IMG/VR virus record: IMGVR_UViG_3300031803_000001
Span: 1 to 48,660 of that record
DNA: 48,660 bases
Strand: one strand, 5' to 3'
Origin: a virus
This document shows, piece after piece, positions 1 through 48,660 of this stretch. The position numbers and the translations under genes were made by a program. The notes beneath the pieces were generated by a model. It saw only the letters and a list, made by a program, of their open reading frames with translations. It had not been told where the DNA came from and searched no databases. Position 1 is the first letter of the stretch; each line of letters begins with the position of its first letter.

Positions 1-189
1 CGTCCGGGGGAAAATACTAATTAACCTAATGCAGAAGGCATTAGATCATTGTCACCAACTTTACCTGCTGGACCCATCTTGCACTCACCAACAGCTGCAA
101 CAAAACTTTCAGCTCCTGGATCAGCAAGAGCTAATGATACATGAGTAAAATCATTAGCTCTATCCAATGATGCAGAATCAATCTCAATT
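1..189. repeat. Terminal redundancy, left copy (circular genome closure)
   Basis: These 189 bases are repeated at 48472-48660 with one difference, A at 63 versus G at 48534. The repeat lies inside the decoration-like gene and the difference is synonymous (Gly GGT/GGC on the minus strand). This is what an assembler leaves when a circular or circularly permuted phage genome is opened at an arbitrary point. The true unit is therefore about 48,471 bp, and genes at both ends are contiguous. Physical direct terminal repeats are less likely because the breakpoint interrupts a structural gene. Confidence 0.93.
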
Positions 190-527
190 ATTAGCTGAAA
201 CTCATCATCTGTAGAAGCTACTACAAGATGAGAATCATTCGCAACAGCAACTGCTGCAAATTTATCCCTATTTGTTAATGTAGCATCACTATTATCAGCT
301 TGGTAAATAGTAGTAAAACCAAGAGTTTTAGTGCTGCCTGCTGCATTATCTTTAGCTTGATCTAAAGTGATAGCAAAATCTCCACCAATAACTCCACAAA
401 GAATATGGATAGTTAAATGTTGGTACTGAGACATATCTACCCAACCACTTGTAACTGCACCAGCATTACTATCATGGGGTTTAACAAGCATTACTCGTTT
501 TTCTCTTTGGACAGTCTTCATCTTCAT
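21..527 (-). CDS. Head decoration-like structural protein
   Basis: A 168-residue protein directly downstream of the major capsid gene, the usual place for a capsid decoration or head-fibre protein. It is rich in short beta-prone segments, Ala and Thr, has no membrane segment, and ends with a Gly-rich tail. The start at 527 follows a GAGGAT ribosome site; Met3, six bases downstream, is an alternative. The gene is cut by the circular opening of the contig: a second, incomplete copy of its 3' part lies at the right end. Role assignment rests on position and composition only; I do not recognise a named family. Confidence 0.6.
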   Translation of the reverse strand: MKMKTVQREKRVMLVKPHDSNAGAVTSGWVDMSQYQHLTIHILCGVIGGDFAITLDQAKDNAAGSTKTLGFTTIYQADNSDATLTNRDKFAAVAVANDSHLVVASTDDEFQLIIEIDSASLDRANDFTHVSLALADPGAESFVAAVGECKMGPAGKVGDNDLMPSALG

Positions 528-572
528 ATCCTCATTTCAAATTAGTTTCCGAAAAACCACAAAAACAGGAGT

Positions 573-1958
573 CTACGATACCCTTTCTTCTAGCATGACG
601 AAAGGACTCCGTTTAGTTGTTCCATTCAAATCTTCAATTGGACCCTTCCACAATGGCCGAGCATCACAACGATAATGAAACCTAAAAGCAGTTTCACCAA
701 AAAGAAAACGAACATGAATACTACTAGCACGCGAAACACCAGCTCCTCTACCCTGTTTTACCAAAGTAGAATAAGAGGCGAAATTAACAAAATTAATATC
801 ACCACTTGAACCTAAATCTGGGCAAAACTCAGTAGGAACAACTGGACGACCCATAAGACTACCATAAGGAGAATTACTAATTCCTCCTGGCGGAAGATAG
901 ACTGGATGAATAGCATTAGAAGTTGCTTCATCATTAAAATTGACATACTGCAACAACTTAATAACATTATCATGAGCGTACCAAACGGCAGATCCGCGCA
1001 TTTCAGGCAACATTGCATGATACATATTAACAATATTCTCATGCAATATTGTGCCGTTTGCTTGGCCACTCTTTTCTAAAACTAAAATAGTAGCTGGAGC
1101 ATTATGAAAACCCAAAGGCATCCCAGCACCAGTTCCAGTAAACATAGCCTGATTTCGCTTCCAGAAAATCGCTTGCCTAGCTAGAGTAGTAAACTGACTA
1201 CCCATATTGACAAATGAATCTTCCATTTGCTCATCAGTAACATATGCAAGAGCTGTCAATTTATGGAGCTCCAGCGTATGTTCATCCCAAGTAATTACAC
1301 TCTTCTCAAATTGGTCAGCTTCACCCTTCCAATAAGAAACCATATCACCATGCCGCCCAAAACCATCCTTCCTAGATGTTTCAGTTCGACGTTTAACCCG
1401 CATATTATTGCCAGATGTGGTCTGCTTATCTCCAGCCATACCAAAGAAATCAATTTCTTCAGCATCACGATTCTGGATCAAAATCCGGTTACTAATCGTT
1501 TCTGGAATAAGAAAACCGCCCTCAGCATCATCTAGAGTATTCTGACCAGATGGGGCTTTTTGAAGTAATCTTTCATCAACTACAGGATTAGTTTCTCGTC
1601 CAGCTTTAACAACTGCTTCAGAAAAGTGCGCTTCACTTTCAAAACCATGCATCTTTTCAAGTTCATGATCAACAGCAACAGCAGGGATTGTCATGGTCCC
1701 TTCGCCAATGCCTTTAAAAGCCTTAATTACACTCTCTTCAACCGTATCCTGCATTCCTTGAAAATACTCATTTCGAGTTTTCTCAATTATATTATCAATT
1801 TTCGGCTCATCAGTCCTTTCAGAAAGCCCAAGATCAATAAGAGATTTTGCAATTATCTCGTCTATCTCGTAAACGTTACCTTTCTTAAAAGAAGTTTCCT
1901 CTCCTTCAATTTTGCCTTTGGAAACATAATCTTGACTAAACTTTACCCACATCTTCAT
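573..1958 (-). CDS. Major capsid protein, HK97 fold
   Basis: A 461-residue protein that would form the icosahedral shell. The first ~120 residues are charged and helical and look like the HK97 delta (scaffolding) domain normally removed by the prohead protease. The region from about residue 135 (GGFLIPETISNRI) through DEQMEDSF is typical of the HK97-type capsid family: the N-arm, an E-loop-like basic stretch (RVKRRTETSRKDG), then the P and A domains. It follows the protease gene and precedes the decoration-like gene, the classical order. The start at 1958 has a GGAG ribosome site eight bases upstream. Family confidence is high; the cleavage position is inferred. Confidence 0.88.
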   Translation of the reverse strand: MKMWVKFSQDYVSKGKIEGEETSFKKGNVYEIDEIIAKSLIDLGLSERTDEPKIDNIIEKTRNEYFQGMQDTVEESVIKAFKGIGEGTMTIPAVAVDHELEKMHGFESEAHFSEAVVKAGRETNPVVDERLLQKAPSGQNTLDDAEGGFLIPETISNRILIQNRDAEEIDFFGMAGDKQTTSGNNMRVKRRTETSRKDGFGRHGDMVSYWKGEADQFEKSVITWDEHTLELHKLTALAYVTDEQMEDSFVNMGSQFTTLARQAIFWKRNQAMFTGTGAGMPLGFHNAPATILVLEKSGQANGTILHENIVNMYHAMLPEMRGSAVWYAHDNVIKLLQYVNFNDEATSNAIHPVYLPPGGISNSPYGSLMGRPVVPTEFCPDLGSSGDINFVNFASYSTLVKQGRGAGVSRASSIHVRFLFGETAFRFHYRCDARPLWKGPIEDLNGTTKRSPFVMLEERVS

Positions 1959-2011
1959 AATAAAACTCCAAATTAATTGGTAATTAGTTATTGGTATTGG
2001 CTAGTTTAAAA

Positions 2012-2878
2012 CTATGCTACTTTACCTAGTAAACGCTTTAATGCCTTGTCTATTAGCTCGGGTACACTCTTATGGAGACCTTCAAGCTCTCTTTGTAAAC
2101 TAACAGAAAATTCCTCTTCATATTCAGCAGATGTAACTACGTCTTTAATAAATGGAATTTCTACCGGTTCAGTGCTCTTACGCAAATCAAAAACTACTTC
2201 GGCTAATGTTGGAAAAGCATTTTCAAGAATACTGTCTTCCATATTAACTAGCCCTTTTGCAACAAGTTCAACTTCTGCATTATTATTTGTTGGAATACCT
2301 ACAACACTGTATTCATAAACTTTTGAATCATACCGAACTACTCTTGCTTCTTTCCAATGGGGATTCTTTTTAAGGTCTTCTTCAGTAACCTCTCTTTTTT
2401 TAGCTACTCCCCCAATACTCTTTCCAGGAAGATTTCCACTTTTAACTAGCTCATAGATATAATCTGGAAACCACTCCACCTCTTTTCGATGGTTTTCTGG
2501 GCGATCGTAATATTTTGTTTTTGCCTTAAATCCATCGAAAGTCTTAAAATACTTTTGCCACAAAGAACGACCAATTGGAGGAATTTTATAATTATGAGCA
2601 TAAGCAACTTGAGGATTCCCTTTAAATACCTCAAAACTAATTGACTCGATATCCATAACTTCCCTGGTTTTATCCACAGAAGAATCAGTAATAATAGAAA
2701 CGTCAGCGTGTTCTTTCTCAATAAAACATTCAAACTGTCTACACTCTTTCCTAAAATGAACTAATTCTACATCACTTTCCTTTGAAATTTGTTCATCTAA
2801 TTTCCTAGCTTCAATTTCTCTCATAGGAAAACCAAATGCGCCAGTACATTCACCAAACATTTTATTAAAAGTAGCCAT
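2012..2878 (-). CDS. Prohead maturation protease, HK97/S78-like
   Basis: A 288-residue serine protease expected to cleave the capsid scaffolding domain during head maturation. His95 sits in VAYAHNY and Ser154 in GNLPGKSIGG, the two catalytic motifs of HK97-family prohead proteases, and YSVVGIPTNNNAEV at about residues 190-203 matches the conserved segment after them. The C-terminal ~70 residues are charged and helical and could act as an internal scaffold. It lies between the gp10-like gene and the capsid gene. The start at 2878 follows AAGGAA. The assignment is from motifs and synteny. Confidence 0.85.
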   Translation of the reverse strand: MATFNKMFGECTGAFGFPMREIEARKLDEQISKESDVELVHFRKECRQFECFIEKEHADVSIITDSSVDKTREVMDIESISFEVFKGNPQVAYAHNYKIPPIGRSLWQKYFKTFDGFKAKTKYYDRPENHRKEVEWFPDYIYELVKSGNLPGKSIGGVAKKREVTEEDLKKNPHWKEARVVRYDSKVYEYSVVGIPTNNNAEVELVAKGLVNMEDSILENAFPTLAEVVFDLRKSTEPVEIPFIKDVVTSAEYEEEFSVSLQRELEGLHKSVPELIDKALKRLLGKVA

Positions 2879-2887
2879 ACTTATTCC

Positions 2888-3364
2888 TTACTTATCGAAT
2901 ATTTCCTGGTATTTGTAACTGAATATATTAGCTCTAAGAACTGGCATCCAAACTGGTCTAGGAGTAATAATGATTGGGCTTCTAAATGGATTAACAAGCC
3001 GGATTTTACTATACTTTTTATTATTTTGGTCCATCTGAAAAGAACCACCAAATTCTAATGTTTGTGAATATGGAACATCTGTAAAAACCGACGCTATAAT
3101 TTGGTCGCCACGAGTATCCACTTCAGTCCGTATACTCTTAGCATAATTTCCTGTTTGTTTGTAGGGAACCTCCCCGCTATCTGAATGTCGGCGCCTTATT
3201 CTCTTGCCCCTTTTTCCTGCTGGATCAGAACCCCAACCTTTCCGCTCTAATGCCTCTTCAATCTGTTTCCTTAGGAGTTTAGTTACTTGTCTATTTTTGC
3301 GCTCCAAGACTTTAAAAATCCGGTCTCTAACCCTCTCTCCCCGCCATGTTAAAAATGCTGCCAT
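2888..3364 (-). CDS. HK97 gp10-like head-tail/tail completion protein
   Basis: A 158-residue, strongly basic protein. The C-terminal half shows the HK97 gp10-like pattern: TGNYAKSI, then YSQTLEFGG, then PRPVWMPVL near the end. Proteins of this family sit at the neck or complete the tail. The gene begins on the last base of the portal gene and is followed by the protease after 9 bp. Its place between portal and protease is unusual, since gp10-like genes normally follow the capsid gene with the other connectors, so an early head-assembly role is possible. Confidence 0.7.
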   Translation of the reverse strand: MAAFLTWRGERVRDRIFKVLERKNRQVTKLLRKQIEEALERKGWGSDPAGKRGKRIRRRHSDSGEVPYKQTGNYAKSIRTEVDTRGDQIIASVFTDVPYSQTLEFGGSFQMDQNNKKYSKIRLVNPFRSPIIITPRPVWMPVLRANIFSYKYQEIFDK

Positions 3365-4698
3365 TACTTTTCGGCCTCTCCACTCTCTCTAGAAGCTTGA
3401 CGTGGACCTGCTCCGCTTAAACCAGGCGCGTTAATTCTTTTAAGCCTACTAGCTTCTGGATCAGAATGTGGAGGCAAGTTATACTTCTTACGACCTTCAT
3501 TTGGTTCAATCATACCAACTTCAATTTGCCGAGTAACTTCAGCTAATTTCGCTTCTTTATCTTCCGGTACAGGATCATCGTATCCAAAAAATAATCTACC
3601 TGATTCATCGTAAAACGGAATTAGTCGTTTATTTAATGTTTCAGCGTAAATCCCTAACCTAGGTTTAATTCCAAAAATAGCATGGAGGGTTAAAGCACCA
3701 AAAATTGTCTCTCTACTAATATTCCTATTATCAAGGAATGCTACTGGAACAGAATAAGCATTACAGATTTCTATTTTAGCCTGCTCGTTTATATCTAACC
3801 TAGCAATATCCCTAGGAGGATAATTCATCGGTTTAATATCTGCTGGCTCATCTGCTACATGCCAACCACCGCTTCTACCTTGGCTATACTTTTGATTCAA
3901 ACGTTTTTCTAAACCAGTAGCTTCAGCTGCCCCAATTCCTTCTTTAGGAGAATACAAAATATCTGGTCTACCATCATTATCTAATAAATGACTGGTCATA
4001 GAAGCTAGCTTATTAGAAAGCAAACTTGCTTCGTATGACCCTTCCGCAGAACCAATTCCCTCTAAATAAGGATTCTTAACTCCTAATGGAATAAATTGAA
4101 TAATCTCTTCTGGAGAATAGCGTTTAACCTTATCCCCATTTACATACTCATAATAATCTACTATCTTATCAGACCCAGATTCTCTTTTAGGCAATACATG
4201 CTGACTAGGAAGAATCCAAATATTCTTAGGTCTATTTAAGAATTTATCAATATCTACCCACCAATAAGCTGCACTAGCAATATCAAAATACAGAAACGTC
4301 AAAGCTTTTAAAGTGTAGCTATTCAAAAATGGCTGATCATTAACTTCTTTAAGTAAAACTAAAACTGGATGCTCAATAACTTCCTCAATAACCTCACTAT
4401 CCTTAATCTCAAATTCTTGACGCAGAAAGTCCTGTTTATTATCTCCTACCTTAGCTGTATTAAGAACTGTCTTTTTGTCAGACGATCTTGTCTTTACAAA
4501 CAATTTTAACTCATGGCCCGCACACCCATTCGCATTAATATTTGCACAGGCAAAATTAATCCGTTTATAAGCATTGAGTAAATCAGAAATATTAGGGTAT
4601 TGCTGAGTTTTATAATGATCCGCGTAAGTCTGGTCGTATTGCCCGTCCCCTGTAAAAGGATCAGATAATTCACCAATTTTTTTAAATGTAGATTCCAC
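3364..4698 (-). CDS. Portal protein
   Basis: A 444-residue phage portal protein, expected to form the dodecameric DNA channel at one vertex and to dock the terminase. The family pattern is visible: an acidic N-terminus, the segment with ISDLLNAYKRINFACANINA, a central block around PSQHVLPKRESG, then EQAKIEICNAYSVPVAFLD and the ERFIGALTLH-like helix (ETIFGALTLHAIF). A Pro/Gly/Ser-rich tail follows. It lies three genes downstream of the terminase. The stop overlaps the next start by one base, indicating translational coupling. Confidence 0.87.
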   Translation of the reverse strand: MESTFKKIGELSDPFTGDGQYDQTYADHYKTQQYPNISDLLNAYKRINFACANINANGCAGHELKLFVKTRSSDKKTVLNTAKVGDNKQDFLRQEFEIKDSEVIEEVIEHPVLVLLKEVNDQPFLNSYTLKALTFLYFDIASAAYWWVDIDKFLNRPKNIWILPSQHVLPKRESGSDKIVDYYEYVNGDKVKRYSPEEIIQFIPLGVKNPYLEGIGSAEGSYEASLLSNKLASMTSHLLDNDGRPDILYSPKEGIGAAEATGLEKRLNQKYSQGRSGGWHVADEPADIKPMNYPPRDIARLDINEQAKIEICNAYSVPVAFLDNRNISRETIFGALTLHAIFGIKPRLGIYAETLNKRLIPFYDESGRLFFGYDDPVPEDKEAKLAEVTRQIEVGMIEPNEGRKKYNLPPHSDPEASRLKRINAPGLSGAGPRQASRESGEAEK

Positions 4699-4884
4699 TT
4701 AAAATACGTCCCATAAATAGGGATTATCTAATGAAAGCCATTGATCTTGCCCTACTTGCAAAAGAATATCTTTCATATTAATCCCCTCTTCTTCTCGATC
4801 AAACTTAATCCGTTCTACCTTTTTCCTATTAGCTTTTACTGGAAAATACTCTCCACCAGCATGTTCAAACTCTGCTGTATCCAT
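4699..4884 (-). CDS. Small hypothetical protein between terminase and portal
   Basis: A 61-residue charged protein immediately upstream of the portal gene, whose stop abuts the portal start. It has no membrane segment, signal peptide or recognisable motif. Its basic N-terminal half (KANRKKVERIKFDREEE) and hydrophobic acidic C-terminus could suit a small packaging accessory protein, but nothing in the sequence shows this. The tight position in the operon supports it being a real gene. Confidence 0.5.
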   Translation of the reverse strand: MDTAEFEHAGGEYFPVKANRKKVERIKFDREEEGINMKDILLQVGQDQWLSLDNPYLWDVF

Positions 4885-4899
4885 AAATAAACTTTTCCA

Positions 4900-5196
4900 T
4901 TAAATAAACATCTTTATTAGGCCAGCAATAAACTTTAAAATTTCAGGAAGAGCTTTAATAATCCGTTCAAAAAAATCTGCCCAAGGAGTATTTTCGTCAT
5001 CACTCTTTGGGATAAGCATATTAAAAGTTTCGTCAACAACAACAGCAAACAAAGTATTGTCGTCTAAAACTTCTGAAATTTCATTTGCTTCTTTAATTTT
5101 TCCATCGCTTTTAAGCTTTCTTTCTTGTCTAGAAAGAACAACTCTCAAAGCCTTCCCTCTTCTCTCTTCAATTCTTCTATCTCGTCTTCTTCCCAT
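4900..5196 (-). CDS. Small protein with basic N-terminus and amphipathic C-terminal helix
   Basis: Ninety-eight residues beginning MGRRRDRRIEERR. I choose the ATG at 5196 because AAGGAG lies six bases upstream; an upstream start at 5226 would overlap the terminase. The N-terminal 35 residues are highly basic and nucleic-acid-binding in character, the middle is acidic, and the last ~20 residues (LPEILKFIAGLIKMFI) form a hydrophobic or amphipathic helix. It lies between terminase and portal. No small terminase is obvious in this genome, and this is one positional candidate, though the terminal helix is more membrane-like than usual for one. Confidence 0.5.
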   Translation of the reverse strand: MGRRRDRRIEERRGKALRVVLSRQERKLKSDGKIKEANEISEVLDDNTLFAVVVDETFNMLIPKSDDENTPWADFFERIIKALPEILKFIAGLIKMFI

Positions 5197-5206
5197 TTTA
5201 AACTCC

Positions 5207-6550
5207 TTAAGCTGCCCGTTTACCATCTATACCGAAAATCATATAACGCAAAGCATCCATTGCATGATTAAAATTATCAATAGGCTTATCTCCTCCAGAT
5301 GCTTCTTCATCTTCTGGAAAAGAATAAAGTTGAGCTTCTGCTAGTATAGCTGGGCAAGAATTCTCAACGATCTTTAATCTTCCAGTAAGCATTCTAGCAT
5401 TAACAGCTTCTATTCCTGGAAGAATAGCTTTTATAGCCGGTAAACAAGTATGCCCACCTTTTCTTAATTTCCTAACTAATTCTGGCTGATGTTCACAATA
5501 CCAACGAATACCTTTATTAGTAAACTTTGGTAAAGCTTCTGCATGGTCCTCTATCATTGTTTTTGTTAAATACCGTTCCCACCAAACCCACAAAATATCT
5601 GCACTATCAAGATAACCGCATAGAGCACAAAAAGGATCGTTCCAGCCAAAGTCAATTCCACCATAAAATTTTCCATCATCTTCTGAAAGTAAATCCTCTA
5701 TTTCATCTTTTGTTAATTTAACTGTGCAATCATCTATCGTAGGATAAACTGCTCCAGCCATAACAGAAAATTGGCCATCATACCTCATTGCCCCTAAAGC
5801 ACGGTTCATTGTCCGTTTTGCTCTATCGTACTCCCGCTGAGAATAAATCGGATTTTCAACTGAGCTCCATTGCTGGACATAATAATCAGGATCACCTAAA
5901 GTAAACTGTTTATAAAAATCAGTAAATAACCAGTTTTTAATGTAAGGAGTAGTAGTAAGTAAACACGGAGATTCTTTAGCTCCTAGACGACCTTGTATAG
6001 CTGACCAAACCATTTTCTTAAACTGACCAGCTTCATCACCCCAACAAAAATCGAATTGCCCACCTTCTAGCCCTCCAGGATTATCAGCTCCTTGGCACCA
6101 AATCTTTCCCCCTTCGCACCCATTATGTGGAGGCAGTTCATAAAACGATCTAGATTCTAAATACCTACCTTCTAAATTAGTCCCTTTAAACGTGTCAACG
6201 AGCATTGGCACAGTTGCTCTAGCTAACACTTTATATGTAGGAGCAACAACCAAACCCATAATAGGTTTCTCGTACCCTTTAGACCTCATTCCATTAATAA
6301 TTTTAGCCACCCACAAAGGACCAATAGCTGTTTTACCTCCCCCAGTACCTGCTATAGCAGCAATAAACCTTGCTTCTGAATAATAAATATTTGCTTGATA
6401 TTGATGTAGTGGGTAATATTTTCCTTTTGATCTATCATCTTCACTAATAAAATCGCCCCACTTAGGCCCCTCACTATCTACACAATCCTCTTTCTCAACT
6501 GCTTCTTCCAGTAAAGTTTCAATTTCATAAAATTCTTCTGCAACAGGCAT
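5207..6550 (-). CDS. terL: Terminase large subunit (packaging ATPase/nuclease)
   Basis: A 447-residue motor protein that pumps DNA into the prohead and cuts the concatemer. The ATPase part has a Gln-containing adenine motif (PLHQYQANIYYS, about 47-58), Walker A GTGGGKT at 68-74 and Walker B FCWGDEAG near residue 170, followed by the coupling LTTTPY motif. The RNase H-like nuclease part begins at GGIDFGWNDPF, whose Asp is the first metal ligand. It starts one base into the end of the small membrane gene. Packaging strategy (cos or pac) cannot be read from the sequence. Confidence 0.92.
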   Translation of the reverse strand: MPVAEEFYEIETLLEEAVEKEDCVDSEGPKWGDFISEDDRSKGKYYPLHQYQANIYYSEARFIAAIAGTGGGKTAIGPLWVAKIINGMRSKGYEKPIMGLVVAPTYKVLARATVPMLVDTFKGTNLEGRYLESRSFYELPPHNGCEGGKIWCQGADNPGGLEGGQFDFCWGDEAGQFKKMVWSAIQGRLGAKESPCLLTTTPYIKNWLFTDFYKQFTLGDPDYYVQQWSSVENPIYSQREYDRAKRTMNRALGAMRYDGQFSVMAGAVYPTIDDCTVKLTKDEIEDLLSEDDGKFYGGIDFGWNDPFCALCGYLDSADILWVWWERYLTKTMIEDHAEALPKFTNKGIRWYCEHQPELVRKLRKGGHTCLPAIKAILPGIEAVNARMLTGRLKIVENSCPAILAEAQLYSFPEDEEASGGDKPIDNFNHAMDALRYMIFGIDGKRAA

Positions 6551-6762
6551 TACAAATAACGACCTTTTTTAGGATTTTTCTGAAAGGGCATCCTTAATTC
6601 TTTAGTAGTGCCTTTTCTCAAAAACCAAATTAAAACTCCAATAACAGAAATAATCTGAGGATACTCCTGAAGATAACTTGTGTCTAATAACTGCTCTAAA
6701 AATGGAAGTAAAGTAACTAACAGGCCAAACAAAACAGTTTCACTTTTAAACCAGTCAACCAT
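6550..6762 (-). CDS. Small membrane protein, holin/antiholin-like
   Basis: Seventy residues from MVDWFKSETV. The ATG at 6762 is preferred because an AGGA ribosome site precedes it and it begins just after the PAS gene stop. Two hydrophobic segments (about residues 9-24 and 37-51), a short polar hairpin and a basic C-terminus (KELRMPFQKNPKKGR) match the layout of many small two-helix phage lysis proteins. It follows the PAS gene and precedes the terminase. It could be the holin, the antiholin, or a membrane accessory of the PAS protein. Confidence 0.55.
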   Translation of the reverse strand: MVDWFKSETVLFGLLVTLLPFLEQLLDTSYLQEYPQIISVIGVLIWFLRKGTTKELRMPFQKNPKKGRYL

Positions 6763-6763
6763 A

Positions 6764-7306
6764 TTATAGTTCCTGTTGATCACAAATTGTTAATTGTTGA
6801 GGATCATAAACAGTTGAACAAACATACCGAATTCCCGCGTGTTCTCTAAGAACATTAATAACTTTAAGTGGAAGTACTGCTCCTTCTTTAGTCTCAATTG
6901 TGCAAAAAACTAATGAAGTATCACCGATTTTACGCGCAAAAAAATCACTAAATGCAGTTAAATGGTCCTCGCGTTTATCAATTGGGACTAAAAACTCAAC
7001 ACTCGTTCCAAGAACATCATCAGAAGAGTAACCTGTTAAATGTTCAAGATAATGAGGCCATTTCCTAATAATATTTCCCTCATCAACAATAACAACGTCT
7101 TTTATGAAGTCTAACCGAGTAGAAATACAATTCTTTAGGGCTTCAATTTTTCCATCAACAATCTCTACATTTTTTTGAACATCTTTAGGAGCTAACCCAT
7201 CTGGAAAAGCATAACGAACACTATAAACCATCCCAAATGTAATTACTCCAACAAACAGTAATTTGTACAGACCTTCAACAATTAAATCCCGCGTTGTTTT
7301 AGTCAT
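6764..7306 (-). CDS. Membrane-anchored PAS-domain protein
   Basis: A 180-residue protein with one N-terminal transmembrane helix (about residues 13-31, LLFVGVITFGMVYSVRYAF), a short linker, and a PAS fold from about residue 70 to 170. The classic PAS landmarks are clear: GNIIRKWPHYLEHLTGYSSD, then VLGTSVEFLVPIDKREDH, then TIETKEGAVLPLKVINV. No kinase, cyclase or other output domain follows. PAS domains bind ligands or sense redox or voltage and are rare in phage virion or lysis operons. The gene overlaps the upstream holin-like gene by 4 bp and abuts the next small membrane gene, so it probably works with them. Fold confidence is good; function is inference. Confidence 0.75.
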   Translation of the reverse strand: MTKTTRDLIVEGLYKLLFVGVITFGMVYSVRYAFPDGLAPKDVQKNVEIVDGKIEALKNCISTRLDFIKDVVIVDEGNIIRKWPHYLEHLTGYSSDDVLGTSVEFLVPIDKREDHLTAFSDFFARKIGDTSLVFCTIETKEGAVLPLKVINVLREHAGIRYVCSTVYDPQQLTICDQQEL

Positions 7307-7638
7307 TTTTCAAAAGTATTCTTCACGATTTTTAGTATAAACTCTTTTCCAAGTAGTCCTACACATCCGCAAGAAACAACTACAAACGGATTAGGTGGCC
7401 ATTTTAAAGTATAGGCAGTAAAACAAAGTAAACTTGCTAAAACCGAAAAGCCCATTTTATTCGCTACAGTATACCATTTAACCTTCCCATACCGCCCAAG
7501 ATTATCCAGTCCACTACAAATCAAAGATATTAAAATGGTAAGTTCAAGAGCTACTGCATATCCAAGTTCTAGAGAACTACTTGCTAGTAACCAAACACCT
7601 ATTAAATAACTTATACAAAATCCTGATTCTTTTACCAT
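7303..7638 (-). CDS. Multi-pass membrane protein, holin-like
   Basis: A 111-residue protein with three to four hydrophobic segments (about 8-24, 28-45, 64-82, 87-105) and a short basic tail. The arrangement resembles phage holins of the three- to four-helix class. It overlaps the PAS gene by 4 bp and lies downstream of the lipoprotein and peptidase genes, consistent with a lysis cassette. Cysteines are frequent in the last helix (VSCGCVG). The 105 bp upstream (7639-7743) contain no gene; they hold a weak inverted repeat with an A/T run, and I see no convincing promoter. Confidence 0.55.
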   Translation of the reverse strand: MVKESGFCISYLIGVWLLASSSLELGYAVALELTILISLICSGLDNLGRYGKVKWYTVANKMGFSVLASLLCFTAYTLKWPPNPFVVVSCGCVGLLGKEFILKIVKNTFEK

Positions 7639-7743
7639 ATAACCACATTACACAACCCTAAAAAAATTGTGTCCAATCATACCCCAAAATCTCGACAAAC
7701 TCTATATGGGCTGATCAAACAATCAAGATTCCTCTAGTTCAAC

Positions 7744-8205
7744 CTATCTGGACAACCTACGAGCCCGAATTCTAGAAAACCAACCTCCACTACGATATTT
7801 TTCAGAAGAATAAGTAAAACTCGATCCTACACTCCCATAACTTTCAGCTGAATAAGTTTGCTGTTCACCATATACTTGTGGTTCTTCTTGAATTTCTTCT
7901 TGTGCTTCTTCTACCTGAATTTCCTGAAATTCTGATTCTACACCTGAAATTAGTTTAACTTGTCGTTGAGGATTCTGACAAACTCCACCAAAACAAGCTA
8001 TCCTTGGCCTCTTCAAAGTAGTTAAATGAATTAAGCTAGTTTGCCTATCTTCCTCTGTTTGATTATACGCCAGATGATGAACTAAACGAGATTCAGTTAA
8101 AGATGCAAACTCTTTACTGAAAATAGACTGTTTATCCCCGTCTGCAACACACCCACAAAAAGAAACCCCAACCAACAATAAACAAAACCAATAAAAATTT
8201 TTCAT
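7744..8205 (-). CDS. Putative lipoprotein with Glu/Gln-rich segment
   Basis: A 153-residue protein with a short signal sequence (MKNFYWFCLLLVGV) followed by two cysteines; Cys19 after Gly18 is the better lipidation site, giving an imperfect lipobox. The middle holds a Glu/Gln-rich stretch (about residues 92-115), then a Tyr/Ser-rich part, and the end is very basic (SRIRARRLSR). In a lysis cassette this could be a spanin-like outer-membrane subunit, but no partner spanin is evident and it is longer than typical o-spanins. It begins directly after the peptidase stop. Confidence 0.5.
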   Translation of the reverse strand: MKNFYWFCLLLVGVSFCGCVADGDKQSIFSKEFASLTESRLVHHLAYNQTEEDRQTSLIHLTTLKRPRIACFGGVCQNPQRQVKLISGVESEFQEIQVEEAQEEIQEEPQVYGEQQTYSAESYGSVGSSFTYSSEKYRSGGWFSRIRARRLSR

Positions 8206-9237
8206 TCAGATTCTCCCTTTCGCACCTAGGTTTGGCATTTTTAATTTCGGAAAACCTTCAACCGAACTAACAGTAACGCACTGCTTAGCTTTAACAGCTT
8301 TCCATGTATCTGATTTTCGTAATAAAAAATATCCTTGTGGTAATTTAATCCCTAATTTTTTAGCCCATTCTGGATAAACACCTGTATTCCAATTTCCCCA
8401 ACTTTGATCCCAAATATATACCGCTTCACCGTATACTTCAATAACCCAATCCCAAAGTAAAACCCCAATAATTGCCATTGCATGAGCCCAACCACCTTTT
8501 AATCTACTAACCCCATGCTCGTCTCTTTTTGAAGAAACCCCAATTCCAGAACCACAAGACCATGTTCTACCATTAGCTAAATTTGCATCAATCTCATCCA
8601 TATCTGAAGCAATAGCATAATCACCTATTTTAACTTTTCTAGTTTGCTCTAAAAGATCAGATGGTGGCCCACTTCTACACCATTTACTAACTCCTAAACG
8701 ATAATAATCAACATAGCGTTCAAAATTATAATGCTTACCTTCATTTGTATTATATTCTTTTTCCAACAGTAAACCCCCCTTAAATGACTTTATGACATCA
8801 TAAACTGTCATTCCTTTTCCGCAACCACCCCGCATCCCGTAAATTAAGCAAGTTGCAGAAGATTCAATATACTGTTCTTTTCTACCTTCCCCGAATAAGC
8901 CTTGATTAAGTCTATTAATATCCAACATCAACCTAGTAGACCACGAAAAACAATCAGAATCTTTCTGTGCTCCATGCCCAGCATCTGAATCTATTGCTGT
9001 ATACTTTGCAAAAGGTAAATACACTGTATTCTTTTTAACTGTATCCTGAAGATGGGGTGCTTTATCTGCAAAAAAAGGAGACTCTTCTACATTGTAGAAA
9101 AAGTCTGCTTTCTTTGCTGCCAAATCACTTCTTTGAATTGGCGAACAAAGCGAACTATCTACATGGACGCCAACTTTCCTACCTTCTTTATAATCTTGGA
9201 GAGTAGTCACAACTTTGTTCCCTCGTATGCGGCCCAT
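8206..9237 (-). CDS. Papain-like (C1 family) cysteine peptidase
   Basis: A 343-residue protein with the order of a papain-fold peptidase: Cys96 in DSDCFSWSTRL, His252 in GGWAHAMAIIGV, and IWDQSWGNW at about 275-283 where papains carry NSWG. The catalytic Asn is therefore replaced by Asp277 or Gln278, which could lower or change activity. No signal peptide is seen. In this operon it could be an endolysin-type peptidase acting on cell-wall peptides or S-layer/protein envelopes, or a virion protein. It overlaps the upstream gene by about 31 bp, and the lipoprotein and holin-like genes follow. Confidence 0.7.
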   Translation of the reverse strand: MGRIRGNKVVTTLQDYKEGRKVGVHVDSSLCSPIQRSDLAAKKADFFYNVEESPFFADKAPHLQDTVKKNTVYLPFAKYTAIDSDAGHGAQKDSDCFSWSTRLMLDINRLNQGLFGEGRKEQYIESSATCLIYGMRGGCGKGMTVYDVIKSFKGGLLLEKEYNTNEGKHYNFERYVDYYRLGVSKWCRSGPPSDLLEQTRKVKIGDYAIASDMDEIDANLANGRTWSCGSGIGVSSKRDEHGVSRLKGGWAHAMAIIGVLLWDWVIEVYGEAVYIWDQSWGNWNTGVYPEWAKKLGIKLPQGYFLLRKSDTWKAVKAKQCVTVSSVEGFPKLKMPNLGAKGRI

Positions 9238-9716
9238 GCAATTGCATCGAGCATTTGAGGAATAACTACTTTATTTATCTCAGTATCTGGCTCTAAACCA
9301 GTTTCTTCCTGGAGAAAAACTTCTATCATTTCCCCAATACCTGGTGTAGTCTTTCCAGAAAAAGCTAACTCCAAAGCTAAAGCTTGATAATGAGCAAACT
9401 GTTGATTTGTAACTATATGATTAACATCTCGCCGAACAATTGAAGCAAATTCGTGATAAAAATAAGCTACATCCAGTAACATCTCTTTAACAACTGCTCC
9501 TTCACTTAATGCACCTCTAATTGGTTCTACTTTAGCTTTAATGACAGCAACAGGCTCTTTAAAAATTAAAACTGAAAGATTCTCATCTCCATCTGGAGTA
9601 ACAACTTTAATAGGTGAATTATCAATCTTATTTTTAAAACTGGTGAGGTAGCCTCCCCTGGAAAGGTAAGCTGCTACTAAAGCTCCTAACACAGCTAATT
9701 TTTTTCCTTTGCTCAT
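9207..9716 (-). CDS. Hypothetical protein with N-terminal membrane segment
   Basis: A 169-residue protein starting MSKGKKLAVLGALVAAYLSRGG: a basic N-terminus then a short hydrophobic stretch that could be an uncleaved anchor or a signal. The remaining part is mixed alpha/beta with a helical centre. I do not recognise a family. It overlaps the peptidase gene downstream and the small membrane gene upstream by 4 bp, so its product is probably made together with them. Confidence 0.5.
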   Translation of the reverse strand: MSKGKKLAVLGALVAAYLSRGGYLTSFKNKIDNSPIKVVTPDGDENLSVLIFKEPVAVIKAKVEPIRGALSEGAVVKEMLLDVAYFYHEFASIVRRDVNHIVTNQQFAHYQALALELAFSGKTTPGIGEMIEVFLQEETGLEPDTEINKVVIPQMLDAIAWAAYEGTKL

Positions 9717-10003
9717 ATTTTAGCCTCTTCTTTGTCCTTTGGCTCATGTTGAACTAATAAAGGGGCTATTTCATCAAGTTTTTTATTTAACTCCTCGCAA
9801 CAAAGAGAATCACAACTAATATACAGCTGTTCCCAAAATTTTAAACGTCTAGAAGTAGAAGAGACTGTGGCTTTTGTCATACTAACTGAAAAGAGCGCTT
9901 GCTTTAGTTTTCCTGCCAAGTTTGGAAAAAAAATAGAAATTGCTAATAAAACAATCCCGCCTGCAATTCCGTAATCAACCAGTTTAGTAGGGTCAAAACT
10001 CAT
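9713..10003 (-). CDS. Small single-pass membrane protein
   Basis: Ninety-six residues with one clear transmembrane helix at about 12-29 (YGIAGGIVLLAISIFFPN), a basic cytoplasmic-type stretch, a Cys cluster (SCDSLCCEEL) and an acidic/basic tail. It overlaps the next gene by 4 bp. It may belong to the lysis or internal virion group, but no family is recognised. Confidence 0.5.
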   Translation of the reverse strand: MSFDPTKLVDYGIAGGIVLLAISIFFPNLAGKLKQALFSVSMTKATVSSTSRRLKFWEQLYISCDSLCCEELNKKLDEIAPLLVQHEPKDKEEAKI

Positions 10004-10014
10004 GCAGTACTTTC

Positions 10015-10407
10015 CTATGCTGTATATCCAACAACAACTTTAACAGTAACAACTGTAGTAGATGGATTAGTAAAATATAACGCAGTGATATTTGTACCAA
10101 TTGGAACAGATTCAAAAGAAAAACTATTGCCCCAAACTAGTGGCAAATCAAGTTTCATAAGAAAACTATCATCTGGAGATCCTGTTGATGGATCATTAGT
10201 ATAAATATTAATATCGCCTGAAGAATAAATTGAAAAAAACTTTAAATTCGCTGTATGAATGTCCTGAATATTTTTTACCAGATTATCAGCCGAACCAGGA
10301 ATATTGCATGTGAACTTAAAAACTGATTCAACAACTTCTACGTATAATCCCCCAACAATAGTCGTACCAACCTGCAACCGTTTAGTTGCTGAAATATTAA
10401 TCGTCAT
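10015..10407 (-). CDS. Minor structural protein, beta-rich
   Basis: A 130-residue protein starting MTINISATKRL, rich in Thr, Val and Ser, without membrane segments. It ends in a run of short beta strands (ITALYFTNPSTTVVTVKVVVGYTA), a pattern common in small phage head or tail accessory proteins. Like the next upstream gene product it begins MTIN and ends near GY/AY; the two may be distant paralogs. Function is not known. Confidence 0.5.
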   Translation of the reverse strand: MTINISATKRLQVGTTIVGGLYVEVVESVFKFTCNIPGSADNLVKNIQDIHTANLKFFSIYSSGDINIYTNDPSTGSPDDSFLMKLDLPLVWGNSFSFESVPIGTNITALYFTNPSTTVVTVKVVVGYTA

Positions 10408-10426
10408 AATCCATAAATTCTATTAA

Positions 10427-10831
10427 TTAGTAGGCTGTATTTAAGTTAACCCCAATAATAGCTTTAATATTTAAACTATCATCACTACTAGTTAAAAACC
10501 CTTTTGTTACTGCCCCAGTAAACGGGTCATCAAATCCTGCATCTTTAACATAAATAAATGGTTTCAAAGAAGTGATAGTAAAAGAATCTATTGGAACAGA
10601 AGCATTGTTTGTTTCAAGTGTAATTGTAGTAGAAGCGTCTCCTTCAGACATACCAACAAATCCACCTGGATCATCTTCATATACAAACATTTCCAAAGGA
10701 TAATCTGCTCCTTCATACTCAGAATCAAGAATATCCATAGTACAAATTTGGGCTCCTGATAAAGATTTAGTTGCACTAAATCCAAAGCCTTCAACATCCA
10801 CTTCCTGAAAATACACTGCATTAATGGTCAT
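10427..10831 (-). CDS. Minor structural protein, beta-rich
   Basis: A 134-residue acidic protein (MTINAVYFQEVDVEG) made mostly of short beta-prone stretches with Asp/Gly turns. It has no membrane segment or catalytic motif. It lies 19 bp upstream of a gene of similar size and opening residues. Placement between fibre genes and the peptidase suggests a small virion component; this is inference from position. Confidence 0.45.
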   Translation of the reverse strand: MTINAVYFQEVDVEGFGFSATKSLSGAQICTMDILDSEYEGADYPLEMFVYEDDPGGFVGMSEGDASTTITLETNNASVPIDSFTITSLKPFIYVKDAGFDDPFTGAVTKGFLTSSDDSLNIKAIIGVNLNTAY

Positions 10832-11317
10832 CTACCCAACCTTTGCTTCTAAAACTTCTTGGGGATTACCAGCCATACTAGGATGGTTATTGATCGCAAT
10901 AATAAGAGGAGCTTTTGTTTCTGTATCCAGTGATCTATGATCAATTTCCTGTGATTTAGGAAGAATATGCTTGATAAAATCAAGATACAATCTTAATTCT
11001 TTTTTACGCAGTGCCCCTAGCCAATCAACTAATACATCATAATCTTGTCCATCTGAACCAATAAGACTTTCTAAAGCAGCTTTCTTAATTAGCTCTACTT
11101 GTTGAGCAATTTTAAGTCTTCCATTTTGAATTTGTTTTTCAGCTGATTTAATGCTGGAAGAAAGCTCTTTTTTAGCTTCTATTTTTATAGGCTTAGATAA
11201 ATTCTCTTTTTCTGTGTCAAACTTCTTTGGATTAGGTCTAGCAGCTGACGATTCAGCTAATTCTTTTAATTCATCAGAAATCGCAATTGCAAGATTAGCC
11301 TCAATAGTTGACATCAT
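10832..11317 (-). CDS. Helical protein, function unknown
   Basis: A 161-residue, mainly helical protein. Residues ~35-75 are Lys/Glu-rich and likely a coiled coil; a second helical block (DWLGALRKKELRLYLDFIKHILPKSQE) follows. The LYLDFIKHILPK phrase is reminiscent of segments in some small-terminase-like or DNA-binding phage proteins, so this is a weak candidate for the missing small terminase, despite lying about 4 kb upstream of the large subunit in the same operon. Its end overlaps neither neighbour by more than 4 bp. Confidence 0.45.
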   Translation of the reverse strand: MMSTIEANLAIAISDELKELAESSAARPNPKKFDTEKENLSKPIKIEAKKELSSSIKSAEKQIQNGRLKIAQQVELIKKAALESLIGSDGQDYDVLVDWLGALRKKELRLYLDFIKHILPKSQEIDHRSLDTETKAPLIIAINNHPSMAGNPQEVLEAKVG

Positions 11318-11640
11318 AAAGCCTTAACTAAAATTTGCCCATTATCTGTTTTATAAGGAGCACCCGCACGTGTGTATTCCCCTTCAAAAAACCAAATACC
11401 TACTGTATCTAAATCTCCAGAAGTTAACTGATAAACAATAAATGTCGGGTCCCCAGCTTCATCATTTTCCAATATTGCTGTTTCAATAACAACAGTTGCT
11501 GAATCTACATGCCTAAAATTAATCTTATGACCAGTTGTACCTGTTAAATCAATAACTTCAAAACTTACAGGATGAATTGCTTGAACTCTAATTCTAGGTC
11601 CATAAGCACCAATCTTTTTAATTGCAATTTCTACGCCCAT
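11314..11640 (-). CDS. BppU-N-like baseplate/fibre-associated protein
   Basis: A 108-residue beta protein. The pattern of an N-terminal strand with polar turns, then YQLTSGDLDTVGIWFFEGEYTRAGAPY and a final ILVKAL, resembles the N-terminal domain of upper baseplate proteins (BppU type), which anchor receptor-binding modules. The neighbouring fibre genes fit this. It overlaps both neighbours by 1-4 bp. The assignment is by pattern only. Confidence 0.5.
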   Translation of the reverse strand: MGVEIAIKKIGAYGPRIRVQAIHPVSFEVIDLTGTTGHKINFRHVDSATVVIETAILENDEAGDPTFIVYQLTSGDLDTVGIWFFEGEYTRAGAPYKTDNGQILVKAL

Positions 11641-11858
11641 CAGTCTACCAATTTAGAATCAATCACTTCTGGAATAAAAAGTTTCTTATTTATATCTTCT
11701 GGTGCGCAAAGTAAATAATTCACATCTTCTAAACAATTTAATCGATAATCTCTACTTACATCTGATAAAACAAAGGTACCAGTCTTTATAAACTGACCAA
11801 TTCGATCCTTTATAAACTTCCCATCTCTTGCTTTAATATACTTAGAAAGAGTAATCAT
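11640..11858 (-). CDS. Small structural protein with FIK octapeptide repeats
   Basis: Seventy-two residues. The N-terminus carries three 8-residue units in a row, seen as SKYIKAR, DGKFIKDR and IGQFIKTG (residues ~5-27). The same kind of tandem unit occurs in the 1019-residue tail protein near 40.7 kb. The rest is polar with two cysteines. Function is unknown; the shared repeat suggests a small virion attachment or trimerisation element. Confidence 0.5.
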   Translation of the reverse strand: MITLSKYIKARDGKFIKDRIGQFIKTGTFVLSDVSRDYRLNCLEDVNYLLCAPEDINKKLFIPEVIDSKLVD

Positions 11859-12094
11859 CTATTATTTGAAAAACGCTTCTCCTGTCTTTCTCGTTCATGA
11901 GGAACTTCTTGTCTATGATCAGGAGGCAATTTCTGCCCATTATCTTCAGGGGAAGAATTCATCTCTTTAGATAACTTTGCTGCTATACTTAAAGCAGGGC
12001 CAGATACCTGTAATCCTCCAGACTTAACTGCTAAATCAAGTAGATTAATTAATTGTTGGGCTTCTTCTGCTGTCAAAGAAAGTTGAAGCATCAT
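11855..12094 (-). CDS. Small hypothetical protein
   Basis: Seventy-nine residues. The first ~45 residues form a predicted helical pair (LTAEEAQQLINLLDLAVKSG), followed by a very polar, basic tail (PHERERQEKRFSNNR). The stop overlaps the next start by 4 bp. No family is recognised. It is kept as real because it is packed tightly in the late operon. Confidence 0.45.
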   Translation of the reverse strand: MMLQLSLTAEEAQQLINLLDLAVKSGGLQVSGPALSIAAKLSKEMNSSPEDNGQKLPPDHRQEVPHERERQEKRFSNNR

Positions 12095-12104
12095 TACTCC
12101 TAAA

Positions 12105-12482
12105 CTAGCTTACTACTGGTCCTGGATATACACCATTTACATCTAAAACAATACTTCCAGTTTTAACATCATAAGTCACTGGAGTTGCTAAATCTTCCAC
12201 TGGAATAGTCCCCGGACGTAATTCATTTAACAAGTTACCAAGTTTTGTATTAAGAGCAAAACTAAGAATCGCTTGATCACCTAGTGCATCAATTGTTAAT
12301 TGTGCATCAGATACTTCCCACCCATCAATATTCCAAAGTTCAACTCTAGCGCTATAATACTTATTATAAAGAGTTTCAAATGTGCTATTACCAATAGCTG
12401 TTAATCGTCTAGCAACTCTTTCATACTGAGTTACTTGTGGGGTTCTATCTTCCAGTAATCTAGGAAGATCATGAGCTGACAT
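12105..12482 (-). CDS. Fibre-associated structural protein
   Basis: A 125-residue protein immediately downstream of the large fibre gene. The N-terminal half is helical (TQYERVARRLTAIGNSTFETLYNKYY) and the C-terminal half is beta-rich with Pro/Gly turns, ending NGVYPGPVVS. It could be a fibre chaperone, a connector, or a small baseplate subunit. No catalytic motifs are visible. Confidence 0.45.
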   Translation of the reverse strand: MSAHDLPRLLEDRTPQVTQYERVARRLTAIGNSTFETLYNKYYSARVELWNIDGWEVSDAQLTIDALGDQAILSFALNTKLGNLLNELRPGTIPVEDLATPVTYDVKTGSIVLDVNGVYPGPVVS

Positions 12483-12495
12483 AATTCATATTCCT

Positions 12496-15400
12496 TTAAG
12501 AGCACCAGTTCGTCGCGTCTATTGCATAATACTTCACAGATGAACCAGCAGCTAGAGTTACTGAAGAATTAACTCCGGTGCCGTTGATATTATCTCCACT
12601 CGCCGGGAATATCTGCAAAGTTTGAGCCCCATTATTTTTAATAAAATGAAACGCTCCAGCTTCAGCTGAACGAATTGTAATAACGTCATTAGCATTAGCG
12701 CACACAGAAACCTCAATCACATCAACAGTTTGAGGTGCCTGACCTTGAGTTTGCGTAACACTAGCTGTAATAGCAGCATTTGTTCCGTGGGTTATAGAGT
12801 CAATATACCCTGTTCCAAAAAACAATGCTGAAGTTCCTAAATCAGCACTACCATCAGCATCAGGGTAAATATCTACGGAAGTTTCAATCCCTGCTGAATA
12901 AAAACCAAGATAAGAACTCGAACCACGTTTAAAGACAAAACTACGGGTTGAACCCCCTACTGTATGCGTGCCAAGAGTACATACATTAGCTGTATCAGTC
13001 CAATCAATTCTAAATCTTTCATAATCACTTGCTAAATTTGTAGCATCATTATAAAGATAAATATTTTGTTCGTTTGAAGAACCTCTATGAATATGAATAC
13101 TATCTTGAGCGCCACTAAGATCTATATTGTCATTTATAACATCTAACCAAATAGTGGCTATACGAGCATAGCTTGCACCTAAATTAACTAAAGAATCAGT
13201 TTCTGGCCTAAAATGTCCAGAATAATCCATATGCCATCTTGTACCGCCGTTAATATTGTAAGTTAGGTAAGACGCTTCGATGATTGCCTGCCGCGCACCG
13301 GTTTCGTCAAACCGAAGATTTTGCATGTGTACATCATTAGTAGCAACTACATCACCACTCAAATCAATTTCTAATTGTTTTGTAATAGTAGCACTAGCAT
13401 CTGGAGTAGTCCAAAATTCCATTGTAGATGGATGGTCGCCAACTGCCCATGTACCCCCTGATTTAACGAATATCTCCGCCGCTAAACCGCTAGCAGTTCC
13501 ATCGTCACCTTCCCAACGAAGATTACCAATCTCTTCCCCCGTAGTCATAGTTAAACCGTCATCAGGAAATTTCTCAAATTTAATTCTTCCAGAATCAGCC
13601 GAGGTATTTGAATGGCAGGCCAGTCTAAAGAAAAACTCATCAGACCGTTGCAATAACAGCATACTAGACCCAGTACCTGGAGCAGCACCCAAGCCAAAAT
13701 TACCAGTAGATTCTAAAAACAAAACATCCACTGGTTCTGTTGCACCTGCTGGAGTTAAACCAATAAACATATTAGTTCGAGCTGTTGATTCGCTCCAAGA
13801 TTCATCAGCTTCAAATAAGATTCTAGCTCCTTGTATTTCTGTACTACCACCCCAGCCAGAAAAAGTTATTTCACCAAGGTCTTCATTATTTGAACTCGCT
13901 CCAAGGTCCTCAGGAAGTTTAGCTAGGGTTAAAACCGCTTTATCCGAATTAGTATTGCTGTCTTCTGTTAACTTTAACTTCCGATTAGTTCCGTCCCAGA
14001 TTAAATTAGAATCACCCTTAATAGTATCACTATCTAGCCAAAACACTACTTGGTTAACAGCAGGGGTTCCAGATATATCCACTGAACCACTTCCCCAAGG
14101 TGGATTAGTAACTGTTAAGTCCTCACAAAAAACTTCATTTGCAAAATGTGCATCTTGATCTTTATCTAACCTTAATGCTTCTATGTCTTCCCCACTATTG
14201 ATTATTACATTTCTGGAAGAAGAAGCTAATATCAGGTCACTAGGAGAAATAATCTTTATTTCTGCACCAACGGCATGATCTACTACAGTCTTTCCAATTA
14301 CTGGAATAGTAGCAGCTCTAACTCTTGCTGGTTGTCTTCCACCTATATTACTTCCAATATAGGAAAATCCACGAATAGACTGAGCAGTACCTTTACAAGG
14401 ACTGTCATCTAGCGGAAAATAAGCTGCATCTAACTTAGGATCACCTTCTAAACTAGGTGATTGACCAATCCTAACATCAGTAGCTCCATCAAATCCACTA
14501 TCAGCTACCCAATCAGCTAAATCATTTGAATAAGCACCACCTTCACTATACTTAGCAGTATCTGCTCGTGTTGAATCAGTTGGCCAATAGAAATTGTTCT
14601 CTCTCAATACATTAGTAGTCACCCCTGAAAAATGTACTAAATCTTCTGGACTAGCAACAATACAGTTAATTACTTCAACACCATCTGGACTAACATTAGT
14701 TTGAAGATTATCACCTCGATAATCTCCTATGTCTGGATTAGGCGTATCGCACAAACCAGTACAGAAATAAGCTCTTACAATTCCTCTTACAGCAGTAGTA
14801 GAATCACTACCATATTTAAACATTTCTGAAGACGTAGAATCAAGATCGTCTATAAATGCCCCATTAGAAATTCTATTTCTAAACTTAATACCAGTACCAA
14901 CTCCCTGTACAATCCAAACTGGGCCAACAGTAAAATCAGCTAAAGCTACAAGATTAGCACACTCCAAACACTCAATATCTTCTATTAATACTCCACAACT
15001 ATGTGACCCTACTGAAATAGAATCATCCAGCATTCGTTGTGTACGTAAACGTAAAATACTAATGGCATGGTGAAATACTGATCCTGGAAGACTTCCGCCA
15101 GTTAGTTTTATCCCATCCATTCCCCCATCATATACCACATCTTCTACTACTACTTGACTACAATCAGTTTCAAAGGAAAAGCTATTTCCATCGCCCATAG
15201 CTTTAGTAGCAGTAACATCTGTTCCTTTAGCTTGATCCCAAGTATTAAACTCATATCTTCCAGTGCATCTACATCTATTAATATGAATTCTAGTAGAATT
15301 AGTAAATTGAGCTGCTAGCTTACAATTTGTAAAGGTGCAATCTTCAATAGTAAAATCTGTGGTGTCAGCATCACCCCTGAAAATAGCTGTAGAACTATGC

Positions 15401-16347
15401 CGACCAAAATTATAAAAATCAATATTTTTTATAACAGTGTTGCTACCAATATTCTTTAGTAACCGCTGGTTATGAGATATAGAAATCCCAGTTACCCCTG
15501 GATCAGAATGATCATGCAATTTTACTACAAGAATAGGACCAGTTTTTAATCGAAAACCAGCCGGTGCATCAATTAATTCATCATCATCATAGCAATGAGG
15601 AAGTACATATCCATCTACAGTATTAACATGAGCTGTATCAATAAACGGTTGATCAGTACCACCTATGGAGGTTTCCCATGCCCCAGTAATAGCTCCATGA
15701 GCTGACCAGCTCATCCCTGGAAAGGAAAAATCCCCAAATATACGGGGCCTATTATTTTCGTCATAAGCTACTAAAGCGATATTGTCTGCGTTTACATCGC
15801 CAGAAGAAGTAACATTTCTATAATCTCCAGGTAATACCTGTATCCGCTCACCAGATGAAAATGCAGCGACACTAGCTCCTAAATCAGCTGGATCGTCAAA
15901 TGTTCCAGTTCCAGTTGCTCCAGGTTTAACATAAACTTCATCAGTTATCGTTAAATCTCGATCTACTACTAATGGTTTTCTAGTAGCTTCAGCAGAATTA
16001 TAAGCTATCTCAGTTGTTCCAGTCCAGGCTAGAACATCATATTCCTGTCCTGGAACTAGATTGCCAATAACGCCAATAAACTCACCAGTTCCTATAGACA
16101 GTAAATCTAAATCGGCACCAAATGCCCATTCAGCATCTCCAGTTTTTCTATACCAACAATGTAATCTAGTTTCCGATCCAACAGTAGGCCAAGTTACTCT
16201 TATATGCAATTCGGTAAAATTAGCCTTTACTACCATTGTTTCGGTAGCAGCACCAGTATTAGCAGTTGATAAAAAACTGCCATTTTTGTATATAATAGCT
16301 GGAAGGGCGGGGGAGCCCGTGGTAGTAAGATTATTCGTTAAAGTCAT
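12496..16347 (-). CDS. Large tail fibre/spike with beta-helix domain
   Basis: A 1283-residue protein, the longest gene here. After a short leader, a fibronectin-III-like segment (about 45-130) precedes a right-handed beta-helix: YVKPGATGTGTFDDPADL and GERIQVLPGDY are typical openings, followed by many ...IEDCTF.../...INRCRC... turns to about residue 640, as in pectate-lyase-like phage spikes that bind or cut surface polysaccharide. The C-terminal half is a fibre shaft with repeated SADLGT...F-type units, and the last ~90 residues look like a trimerising tip (AGAFHFIKNNGAQTLQIFP). No catalytic residues can be assigned with certainty. It likely sets host range. Confidence 0.75.
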   Translation of the reverse strand: MTLTNNLTTTGSPALPAIIYKNGSFLSTANTGAATETMVVKANFTELHIRVTWPTVGSETRLHCWYRKTGDAEWAFGADLDLLSIGTGEFIGVIGNLVPGQEYDVLAWTGTTEIAYNSAEATRKPLVVDRDLTITDEVYVKPGATGTGTFDDPADLGASVAAFSSGERIQVLPGDYRNVTSSGDVNADNIALVAYDENNRPRIFGDFSFPGMSWSAHGAITGAWETSIGGTDQPFIDTAHVNTVDGYVLPHCYDDDELIDAPAGFRLKTGPILVVKLHDHSDPGVTGISISHNQRLLKNIGSNTVIKNIDFYNFGRHSSTAIFRGDADTTDFTIEDCTFTNCKLAAQFTNSTRIHINRCRCTGRYEFNTWDQAKGTDVTATKAMGDGNSFSFETDCSQVVVEDVVYDGGMDGIKLTGGSLPGSVFHHAISILRLRTQRMLDDSISVGSHSCGVLIEDIECLECANLVALADFTVGPVWIVQGVGTGIKFRNRISNGAFIDDLDSTSSEMFKYGSDSTTAVRGIVRAYFCTGLCDTPNPDIGDYRGDNLQTNVSPDGVEVINCIVASPEDLVHFSGVTTNVLRENNFYWPTDSTRADTAKYSEGGAYSNDLADWVADSGFDGATDVRIGQSPSLEGDPKLDAAYFPLDDSPCKGTAQSIRGFSYIGSNIGGRQPARVRAATIPVIGKTVVDHAVGAEIKIISPSDLILASSSRNVIINSGEDIEALRLDKDQDAHFANEVFCEDLTVTNPPWGSGSVDISGTPAVNQVVFWLDSDTIKGDSNLIWDGTNRKLKLTEDSNTNSDKAVLTLAKLPEDLGASSNNEDLGEITFSGWGGSTEIQGARILFEADESWSESTARTNMFIGLTPAGATEPVDVLFLESTGNFGLGAAPGTGSSMLLLQRSDEFFFRLACHSNTSADSGRIKFEKFPDDGLTMTTGEEIGNLRWEGDDGTASGLAAEIFVKSGGTWAVGDHPSTMEFWTTPDASATITKQLEIDLSGDVVATNDVHMQNLRFDETGARQAIIEASYLTYNINGGTRWHMDYSGHFRPETDSLVNLGASYARIATIWLDVINDNIDLSGAQDSIHIHRGSSNEQNIYLYNDATNLASDYERFRIDWTDTANVCTLGTHTVGGSTRSFVFKRGSSSYLGFYSAGIETSVDIYPDADGSADLGTSALFFGTGYIDSITHGTNAAITASVTQTQGQAPQTVDVIEVSVCANANDVITIRSAEAGAFHFIKNNGAQTLQIFPASGDNINGTGVNSSVTLAAGSSVKYYAIDATNWCS

Positions 16348-16383
16348 AAGTTTTCATTACTGAAAAAAATAGTTAATCCGCAC

Positions 16384-17523
16384 CTATGCAATTATCTGAT
16401 AGGAAATATCTCTGATTATATTCCCTTTAGCTCGTTTATCATTGAAACTTCTACCACTCGGGGTTAAGATCGGTTCTGAAGTTTCCGGGATACCAGAACT
16501 AATACCAGCGTTAAAATCCCAAGTCCAACCATAATCTTCATCAAAATAAAGATCATATCTAGTTACTTCCTGATTACCTGAAAATGGTTGTGGGGGCAAA
16601 GGAGTTATGCCAGCACTAGCCCAATCTATAGTAAATCCACCTCCAGAAGTTTGCTGTACTGCCAAAGTACACCATCCTGTAGAAGTTTTAGACATAGCCC
16701 CCATTGTTACATTGCCAGTTAGATCGCCATTTTTATTAAAGTAGCTTCCTGTATCGAAGTTTATAGAAACCGAACCAGTTAATGGTCCAATCTCATCTCT
16801 TCCTAAATACCTATGATCAGAAGAAGCCCAAGAAGGTATATTAGTAACATTTAAATCAGTACAGTATATAGTCGCCGCTCTTAAAGGAGCAGTTCCTATA
16901 TCGCTGGTATTATTCGTCCTAAAAAATAAATGCCCAGATAAATCTAGGTAAGTACTGTACAATACTCCAGCTCTTAAGGCATCAGTCCCTAGATCATTAG
17001 CGCCATTAGTCTGAAAAGTAATATCTACTCCAGACCTAATCTCTATGCCAAATATAGCATGGAAATTATCCGCCCAAACATCAGCAATAGGACTACTAGA
17101 ACTTCCTATTACAACAGTATTGTTAGCTGGAAGTACACTATTGGTTCCTAAAGTCAATATAGCGGCAGCAGTAGCTTCTAATACTAAATCATCAGTGTTT
17201 GCTAATCTAAGTGTACCAGCACTATCTATATCTAATGTACCAACCTCACTTGCGTGATCTAATCTAATACCCTCATCATCACCTAATTGAGTAACACTAA
17301 ACGTAGATAGGATATTAGCTTCTCCATTTATCCCTAAACGACCTTCTACTCCTAAATCTAGTAAGCTCGTGCCTGAAACATTAATATCTAATACTTTGGA
17401 GTCTGCATGTGAAGCACTGTTCCCTATATTAGCGTATAGGAATTTAAATACAGTACTGGCATCATTCCATATATCGTCATCCAGCTCGTGTAAGAATACA
17501 CTAACATCATCTGGATATGGCAT
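16384..17523 (-). CDS. Tail fibre shaft protein
   Basis: A 379-residue fibre protein with repeated units of the kind NDLGTDALRAGVLYSTYLDL and SDIGTAPLRAATIYCTDL (about residues 195-250), the same repeat class as the shaft of the larger fibre downstream. The C-terminus is a compact domain with aromatic residues (DYGWTWDFNAG). It overlaps the preceding small membrane gene by 17 bp and has a GGCGGAG ribosome site upstream. It may form the proximal part of a two-part fibre. Confidence 0.68.
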   Translation of the reverse strand: MPYPDDVSVFLHELDDDIWNDASTVFKFLYANIGNSASHADSKVLDINVSGTSLLDLGVEGRLGINGEANILSTFSVTQLGDDEGIRLDHASEVGTLDIDSAGTLRLANTDDLVLEATAAAILTLGTNSVLPANNTVVIGSSSSPIADVWADNFHAIFGIEIRSGVDITFQTNGANDLGTDALRAGVLYSTYLDLSGHLFFRTNNTSDIGTAPLRAATIYCTDLNVTNIPSWASSDHRYLGRDEIGPLTGSVSINFDTGSYFNKNGDLTGNVTMGAMSKTSTGWCTLAVQQTSGGGFTIDWASAGITPLPPQPFSGNQEVTRYDLYFDEDYGWTWDFNAGISSGIPETSEPILTPSGRSFNDKRAKGNIIRDISYQIIA

Positions 17524-17680
17524 TATGTTTATCTACTCCGCCATCAAAATACACACAATTGCACTCTGGGACTGCTATTTCTGAAGAGGGTTCTAGCCAT
17601 AAAAACAATCCTATGCCAATGGTCAGCACTAGACTAGATATGCTAAGAAATACCACTTGCTTTACTGGATCATACATCAT
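17507..17680 (-). CDS. Small membrane protein, first gene of the late operon
   Basis: Fifty-seven residues from the ATG at 17680 (a second ATG is at 17677). One transmembrane helix (VVFLSISSLVLTIGIGLFLWL) is followed by a short polar tail. A longer reading frame extends upstream to 17908, but that extension crosses two sigma70-like promoters, so the short form is preferred. The predicted transcript start, about 17684, leaves almost no 5' leader. The 3' end overlaps the fibre gene. Function is unknown; a superinfection-exclusion or fibre-coupled role is possible. Confidence 0.5.
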   Translation of the reverse strand: MMYDPVKQVVFLSISSLVLTIGIGLFLWLEPSSEIAVPECNCVYFDGGVDKHNAISR

Positions 17681-17690
17681 CGTATAGCCT

Positions 17691-17719
17691 ATAATAGAAG
17701 AGGCCCTACTCCACGTCAA
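17691..17719 (-). promoter_or_regulatory. Late promoter P2 (sigma70-like)
   Basis: On the minus strand, TTGACG (17719-17714) and TATTAT (17696-17691) are separated by 17 bp, five of six consensus matches in each box. It points into the late operon and would start RNA near 17684, a few bases before the first ATG. Confidence 0.72.
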
Positions 17720-17723
17720 GTAC

Positions 17724-17751
17724 ATTTTACACACGAAGTTTAGATAGTCAA
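17724..17751 (-). promoter_or_regulatory. Late promoter P1 (sigma70-like)
   Basis: On the minus strand, TTGACT (17751-17746) and TAAAAT (17729-17724) are spaced by 16 bp. It lies just upstream of P2, so the late operon has tandem promoters. It would start RNA near 17717, overlapping the P2 -35 box, which suggests alternative use. Confidence 0.65.
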
Positions 17752-17955
17752 GGGGAATTATTTTTGGATTTTTTAAAATTGGTCTCGCAGAGGGCCTCCC
17801 CTGTCGCATCTGCCAGCATAGTAGCCCACAAACGACCGGTGAAGGGTTGATGTGGCGGAGACCCAGGAGGGACCCGTCTGCGGCATTTGGGGGTGGGGGT
17901 TCATGCAACTTATTTGTGGATTGGCCCGCTGGCCGAATGGAAAGATTTATAAGGT

Positions 17956-18001
17956 GGTTTTAAAGAGACTCCTTTTAGGGGGTTTTAAAGAGACTCCTTT
18001 T
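17956..18001. repeat. Two 21-bp direct repeats, 25-bp period
   Basis: GGTTTTAAAGAGACTCCTTT begins at 17956 and again at 17981, identical over 21 bases (17956-17976 and 17981-18001). The pair lies beside the A/T-rich stretch, and may be a binding-site pair for a replication or transcription factor. Confidence 0.85.
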
Positions 18002-18002
18002 T

Positions 18003-18080
18003 ATAAACCTCTTTTTCTATAAAATGAAAAATTAATTTATAAATGGGTATTTAGGGATTTTAAAAAAAATTTTTTTTAGC
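18003..18080. other. A/T-rich segment with A8T8 tract, candidate unwinding element
   Basis: Nearly all A/T from 18003 to 18080, including eight A followed by eight T (18062-18077), which gives intrinsic curvature and easy melting. It lies immediately left of the repeat array. Such a pairing is characteristic of the DNA unwinding element of plasmid and phage origins; activity is inferred. Confidence 0.5.
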
Positions 18081-18100
18081 TTACCTAGGGGGCGGAAAAA

Positions 18101-18217
18101 TGTCATGACATAAATGTGTCACACCATAAATGTGTCACACCATAAATGTGTCAGGCCATAAAAATGTCAGGCCATGAATCTGACATGACAGGTTTATGAC
18201 ATGACAGGTTTATGACA
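18101..18217. repeat. 16-bp-periodic iteron array in two orientations
   Basis: TGTCA or TGACA occurs at 18101, 18117, 18133, 18149, 18165, 18181, 18197 and 18213, exactly 16 bp apart. The underlying 13-bp unit CATAAATGTGTCA is direct at 18109, 18125, 18141 and (variant) 18157, then appears inverted as TGACAGGTTTATG at 18186 and 18202. Cores switch from TGTCA to TGACA at the middle, so the array is four direct plus two inverted iterons. The strict spacing of about 1.5 helical turns suggests ordered protein binding. Confidence 0.9.
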
Positions 18218-18218
18218 A

Positions 18219-18246
18219 CCAATTTTATGTCATGACATAAAATTGG
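18219..18246. repeat. Perfect 28-bp palindrome
   Basis: Bases 18219-18246 are self-complementary without interruption, centred between 18232 and 18233, with core TGTCATGACA. The same 10-bp palindrome also opens the iteron array at 18101-18110. It looks like a high-affinity site for the dimeric form of whatever binds the array. Confidence 0.92.
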
Positions 18247-18257
18247 ATGGTGAACAT

Positions 18258-18308
18258 GCGACTAGTGAACAAATCCCCACTATGCTATACACGCGACTAG
18301 TGGACAAA
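18258..18308. repeat. Two 16-bp repeats containing ACTAGT
   Basis: GCGACTAGTGAACAAA (18258-18273) and GCGACTAGTGGACAAA (18293-18308) differ at one base and lie 35 bp apart, downstream of the palindrome. The palindromic ACTAGT centre suggests another dimer site. Confidence 0.85.
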
Positions 18309-18339
18309 CGCTCAAAAATAAATTGGCTTTTTTGTGTCC

Positions 18340-18600
18340 ACGGGCTTGACCGATGGCCGATACTATGGTCTACTGCCTCTGTAGTCGATCACAGCCCATA
18401 CCGCTGGTCAAACGTTGGCCAGCCGAAGAGCCGAAAGGCGGGCTAGATAATAGATCGGCCGTAGGTACATTGCTCCAACCTAGCCATCCAAGGCTACCCC
18501 CTATAGCACGGGGGCTTGCATGAGCAACGTATGCGGGTTCATACCGCCGCCTATGTCGGGAACACCGGGTTCCCGGTTCGCATGACTGCCATTCGTTTTT
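18340..18600 (+). other. GC-rich structured leader, candidate noncoding RNA
   Basis: This stretch is much richer in G+C than the surrounding genes and contains several local hairpins: GCC-GAAA-GGC near 18430 (a GNRA-type tetraloop), CCCCC/GGGGG at 18496-18513 closing an 8-base loop, GCGG/CCGC around 18533-18548, and CCGGG/CCCGG near 18565. No open frame of note runs along the plus strand. It ends in an eight-T run (about 18596-18603) just before the ribosome site of the first early gene. It could be a structured 5' leader, an antiterminator, or a replication RNA. Confidence 0.4.
18346..18374 (+). promoter_or_regulatory. Possible early rightward promoter
   Basis: TTGACC (18346-18351), a 17-bp spacer and TCTACT (18369-18374; four of six consensus bases). 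It is the best plus-strand candidate before the first early gene but the -10 is weak, so an activator may be needed. Confidence 0.35.
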
Positions 18601-18619
18601 TTTATAAGGAAAAGACAAA

Positions 18620-19306
18620 ATGGCAACCGTACCCTATCTAGCTACCCTCGACGGTAGCACAATGTTATTTAAGAACGAGCGGGAATTTACTCGTTTATGT
18701 GCCGCGAATTTTCTTGCGGCGGAAAACGTTGGCATTCAGACCCTGGCGCAGATAACCCGCAAAAATGGGCGGGCTGTAATCATCAGGATCGACAATACCG
18801 AACTATCGGAGCAACCTGTGCACTGGTTTCGCGAACAGGCCGATTTATACTTTGGGATATCGAACAAAAAAAAGGGCCCAAAAAGGAAGGCTTTAGTTTT
18901 TCTTCGCAATGGTATCCCGGTCTATTTTGGAAATCAGCTTAGGTTTGGCGAAGTCTGTACGTACGTGGCTGGAATGCAGCACGTTGAGTCTATCACGTAT
19001 TCCGCGGTTGAGCGTTATTGCCAAGCGCTGGCCACGAATGATGACGGTAGTCTTAAAACTACCCCATTAGATGGATGGGACAAGCAAGCCTACGCGGCAA
19101 CCTGGAAGAGACTGACTAATTGCGATTTATCTATCCACGCATTGGTCCCTGACCTGGTCGACAAAATCGAAACGGAGCATTTTGAAGCAATCGATGAAGA
19201 GGAGGAAGAGGCAACCGACGAAGTAGATGAGGAGGTGATCGACGAATCTGAACAACTGGCGGAGCTGGTAACAGAGCAGCTAATGGCCGCGAACGCTAAC
19301 ACATAA
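18620..19306 (+). CDS. First rightward gene, acidic-tailed hypothetical protein
   Basis: A 228-residue protein beginning MATVPYLATL with AAGGA upstream. Residues 1-165 look like a compact alpha/beta domain with a basic patch (SNKKKGPKRKA, about 81-91); the last ~65 residues are extremely acidic (runs of E/D around 187-210), which would form a flexible, DNA-mimic-like or protein-binding tail. I recognise no family. As the first gene beside the iteron array it is a positional candidate for the array-binding initiator or regulator. Codon use is more GC-rich than in the late genes. Confidence 0.6.
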   Translation: MATVPYLATLDGSTMLFKNEREFTRLCAANFLAAENVGIQTLAQITRKNGRAVIIRIDNTELSEQPVHWFREQADLYFGISNKKKGPKRKALVFLRNGIPVYFGNQLRFGEVCTYVAGMQHVESITYSAVERYCQALATNDDGSLKTTPLDGWDKQAYAATWKRLTNCDLSIHALVPDLVDKIETEHFEAIDEEEEEATDEVDEEVIDESEQLAELVTEQLMAANANT

Positions 19307-19375
19307 TTCTAGAATGGGGCAGTCATGCGAATCGGTAACCTGGAAATTATTTTTTTGAATTTCTTGGTTTCACGG

Positions 19376-19404
19376 TTGACAGGCAATTTGATATGGTGTA
19401 TTTT
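19376..19404 (+). promoter_or_regulatory. Sigma70-like promoter, first of a duplicated promoter-leader
   Basis: TTGACA (19376-19381), 17-bp spacer, TATTTT (19399-19404). It is followed by a 36-base leader that recurs 327 bp downstream. It drives the small gene at 19448. Confidence 0.7.
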
Positions 19405-19405
19405 A

Positions 19406-19441
19406 CACGTATCACTTTTACTGTTTCAAATTTTACAAGGG
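19406..19441 (+). repeat. 36-bp leader repeat, copy 1 (copy 2 at 19733-19768)
   Basis: The two copies match at 35 of 36 bases and each ends at the ribosome site (ACAAGGG) of a small gene. Weaker similarity continues upstream through the promoter boxes at the same 327-bp offset, so the unit duplicated was a promoter plus leader, giving two small genes common control. Confidence 0.88.
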
Positions 19442-19447
19442 GAAAAA

Positions 19448-19687
19448 ATGAGCAAGCTAACGCCTGTTTTTAGGCACTCTCAGCTGCTGATGAATCGAAT
19501 TGTCAAACTACAACCCATGCAAACGAGCCGAGCCTATTACCGGATCGACGATGAAATCCGAAAAATCAACAAACGGCTCGCCAAGATTCTGGTTAATATG
19601 GAACGGGACGGAAATAAGCTTTCTAGAAACTATCAACCTACAACTTTTTTCGGATACCGAGGAAACTACTCTCCCCCCATCAAATAA
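19448..19687 (+). CDS. Small basic protein, early
   Basis: Seventy-nine residues from the ATG at 19448, which follows AAGGGG; a longer frame from 19325 would run through the promoter and leader. The protein is basic, with a helical centre (YRIDDEIRKINKRLAKILVNMER) and a polar Tyr/Pro-rich end. No known family. The same promoter-leader precedes the next gene, and their central helices share a faint pattern, so they may be diverged paralogs. Confidence 0.5.
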   Translation: MSKLTPVFRHSQLLMNRIVKLQPMQTSRAYYRIDDEIRKINKRLAKILVNMERDGNKLSRNYQPTTFFGYRGNYSPPIK

Positions 19688-19702
19688 ATCTTGGTTTTGC
19701 CC

Positions 19703-19731
19703 TTGCAAGGCAATCCGCTATAGTCTATCGT
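19703..19731 (+). promoter_or_regulatory. Second promoter of the duplicated promoter-leader
   Basis: By alignment with the first copy, the boxes are TTGCAA (19703-19708) and TATCGT (19726-19731) at 17 bp. A better -10, TATAGT, lies at 19719-19724, with TTTTGC 18 bp upstream. Both readings serve the gene at 19776. Confidence 0.5.
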
Positions 19732-19732
19732 G

Positions 19733-19768
19733 CACGTATCGCTTTTACTGTTTCAAATTTTACAAGGG
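19733..19768 (+). repeat. 36-bp leader repeat, copy 2
   Basis: Second copy of the leader at 19406-19441, differing at one base (G at 19741 for A at 19414). It precedes the ATG at 19776. Confidence 0.88.
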
Positions 19769-19775
19769 AAAACAA

Positions 19776-19979
19776 ATGAGTGGAAAGCTAAGAGCCCGCA
19801 TTCTAAAAGGTGAAGTATTACACAAACCGCACTCCAAGATCAGCTACACCCCCAATACGTCTGGCTTGTATGATTTTTACGAAGAGTTTAATAGACGGCT
19901 TGCCCGTACTGAATTTTACAAGGGCCAACTAGAAAGCGAGACAAGTGAGGAATGGGGTGAGATAATCTGGTTGACTTAG
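19776..19979 (+). CDS. Small hypothetical protein, early
   Basis: Sixty-seven residues from the ATG at 19776, preceded by AAGGGAAAA in the duplicated leader. The N-terminal third is basic (MSGKLRARILKGEV), the middle contains a helix (LYDFYEEFNRRLARTE), and the end is acidic. No family is recognised. The longer frame from 19500 overlaps the previous gene and is rejected. Confidence 0.5.
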   Translation: MSGKLRARILKGEVLHKPHSKISYTPNTSGLYDFYEEFNRRLARTEFYKGQLESETSEEWGEIIWLT

Positions 19980-20030
19980 TGATACCTAAAAGCCCCCCGG
20001 TCTGCCAAATGGTAGATTGGGGGGATTGGG

Positions 20031-20101
20031 TAAAATAGGTAAAATAGGTAATATAGGTAAAATAGATAATATAGGTAATATAGGTAATATAGGTAATATA
20101 G
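20031..20101. repeat. 9-bp tandem repeat, about eight copies
   Basis: Units TAAAATAGG or TAATATAGG run head to tail from 20031 to about 20101, with one TAAAATAGA variant. The alternation of two unit types suggests expansion by slippage. It leads into the poly-A tract. Confidence 0.9.
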
Positions 20102-20106
20102 CCACG

Positions 20107-20139
<33 letters not shown>

Positions 20140-20228
20140 TGTAAAATTTTTTCCCGGAAAGCCCCGGGAAACCGCGGAAGGACACCAGACACCAGAAAAC
20201 CACACAAGGCACCAGAAACCTATTTTTT

Positions 20229-20286
20229 TATTTAACCGGAAAAGGGCACCAGACAACCCTATTTAACCGGAAAAGGGCACCAGACA
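20229..20286. repeat. Two 27-bp direct repeats, 31-bp period
   Basis: The sequence opening TATTTAACCGGAAAAGGG and ending CACCAGACA occurs at 20229-20255 and 20260-20286, separated by four bases. Each copy carries GGCACCAGACA, a motif also found at 24034-24044. Confidence 0.88.
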
Positions 20287-20326
20287 GCATAAAACCACAC
20301 AAATAAACCATAATATAAAGACTCCC

Positions 20327-20356
20327 AAAAAGGCCAGTACTTAGACTGGCCTTTTT
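20327..20356. terminator. Bidirectional intrinsic terminator
   Basis: A perfect 12-bp stem (AAAAAGGCCAGT at 20327-20338 with its complement at 20345-20356) closes a six-base loop, with A5 on one side and T5 on the other, so it can stop RNA in both directions. It ends transcription from the duplicated-promoter genes. Confidence 0.85.
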
Positions 20357-20394
20357 CGTAGACTTTATCGGCACCACTGGAAAAGGAAAATACC

Positions 20395-20493
20395 ATGACA
20401 AAAGACCAGATTACTGAAGATTATGAAATCGATCTAAATAGTTTCTACGAAACCCTGGAAACCATCAATGAAACCAATGATTCAACCATATAA
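20395..20493 (+). CDS. Very small acidic protein
   Basis: A 32-residue frame (MTKDQITEDYEIDLN...) with AAAAGGA upstream and a clean stop. It is strongly acidic and helical in character, in the style of small phage inhibitors of host proteins. It lies just after the terminator. The short length makes it uncertain. Confidence 0.4.
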   Translation: MTKDQITEDYEIDLNSFYETLETINETNDSTI

Positions 20494-20671
20494 AACTGGT
20501 CATTTGGTGCCAGCCAAGTGTCGTGGGTGGTCAAAGTGTGGTGATTCTTTATGAGTTTCTTTCTTTACTCTAAAAAATCACTTCAATTTTTAATAGCATA
20601 CGCTTTGACCTATCCCAACACTTCGACTGGGCTTTCATCCTTATTTTATAGGGAATCTAAGCAATTTTACC

Positions 20672-20699
20672 TTGTATTTCCAATGGACTTGGCTATAAT
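20672..20699 (+). promoter_or_regulatory. Sigma70-like promoter with flanking inverted repeat
   Basis: TTGTAT (20672-20677), 16 bp, TATAAT (20694-20699). TGGACTTGG (20684-20692) and its complement CCAAGTCCA (20717-20725) bracket the -10 and start site, so the site may be an operator or the RNA may fold at its 5' end. It drives the genes from 20747. Confidence 0.7.
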
Positions 20700-20746
20700 T
20701 TCACATAGACACCAAACCAAGTCCAATTTCTAGCTAGGAAACACAA

Positions 20747-21121
20747 ATGGACAAGTACCAAATGCAGGAATTCCATCGTAAACGAATCAATTATCCTCCA
20801 GAACACCTAGAATTGGTAAAAACGCAGGCTATAACCTTAGAAAACCTCTGTAAAGATATCAACAGACTGTTTTCCGACTGTAAAAACGAGAAGGTTTACG
20901 TTACTGGAAAAAAACAACTCCAGAAAACCCTAGACCAACTCCATGCTTTACAAGCATACAATCAACGAAAAAATATCATAGATATCGAGCCATTTCAGGC
21001 CATAAAAAAATCTGTCCAAGCTTGTATTCTCTTTAGGGAAACCACGCTTGCCAAGCGATACGAGAAAGCGAAAAAAGCTGGGCAAGCATCTTTTTGGTGG
21101 CGTCAACGTAAACAAGGATAG
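20747..21121 (+). CDS. Helical basic protein, early
   Basis: A 124-residue Lys-rich protein, mostly helical, with likely coiled-coil stretches (about 28-70). The start at 20747 follows TAGGAAACACAA. No family or catalytic motif is recognised. It is the first gene after the promoter at 20.67 kb, with the two paralogous genes following closely. Confidence 0.5.
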   Translation: MDKYQMQEFHRKRINYPPEHLELVKTQAITLENLCKDINRLFSDCKNEKVYVTGKKQLQKTLDQLHALQAYNQRKNIIDIEPFQAIKKSVQACILFRETTLAKRYEKAKKAGQASFWWRQRKQG

Positions 21122-21130
21122 GGAGAAACC

Positions 21131-21406
21131 ATGACAACAGAAATCGAATATTTTGGCGGTAGCTTTTTCAGTATCGAAATTACCGTACCAGCAGATTTAA
21201 TGGGCCACCAGGGTAGTTGGGATGATGATGCAGAATTTTACGGTCCAGAATTGCAAAGATTAAACCCGGATGCGGATATGATAAAGATTCGAGTAGAACT
21301 AGCTGAACTAGGTCTGGATAAAAATTGGAACACAGCACCAGATGATATTGTTTGGCAATACGTTTCGTGGATTTTAGCTTTTGAGAGAAAGGACCGTAAA
21401 TCCTAA
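21131..21406 (+). CDS. Small early protein, paralog of the next gene
   Basis: Ninety-one acidic residues. ITVPADLMGH, GPELQRLNPDADM and WQYVSWILAFERK all recur in the next gene product, so the two arose by tandem duplication. This copy is shorter: it lacks two insertions found in the second. AGGGAGA precedes the start. Function is unknown. Confidence 0.55.
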   Translation: MTTEIEYFGGSFFSIEITVPADLMGHQGSWDDDAEFYGPELQRLNPDADMIKIRVELAELGLDKNWNTAPDDIVWQYVSWILAFERKDRKS

Positions 21407-21441
21407 TCCTACTACGCCACGAATATAGGAAAACAATTACC

Positions 21442-21894
21442 ATGGAAACAGAAATCGAAGTTTTTGGCTATAATGTGTTCCATAAGGATATTTTCAAGAT
21501 CGAAATTACCGTACCAGTAGATTTAATAGGGCACAAGGACGACTTTTTTGCAGGCTTTTATAACCAGGGTAGTTGGGATGCCGAAGCCAAAGTTTATGGT
21601 CCAGAATTGCAAAGATTAAACCCGAATGCGGATATGCTAATGATTAGAGGCCAACTGACCTACTTCTTTGATAAGAATCCATATCTGGATTTTTTCGAGA
21701 ACATCAAACAGTCCGAATGCGGCGTAGACCATAAAGATTGGAATACAGAACCAGATAATATTGTTTGGCAGTGCGTTTCGTGGATTTTAGCTTGTGAGAG
21801 AAAGGAACGAAAAGACCATGAAAAACTACTTCTCAAATATGAAAACTATAGAAAGGAACAAAGAGAAATAGATCGTGGGAAGAAACTAGGGTAG
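21442..21894 (+). CDS. Early protein, longer paralog of the preceding gene
   Basis: A 150-residue paralog of the upstream protein. Shared landmarks are ITVPVDLIGH, GPELQRLNPNADM, DWNTEPDNIVWQ and VSWILACERK. Relative to the shorter copy it has an insertion after the first landmark, another of about 15-20 residues in the middle (FFENIKQSECG), and a charged C-terminal extension. TAGGAAAAC lies upstream of the start. The conserved core is likely a small protein-binding domain; no family is recognised. Confidence 0.55.
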   Translation: METEIEVFGYNVFHKDIFKIEITVPVDLIGHKDDFFAGFYNQGSWDAEAKVYGPELQRLNPNADMLMIRGQLTYFFDKNPYLDFFENIKQSECGVDHKDWNTEPDNIVWQCVSWILACERKERKDHEKLLLKYENYRKEQREIDRGKKLG

Positions 21895-21926
21895 ATATTC
21901 CAGAAAGAAAGATAGAATTTATATCG

Positions 21927-21977
21927 AACGGTCTATTGCTACATCATGCCACGTTTTTCTTCCAGCAATAGACCGTT
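21927..21977. repeat. 14-bp inverted repeat with 23-base loop
   Basis: AACGGTCTATTGCT (21927-21940) pairs perfectly with 21964-21977. The loop includes ATGCCACG. No T-run follows directly, although the downstream sequence is T-rich. It sits between two early genes and resembles the long-loop hairpins at 20684, 25159 and 32372. Confidence 0.85.
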
Positions 21978-22024
21978 TATTATCGATTTTATTTTCCACT
22001 ACCATCTTTTTGAAAAGGAACCAT

Positions 22025-22414
22025 ATGGCCAAAACGCAACCCACTTGTCAAGAAAGAATAGACGACGAATTAGTATCTTCACTCGATGATCTCCGTCTAT
22101 TATGGGAAGCATTCCAGAAAGGCGAAGAATACGTAGACGATCTAGGCAGTTTTTTAGCGTACCACCTATCGTTCGATTATGTAGATTCCGACAATTACTG
22201 GCGCTACCAGATTAGTTGGGGTGGCCCCGCATCAGAGTACCGATTTTATTACAATTCAGAGGATCCAGAAAAAGACCGGATAACTCGGGTTGAATATTGG
22301 TTTTCGGATTGGTTTGATAGTGCGTGCCGTGTTATAACAGGAAAAGATAAAGAACTACTGCTAGAAGTGTTCAATTTCCACCGCTGTGGAAGGAGCTGGA
22401 AAAGAATGTATTGA
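22025..22414 (+). CDS. Small early protein with SWGGPASEYRF motif
   Basis: A 129-residue acidic protein from the ATG at 22025, which follows AAAAGGAACC; an upstream TTG at 22010 is less likely. The core YWRYQISWGGPASEYRFYY...RVEYWFSDWFDSACR resembles a family of small conserved proteins found on plasmids and phages whose function is not established to my knowledge. Trp and Tyr are abundant. A hairpin and possible promoter region follow. Confidence 0.55.
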   Translation: MAKTQPTCQERIDDELVSSLDDLRLLWEAFQKGEEYVDDLGSFLAYHLSFDYVDSDNYWRYQISWGGPASEYRFYYNSEDPEKDRITRVEYWFSDWFDSACRVITGKDKELLLEVFNFHRCGRSWKRMY

Positions 22415-22469
22415 CCTTGCCTGCAAATCGTCGTCGCCACGATAAATGAAAGAAAAAGAGTGTCCGACA

Positions 22470-22491
22470 GCAGACCAGTAGCATGGTCTGC
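22470..22491. repeat. 8-bp hairpin between early genes
   Basis: GCAGACCA (22470-22477) pairs with TGGTCTGC (22484-22491) around a six-base loop. There is no T-run, so it is more likely a leader element or processing site than a terminator. Confidence 0.7.
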
Positions 22492-22532
22492 AATCAGTTA
22501 CTCTATCTCCAGCGAAAGGAAACCAGAATTAC

Positions 22533-22844
22533 ATGCAGATTATAGAAACCCCTCATTTACAAAAAACTAAAGCACCAGTATGTTTCTCCGCGGGAGGCCA
22601 ACCATTATTAGACCTTATATTTCAGGAAGGGCGTATTCTCCAGGAAGCAATTGACAATAGCGATATGGATGTTATTTTATGTCCAACTTGTGAAAAACCC
22701 TATTTAATGCCTCATGAAAGTGTACTACGTAATCTAGAAGAGGCCTTACACGATCCCACTTGTAAAGAATGTTTTGAAAAGTGGACCCCTAAGAAATATT
22801 CCCGTATTTATAGATTTCAACACAAGAAAGCAAAGAACAAATGA
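22533..22844 (+). CDS. Small zinc-ribbon-like protein
   Basis: A 103-residue protein. CPTC near residue 49 and CKEC near residue 84 form a possible four-Cys zinc site, separated by a helical block. The C-terminal end is basic (KKYSRIYRFQHKKAKNK). The last ~25 bases of its coding region that encode PKKYSRI reappear, nearly unchanged, in the noncoding spacer at 25036-25060. The stop overlaps the next start by 4 bp (ATGA). Confidence 0.55.
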   Translation: MQIIETPHLQKTKAPVCFSAGGQPLLDLIFQEGRILQEAIDNSDMDVILCPTCEKPYLMPHESVLRNLEEALHDPTCKECFEKWTPKKYSRIYRFQHKKAKNK

Positions 22845-23227
22845 CTAATAGCCCATCCAAATATGCTGTTGAAGTAACGATTAAAACCAATCACGTACCA
22901 CGCGATATTTTGTATGTTTGGGATTTAACGATTCCTGAGTTAATCGAACTAGATTTAATTCGATCCGAAGAAGATTTGACTGAAAAAAGAAAGGAGGAAC
23001 TCTGCGACAAAACGGAAAATTACGTGCGTTTTAAAAGTTGGATATATCCATTACATGAGTTTACAAGCTGGGGTATTGGACCGTGGATATCACCACGACC
23101 AAATTGGGCGATAGACTGGGATGGTTATTTATCAGACAGTTTTTTCTCAGGAATAGTTATCAAGTATCTACCAGCTTCCCACGATAGATATGATGAAGCA
23201 GTAATTTGTGGAACATATTACACTTAG
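22841..23227 (+). CDS. Hypothetical early protein
   Basis: A 128-residue protein, Trp- and Tyr-rich, with no cysteine cluster or membrane segment. It is translationally coupled to the zinc-ribbon-like gene through ATGA. The next gene follows after 9 bp. No recognised family. Confidence 0.5.
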   Translation: MTNSPSKYAVEVTIKTNHVPRDILYVWDLTIPELIELDLIRSEEDLTEKRKEELCDKTENYVRFKSWIYPLHEFTSWGIGPWISPRPNWAIDWDGYLSDSFFSGIVIKYLPASHDRYDEAVICGTYYT

Positions 23228-23236
23228 GAAATAACC

Positions 23237-23626
23237 ATGACGAAAATTGGAATTGACAGCGTGAGTAAGTTAACCATAGACTTCATGTATACTGGAATGG
23301 TAGATTATTGGGGTGGGGATAGTGATCGTTGGAAAGATAATTGTGGCTGTGTGTTTGCATCAAATGATAACGAAACCACCCTAAGGGATTTAGAATCCCA
23401 AATTCTAGCCGAATTATTTGATATGGGAACTGATTTTGACCTAAAACCAGCTTTCGATGACATAACATCTAGCGATATCAAAGAAGCATACCAAAATGCT
23501 CTATCAACAGAAGGAAAAGATGCCTATAAACGCAATACTACCTGGGAAGGTTCCAGCCCGAATCCTAGAGACCTAGAAGAGGAGCCTCCAGTTGTCATCT
23601 TTTTGCTCAAAATAGAGACAGACTAA
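23237..23626 (+). CDS. Hypothetical acidic early protein
   Basis: A 129-residue acidic protein with a start nine bases after the preceding stop and TAGGAAATAACC upstream. It is mixed alpha/beta with DLESQILAELFDMG as a likely helix and ends in a short hydrophobic strand (VVIFLLKI). No motif is recognised. It may interact with the products of its two coupled neighbours. Confidence 0.48.
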   Translation: MTKIGIDSVSKLTIDFMYTGMVDYWGGDSDRWKDNCGCVFASNDNETTLRDLESQILAELFDMGTDFDLKPAFDDITSSDIKEAYQNALSTEGKDAYKRNTTWEGSSPNPRDLEEEPPVVIFLLKIETD

Positions 23627-23694
23627 ACCAAAAGGTATTTTTAATTGCCTAGGAGTTTTTTTCCAGCATTCAGCAACCTTAAGGACCTAAAACC

Positions 23695-24012
23695 ATGCCA
23701 CGACAAAAGAAAACAAAACGTCTATTTAGAAAATGTGATTGCAGATATTGTGCTTATAGTGTTTGTAAAGCATTAAATCGTTATCTTAGGCTAGTTTGCC
23801 CATTTATCGACTATCATTTAGGTGAAGTAGAGTTTTTTGTTGAATACGCTGTTTCCGGATCTGGCGAAGAGATGTACGGAATCATACTCAGCTATAAAAT
23901 GGATTGGTCACCTACTAATGAATTTATAAAGGCCGTCAGAGCTGAGATGCACTACCAGCTCTGTAAGCTAGATACAATTTCTGAAGAGCTAAGCCTGGCC
24001 GAGCTAATCTAG
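23695..24012 (+). CDS. Small Cys-containing basic protein
   Basis: A 105-residue protein beginning MPRQKKTKRLFRKCDCRYCAYSVC. The four N-terminal cysteines (residues ~14-24) could bind metal; the rest is a mixed fold with a helical C-terminus. TTAAGGACC lies upstream. No family is recognised. The ATGCCACGA start context recurs at other early gene boundaries. Confidence 0.5.
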   Translation: MPRQKKTKRLFRKCDCRYCAYSVCKALNRYLRLVCPFIDYHLGEVEFFVEYAVSGSGEEMYGIILSYKMDWSPTNEFIKAVRAEMHYQLCKLDTISEELSLAELI

Positions 24013-24047
24013 CTCCCCCTTCCACGGCAAAATGGCACCAGACAAGC

Positions 24048-24079
24048 CCCACGCAAGGGCTAGCTAGCCCTTGCGTGGG
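24048..24079. repeat. 32-bp perfect palindrome
   Basis: Bases 24048-24079 are exactly self-complementary, centred on GCTAGC, with GC-rich arms. A transcript would form a very stable hairpin, yet no T-run follows. Candidates are a bidirectional pause/processing site, a dimer-binding site, or a recombination hotspot. Confidence 0.92.
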
Positions 24080-24109
24080 CCTAACAGGAATAATAATCGC
24101 CAGACTACC

Positions 24110-24145
24110 AAGAGTGCCCTCAGGGACTGACCTGAGGTCACTCTT
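24110..24145. repeat. 15-bp hairpin with one mismatch
   Basis: AAGAGTGCCCTCAGG (24110-24124) pairs with 24131-24145, one mismatch and a six-base loop. It follows the 32-bp palindrome by about 30 bp; the two may act together in ending upstream transcription, although T-runs lie only near 24228. Confidence 0.8.
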
Positions 24146-24251
24146 GTTGGCCTCTCCGCTCCCCCTGAATCGGAGCAAGTGCACCAGACAAATTTGCTGT
24201 CGTTCGATTTATCTACAGCCGAAGAATTTTTTTCTTTTTTTGGGAAAGGAC

Positions 24252-24279
24252 TTGCCTATTCGAGATTTCGTGCAATAAT
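24252..24279 (+). promoter_or_regulatory. Sigma70-like promoter
   Basis: TTGCCT (24252-24257), 16 bp, AATAAT (24274-24279). It points to the gene at 24367 with a leader of about 80 bases. Confidence 0.5.
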
Positions 24280-24366
24280 ACAAGTATAAAGAAAGGAGAC
24301 CTGGCCAGCCGATCTTTATTATAAAACTTAACAGGCCAATCAATTTTACTACGAGGAATACTAAAC

Positions 24367-25005
24367 ATGCCGACTGCACAAGATCGACCAGAAACGCTAA
24401 CAACGGGACAAGTAGAAACTTTAGAAACAGTGAGTGATAATGGCGAGATTGAATCTGTGGAAACAGTGACCAAAATTGTTAAACGGGGAAGGGGAGCCGC
24501 ACCAACAGTAAACTATAAGAGTTTCTTTCCAACAGAAAAAGATTGTGACGAGAATTCTCCCTGCAATAGCGATGGTAAAATTGCCGAACAATATCGAACT
24601 TATAAGATTGAAATTTTACCACCAATAGACGCGAACAAAAATGTTTTGCCAAATGAAGATATTTACATTGACAAAAATACGGTTACTTTTGTTGCTGCAA
24701 GAAATGCAGATCAAGCTTGTGCGTTCTTTAGCGAAACACTAAGGATTAGTGCAGGAGTAGCTTCCACTAAATCGGGTGGACGCAAGAAGAGAATAGAATT
24801 GATGATGTTGCAGTTTTTGGTCCGAATGCATACACTTAATTTACCAAAAGACCAGATTGAAGCTTTTTATACGGCCGACGGAGGGAAATGCGAACATTAC
24901 CGAACGATTGATCTTTCAAAGATCAAAGATGGAGTAGAAAACGCTGAGCAGAACGAAATTTTCTGTAATGAACTTGCCGAAATTCATTGCCCAGTAAAAG
25001 CCTAA
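24367..25005 (+). CDS. Hypothetical early protein, 212 residues
   Basis: The first ~50 residues are Thr/Glu-rich and probably disordered; a basic patch (KIVKRGRGAAP) follows, then a folded domain with scattered cysteines. A basic helix near residue 137-150 (STKSGGRKKRIELMML) is a possible nucleic-acid contact. GAGGAATACTAAAC lies upstream of the ATG. It has its own promoter and is followed by a long gene-free spacer, so it may be a highly expressed single-gene unit. No family is recognised. Confidence 0.55.
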   Translation: MPTAQDRPETLTTGQVETLETVSDNGEIESVETVTKIVKRGRGAAPTVNYKSFFPTEKDCDENSPCNSDGKIAEQYRTYKIEILPPIDANKNVLPNEDIYIDKNTVTFVAARNADQACAFFSETLRISAGVASTKSGGRKKRIELMMLQFLVRMHTLNLPKDQIEAFYTADGGKCEHYRTIDLSKIKDGVENAEQNEIFCNELAEIHCPVKA

Positions 25006-25247
25006 GAAAAGGTCGACCGGGAGACCATACAGAAAACCCCTAAGAAATATCCCCGTATTTCTTTCTGGAAAACTTTGTCGTGCTTTACGAAGTATTGCAC
25101 CATAATGGCAAATTAGAACCAGGGTTTAGTATGGTCTTCTAGTTGGTCTTTTCCTTGGAGCTATCCTGGTTAGGTAGATAGTTAATGACGTTTTCATATT
25201 TATCTTCCAGGATAGCTTTTATTCTTCAGTAGTAAAAGGATTTATTC
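25006..25247. other. Spacer assembled from duplicated gene fragments
   Basis: No gene is supported in these 242 bases. 25036-25060 matches 24 of 25 bases of the end of the zinc-ribbon-like gene (22785-22809). 25066-25088 is identical to 25508-25530 and 25092-25108 is identical to 25494-25510, both inside the next gene but in swapped order. It looks like the debris of local duplications. A hairpin at 25159-25217 ends it. Confidence 0.8.
25159..25217. repeat. 11-bp inverted repeat with 37-base loop
   Basis: AGCTATCCTGG (25159-25169) pairs with CCAGGATAGCT (25207-25217), followed by TTTTATTCTT. It could be a weak terminator or attenuator just before the gene at 25248. Confidence 0.8.
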
Positions 25248-25868
25248 ATGCCACAAGATATAAAACCAGTTGCTAAAGTCTGTAATAACCAAGAAACTTT
25301 TGATAAATGCATTAATCATCTAAGACAACAAAAAATAAAAGCTGTTTTCCTCCATGAAGGCCACATTACTGGGGCATATAAAAAAGTAAAAGACGGTAGA
25401 GGACCAGTAGGGTTTTTATTAGGTGATTTAGCAGTTGGATTAATGGAGGGAAAGACCGTCGATCATCCAGATATGTTTTTCATTATGGAAAGTGTATTGC
25501 ACCATAATGGAAAACTTTGTCGTGCTTTACAAAAAATTCATGATGAAGTAGATCCAGATTGGTGGGAAAATGAATTTCAAATATTGGCAATGACCTGGAA
25601 ACTAGTTTATCATATTACTCCAGAACTACGGGAACAACTAGAACCAAAAGAAGTAGTTGATAAATTAATGGGCTACCTTATTCAAGGTTTGTTTGTTAGT
25701 TGGGATAGAGTAAATGAATTAGAACTTCGTTCTGTTCAACCAAGACCAGTCAAAATCATGCAGAGTCAAATAGGCAATACTTCTCAAATATGCAGTAGGA
25801 GCAAGCAACTAGTTGTAGATGGCCTAAAAAATCGGTTTGGCAAACCAGAATGTACTTTTCCTTATTAG
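25248..25868 (+). CDS. Hypothetical early protein, 206 residues
   Basis: A mixed helical protein with His/Trp-rich segments (HHNGKLCRALQKIHDEVDP, then WWENEFQILAMTWKLVYHI). No catalytic motif, signal or membrane segment is certain. Part of its coding sequence is duplicated in the spacer just upstream. Its start has the ATGCCACAAGAT context shared with the nuclease gene at 29535. TAAAAGGA lies upstream. Confidence 0.55.
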   Translation: MPQDIKPVAKVCNNQETFDKCINHLRQQKIKAVFLHEGHITGAYKKVKDGRGPVGFLLGDLAVGLMEGKTVDHPDMFFIMESVLHHNGKLCRALQKIHDEVDPDWWENEFQILAMTWKLVYHITPELREQLEPKEVVDKLMGYLIQGLFVSWDRVNELELRSVQPRPVKIMQSQIGNTSQICSRSKQLVVDGLKNRFGKPECTFPY

Positions 25869-25886
25869 TACGGGAGCACTAAGATT

Positions 25887-26264
25887 ATGTTGAAAGAAAA
25901 AGAGTCAAAAGTAAGCATGTCACATTTTTGTCCCCCAGGTAACTTTCCCGAATATGCACTAGGAAAGAAATTACTGTCTATAAGAACTGAACCTGTGTGG
26001 AGGATAACCTGGCAAGAACCCACTTCAGTAATGAACATGGTTTTTGGGGATTTTTCCTTTCCGGGTAGGATTATATTTCAAAGAAAGAAGACATTCTCGA
26101 CTACTAACTACGATGAACTTATTAGTAAATTAGATGAATTGCAGGATCTTCAAGATTGTAGTAAACCATCAATGAAACCCATTCTACTAGGGGTTGAAAA
26201 AACTATAATCGAAAAAGGTACATATACTAATGCTGACCTAAATTCTAACGCTCCATTTGGTTAA
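25887..26264 (+). CDS. Hypothetical early protein
   Basis: A 125-residue basic/hydrophobic mixed protein, 18 bp after the preceding stop, with GGGAGCAC upstream. Contains SFPGRIIFQRKK and a helical TNYDELISKLDELQDLQD. No recognised family. Confidence 0.48.
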   Translation: MLKEKESKVSMSHFCPPGNFPEYALGKKLLSIRTEPVWRITWQEPTSVMNMVFGDFSFPGRIIFQRKKTFSTTNYDELISKLDELQDLQDCSKPSMKPILLGVEKTIIEKGTYTNADLNSNAPFG

Positions 26265-26332
26265 ACCATTCGTGTAGCTTCGTGCGGTACAATGCCGAAC
26301 AGTTTATTCACCACACCAGGGAATATTCTATT

Positions 26333-26641
26333 ATGAAGAGTCATGCCACTAATAATTTGAAAGGATTCGCAATGCTAGATATACATCCAAATGAACCTAC
26401 TAGGGAGTTTCGTCTACAGGGGACCGTAAAAGATTATTTCCATGAAACCTACAAACCATATAAACTTCATGTTTATGGTCCAATAGACAACGGTTTTGGG
26501 AAAGTCAAGGAAATAAAAGTCCAACAGACTATAGATGTTCTAGATTTACTCGATTTAATTTCAGGAACTGATGACTATTGGCTAGTAAAAATAATCGATT
26601 ACTACGGGACGTTTAAATGCATTGAAAAAGGAGCTAAGTAA
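26333..26641 (+). CDS. Hypothetical early protein
   Basis: About 102 residues from the ATG at 26333 (AGGGA ten bases upstream). An internal ATG at 26372 has a better-placed AAAGGA and may be the real start, giving 89 residues; an upstream GTG at 26282 is unlikely. The core contains EFRLQGTVKDYFHETYKPYKLHVYG and a leucine-rich helix (IDVLDLLDLI). No family is recognised. Confidence 0.45.
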   Translation: MKSHATNNLKGFAMLDIHPNEPTREFRLQGTVKDYFHETYKPYKLHVYGPIDNGFGKVKEIKVQQTIDVLDLLDLISGTDDYWLVKIIDYYGTFKCIEKGAK

Positions 26642-26724
26642 TTCATGCCACGAAAAAAGCAGTTTTTAAAAGTATGAAAAAGAAAGCGAAATACAATCCG
26701 TCAAAAATCTTTCGATTTTATCTC

Positions 26725-26752
26725 TTGACTTTTTCGATTTCAGGTATATAAT
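26725..26752 (+). promoter_or_regulatory. Strong sigma70-like promoter of the replication arm
   Basis: TTGACT (26725-26730), 16 bp, TATAAT (26747-26752): eleven of twelve consensus bases. It is the best promoter in the window, and transcribes the helicase and probably much of the following replication operon. Confidence 0.82.
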
Positions 26753-26787
26753 ATCCCTGAGACTTGAGAAAAACTTTTTATAGATTC

Positions 26788-26835
26788 ATGCCACAACAAA
26801 TTCGATCTATCCCGTACAGTCAAGTCAGTCTGTAG
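26788..26835 (+). CDS. Possible 15-residue leader peptide before the helicase
   Basis: ATG at 26788 opens MPQQIRSIPYSQVSL and a stop at 26833-26835, within the leader of the predicted transcript. It starts with the ATGCCACAA phrase seen at other early starts. No strong ribosome site precedes it. It may be a translational control element or chance. Confidence 0.25.
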   Translation: MPQQIRSIPYSQVSL

Positions 26836-26902
26836 TATGCAGTGGCATGAGTACTATATGACTGGCTTGGCTTTTTTAGTCTCTAGGCAGATTGGATATT
26901 TT

Positions 26903-28525
26903 ATGATAAAGTTTTACAAGAAAGTAAACTGTCCTGAATGCTCTGCTTCTGTTAATACCATAAACGGAGAGCGCTACCCAGTTATAGGTCATATCAATGG
27001 TTGTTCGTTAGCTGGTCAAAAAGTCGAAACAAAAGGGCGTATTGACAGCCTCTACGATTCGACTATAGATAGTGGAGGGATTTACCCTGACGGCACCAGA
27101 ATACCTTATAGGTATCAGACAAAAGGAATTGAATTTGCTAAAGGAAAAGATTCTTTTGCACTATTCTGGCAAATGAGACTTGGCAAAACTCTTACGACAA
27201 TTAAAATCGGTAAAGAAAAAAATTGGGAAAAGGTACTAATAGTTTGCCCTAAATCAGTTATTAACACCTGGATGAGAGAGCTTAAGCTGGAAAAACAGGC
27301 TGTACTTCGACTAACTACCGTAAGTCTTAAACACACAGCAGTTAAAAGGTCTCTTAAGTTCATGCCGGGGTGGTTTGTCACCAATTATGAAACACTTATA
27401 AAAGAAAACTTAGCTGAATTAGCTGACTGGGATGCACTGATTTTAGATGAATCCGAAAAGATAAAAGACCCAACAACCAAAATTAGTAGGGAATTAGCTG
27501 GAGGTTACTTCAAAAAAATAATTGAACAACCCGATAGAGATGACAAAGAAGTTAAAATTTATCGGGATCGATGGAGAAAAGTAAAAAATAAAGTTTGTTT
27601 AACAGGTACACCAGCACCAGAAAATTTATTAAACTATTTCCAGCAACTCAAATTTCTATTCGGTAGTTTTGCTGGAACAGATAATTACCAAACATTCAAA
27701 TCTAAATACTTCACAATGATTGGGCCAAATAAATTTACAGTATCCCCGCATGTATCCCAGTTTTTATCAGCTACATTGGCTGAATATTGTTTTGTTCTTC
27801 AAAGGGATCAAGTAGGAATTGGTTCAACTAAGGTATTTGAAGAACGAGAAACTGAACTATCTTCAGAATACCGTGAAGTTTACGATAGTTTTGAAAGAGA
27901 TTGGATAACTGAAAATGGTGAACTAAGTGTTTTATGTGCTATTGCAGCATATACCCATCTACATCAACTATCTGGAGGTTACCACCATAAAATGGTCAAA
28001 AAAGGGATTACTAGTCCCCATAAACTCAATGAACTAAAGCAAATCCTAAAGAATGATCTTCGAGGTGAACGAGTATTAATCTGGTTTCGCTTTAAAGAGG
28101 AAATAAAGCAAGTTACTAAGGTATTACCAGTAGATTCATGGGCAATATGGTCTGGAGATACCAAAACTGATCAGCGTTTAGACCTGGAAGAACAATTTGC
28201 ATGGAGAAACCGTTCTAAGCCATTAAATGGTAAAGTAAGAAAACAGTACCTTTTATGCCAGATAAAATCTGCTTGTCATGGACTAGACTTTGCAGGAGCT
28301 GATCAATCTATCTACTTCAGTAATGAACCTGGTTCTAAATGGCGACAACAGTCAGAAGATAGGTTAATTCATCCTGAAAAAGAAGTACCACTACTTTATA
28401 TTGATCTAGTAGCTGAGAATACTATCTGCCCATCTATTCTTGCGGCTTTAAAAGGTAAAATAGAAGATCAACAGACGTTTTTAATGAAAATTCATGAAGA
28501 TATGAAAGAAAGGCACGGAGTATGA
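26903..28525 (+). CDS. SNF2/DEAD-like superfamily 2 helicase
   Basis: A 540-residue helicase from ATG 26903 (an upstream ATG at 26837 is possible). The N-terminal CPEC and HINGC residues may bind zinc. The helicase core is typical SNF2: motif I FWQMRLGKT, motif II LILDESEKIKD, motif III CLTGTPAPENL, and the C-lobe with CHGLDFAGADQSIYFS and a motif VI-like RQQSEDRLIHP. Such phage proteins remodel or unwind DNA during replication or recombination. It lies directly after the strongest promoter and begins the replication operon. Its stop overlaps the next start. Confidence 0.85.
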   Translation: MIKFYKKVNCPECSASVNTINGERYPVIGHINGCSLAGQKVETKGRIDSLYDSTIDSGGIYPDGTRIPYRYQTKGIEFAKGKDSFALFWQMRLGKTLTTIKIGKEKNWEKVLIVCPKSVINTWMRELKLEKQAVLRLTTVSLKHTAVKRSLKFMPGWFVTNYETLIKENLAELADWDALILDESEKIKDPTTKISRELAGGYFKKIIEQPDRDDKEVKIYRDRWRKVKNKVCLTGTPAPENLLNYFQQLKFLFGSFAGTDNYQTFKSKYFTMIGPNKFTVSPHVSQFLSATLAEYCFVLQRDQVGIGSTKVFEERETELSSEYREVYDSFERDWITENGELSVLCAIAAYTHLHQLSGGYHHKMVKKGITSPHKLNELKQILKNDLRGERVLIWFRFKEEIKQVTKVLPVDSWAIWSGDTKTDQRLDLEEQFAWRNRSKPLNGKVRKQYLLCQIKSACHGLDFAGADQSIYFSNEPGSKWRQQSEDRLIHPEKEVPLLYIDLVAENTICPSILAALKGKIEDQQTFLMKIHEDMKERHGV

Positions 28526-28761
28526 AAGGATTCTTAGCTGAACAACAGCCAAGAGCTAAAAGTATTGGCGAATACTCAGATTTGAAAGTAATGCGTTCCT
28601 CTGCTGGGTACTACATAGGCACTCTATTTACTCACAGCAATAAAAGTAGTTCTCCAGGACTGGAAGAACCAGGTACACGAGAATCTCAGTATTTTCCAAC
28701 TGAAGTACATGCACTACAAGCATTAATTGACGATAATTGGCAACAAAGGCTAGAACCATAA
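28522..28761 (+). CDS. Small hypothetical protein, helicase-coupled
   Basis: Seventy-nine residues, starting inside the helicase stop (ATGA overlap). The middle SSAGYYIGTLFTHSNKSS and the end AEVHALQALIDDNWQQ-like pattern suggest a small beta/alpha fold common in phage accessory proteins. Function unknown; coupling suggests it acts with the helicase. Confidence 0.45.
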   Translation: MKGFLAEQQPRAKSIGEYSDLKVMRSSAGYYIGTLFTHSNKSSSPGLEEPGTRESQYFPTEVHALQALIDDNWQQRLEP

Positions 28762-28762
28762 G

Positions 28763-29263
28763 ATGACTAGAATAAACCTTCCCCCTATTCCAGAAAATGC
28801 TTTCATTACCTGTGATCCTGGTAGTGGGGGGACTGGTTTAGCTTTATTTTTTCCAGAACATCCATTTCCTATGGATACTAAAGTAATTAAATGCCCAATA
28901 AATGATTGGGAAATAAAACAAAGAATGATTTTATCAACCACTGATGCATATTTAGTTGATATGTATGAAAGAGGTTGTAGAAAACTATTTATCGAATTAC
29001 CACAGTATATGAACTCTGTAAAAGGAGAGATAGCTGCTAAATCTAATGCGTTAGGTAAGTTACTAATGGTATATGGAGGGATTAAAGCTAATGCAGAATT
29101 GCGCGGGTATACTACAAAACCAATCATTATAGGTCATTGGAAAGGTCAATTAGACAAACATAAAGTAAATATTAGGATAAAGAAAATCATTGGTGCTGAA
29201 TTTGAAGATCATATTGCCGATGCAGTTGGAATGGGTCTGTATCTAAAAGGAAAATTCAAATGA
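28763..29263 (+). CDS. RuvC-like Holliday junction resolvase
   Basis: A 166-residue protein of the RNase H-like RuvC class. Acidic residues sit where expected: Asp18 in ITCDPGSGGTG, Glu78 in LFIELPQY, and Asp149/Asp153 in EDHIADAVGMG at the C-terminus. Such nucleases resolve four-way junctions so concatemers can be packaged. It lies between the helicase group and the nuclease/ATPase genes. The residue set strongly supports the fold; substrate is by family. Confidence 0.78.
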   Translation: MTRINLPPIPENAFITCDPGSGGTGLALFFPEHPFPMDTKVIKCPINDWEIKQRMILSTTDAYLVDMYERGCRKLFIELPQYMNSVKGEIAAKSNALGKLLMVYGGIKANAELRGYTTKPIIIGHWKGQLDKHKVNIRIKKIIGAEFEDHIADAVGMGLYLKGKFK

Positions 29264-29523
29264 GGAATATGAAAGAACTACAAATTGGTAAGGAAGATAT
29301 CTGGGATGGTTTCATTTACATCTATCTTTGGGACGATGGAAAACTAGGCATGAGTTATACAGGACCATATGCAGGAGATTTAGCAAGTATAGAAGAAGGA
29401 TTCTTAACTGTATTTGAATGTCAAGACTGTTCTATGGTTAGACTACTAGATTGTGAAGGAAATGGAACTAGATTAGCTTTTGCTAAAAAATATGCTGGAA
29501 ATGTAAGGTATCATCATATATAA
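29260..29523 (+). CDS. Small hypothetical protein
   Basis: An 87-residue acidic, Gly/Tyr-rich protein coupled to the resolvase gene by a 4-bp overlap, with AAAGGAAAA upstream. A CQDCSM pair is present. No family is recognised. Confidence 0.45.
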   Translation: MRNMKELQIGKEDIWDGFIYIYLWDDGKLGMSYTGPYAGDLASIEEGFLTVFECQDCSMVRLLDCEGNGTRLAFAKKYAGNVRYHHI

Positions 29524-29534
29524 GAGAGATCACC

Positions 29535-30584
29535 ATGCCACAAGACTTCTACAAAATAGAGACTCTACCTCTTAATAAAAAAGTAGAAAACCAACACTCT
29601 GTTTGGAACTACTATCGCGATGGAGTATCTCAATCATTCTCTAAAAAATTTAGAGAATGTAAACTCCAAACTAAACTTGAGTATGTAGACGGCTGGACCA
29701 ATAAATATGACAAAATTTGGTTCCGCTATGGAAAGCTAGTTCATTACCTGCTAGAACAGCAGTATCTAGGTTTCAATATCGATAGTGAAGAAACTGCATT
29801 TAGTATGGCAACAACATTTGCTAATAAATACAGATGGTTTCTTCCGCAATTACCAGAAATAATTAAAGAAGAAAATACTTTTCTTGTAGCTTTAGCTGCC
29901 CATATTCTTCCAGTATACGTTAAATGGAGCATTATGGACGTTAAACTAACGAAAACTCTTGCTGTTGAAAAAGAGTACCGTATGCCATGCCAAGATACCT
30001 TTGCTAGAGGAATAGTCGATAGAGTTTACCGGGATATGAACGGTTTACTTTGTTTAAAAGACTATAAAACAACAGCTAGAGTAATACGAGAAGCTGAATT
30101 TTACGAGACATATAAATTAGATACTCAAACTTACTTATACTACCTCTTAGTTTTTAATGAATTCCAGGAAATGCCCCATAAAATGGAATTTGAGTTTATT
30201 AGAACGCCTAAACATACTCTAGATCGAAAAAAAGATAACGTTTCATTTGAGGATTTCTTGAGCAAAGCTTGTGCTGACTTCGATCAAAGTCCGTCAAAAT
30301 ACCTAGGAAAAATAGAAATAAAACTAACAGCTAGTGAACTAACAAAATGGTATAATGAGCAATGGCTAGGCATTATAGACGAGATTAAATACTGGTGGGA
30401 TGGGGGATGTAAACCATACCCATATAACGAACAGTCATTAAGGACGTCTTATAATAGTCGTTGCGAGATGTTTTATTTTATTACTGAAGGAAGAGAAGAT
30501 AATTTATATAAACGAACCACTGCATTCACACAATACAAGGATGCCAACAATGACAAAAACTTGGTTACCGACTTCGATATCTGA
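29535..30584 (+). CDS. PD-(D/E)XK nuclease (RecB/Cas4-like)
   Basis: A 349-residue nuclease. His70 in GKLVHYLLE and the core GIVDRVYRDMNGLLCLKDYKTT supply the motif residues (Asp162, Asp176, Lys178) of RecB-like PD-(D/E)XK nucleases. In phages these proteins partner with single-strand annealing or RecA-like proteins in recombination-dependent replication. The next gene starts inside its 3' end (44-bp overlap) and encodes a RecA-like ATPase, fitting that pairing. Confidence 0.8.
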   Translation: MPQDFYKIETLPLNKKVENQHSVWNYYRDGVSQSFSKKFRECKLQTKLEYVDGWTNKYDKIWFRYGKLVHYLLEQQYLGFNIDSEETAFSMATTFANKYRWFLPQLPEIIKEENTFLVALAAHILPVYVKWSIMDVKLTKTLAVEKEYRMPCQDTFARGIVDRVYRDMNGLLCLKDYKTTARVIREAEFYETYKLDTQTYLYYLLVFNEFQEMPHKMEFEFIRTPKHTLDRKKDNVSFEDFLSKACADFDQSPSKYLGKIEIKLTASELTKWYNEQWLGIIDEIKYWWDGGCKPYPYNEQSLRTSYNSRCEMFYFITEGREDNLYKRTTAFTQYKDANNDKNLVTDFDI

Positions 30585-31320
30585 GGCCCATATTGATGAC
30601 AATAGATTTAGCATACTTCTTTATGGACAAGATAAAGTTGGAAAATCTAAATTTTGTTCCAGTATACCAAATCATTTGATTATAGCTTGCCGTATGGGCA
30701 ACATAGATCATATTGATTCTAAAAGAGTATACATTGGTGGTGAAGAAGATATGGAAAATCCAAAAGGTTTAGAGAACTTTATAGAAATTTTAAATCAAGT
30801 TCAATCTACTCCAGATTGTTGCGATACTTTAATTATAGATGATGCAGATAGACTTTATGAGCATTGTGTAAGGCATTACGCTGTCAATAGATTCAAAATT
30901 AAAGAGCATGAACTGCCTTCAAGGATAGTTTGGTATACTGTTCGGAATAAAATGACTCAAATAATGGGTTTACTAAAAAGTTTACCCTGTGGCCTAGTCT
31001 TTACTTTTAATGAGGAATTAGAATCAATTGACGATATATCAACTGAAATTACTAGAAGAAACATAACAGCATCACCACAGTACAAAACGATTCTAAGAGG
31101 ACAGTTTTTAATGCGAATGTATATGGACATTGGCAATTCTGGCGATAGACGGTTAACCATAGAAGGGAGTAGAGGACTAGCAGCTGGAAACGGGTACGAC
31201 AAGAATTTCTTATATGAAGGGAAAAAACTAAAACGTTTCTCCATCGGAAACGATGGAAACCATGGCTGGACAATGTTTAAAATGGCTTTTAACAACCAAC
31301 TAAAGGGAGAAGTAATATGA
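30541..31320 (+). CDS. RecA-like/Sak4-type phage ATPase
   Basis: A 259-residue single-domain ATPase: Walker A GQDKVGKS at 29-36 and Walker B DTLIIDDADRL around 95-105. The size and layout fit the Sak4/phage nucleotide-binding family (AAA_24-like), which promotes annealing or strand exchange together with a single-strand-binding protein. Met4 is a possible alternate start. It is flanked by a nuclease upstream and a likely DNA-binding partner downstream. Confidence 0.75.
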   Translation: MPTMTKTWLPTSISEAHIDDNRFSILLYGQDKVGKSKFCSSIPNHLIIACRMGNIDHIDSKRVYIGGEEDMENPKGLENFIEILNQVQSTPDCCDTLIIDDADRLYEHCVRHYAVNRFKIKEHELPSRIVWYTVRNKMTQIMGLLKSLPCGLVFTFNEELESIDDISTEITRRNITASPQYKTILRGQFLMRMYMDIGNSGDRRLTIEGSRGLAAGNGYDKNFLYEGKKLKRFSIGNDGNHGWTMFKMAFNNQLKGEVI

Positions 31321-32342
31321 GTTTAAATTTGAACGCCACCATTAACAAAGAAGCATTTTTGGGCGTTGATCTAAGTTTTGAAGAGGTCCCATATGGTATT
31401 TATGTTTGTGAATTGATTAAATGGTCTATTGGTCCACCAAATAATGAAAATAGTGATTGCACTAAGCAATCAGTTATGGTTTGGAAAGTAGCTGAAGAAG
31501 GAAGTTCTTATAACGGTTGCAATATTTATATGACCGATGCATTAGAATATAAAGAAAGATCGAGTACTTTTAGATCAAACAATTACTTTGGTTTACGGAT
31601 TAAAACTAGTCAATTTAAAATTCCTAAAGAACTTTTTCCGGGAAATGAAGAAGATTGTATGGAAGCTTGTTTAGGTAGTCAAGCAAAAGTTGTGATTCAA
31701 CCAGCTATAAAAAACAATGAACCCTTAGTAAAACAAGATGGTTCACCAATTGTTAATCGTAAAATTGATTCTATTATTGTTAATACGTATACTAAAACTC
31801 CTGGTCCATTACCAAAAAAGGAAGTGTCACCTAATGGACAACCTATTCCTCCTTCTGTTCCAGATATTAAGAAGGGAGATAAATTCCTTTTTAATGGTAG
31901 CCCAGTAATTGTAGATATGTACGCAAAAGATTCTGGAACTATTTTAGTAAAGGATCAATCTGGAAATCAATTAGCAATTCATGATCTTACCCAGCTACAG
32001 GAATTACCAACACTACCAGCAACTCCAATAAGTTCACCTACTGCCCAATCCGGCCCAACTCCACAAACTGGTGGACCAACTCCACAAACTGATAGTACAG
32101 TAGAGGAGAGTATTATGGCCTTGCCATTGGAAACTGTAGATAAAGTTTCGAGTCTACCCAATCTGAAAAAAGGGAGTCACGTTGAAGGTGTATTTGAAAG
32201 CGCCGAGGGTTCTCAAATAATTACCGGAACTATTCATTCTGAACATAATACCCCTGGTGGTATAGTCTATAAAATTCGTGTAGGGGACTCATTATACCCT
32301 TGCAAGAGCGAAAATGTTAAATTAGCAGGGCTTGAGGAGTAG
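31317..32342 (+). CDS. Probable single-strand DNA-binding/recombination partner
   Basis: A 341-residue protein coupled to the ATPase by a 4-bp overlap. Residues 1-160 look like the beta-rich domain often encoded next to Sak4-type ATPases (DUF669-like/SSB-like). A spacer rich in Pro, Thr and Gln (about 235-262, with PTPQTGG-type repeats) leads to a compact C-terminal domain (VEGVFESAEG...VYKIRVGDSLYP), a small beta-barrel-like unit. A second such unit may lie at 185-225 (KGDKFLFNGSPVIVDM). The role is inferred from position and build. Confidence 0.55.
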   Translation: MSLNLNATINKEAFLGVDLSFEEVPYGIYVCELIKWSIGPPNNENSDCTKQSVMVWKVAEEGSSYNGCNIYMTDALEYKERSSTFRSNNYFGLRIKTSQFKIPKELFPGNEEDCMEACLGSQAKVVIQPAIKNNEPLVKQDGSPIVNRKIDSIIVNTYTKTPGPLPKKEVSPNGQPIPPSVPDIKKGDKFLFNGSPVIVDMYAKDSGTILVKDQSGNQLAIHDLTQLQELPTLPATPISSPTAQSGPTPQTGGPTPQTDSTVEESIMALPLETVDKVSSLPNLKKGSHVEGVFESAEGSQIITGTIHSEHNTPGGIVYKIRVGDSLYPCKSENVKLAGLEE

Positions 32343-32371
32343 CCACGTTAGGAAATTAAAGTTGTCCCAAA

Positions 32372-32425
32372 CTAATAGGGGCTAGTAGTTAAAGTAAACT
32401 ATCTAGTCCCCTATTAGATTTTTTT
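32372..32425 (+). terminator. Intrinsic terminator/attenuator before the polymerase gene
   Basis: CTAATAGGGG (32372-32381) pairs with CCCCTATTAG (32408-32417) over a 26-base loop; a seven-T run (32419-32425) follows. It lies just before the polymerase ribosome site, so it could both end the upstream operon and, if read through, limit polymerase expression. Confidence 0.75.
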
Positions 32426-32435
32426 AAGAGATATT

Positions 32436-34226
32436 ATGGAAATTGCCGTAGATACAGAAACTACTGGGCTACATTGGACAAAAGGACACCAGCCATTTGG
32501 CATAGGTATATTCGCTGAAAATTGGAAGTCTTACCACGATTGCCCAGTAGATTTTGAAACTCATAAAATTACTGGAAATTTTGATAATTTAAAAACGTTT
32601 CTAGAAAATGAAGATAAAGTTATTTACTTTCATAATGCAAAATTTGATCTTCATATGCTTGCTAGTGTTGGTATTTATCCTAAAGGCCAAATTCATGATA
32701 CAATGTTTATGGCAAGGATATGTGATAATAGAGAGGCTAACTTTCAACTTAAACCACTGGCTAAAAAATACCTTGAAATCCCTGATGATGACGAAAAAGA
32801 TTTAAAAGAGGCAGTTCTAAAAACAAGAAAAATTTACGATATAGATAGTGACTATCATGAACTTTATTGGTTACCAAAATACCATGATCCAGAAAATAAC
32901 TTATGTGAAATTTATTGTTTAAGGGATGTCGAGCGAACATACAAATTAGCTATGCATTACAAAAAGAAAATGGATACATTAGGGGTTCGCCATACATACG
33001 ATATGGAAATGGCTCTTTTACCTATTTTATCTCTAATGGAGCGAACAGGAATACGCTTCGATAGAAAAAAAGCAGAAGAGAAATTCCTAGACTTAAAACT
33101 TCAATTATCGAAGATAAATTTTAAACTCCAAAAAACTTATGGGGATATAAATTTTAATTCTCAGCAGCAAGTATCTACATTGCTCTTAATGTTAGGAATA
33201 CCATTAACTGAAAGAACTGCTGCATCTGATAGATTTCCAAATGGACAACTTAAAGCTGGAGCTAAAGTTCTAGCTGATTTCCAAGATAAATCTCCCATTT
33301 GTAGAACCTTAGTCTATAGAGATAAGTTAGCTAGATCAGTAACAGAACTGCTAAATTACTGTGAATTTGAATATGCTGGAGTAATCAGCCCACGAACAAA
33401 TCAATGCCATGCAGTTACTTGGAGGTTCTCCCAATCAGATCCAAACTTAATGAAGACAACTAAAAAACAAAATCAAGGATCAGAATTTACTTTAATGAGA
33501 GATTTATTTGGACCTAGAGAAGGGTATGTTTGGGTAGCAGCAGATTATGAACAGATTGAATTACGTATTTTTGCTGATTCCAGTCAAGAGCCCCATTTAT
33601 TAAACGCATTTCGAGCTGGAAAAGATATTCACAGTGAAACAACTAATCGGATCCCCTTCTTAATGGAAATGGCGATGGAAGAAGGATGGGAAAAAGCTAG
33701 AAGTTATGGTAAAAATACTAATTTTACAATTATTAATGGTGGAGGAGCAAGTGCTCTATGGAAACAATATCGAATACCAGAAGAACAAGCTAGCAAATGT
33801 ATCATTGGATTCAAAAATGCATATCCATTAGCTAAAGAGTATATGAATCTTCAAACTAAACAGGCAAAAAAGACTGGCTTTGTAACTACCAAATCAAAAA
33901 GACGTTTATTTACTGATCCTAAAAAGCCGTATACAACAGCAATTAGTTATGATATTCAACCATGTGCAGGGGATATGATGAAACAAGGACTCATAAATTG
34001 CTATGATTGGATCATGAAAAATTCTTGCTGGAATGATATAAGAATTTTACTATCTATTCACGATGAATTGATCTTTGAAATTAAAAAAGACATCTATGAT
34101 CTTGAAATAGTAAAAATACTAAAAAAATTAATGGAACTACCATGCAAAATTTTCTGTATTCCTATTCCAGTAAATTGTGATTTAATAGTTAATAATTGGG
34201 CTGAAAAAGAAAAAATAATTTTATGA
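32436..34226 (+). CDS. Family A DNA polymerase with 3'-5' exonuclease
   Basis: A 596-residue replicative polymerase without a 5' nuclease domain. Exonuclease motifs are intact: Asp6/Glu8 (VDTETTG), Asn67/Asp71 (HNAKFD), Tyr160/Asp164 (YCLRD). Polymerase motifs are A (Asp370, DYEQIELRIFA), B (R422...K426...F430) and C (His542-Asp543-Glu544, IHDELIFE). In motif B the residue matching E. coli Tyr766 is Asn434, and the Gly after the Phe is Thr431 (KNTNFTIINGGG), a divergent O-helix. A terminator-like hairpin precedes it; AAGAGATATT is its ribosome site. Confidence 0.92.
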   Translation: MEIAVDTETTGLHWTKGHQPFGIGIFAENWKSYHDCPVDFETHKITGNFDNLKTFLENEDKVIYFHNAKFDLHMLASVGIYPKGQIHDTMFMARICDNREANFQLKPLAKKYLEIPDDDEKDLKEAVLKTRKIYDIDSDYHELYWLPKYHDPENNLCEIYCLRDVERTYKLAMHYKKKMDTLGVRHTYDMEMALLPILSLMERTGIRFDRKKAEEKFLDLKLQLSKINFKLQKTYGDINFNSQQQVSTLLLMLGIPLTERTAASDRFPNGQLKAGAKVLADFQDKSPICRTLVYRDKLARSVTELLNYCEFEYAGVISPRTNQCHAVTWRFSQSDPNLMKTTKKQNQGSEFTLMRDLFGPREGYVWVAADYEQIELRIFADSSQEPHLLNAFRAGKDIHSETTNRIPFLMEMAMEEGWEKARSYGKNTNFTIINGGGASALWKQYRIPEEQASKCIIGFKNAYPLAKEYMNLQTKQAKKTGFVTTKSKRRLFTDPKKPYTTAISYDIQPCAGDMMKQGLINCYDWIMKNSCWNDIRILLSIHDELIFEIKKDIYDLEIVKILKKLMELPCKIFCIPIPVNCDLIVNNWAEKEKIIL

Positions 34227-34232
34227 GCAATT

Positions 34233-34655
34233 ATGGACTCAAAAATGAAACCTCTGCCTTTTATGCTCTTAGAGCTAAATAAGCACTTTACATTCCGAAA
34301 AATTACGGTAGTTTATAAAAAGACTGGTTACCATTCATATAGTAAAGCAAAAGATACATCAGAAAATCCTATTGAAACCATTATATCATCAATGGAGAAA
34401 GTAATTTATCCATATGAGTATGTAAATGTAGCTGATTTAATTAAGCCTAGACCTAATGTCATAGAAGAAAATTTAATTGCCTTTCTTTTACTAGAATACG
34501 GGGTTAAATTCAAGTTTCCTCATACAAATACACTATACACTAAAAAGAGCTACTTAACGTATACAGGTGAATTACCCATTAGAGGCAATAAAACACGAAT
34601 GATCGAGTTTACTTGTGCAGATATTACAGGATTAATGGAAAGAATATACGAGTAA
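34233..34655 (+). CDS. Hypothetical protein between polymerase and primase
   Basis: A 140-residue mixed alpha/beta protein, six bases after the polymerase stop. No motif is recognised. Its position between two replisome genes suggests a replication accessory function. Confidence 0.48.
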   Translation: MDSKMKPLPFMLLELNKHFTFRKITVVYKKTGYHSYSKAKDTSENPIETIISSMEKVIYPYEYVNVADLIKPRPNVIEENLIAFLLLEYGVKFKFPHTNTLYTKKSYLTYTGELPIRGNKTRMIEFTCADITGLMERIYE

Positions 34656-34679
34656 ACCATGTAAAGGACTAGATCGACC

Positions 34680-36734
34680 ATGGCAAGGAAAAAAGAGTGT
34701 TTGCGAGATATGATGGAGTTTTTTGGTGTCGAATTTTCAGAAATTGAGAAAAAAGAAGAATCTGTCGGGACTTGTTTTAAATGCGATAAAGAAGCCCACT
34801 TATATGTTAGCAAAAAGAAAAACGTTTTTAAGTGCCATCGATGTGGAGTTAATGGCAATACTAGTGATTTTATGGATTTTATTTGGTCTGGTTTAAAAGA
34901 ATTAATATCTGATGACAATCTTCATGCTTTAGCAAAATTTCGTAGACTCCCTTTAGAGGCTTTTTTAAATGTAGAAATAGGCTATAGAAGAGGAAGCTAT
35001 TATTTTCCAGTAAAAACCCCTTCTGGAAGAATAACAGATTTTAGATGGTATACCCTTGGAAAAAAAGAACAGTCGGTAACAGGGGCCATTTCTGGATTAT
35101 ACGGAATAGAAAATATAGCAAAAGATCATACCAAATTCGATAGAATTTATATATGTGAAGGCATTATGGATGCTATTGGAATGAACTATCTAATAAAACA
35201 AAATGGAGCAAATGAAATAGCTTTATCCCTTCCAGGAGTAAATAACTTCAAGATGGAATGGGCACCATACTTTCTAGAACAAAATGTAGCTCTATTATAT
35301 GATTCAGATAGTGCAGCTGTTTCTGGAAGAAACAAAGTATTTAGTATAATGCCACCACCAATGGTTAAGGAACTAAAGTATGTTCATTGGCCTGCTATTA
35401 TGCCAACAGGTTATGATATAAATGATTATATTTCCAGTACAGCAGTAAAAGAAGGAAAGTATACAGAGTGTTTTAATAGTTTAAGGGCTATGCTAGTTAA
35501 TGTAGGCAATGAAGGCAATGAAGAATCTAGTAACCAAGATTCTCCATCTATGGAAAAAGAATGGTTTATAGATAGACCAGTAGGTATTGACGAACTGATA
35601 GGAAAATATAGACTAAATTTAGAGCTAAATGACAATTATGTAAATGCAATAAGACTCTGTTTAGCTACAATTCTATCTATTGGAATGCGAGATAAAGATC
35701 CAGTTTGGGTATTCTTAGTAGGCCCACCTGGTTTCGGTAAAACAGCTATATTATCGTCATTTAAAAACTGTAGTACCTGTGTTTTTCAATCAAGTTTATC
35801 TAAGCAAAATCTCATTTCTGGATGGAAAACTGAGAATGGCAAAGACCCTAGTTTGCTTCCAAAATTACGGGATAAAACCTTAATTTTAAAAGATTATACG
35901 GAAGTTTTAGCTAAGCATAAAACTGATAGGGATGAAATATTTAGTATCCTAAGAGGAGCATTTGATGGCGAAGTAGATAGGGTATTCGGTAATCAGCAAG
36001 AACGTCATTACCATGATCTCCATTTTCCAGCATTGGCTGGAGTAACAGATGAAATTCAGCGATTTTCACAAACTAGTCTTGGAGAAAGATTTCTAAAATT
36101 TGATATCCATTCACTAAATATTGATCAAGAAGCCCAACAACTTAAAGCAGTCAATACAGCTTTATTCGGTTTAGAGGATACGGAAGAATTAAGTGCATTT
36201 GTAAACCATTTTTTACTCCAGGAATGGGATTTCTCTAAGAATAGAATTAAGCAGATTTACTCTGAAAGTGAGTATATTACTAAATTGAATGCCCTATGTC
36301 GTTTAACTGCTTGGATTAGAACTTCAGTTCCTAGAGAAGAATTTTCTAGAACAAATAGGGTAGCGTATGCTCCTAGAAAAGAAAGTGCAAATAGACTTTC
36401 TGTTCAACTTCATAAATTGGCAATAAGCCTTACAATTATGGAAGATAAACTTAGAGTAGATGAATCAATTTACAAGCTATTAAAAAAAATAGCTTACAAT
36501 ACAGTAGATGGGTATGGATTTAGAATATTAAAACGGCTACATACTAATGGGGCGAGCTCAGTAGTTCAAATTAATGGGGATATCCAACTTGCAAGAGAAC
36601 AAATCTATGGAATTTTAGAAGATTTACAGTTAGTTGGATTAGTAGAGCAGGATAAATTTCAGACAAATGGATCGTCAAGCGTTACTCATTACTACTTAAA
36701 TAATGAAGTAAAGAAACTATGGGCTTTGGTATAG
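34680..36734 (+). CDS. Primase fused to AAA+ ATPase (primase-helicase)
   Basis: A 684-residue multidomain protein. Zinc finger: Cys32, Cys35, Cys52, Cys55 (CHC2-like). TOPRIM catalytic residues: Glu160 (YICEGIMDA) and Asp208/Asp210 (LYDSDSA). After an acidic Ser/Asn-rich linker (about 276-291) comes an ATPase with Walker A GPPGFGKT at 348-355, a Walker B-like LILKDY near 400, and the sensor/Arg region ALAGVTDEIQRF...LGERFLKF. The C-terminal ~150 residues are helical with a winged-helix-like end. The ATPase is AAA+-like rather than DnaB-like, unlike most T7-type primase-helicases. It likely primes and unwinds at the fork. Confidence 0.82.
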   Translation: MARKKECLRDMMEFFGVEFSEIEKKEESVGTCFKCDKEAHLYVSKKKNVFKCHRCGVNGNTSDFMDFIWSGLKELISDDNLHALAKFRRLPLEAFLNVEIGYRRGSYYFPVKTPSGRITDFRWYTLGKKEQSVTGAISGLYGIENIAKDHTKFDRIYICEGIMDAIGMNYLIKQNGANEIALSLPGVNNFKMEWAPYFLEQNVALLYDSDSAAVSGRNKVFSIMPPPMVKELKYVHWPAIMPTGYDINDYISSTAVKEGKYTECFNSLRAMLVNVGNEGNEESSNQDSPSMEKEWFIDRPVGIDELIGKYRLNLELNDNYVNAIRLCLATILSIGMRDKDPVWVFLVGPPGFGKTAILSSFKNCSTCVFQSSLSKQNLISGWKTENGKDPSLLPKLRDKTLILKDYTEVLAKHKTDRDEIFSILRGAFDGEVDRVFGNQQERHYHDLHFPALAGVTDEIQRFSQTSLGERFLKFDIHSLNIDQEAQQLKAVNTALFGLEDTEELSAFVNHFLLQEWDFSKNRIKQIYSESEYITKLNALCRLTAWIRTSVPREEFSRTNRVAYAPRKESANRLSVQLHKLAISLTIMEDKLRVDESIYKLLKKIAYNTVDGYGFRILKRLHTNGASSVVQINGDIQLAREQIYGILEDLQLVGLVEQDKFQTNGSSSVTHYYLNNEVKKLWALV

Positions 36735-36740
36735 GTAATC

Positions 36741-37031
36741 ATGAAACCTAGAATAATTGAATGGAAAATTCTATACAGCGATCTAAAAGATATGCACAAA
36801 TGTGTAGAGATTATTGTTTCATTTGCTCAGGAAGGTTTAGGAATGGAGGAAAATTCCACAAAAGGATTCAAATGCTATACAAACGCTGGAACATTGATAA
36901 TCCGTTTGATTAATCCCAGCAATAGAAATGCATTTATCTTTGCGTTCTATATGGAGTATTTACTAACAGAACCAGAAAATGATAAGGAATCTAGGATACT
37001 AATTGCATTGCACAAAGGGCTTTTATCATAA
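36741..37031 (+). CDS. Small hypothetical protein, last rightward gene
   Basis: A 96-residue protein six bases after the primase stop. It has an amphipathic helical end (FIFAFYMEYLL). No family is recognised. It closes the rightward arm; 85 bases later lies the convergent hairpin. Confidence 0.45.
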   Translation: MKPRIIEWKILYSDLKDMHKCVEIIVSFAQEGLGMEENSTKGFKCYTNAGTLIIRLINPSNRNAFIFAFYMEYLLTEPENDKESRILIALHKGLLS

Positions 37032-37116
37032 CGTCCTTGTTTAACAAAATCCATACCAGATGTTCTGGCCTGATGCCCTCAAAATCGACGGCAGGAGCCC
37101 TCAGATCGCCTTACAC

Positions 37117-37157
37117 GCTGCCCACCCCTGGCGTGGCAATAATTTGGGGTGGGCAGC
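37117..37157. terminator. Convergent-arm hairpin, possible bidirectional terminator
   Basis: GCTGCCCACCCC (37117-37128) pairs perfectly with 37146-37157 over a 17-base loop. It is in the only gap between the ends of the two transcription arms (37032-37196), a natural stop for both. No T-run is present, so it could instead work with Rho, or mark replication or packaging. Confidence 0.55.
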
Positions 37158-37196
37158 TAAGTAGGCTGAGATGTCAACAGAGGAGCCTAGCCATGC

Positions 37197-38099
37197 TCAC
37201 TTGTTTATGATAACTTCCAAATTATCGCTTACTTTAGTAGCAGATTTTGGTGCTTTAAACTCTAGGTGAGAGAATGGAGAATTTGCATTTAATTCGTTTA
37301 TTTCTAGCTTATCTAATTGAATTAAATCTTTTAATCTAAGATCAAATTTTTCCCAATCTTCTTGTGGACCATAATCTTGTATGCAGATATCTAAATATTG
37401 TATGCCTAAATATTTACAAAAACTGATTGCTGGAAAGATACTATGGGCACCGCCTGCATTACCATGGGAATCCATATTATTTTCTAAATTTCCAAAGTAA
37501 ACTGTATCCTGAATAAAAAAACTCTTAGCATCAAAATCAAAGTTTGGCTGAAAGTAAAATGTAAATGGTCTCTCTCCAATTTCTTTTTTAAAAACTACTG
37601 GAGCAAAAACCATACCTAAATCTTCAAGATCAAATAAACATTCTTCAATACTTTTTTTATCAAAAAAGATAAAGATATCTGCTTTAGGATCACTAGAAGA
37701 AATAACTACATCATACTCTCCATATTCTTTTGCAGTATAGGTAGAATCACATAAAATTGCATTTAACCCAGTAAGACTATTTTCTAGTCCATTTTCAAGT
37801 AAACCCATACCTATTTGATTCCATTTTCCTAAGGGACAAGTCTCATCCCAGTTTACAACTTTTTTCAATATAGGACATCCACACTGATAACACCTAGCGC
37901 TCTTTTTATCTAATTTACTACAAGTATCGCAAATTGATACCCTATATTTTATTTCTTCCCAAGTAGACCTTCGAGCACCTTTTCTAGTTTGTCTAACTAA
38001 ACTCCTAGAATAATCTCTTATTTGATTTGTTATTGGAGGATAATGCAAGTTAGCCAAATTCTCGTCCTTTAACTCTAGCTGTATCAATACGTTCACCAT
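37197..38099 (-). CDS. Zinc-ribbon protein, tail-end gene, DUF115/MptE-like pattern
   Basis: A 300-residue protein at the end of the late operon, overlapping the large tail gene by 50 bp. Residues ~56-90 hold a two-Cys-pair zinc ribbon: CDTC, CYQCGC and CPLGKW, as found in many phage structural gene clusters. The C-terminal domain has GNAGGAHSIFPAISFCKYLG-like text followed by YLDICIQDYG, faintly like MAF/DUF115 glycosyltransferase-type folds (GNxA...LG...QD). The function is unknown; a modifying or adhesin role in the tail is possible. Confidence 0.5.
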   Translation of the reverse strand: MVNVLIQLELKDENLANLHYPPITNQIRDYSRSLVRQTRKGARRSTWEEIKYRVSICDTCSKLDKKSARCYQCGCPILKKVVNWDETCPLGKWNQIGMGLLENGLENSLTGLNAILCDSTYTAKEYGEYDVVISSSDPKADIFIFFDKKSIEECLFDLEDLGMVFAPVVFKKEIGERPFTFYFQPNFDFDAKSFFIQDTVYFGNLENNMDSHGNAGGAHSIFPAISFCKYLGIQYLDICIQDYGPQEDWEKFDLRLKDLIQLDKLEINELNANSPFSHLEFKAPKSATKVSDNLEVIINK

Positions 38100-41000
38100 C
38101 GAAGATGTCGGTCAGAGCCGTTCTACGAAAATCATTTTGAACTGCATTACCTACTAGTTGGCCCGCGCCTGGAGGTATACTAGGATCAGTTTCAAATAAT
38201 CTGTTTATTGCAGTACAGTCTATTGGTGGAGTTGGATAAATATAGTCAAAGAGATCGCTATGAAGCCCATATCGCGGTCCGTATACTCGACCAGTAGGGT
38301 ATGGCTCTCCAAGAATACCTCTAGTTTTCCAGATTTTAAATGATGGCTCAATTCCCAATTTTGCACTAATAAAATAGACTATCCAACCAGTTGATTCGTC
38401 AACTTCTAAATCAAATGGGTCAATAAGAGTATGAAAATTATCCCACCAAGTAAGGTTACTAACTTTGTAGCCACTGTTTAGTTCATACGCTAATCTATGT
38501 GTTCCATCTAAAAAGAGGAACTCTTCAACATCAGGATTACTATCTATATCAGTTATTACTAATTCAGCTTCTGCTATTGTATCTAAAGTACAATCAGGGA
38601 ATTCAGGATTTCCTTCAGAACAAAATGGTGTCATTGAAATAGAATCAGGGTAATGGCGGCGTACTGTGACACCAAATAATCCTAATTTTGTACCAGAGCT
38701 TAAATTGATAGCTTCTAAACCAACTTTAAAATTTCCACTCAATTCCCAAGGAGGAATAAATTTAGGGAGCTTTATAGGAAGGGTGAGACTATTTCGACTA
38801 ACGTTGAATGTAAAAAATTCGTTCGCGTGGTGCGTAGAGCCAAGTTCTAAATCCTCCTGAGTATGGATCAGTCCCGCAGAAACTGTAAATGCATTTTCAG
38901 ATGGAAAAACGGTTAAACGCACGTGGAATGCTTTTCTAATATGCCGTCGAGTTGGGCTTGGAACTTCATGAGGGAAGTATATTGAATCATATTGTCCATA
39001 AACATTGCCAGCATCATCTTCTAATTTAAAACAAATCCTTCTGTTGTTATCAGATGGTTCATACCCATTGTAGTAATTTGTTATATACAGTCTATTTGTT
39101 CCATTATCATATATAATTATCTTACTAGTTAATTTTGTATTTTCTGGTTCACCAAAATAGGTAAATACAACTTGTAAATCAAAAGGCTCTCCATCCCAAT
39201 CACCAAAAATAGACGAATCATTAACATCATCTAAATAAACAGAATTAGTAGATTCACTTATTTCAATTATTAGGTCTTTATGGAATATGCCCTCAGGCGT
39301 ATTATAGATTTCAACATTATCACTAGTAATATCTCCACTTAATGCAAAATCATTACCCATTCCTAAAATACAGTCTACATTCTCACAAGAAATATCTTCA
39401 TTTTCATTATCATATATTGGTGTTGATGGCAGTGCCATGCTAAATCTATCTAATACGGCGCCACCACTTTCCATGGATAACAAAATTTGTTTAGTCCCCC
39501 CTTGTACACTGAAATGCGGTAGATTTTGAACGTAACCAGAATATAAAACTTTATCTCCAGAAGAATTTTCTATTCGGCAATAGATGTTAGTGATAGAAGC
39601 GGGGATGCGATGGAACTCGATGGTTACAATATCATTAGCAGCAAAAGTATAGTCAGCAGCAGGATAAACAAATCTACCATCATTTGGATTCATTACACTA
39701 TATTCCCCAGTATATACGTGTATTTCCTCAGGAGTCATCTCATCAAAAAATATATCAACTGACCGAATAGTGAAACCAGCTCTTACTCTACCATTAACAA
39801 AATCTAACTCAATAAATGTTCCATCACCTACATGCGAAAGATGTTGCCAGATACTATCTACAGAGACTACATGATTCCGATAAACACGCAAAAGCCCAGT
39901 TAAAGCTATTAATCTAAATTTAATAGTGGGAAAATTCCAGAAGGGAACTCCTTCTAGATAAACTTTATCTCCAGTAGTTAATACTAAGGAAGTTCCATCA
40001 ACACTAGAGGAATCTTCATGATCAATCCAACTACAATCACCTGTATGTATTCTATCTTCCCAACTAGAATCTAGAAAATCAAACCACTTAGTGCAAGCAA
40101 GACAATTTACACACTCTTTACAGAATTCTTCATCTGGATAAGACCCAGAAGGCTCTTTATGTTGAACATAATTTATATCCTCTATAGAAATTGCTCCAGT
40201 AAGAATTATAGATTCAAAACCAAATTTCGTACCTCCATTATAATTCCGTTTATGAAGAAATTCTAATTTTTTTTCCGCGACTGCGGACGAAAGTGAGCTA
40301 CCGTGGGTACTTTCGTAGTTAATGGAAGCATAGATCATTAAATCTGGATCATTTTCAGCATAATCATTAACCCAATCAGGTTTAAACGTGCAAATATTAA
40401 TAGATAGAGTATTAAAAAACTCAACGGTTCTTGTTACGATAGGCTCAGAAGGTACAAAAGGAAGAAAATGATTAATTTCAGTAAGAATTTTTCTTCCATC
40501 ATCAGATGGAACCTGTAATTTTTCTATAAGCGATTCATTTCCTGATTGAACATCATATAAAGAAACAACCAATCGAGGTCTGGAATGTAAAACTCCATCA
40601 AATGTTGGCTTCATTACCTCAAGTTTAAGAAAATAGCCATTATCTATATCTACTGCATTAAAGAAAACTTTGAGAGTATTTACAGCTTCATTTTTAGCAG
40701 TTTTGATAAAGTTGCCTGACCTAGTTTTTATAAAGTTACCAGAACTATCCTTCATAAATGCAGAACTAGAAGGCATGTCGCCAAGATCAATGCGACAAGA
40801 AAGAGAAGAGTACACACTCCTGGAAAGAGACTTATTAAAAATTATTCCAGAACCAGTACTCTTTAATCGATGATAAGATAGTAAAGCATTCCCGCCAGAT
40901 GGTATACCGCTATGAGGATCTTCAAAATTAGTGGTAAACCATCCCGGACCAAATGATGAAAAATCAACGAATGGTTCATCAACAGAAATAAAATTATCTT

Positions 41001-41109
41001 CGTTTAAGAAAACCCAGCTACCTAAAACTACATTCCAATCCTCAATTGATTTTTGAGGACCAGAAGTATAGATGTGACAACCTTTTTTGCAACAGGCTGG
41101 ATACGCCAT
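38050..41109 (-). CDS. Large tail tip/fibre protein with Cys-pair modules
   Basis: A 1019-residue beta-rich protein. At least four module boundaries carry Cys clusters: CCKKGC near the start, CKECVNCLAC near 335, CENVDC near 575, CSEGNPEFPDC near 835. Each is followed by a jelly-roll-like segment with Trp/Phe/Gly patterns (for example WEDRIHTGDCSW), as in carbohydrate-binding domains. Residues 123-137 repeat the octapeptide SGNFIKTR. It starts one base into the preceding gene and probably makes the central tail tip or adhesin. Confidence 0.62.
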   Translation of the reverse strand: MAYPACCKKGCHIYTSGPQKSIEDWNVVLGSWVFLNEDNFISVDEPFVDFSSFGPGWFTTNFEDPHSGIPSGGNALLSYHRLKSTGSGIIFNKSLSRSVYSSLSCRIDLGDMPSSSAFMKDSSGNFIKTRSGNFIKTAKNEAVNTLKVFFNAVDIDNGYFLKLEVMKPTFDGVLHSRPRLVVSLYDVQSGNESLIEKLQVPSDDGRKILTEINHFLPFVPSEPIVTRTVEFFNTLSINICTFKPDWVNDYAENDPDLMIYASINYESTHGSSLSSAVAEKKLEFLHKRNYNGGTKFGFESIILTGAISIEDINYVQHKEPSGSYPDEEFCKECVNCLACTKWFDFLDSSWEDRIHTGDCSWIDHEDSSSVDGTSLVLTTGDKVYLEGVPFWNFPTIKFRLIALTGLLRVYRNHVVSVDSIWQHLSHVGDGTFIELDFVNGRVRAGFTIRSVDIFFDEMTPEEIHVYTGEYSVMNPNDGRFVYPAADYTFAANDIVTIEFHRIPASITNIYCRIENSSGDKVLYSGYVQNLPHFSVQGGTKQILLSMESGGAVLDRFSMALPSTPIYDNENEDISCENVDCILGMGNDFALSGDITSDNVEIYNTPEGIFHKDLIIEISESTNSVYLDDVNDSSIFGDWDGEPFDLQVVFTYFGEPENTKLTSKIIIYDNGTNRLYITNYYNGYEPSDNNRRICFKLEDDAGNVYGQYDSIYFPHEVPSPTRRHIRKAFHVRLTVFPSENAFTVSAGLIHTQEDLELGSTHHANEFFTFNVSRNSLTLPIKLPKFIPPWELSGNFKVGLEAINLSSGTKLGLFGVTVRRHYPDSISMTPFCSEGNPEFPDCTLDTIAEAELVITDIDSNPDVEEFLFLDGTHRLAYELNSGYKVSNLTWWDNFHTLIDPFDLEVDESTGWIVYFISAKLGIEPSFKIWKTRGILGEPYPTGRVYGPRYGLHSDLFDYIYPTPPIDCTAINRLFETDPSIPPGAGQLVGNAVQNDFRRTALTDIFDGERIDTARVKGREFG

Positions 41110-41579
41110 TATGGTTCTTCACAAACAGTTTCATTATCTCCAGGACACCATGTTTGTACTATGACCCATTCTCTATGTAGTCCAAAATTGAATTGCTGGA
41201 GAATAGCATCTGCTGGTGATTCCCTACAAAAAAACATAAAATTTCTAGCATAAACATTAACAGTACTTACTTCTAGTAATGGGTAAACTGCTATTAGGTC
41301 TCCAGAACTCTCATCATCTACTGGATTGTTAAAATCCAATGCATATGGATGATACTTAAATAACCTATTTGGATTAGAATATAAATCTTCTGCGGAACTA
41401 GCTAGTATAACTGCCCCAGGATTGGTTAATGATAAAGTTCCATCTACTAGTTTTAACCCTGGACCAACCTCGAATTTTTCAACAAACTCAGTTGCCCTAC
41501 TCCATCTATTAGCATCTGAAGCTGAAACAACAGATTTGCCAGCTCTTAATTTCTGTAATGGCCGTTCTGATAAACCCAT
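41109..41579 (-). CDS. Tail-associated protein
   Basis: A 156-residue protein between two large tail genes, acidic and beta-rich, with no known family. The final Cys/Trp-rich strand (FGLHREWVIVQTWCPG) resembles the lead-in to the next tail protein. The start at 41579 is ~34 bp from the preceding stop. Probably a small tail component. Confidence 0.5.
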   Translation of the reverse strand: MGLSERPLQKLRAGKSVVSASDANRWSRATEFVEKFEVGPGLKLVDGTLSLTNPGAVILASSAEDLYSNPNRLFKYHPYALDFNNPVDDESSGDLIAVYPLLEVSTVNVYARNFMFFCRESPADAILQQFNFGLHREWVIVQTWCPGDNETVCEEP

Positions 41580-41613
41580 TAAATGGCTATTTCCTGAAAA
41601 AATATATCAACTT

Positions 41614-42678
41614 CTAGTTTTTTATAAAACTCAGTTGCCCTACTGCCGCTTTTTCGGGGACACCGAAACCAACTTCACTAGTTCTCCATAGGATATTGTT
41701 TCTAGAGTTTCCGGCATCTCGTAGAAGTTTTTCATCCCTAACTCTCAATATTCCATTGTATTCTGTACCAGCAAACAAAGCTTTAAAATCCAGCATAACA
41801 TACGGACTTGGAACAACCGATTTAGTTGATATAATTATTTTCTCTCCGGCTTCCATAAAATCCCCTAAGAAACCACGTACTATATCTAATTCCAGTGTTT
41901 CGTCCCACCGAAGTTTCGTTCTACACTCAAATGAATATGTCACCGCAAATGGATCTGGTACTAATTTATGAGCTCTTAAACCTAAATTACTTGTATCTAT
42001 TACTCGTTTGTATTTTGCTCCAGAAAATCGTACATGACCTGGTGCAAAACCCATACCATTAGGAAAAATGACCCATTCATTATTTAACTGTCCAGTAGTC
42101 TTAATAATCTCTAGCCACTTTGGATTTTTTTGTTTAGGAATTGCTAATGTATGATTTATAGTCGTGTCAGCCCAAAATACAGATTTAGTAAGGTCTACTA
42201 ATTTCTTCTCATTTCCACCAGGATCTGCCCCAAATCCACCTTGCCAAGTAAAAAATGGATCAACTAATTCCCTATATGCTGTCTTTGTGTCCCCATCTTC
42301 TTCAAACAGTGTTGCAGTCTCATTATCTTCAGGCTCCTGTTCTGTTCCGTCACCTACAAAAAACGTTGCTGGATAAGACTTAAAACTACAAGCTATGACA
42401 GCATCAGCATACTCAATATAACCTCTAACACCATCATTAGTTGGAAGTCTTTCTCCAGTAATAGAGATTGATTCTGCATAAATAGGATAAGTAGGATATT
42501 GATCCCGCATAATCTTATTATTGAGAATAAAATTAGTTATAAAGATCCAACGATTTTTATACGGTCCACGATAAATTTTTTCAGCCCTAGCTTCCCCTTC
42601 CATTGGACTAAGCGACTCAACTGATGAGCCATCTTGTTCATAAAATCCATAACCAATTTCTTTACCTGCAATACCCAT
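41614..42678 (-). CDS. Distal tail-like protein
   Basis: A 354-residue protein right after the tape measure gene, the position of distal-tail/baseplate hub proteins in siphoviruses. It is beta-rich with many aromatic residues and Asp/Gly turns (for instance TWQGGFGADPGG) and no membrane segment. Family evidence beyond position is thin. Confidence 0.58.
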   Translation of the reverse strand: MGIAGKEIGYGFYEQDGSSVESLSPMEGEARAEKIYRGPYKNRWIFITNFILNNKIMRDQYPTYPIYAESISITGERLPTNDGVRGYIEYADAVIACSFKSYPATFFVGDGTEQEPEDNETATLFEEDGDTKTAYRELVDPFFTWQGGFGADPGGNEKKLVDLTKSVFWADTTINHTLAIPKQKNPKWLEIIKTTGQLNNEWVIFPNGMGFAPGHVRFSGAKYKRVIDTSNLGLRAHKLVPDPFAVTYSFECRTKLRWDETLELDIVRGFLGDFMEAGEKIIISTKSVVPSPYVMLDFKALFAGTEYNGILRVRDEKLLRDAGNSRNNILWRTSEVGFGVPEKAAVGQLSFIKN

Positions 42679-42682
42679 ACTC

Positions 42683-44827
42683 TTACGGTCCTACTACAGC
42701 TGCTTTCGGATTATCTCTGATTTGTTTTGCAACTCTCAATGCTTTTTCTTCTATATCTCTAATTTTCTCTAGTTTATCAAGCTGTTTATCCATTTTATTT
42801 TCTTGGCTACGTTTTTGTAGTTCATCAGTTAAACCCTGTCCTGAAAAAGAGCCACCTAATCGACCTGAGCTACGTTTAAAATCACTAAACTGTTTATTAA
42901 GTGCTTCTCTTTTACCCCTAAATTCTTCACTAATTTCAAACCTTCTATTGGATTCTTTTCTAGAAGCTTCTTTTCTTTCAGCTTTCTTTGCTGCTGCTTC
43001 CTTAATTTTTGCAATCTCATCTGCGTTTTTCCGTGCCTCTGCTAGTGCCTCTATCTTTAGCTCTCCTATCCATGTATGTTCAGCCTGTAATCGATCTTTT
43101 TCCTTTTGCTTTATCTCCTTTTTATCTCCATCTGGAAGTTGCCAATTCTTGTCGTAATCAACTCTAAGGCCTTCAGCTTCCATTCCTTTAAGAACAGTTT
43201 CTTGTCGCCCAATATCGTAACTCTTAAATTCCCTTAAAGATATACCAAAAGCTTCAAACTTTTCTGATGCTTCCTTAATTTTTACCGCCTCATCCGCCCA
43301 AATTGCTACCTCTTTTTGAGCCATTTCATTGTAACCACGATGTGCACTACTCCTACTGTATTGTTTGCTTGGTAGTGGACCTTCATATGTACCAAACATT
43401 GATGTGGCGGTATACGCAACATCTCTGCCAAATACGTCTGCTTGACTCTTAAAGTTGATTTTTCCAGTATCCACTCCACCTCTTCCTATATCGGTCTGAT
43501 ATCCCCCCATTTTGTATTCTCTATAGGCTTTAAGAGCTTTATGTAATGCTTCAATAGCCCCTGTAATTGCCTCAATGGCATTAATGATAAAAGCATTTTT
43601 ACCAACAGCAGCTGTAAATAGAGACCACTGCTCCTTCATATCCTCTATTTTTCCGACAATTCCGCCAGCAACACCTCCATATTGATCGAGTAGTTCGGTA
43701 CCCTCATCAATAGCTTTATTAGCTACGTCCATAGCTTCAAAAGCAACTTGCCAATTATCTGCCATAACTCTAATAACTGGACCAACTCTAAATCCTGTAG
43801 CTTCCATTGCTTTAAGAACAGCTTCTTGCCGCCCAAAATCGTAACTCTTAAATTCCTTTAAAAACATTATAAAAGCTTCAAATGGATTTTCATCAAATGC
43901 TCTAGCAAATAGGAGTCCTTCCTTATGAGTTTTGCCTAAAGCTTTTGCTACGTCATTAAGATTACTAAAAATACCTTGAAATGCTCTTGTAAATGCTGAA
44001 GCAGTAACTTCAGTTCTTTGACCTAGGGTTTTTCCAAACGTAGCTAATGCCAATACTTCAACTGCTGCAAAACCAGCATTCTTTGCAAACCCTGCTAATC
44101 TTTGACTAATATTAGCAATCTCTGGAGCCATAACAACAAAATTACTCTCCAAAGCCAATAGGGCATTCCCAAAATCTTTTGATGATTGAATTACATCCTC
44201 AAAACCAAAAACGTTAATCATCTTCCCAATATCGTTAGCAAGATTCGACGCACTTGATTTAGTGACAAGAGCTAGCTGAGAAATAGTCTTCGAGAACTGG
44301 AGAATTTGATCAGAACCTCGTAAACCTAATCTAGCACTAATTTCCTCTACTTTCTGAAGTTGAGTAATATCAATTCTTTTAAGACTTTGAGCCATCTCTA
44401 AAGTAGCGTCTCTAAAACCTGATCCTTTTAGACTACTTTGCATTCTTTCTACGAATAAAAATCCATCTTCTAATTTTCCAGCTGATCTAGCAGCTTCTGC
44501 AAGAGGCCCTACTATCGCCCTTATAGCAGCTCTTGCAAGATATATTGCTCCTGCCGCTTTCGCGACTTTACTAAGAGCCGAGTTAAATGCCAAAGCTTTT
44601 TTAGTAGCTGCTTCCTGTTTGCTCATCCATTTTGAAAGTTGTGTCGATAACTGATTTAATGGCTCTAGCGAATTTGAAAAGCCAGTGTTCATAGACTTAC
44701 TTAAAAGATTAGCTCTACCCGTAGCACTAATTAAGCTGTCTTGAAGTTTGTTCATCTCCCTCTGAGTACGTGCAAAATTGGTTTGAAAGGTAATCCTCAA
44801 CCTTGCTAGTTCAGCTAGTACAGTCAT
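42683..44827 (-). CDS. Tape measure protein
   Basis: A 714-residue, largely helical protein with a hydrophobic block (about 90-110), a middle domain of the minor-tail/tape-measure type (FVVMAPEIANISQRLAGFAKNAG then ALATFGKTLGQRTEVTASAFTRAF) and a basic/acidic coiled-coil end. At about 1.5 A per residue it sets a tail of roughly 100 nm. It follows the chaperone pair and shares an ATGA overlap with the frameshifted product. EFKSYDFGRQEAVLKAME and EFKSYDIGRQETVLKGME show an internal duplication. Confidence 0.85.
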   Translation of the reverse strand: MTVLAELARLRITFQTNFARTQREMNKLQDSLISATGRANLLSKSMNTGFSNSLEPLNQLSTQLSKWMSKQEAATKKALAFNSALSKVAKAAGAIYLARAAIRAIVGPLAEAARSAGKLEDGFLFVERMQSSLKGSGFRDATLEMAQSLKRIDITQLQKVEEISARLGLRGSDQILQFSKTISQLALVTKSSASNLANDIGKMINVFGFEDVIQSSKDFGNALLALESNFVVMAPEIANISQRLAGFAKNAGFAAVEVLALATFGKTLGQRTEVTASAFTRAFQGIFSNLNDVAKALGKTHKEGLLFARAFDENPFEAFIMFLKEFKSYDFGRQEAVLKAMEATGFRVGPVIRVMADNWQVAFEAMDVANKAIDEGTELLDQYGGVAGGIVGKIEDMKEQWSLFTAAVGKNAFIINAIEAITGAIEALHKALKAYREYKMGGYQTDIGRGGVDTGKINFKSQADVFGRDVAYTATSMFGTYEGPLPSKQYSRSSAHRGYNEMAQKEVAIWADEAVKIKEASEKFEAFGISLREFKSYDIGRQETVLKGMEAEGLRVDYDKNWQLPDGDKKEIKQKEKDRLQAEHTWIGELKIEALAEARKNADEIAKIKEAAAKKAERKEASRKESNRRFEISEEFRGKREALNKQFSDFKRSSGRLGGSFSGQGLTDELQKRSQENKMDKQLDKLEKIRDIEEKALRVAKQIRDNPKAAVVGP

Positions 44828-45557
44828 AATTTTTTAGCAATTTTATCCATTGCTTGTTTTAGGGACAAACGTTCTTTAGGCTCGTTTACTCCAAATAAAC
44901 AAAGAAATTGTGTTAATGTCAATTTTTTGAATTCTGAAGGAGCAATACCAACTTCAATTACAAAATAATTAAATATCTCTCTCCAATCTATTTCTCTCCA
45001 TGCTTTCTTTTTTTTAGTTCACTAGAGTCTTTCTCTGAAATAGTAGTAAGATTATTCAGCTCATAAAGTTTAACCATGATCTCTTTTCTTTCTTCAGTAG
45101 AAAGATTCCGAATATCCCTAATTTCAATCTCAGGATGTTCATGTTTTGCTGAAAGATAAAGCTGAATAATTTCTCCTTGATGAGTTGCTGTAAATGCTAC
45201 TACTTCGGGGCATTCAAAAGAATATTCAATTTCTTGATCTACATAAACTTCAGATTCAATTGCTCCTTTAACAGGAAGACCATCTTTACCTTTTTCAATC
45301 TCTCCAGGAACCCTAATTTGAACTATAGCTCGTCTTGTTGCACAAGTTTCTAAACAATCAATTAAAAGTTGCTTACGATCTTCTTTAGGAAATTCTTCAA
45401 TTATCTCCTTTAGTTCATAGAGTGGATTATACTTAAAATAGCGAGTAAAATCAGCTAAATCTCCAAGCGTTGCTGGAGAAAACTTGATGACAATTTTTTC
45501 ACTATTAAGTTCATAAGTATGCTCGTAATGAGAAGAACATAAAGGAATAAAAACCAT
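44824..45557 (-). CDS. Tail assembly chaperone GT fusion by -1 frameshift
   Basis: The short chaperone frame ends at 44988. In the -1 frame, coding continues to a stop at 44824-44826, which overlaps the tape measure start by 3 bases. The join is at the slippery A AAA AAA in frame (minus strand 45015-45009, within an eight-A run). The arithmetic closes: 734 bases plus one re-read base give exactly 245 codons. The extension (KKKAWREIDWREIFNYFVIE, then EVGIAPSEFKKLTLTQFLC) is a normal helical protein. This is the conserved two-product tail chaperone arrangement of siphoviruses. Confidence 0.85.
44988..45557 (-). CDS. Tail assembly chaperone G (short product)
   Basis: A 189-residue acidic helical protein, translated without frameshift, ending just after the slippery run (codons 182-183). 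Located between the tail tube and tape measure, it matches gpG-type chaperones that load the tape measure during tail assembly. The EKGKDG insertion (about 90) makes it slightly longer than minimal members. Confidence 0.8.
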   Translation of the reverse strand: MVFIPLCSSHYEHTYELNSEKIVIKFSPATLGDLADFTRYFKYNPLYELKEIIEEFPKEDRKQLLIDCLETCATRRAIVQIRVPGEIEKGKDGLPVKGAIESEVYVDQEIEYSFECPEVVAFTATHQGEIIQLYLSAKHEHPEIEIRDIRNLSTEERKEIMVKLYELNNLTTISEKDSSELKKRKHGEK

Positions 45558-45568
45558 GCAGAAAAACC

Positions 45569-46039
45569 TTAAGCAGGGGTTGGCGTAGTAAAAGTGTAAC
45601 TACCAGAAGACTTCCAATCAAATTTATATTCAACTACTCCATCTGCTGGAACAGAAACTTCCAGATTATTAAGATTAATATGCCCAGTTGTTCCATCAAC
45701 ATTAATTGCATCGCCATCCTCTAGGTCAGTTCCAGCCGCTGAATGCAGATACGCCTTAATAGCATAATTTGACTTTCCAGACCTAAGAAAAGGAGCTTCG
45801 TCGAGTGGATTTAGAGTACTAATCCATTGAGCTGTAATAGAACCTTCTAAATGAGAATTACCGTACCCAAACTCATCGTATCCAGCGGACTTTGAACCAG
45901 TGGTTTCAAATTCTTTAGCTAGTTCTCTAGTTGTATGGCTTGTAATACAAAGTTCTGTATATTCTGTAGCTGAGTCCGTTATATTCTTAATAAATAGTCG
46001 TCCAGATTTTCCATCTTTTCCGTTAATAACAACAGGCAT
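45569..46039 (-). CDS. Major tail tube protein
   Basis: A 156-residue beta-rich protein with the tail-tube layout: MPVVINGKDGKSGRLFI at the start, an insert in the middle, then the FDWKSSGSYTF strand near the end. It sits immediately upstream of the chaperone pair, the usual place for the tube gene. The sequence resembles TP901-1/gpV-type tubes by pattern only. Confidence 0.75.
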   Translation of the reverse strand: MPVVINGKDGKSGRLFIKNITDSATEYTELCITSHTTRELAKEFETTGSKSAGYDEFGYGNSHLEGSITAQWISTLNPLDEAPFLRSGKSNYAIKAYLHSAAGTDLEDGDAINVDGTTGHINLNNLEVSVPADGVVEYKFDWKSSGSYTFTTPTPA

Positions 46040-46052
46040 TTTATTCTCCTAA

Positions 46053-46556
46053 TTAGGTTGAAGCCACATCATCATTGCCGATCATAATAACAACGATATC
46101 CGTTGCTTCAGAACCAGCAGTTAAAGTAATATCATTAAGTACCGAACCAATCCCACTTGCAGATGTTTGAGTTAAAACTCTATGCCCACCACCTGCAATA
46201 ATTGCAGATTCTCCTCCCCAAGTAAACGTAATAATTCTACCTGTCAGACTTACTAATTCTATATTGTGAAGAATTAGTGACTTAACAGTAGCAAAATTTA
46301 ATGTCTCTCCCCAAATATCAACTAGAGTATTTCCATTTAAATCAAGTGTTTCAGTTGCCCCAATACCAATTGAGTATTTCTTATGGAATAATAAATTTGC
46401 TTTATTATCTGCTCCTATTCCATTTGTATAGGCTCCAGTAATAAGATAATCAATTCCACCTTTAATTGTCTCATTACTAATTACATTATCTTCCCGATTA
46501 TAATTATAATTAGAAGAATAACTAAATGAACCATTTAAACTTTTACTAGCTGACAT
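46053..46556 (-). CDS. Tail-associated beta protein
   Basis: A 167-residue beta-rich, Gly/Ser/Thr-rich protein between tail terminator and tube. The Tyr/Asn-rich opening (SFSYSSNYNYNRED) and repetitive beta turns suggest a second tube or a collar protein. It overlaps the next gene start by 11 bp. No family is recognised. Confidence 0.5.
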   Translation of the reverse strand: MSASKSLNGSFSYSSNYNYNREDNVISNETIKGGIDYLITGAYTNGIGADNKANLLFHKKYSIGIGATETLDLNGNTLVDIWGETLNFATVKSLILHNIELVSLTGRIITFTWGGESAIIAGGGHRVLTQTSASGIGSVLNDITLTAGSEATDIVVIMIGNDDVAST

Positions 46557-47358
46557 AATCCACTCTTGTCGTATTAGATGTTACACTAAAAGAAACTTGA
46601 ATTTTCCAAAGACTTGGATAAACTTCTTCAAAAATAGTTTGAATAAAATTCATACCTAAATTAGTTGAATTAGTTAAAATAAATTGGCTATGATTAAAAA
46701 CATTTAGAAGTAAATTAGTCATTGTTTCAGCACCACTTAAACTTTGAATAAACAAATCGAAACCAAGAATTTGTTTTTCTACTCGATTAGTCGTGGCATA
46801 GCCTTCTATAAATTGTCTATCTTCTACAATAGACAAATAAGGTATTTCACTCTGTCCTGGAACAAAACCACCTAAATAAATGGTAGGATCAGTTGAAAGT
46901 TTATAGCCTTCCCACCTAGCTTTAATAGCTTCAAATACTCCTGGGAAAGGCGTTAAATCCTTATCAGCTATTTTTACTAAATCAGGTTCTCTATTAATCC
47001 ACAAACTAATTAAAAGAGTTCCACCGAATACCTGTTCATCAATCTCTTTTATACTTATTGAAGTCCATTCTAAATCTACTACTGTTACTTTTGGATCAAC
47101 TGGAACAAAAGAAGTAGCTGTATAGTCTTGCTTTACTGTTAATAAAAGGTTAGAGACTTCTTTGTAAGTTCTTCCATAACATACAAATGAATAAGTTAAA
47201 ATCTCTTCTTGAAGTAATGTGCTAAATGCCTGAGCTCTACTATGACCTAAGTTCTGAAGAGAAATATAAGGTAGTGACTCCGCTTCTGGAGCAAACCCAC
47301 TAAAGCCTTTAGCGGAATCACTACCAGTATATAAACCCCACAATTTTTTGTAAAACAT
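46546..47358 (-). CDS. Tail terminator-like protein, duplicated
   Basis: A 270-residue protein made of two similar halves. LWGLYTGSD...LPYISLQNLG and RWEGYKLSTD...IPYLSIVEDR are matching segments at about 7-37 and 147-185; each is followed by a comparable beta strand pattern (LLLTVKQDY / LLLNVFNHS). Tail terminators are normally single ~130-residue domains, so this looks like a fused duplicate. It sits in the usual place between neck and tail tube genes. Confidence 0.62.
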   Translation of the reverse strand: MFYKKLWGLYTGSDSAKGFSGFAPEAESLPYISLQNLGHSRAQAFSTLLQEEILTYSFVCYGRTYKEVSNLLLTVKQDYTATSFVPVDPKVTVVDLEWTSISIKEIDEQVFGGTLLISLWINREPDLVKIADKDLTPFPGVFEAIKARWEGYKLSTDPTIYLGGFVPGQSEIPYLSIVEDRQFIEGYATTNRVEKQILGFDLFIQSLSGAETMTNLLLNVFNHSQFILTNSTNLGMNFIQTIFEEVYPSLWKIQVSFSVTSNTTRVDYVS

Positions 47359-47364
47359 AGTACA

Positions 47365-47790
47365 TCAGTTATTCCCAGCAAACCATTGAAGTTCCCGTAG
47401 TACAACTGCTTTGTAATCAATCTTAGGATGGTCTACTTGATCCGCGTAACCAACAAATTCCATAATTGATATTTTAGGACACTCCTTAGTATGCCCTAAA
47501 ATCATTGGATTATTTAATTTCTTTTTTGGGTTTAAGTTCATCAAGATTCTGTGCCATGATTGAATAATGACACCACTTTTAAAATAAAGTATATAAGTAG
47601 AAGATGAATCCCTAACATCGTAATCAAAAAATACCCTATCGGGACTGGGTCTCTGTCTATGCCCATTTAAATTCCAACAGATAATATCAGAATTAGTCCA
47701 TCTATCAATCGATCCATCTGCATTTACTGGAGAATGAAGCGATGACTGAATAGAAAAATAATGCCAACGCAATAGTCTTACTAAACTCAT
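47365..47790 (-). CDS. Head-tail joining region protein
   Basis: A 141-residue basic protein after the connector gene (4-bp overlap), in the position of a head closure (gp7-like) protein. Strands with aromatic residues (SDIICWNLNGHRQRPSPDRVFFDYD) are visible. The role is from position. Confidence 0.5.
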   Translation of the reverse strand: MSLVRLLRWHYFSIQSSLHSPVNADGSIDRWTNSDIICWNLNGHRQRPSPDRVFFDYDVRDSSSTYILYFKSGVIIQSWHRILMNLNPKKKLNNPMILGHTKECPKISIMEFVGYADQVDHPKIDYKAVVLRELQWFAGNN

Positions 47791-48407
47791 GCTTTGCGTA
47801 CCCTATAAACCATAATATGTCTAAAGATATTAGTAAACAATTCATCAGATTTAGGGTGCTGCCTTCCTCCAGAACCATCACCTTCTTTTTTATAAGCGTA
47901 ATTTCCTAACTTTTCAAAAACTTGGGCACCATTCAAATCATTTTCAAACATAGATTTTATCATTTCAGCAGCAGCCACCTTAATGCTGTAATGATCTAAA
48001 CCGCCATCGTAGGTAACTAAAACATTCTTATGTCTTCTCGGAAAGATATATAATGGCGACTCTGTATCAGCTACTGTAATATTGTATTCAGACCATTCAA
48101 TTTCTCCGGTTTCTGGAGTAAACTCAAAGTAATTTGGTCCAAATGTAGTAGTCGTATCTCTATCAAATCTTACCTTTATCGAAGTAAGCGATCTAATAGG
48201 TGGATTTTTTACTAGTACCGAACTGTCTGCTTTTCCATCGTGTTTTTCGTCTGTAAAAGTAAGTAACTCTAATTTTCTGTTTAAATAATCTTCTAGAAAG
48301 ATTTGTGTAGAAGTGATTAATCCATCGACACGAGCTTTGTCGTTTGTTGACAAATCGTTGTACTCTAGATCTTCTAATAATGGACCCGTTGCTGTGAGTA
48401 AAGCCAT
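47787..48407 (-). CDS. Head-tail connector, gp6-like
   Basis: A 206-residue protein with a helical N-terminus (LSTNDKARVDGLITSTQIFLEDYLNRKLE) that matches the gp6-type head-tail connector family (DnaT-like adaptor ring), followed by beta strands (TSIKVRFDRD...) and helices ending in a basic tail. It lies after the decoration-like gene across the circular junction and starts a chain of coupled tail genes. Confidence 0.75.
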   Translation of the reverse strand: MALLTATGPLLEDLEYNDLSTNDKARVDGLITSTQIFLEDYLNRKLELLTFTDEKHDGKADSSVLVKNPPIRSLTSIKVRFDRDTTTTFGPNYFEFTPETGEIEWSEYNITVADTESPLYIFPRRHKNVLVTYDGGLDHYSIKVAAAEMIKSMFENDLNGAQVFEKLGNYAYKKEGDGSGGRQHPKSDELFTNIFRHIMVYRVRKA

Positions 48408-48471
48408 CAGAATACTTCATAAAAAGGAGGTGAGCTATAAGAAATGTACAAGGTCATCTCAAATAGCCCAC

Positions 48472-48660
48472 CGTCCGGGGGAAAATACTAATTAACCTAA
48501 TGCAGAAGGCATTAGATCATTGTCACCAACTTTGCCTGCTGGACCCATCTTGCACTCACCAACAGCTGCAACAAAACTTTCAGCTCCTGGATCAGCAAGA
48601 GCTAATGATACATGAGTAAAATCATTAGCTCTATCCAATGATGCAGAATCAATCTCAATT
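48472..48660. repeat. Terminal redundancy, right copy
   Basis: Second copy of bases 1-189, with G at 48534 in place of A at 63. It shows that the sequence left of 1 continues from 48471. Confidence 0.93.
48492..48660 (-). CDS. Head decoration-like protein, partial second copy of the gene at 21-527
   Basis: The 3' 169 bases of the decoration-like gene are repeated because of the circular opening; the upstream part runs off the end of the window. It is not an additional gene. Confidence 0.9.
   Translation of the reverse strand, partial: IEIDSASLDRANDFTHVSLALADPGAESFVAAVGECKMGPAGKVGDNDLMPSALG

Follow-up and report, generated by a model that had tools for sequence, protein, structure and literature searches.

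The window analyzed here, 48,660 nucleotides in length, is the entire record of an uncultivated phage (IMG/VR IMGVR_UViG_3300031803_000001). The two ends of the record (1-189 and 48472-48660) overlap by 189 bp with one mismatch and a sister contig spans their junction, so that the map is circular and complete at 48,471 bp. The gene content is that of a tailed phage: terminase, portal, capsid and tape-measure genes occupy a single long arm running leftward, and the rightward arm carries a replication module encoding an SNF2 helicase, a resolvase, a Cas4-like nuclease, Sak4, PolA and a primase/AAA+ protein. The arms are divergent, as a preliminary description of this DNA had held, and between the first gene of each sits an array of TGTCA/TGACA pentamers, adjoined on its left by an AT-rich segment and followed on its right by a potentially structured stretch (Table 1).

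Table 1. Features of the junction between the arms and candidate array-binding proteins
Feature	Position	Strand	Description
AT-rich low-stability segment, candidate unwinding element	17940-18085		two 25-bp direct repeats (17952-18001); A8T8 palindrome (18061-18078)
Direct block, five 16-bp units	18101-18180	+	TGTCATGACATAAATG, TGTCACACCATAAATG (twice), TGTCAGGCCATAAAAA, TGTCAGGCCATGAATC
Inverted block	18181-18217	-	TGACATGACAGGTTTA twice plus a half unit; core-to-core distance alternates between 5 and 11 bp
Perfect 28-bp palindrome with TGTCATGACA core	18219-18246		CCAATTTTATGTCATGACATAAAATTGG
Candidate structured RNA or leader, between array and first early gene	18341-18480	+	identified by folding z in a genome scan
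228-residue orphan protein with acidic tail, first early gene	18620-19306	+	no Pfam, PHROG or PDB relative; model pLDDT 39
Candidate initiator	34680-36734	+	DnaG-type primase (CHC2 zinc ribbon and Toprim), MCM-like AAA+ module, C-terminal winged helix (residues about 595-684)

Anatomy of the array and its flanks

The eight cores on which the preliminary description was built are all present, namely TGTCA at 18101, 18117, 18133, 18149 and 18165, and TGACA at 18181, 18197 and 18213, with a spacing of exactly 16 bp; five more at 18106, 18186, 18202, 18228 and 18233 bring the total to 13 in 137 bp. By comparison, the maximum per 146 bp in 40 genomes simulated with a third-order Markov model was two or three. 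The flip in orientation within the array holds: the direct units, of the type TGTCACACCATAAATG, are five of 16 bp (the fifth degenerate), and the inverted ones are two and a half. While the spacer letters diverge from unit to unit, the cores are identical throughout. The closing palindrome, with the same core word, is indeed perfect, and only one other perfect palindrome in the genome is longer; TGTCATGACA occurs in the genome at the array alone. In being composed of directly repeated short sites with regular spacing, the array has the form of an iteron origin.

The A/T-rich segment with an A8T8 tract was likewise found beside the array (TAAAAAAAATTTTTTTTA at 18061-18078). Within it, the 60-bp window at 18018-18077 is the second least stable in the genome and stops 24 bp short of the array on its left side, so that, as far as predicted stability goes, an AT-rich element adjoins the repeats in the manner of iteron origins. 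On the right, the segment at 18341-18480 (56% G+C) has on the + strand the strongest fold in a 706-window RNA folding scan of the genome run with a reduced number of shuffles (z -6.3 on the + strand, -1.65 on the - strand); folded alone against 200 shuffles it gives a z of -4.45. It has no match in Rfam, and a covariance search of the relatives found none either. The promoter scan yielded no convincing promoter overlapping the array and fewer sites than in shuffled sequences.

The array is, in our view, new in sequence but ordinary in kind. A search of viral contigs for exact TTTATGTCATGACATAAA returned none besides the sister contig, BLASTN of the array region found no match in phages, and its single match among plasmids, 59 bp of AT-rich sequence, is a chance one. 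Matches of Rfam microRNA models over the array score far under the gathering score and are chance matches to inverted repeats. No DnaA box with at most one mismatch lies near the array, and a literature text search turned up no regulator relevant to TGTCATGACA. Another 29 viral contigs carry four TGTCA cores at 16-bp spacing; these are not homologues, since their spacers are different, many have a period of 8 bp and nothing links them to this phage. As a separate observation, three unrelated viral contigs (L041:5146-5615, L043:1946-2319 and L020:1-287) bear tandem 16-bp units of the form TGTCA-N6-(C/T)GACA, i.e., the same pentamer in a different type of array.

Length variation, relatives and strand composition

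Over 14.6 kb, the window and the sister contig, which comes from another sample, agree without a single substitution. The only differences are 32 extra bases in the sister contig's array, amounting to exactly two identical 16-bp units, and a change of three bases within a poly-A tract. Array length appears to vary within the population, an assembly error being the other possibility. Elsewhere in the early region, a 27-base A tract, the length of which differs in the sister contig, lies among repeats at 20029-20290; further on, a perfect 32-bp palindrome (24048-24079, within 24034-24191) is flanked by two copies of CACCAGACAA, which is also present near 20.2 kb.

Scans with single proteins recovered only two sister contigs as relatives. 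Profiles of PolA and then of the primase/AAA+ protein reached at least about 40 distant contigs at 22-32% identity, in which the gene order from the SNF2 helicase through the resolvase, Cas4-like nuclease, Sak4 and PolA to the primase/AAA+ gene is kept. The array is absent from all 39 distant-relative records searched, each of which has the primase/AAA+ protein. Comparably dense intergenic repeats, as delimited by simple ORF calls, occur in two of the 20 contigs examined whole or nearly whole, with sequences unlike those of the array and unlike each other. In one distant relative, G028, eight CTACGTTC-type motifs form an array and CAATCGATTTT recurs every ~25 bp in arrays of its own, all of them intergenic (L207:15314-15700 and L208:9260-9440). 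A scan of genome contigs gave weak matches to the Toprim region only and no host.

GC skew gives a divided answer at 18 kb: the raw skew does change sign there, but that at fourfold-degenerate sites does not flip, with C>G and A>T on the + strand on both sides (bootstrapped intervals). Since the fourfold sites do not follow it, the raw change tracks coding content, and we rejected it as evidence for an origin. The neutral skew, if related to replication at all, suggests a single direction round the circle and not two forks departing from 18 kb. The missing flip counts against a bidirectional origin only, as unidirectional or rolling-circle origins do not require one. In terms of coding strands, that of the rightward arm (17900-37100) is C-rich at fourfold-degenerate sites, opposite to that of the leftward arm; the sense on the + strand is equal in both.

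Candidate binding proteins

The adjacent 228-residue protein with the acidic tail had been nominated as the binder of the array. We found for it no family match and no distant homologue, and its AlphaFold model (pLDDT 39) is too poor to be usable, which leaves the nomination unsupported. A better candidate is the product of 34680-36734; of the proteins scanned, it alone carries a DNA-binding domain that could be recognised. By profile, the N-terminal half of this product is a DnaG-type primase. A model built with 32 relatives (mean pLDDT 88, pTM 0.60) aligns over residues about 280-615 to MCM helicases (top chain Z 19.9, 290 residues, rmsd 4.3), and all 50 of the fold matches listed for the AAA+ half are MCM proteins. 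At the C-terminus, the family profile matches winged-helix regulators (2d1h, E 1e-5). Thus, an MCM-like AAA+ module, by fold similarity of the predicted model, and a C-terminal DNA-binding domain, by both profile and model, are shared with the Rep/Cch-like helicases; iterons beside the helicase gene are not, the array being ~16 kb away. SaPI Rep and Cch themselves are absent among the sequence and fold matches listed, an absence that excludes nothing.

Within the replication module, no DnaA-, O- or RepA-like initiator and no DnaB-type helicase was detected. We consider it possible but doubtful that the 34680-36734 protein in particular is the initiator, a weaker claim than that of an origin at the array. 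Independently of that role, the fusion of a DnaG-type primase, an MCM-like AAA+ module and a C-terminal winged helix is found in at least about 40 uncultivated phage contigs (this protein and its relatives L133-L170), and a narrow literature search found no prior description of it.

A candidate iteron origin, its rivals and known systems

Taken together, the repeats, the AT-rich flank, the divergent position, the variation in copy number and the initiator-like protein leave the earlier proposal of an iteron-type phage origin as the most likely reading, against which the neutral skew and the distant relatives tell. We accordingly offer it tentatively, as the best single explanation but with a probability somewhat below even, that the array supplies the replication origin of the phage with its iteron block. 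To elaborate, in its favor are: (i) the 13 cores, most in an exact 16-bp register and gathered at a single place in the genome; (ii) the adjoining low-stability segment with direct repeats; (iii) the location where, in a complete circular genome, the only replication arm and the structural arm diverge; (iv) the gain of exactly two units in a sister contig otherwise free of substitutions over 14.6 kb; and (v) a module lacking any detected initiator or helicase of the usual kinds that does encode a well-modeled, MCM-like protein with a predicted C-terminal winged helix, SaPI Rep and Cch2 likewise using C-terminal domains to read their iterons. Against it stand the fourfold-site skew, which supplies no neutral signature of a bidirectional origin; the absence of the array from about 40 relatives sharing the primase/AAA+ protein, along with the scarcity of dense intergenic repeats among them (two of 20 contigs); the 16 kb separating array and candidate initiator gene, whereas SaPI origins adjoin rep; the 16-bp period, which at 1.5 helical turns is unusual in iterons; and a second AT-rich repeat region at 20.03-20.29 kb.

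Briefly, we envisage the following mechanism for such an origin. An initiator, for which the C-terminal winged helix of the 34680-36734 product is the most likely candidate, would bind the TGTCA pentamers cooperatively and melt the AT-rich segment at 17940-18085. It would then load its own AAA+ ring, with the DnaG-type domain priming synthesis. Because the array sits between the leftward and rightward arms, its occupancy would probably influence the flanking promoters too; the switch between early and late transcription suggested in the preliminary description is possible.

A strong rival, ranking close behind the origin reading and itself a serious possibility, is that the array is purely an operator: a phage-encoded regulator, perhaps a small protein of the ribbon-helix-helix or helix-turn-helix type that escaped detection, would coat the pentamers and switch the leftward and rightward promoters with no role in replication. 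The placement exactly between the divergent arms, the structured leader on the rightward side and the presence of both core orientations with a palindrome, which suit a dimeric regulator, are all in keeping with this. However, no regulator with a DNA-binding fold emerged among the scanned proteins (most of which are orphans), no convincing overlap of a promoter with the array was found, and the cores have not spread to other operons. The origin and operator readings are, in any case, mutually compatible.

It is improbable that the origin lies instead at 20.03-20.29 kb, working through 9-bp AT-rich and CACCAGA repeats and leaving the 18-kb array some other role. In its favor, no 60-bp segment of the genome is less stable than 20040-20099, and eight of the AT-rich repeats and five CACCAGA copies lie in that region; yet copies of the latter type recur at 24036 and 24182 between other early genes and so look like distributed operators, and the AT-rich repeats amount to simple sequence that includes a long A tract. 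Still less probable is a non-functional tandem repeat growing and shrinking by slippage: near-identical contigs differing by two units speak for it, but an orientation switch that conserves core and register, spacers that diverge around identical cores, and a palindrome carrying the same core speak against it. The least probable of all is a partition site, i.e., a parS/parC-like array serving a plasmid-like prophage state, of which short repeats in both orientations are typical (e.g., the pSM19035 heptads; PMC9499535), since family scans of the annotated arms, in which many orphans remain, detected no ParA, ParM, TubZ or integrase/repressor genes.

Returning to the origin reading, a wider proposal, which we rate as unlikely, is that throughout a broad lineage of uncultivated tailed phages a single polypeptide combining a DnaG-type primase, an MCM-like helicase and a winged helix recognizes, melts, unwinds and primes the origin, here at a pentamer iteron array that also governs both arms. 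Were the origin reading right, it would furnish a testable pair of origin and initiator for a large, unstudied group of phages whose replication module is conserved. Beyond the staphylococcal islands, MCM-like helicases that load themselves and read iterons would then be at work in whole phages as well, in a form fused to a bacterial-type primase.

Among known systems, the iteron origins of plasmids such as RK2, P1, F and R6K similarly have tandem short repeats adjoining an AT-rich unwinding element; unlike their 17-22 bp iterons, the phage array has 5-bp cores at a 16-bp period (1.5 turns) and flips its orientation (PMC4980987). No Rep_3/TrfA-type gene was detected in the phage. The omega/parS system of pSM19035 uses 7-bp repeats with a ParA partner. 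Its heptads are comparable as short repeats able to act as both centromere and operator (PMC9499535); in contrast, ParA was not detected in the phage. SaPI Rep and the SCCmec-encoded Cch and Cch2 offer a further parallel, as self-loading mobile-element helicases with a C-terminal DNA-binding domain and origins of short iterons: SaPI Rep recognizes its iterons through that domain and Cch2 uses its own to bind 5-nt AAGTG iterons; Cch, moreover, is MCM-like (PMC7581432). They differ from the phage system in its N-terminal DnaG-type primase, the array lying 16 kb off, and the 13 cores in two orientations with a palindrome; we take the resemblance as an analogy of working and not as membership. Finally, the origin of the PLE satellite is unlike the array in having three semi-palindromic repeats, each about 30 bp long, and an initiator of the RepA_N family, for which no match was found in the phage. 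Nevertheless, it too has non-coding, intergenic iterons with inverted sub-repeats, and natural PLE variants show a duplication inside the iterons together with a polyA change, much like the sister contig of this phage (PMC7145576, PMC8263062).
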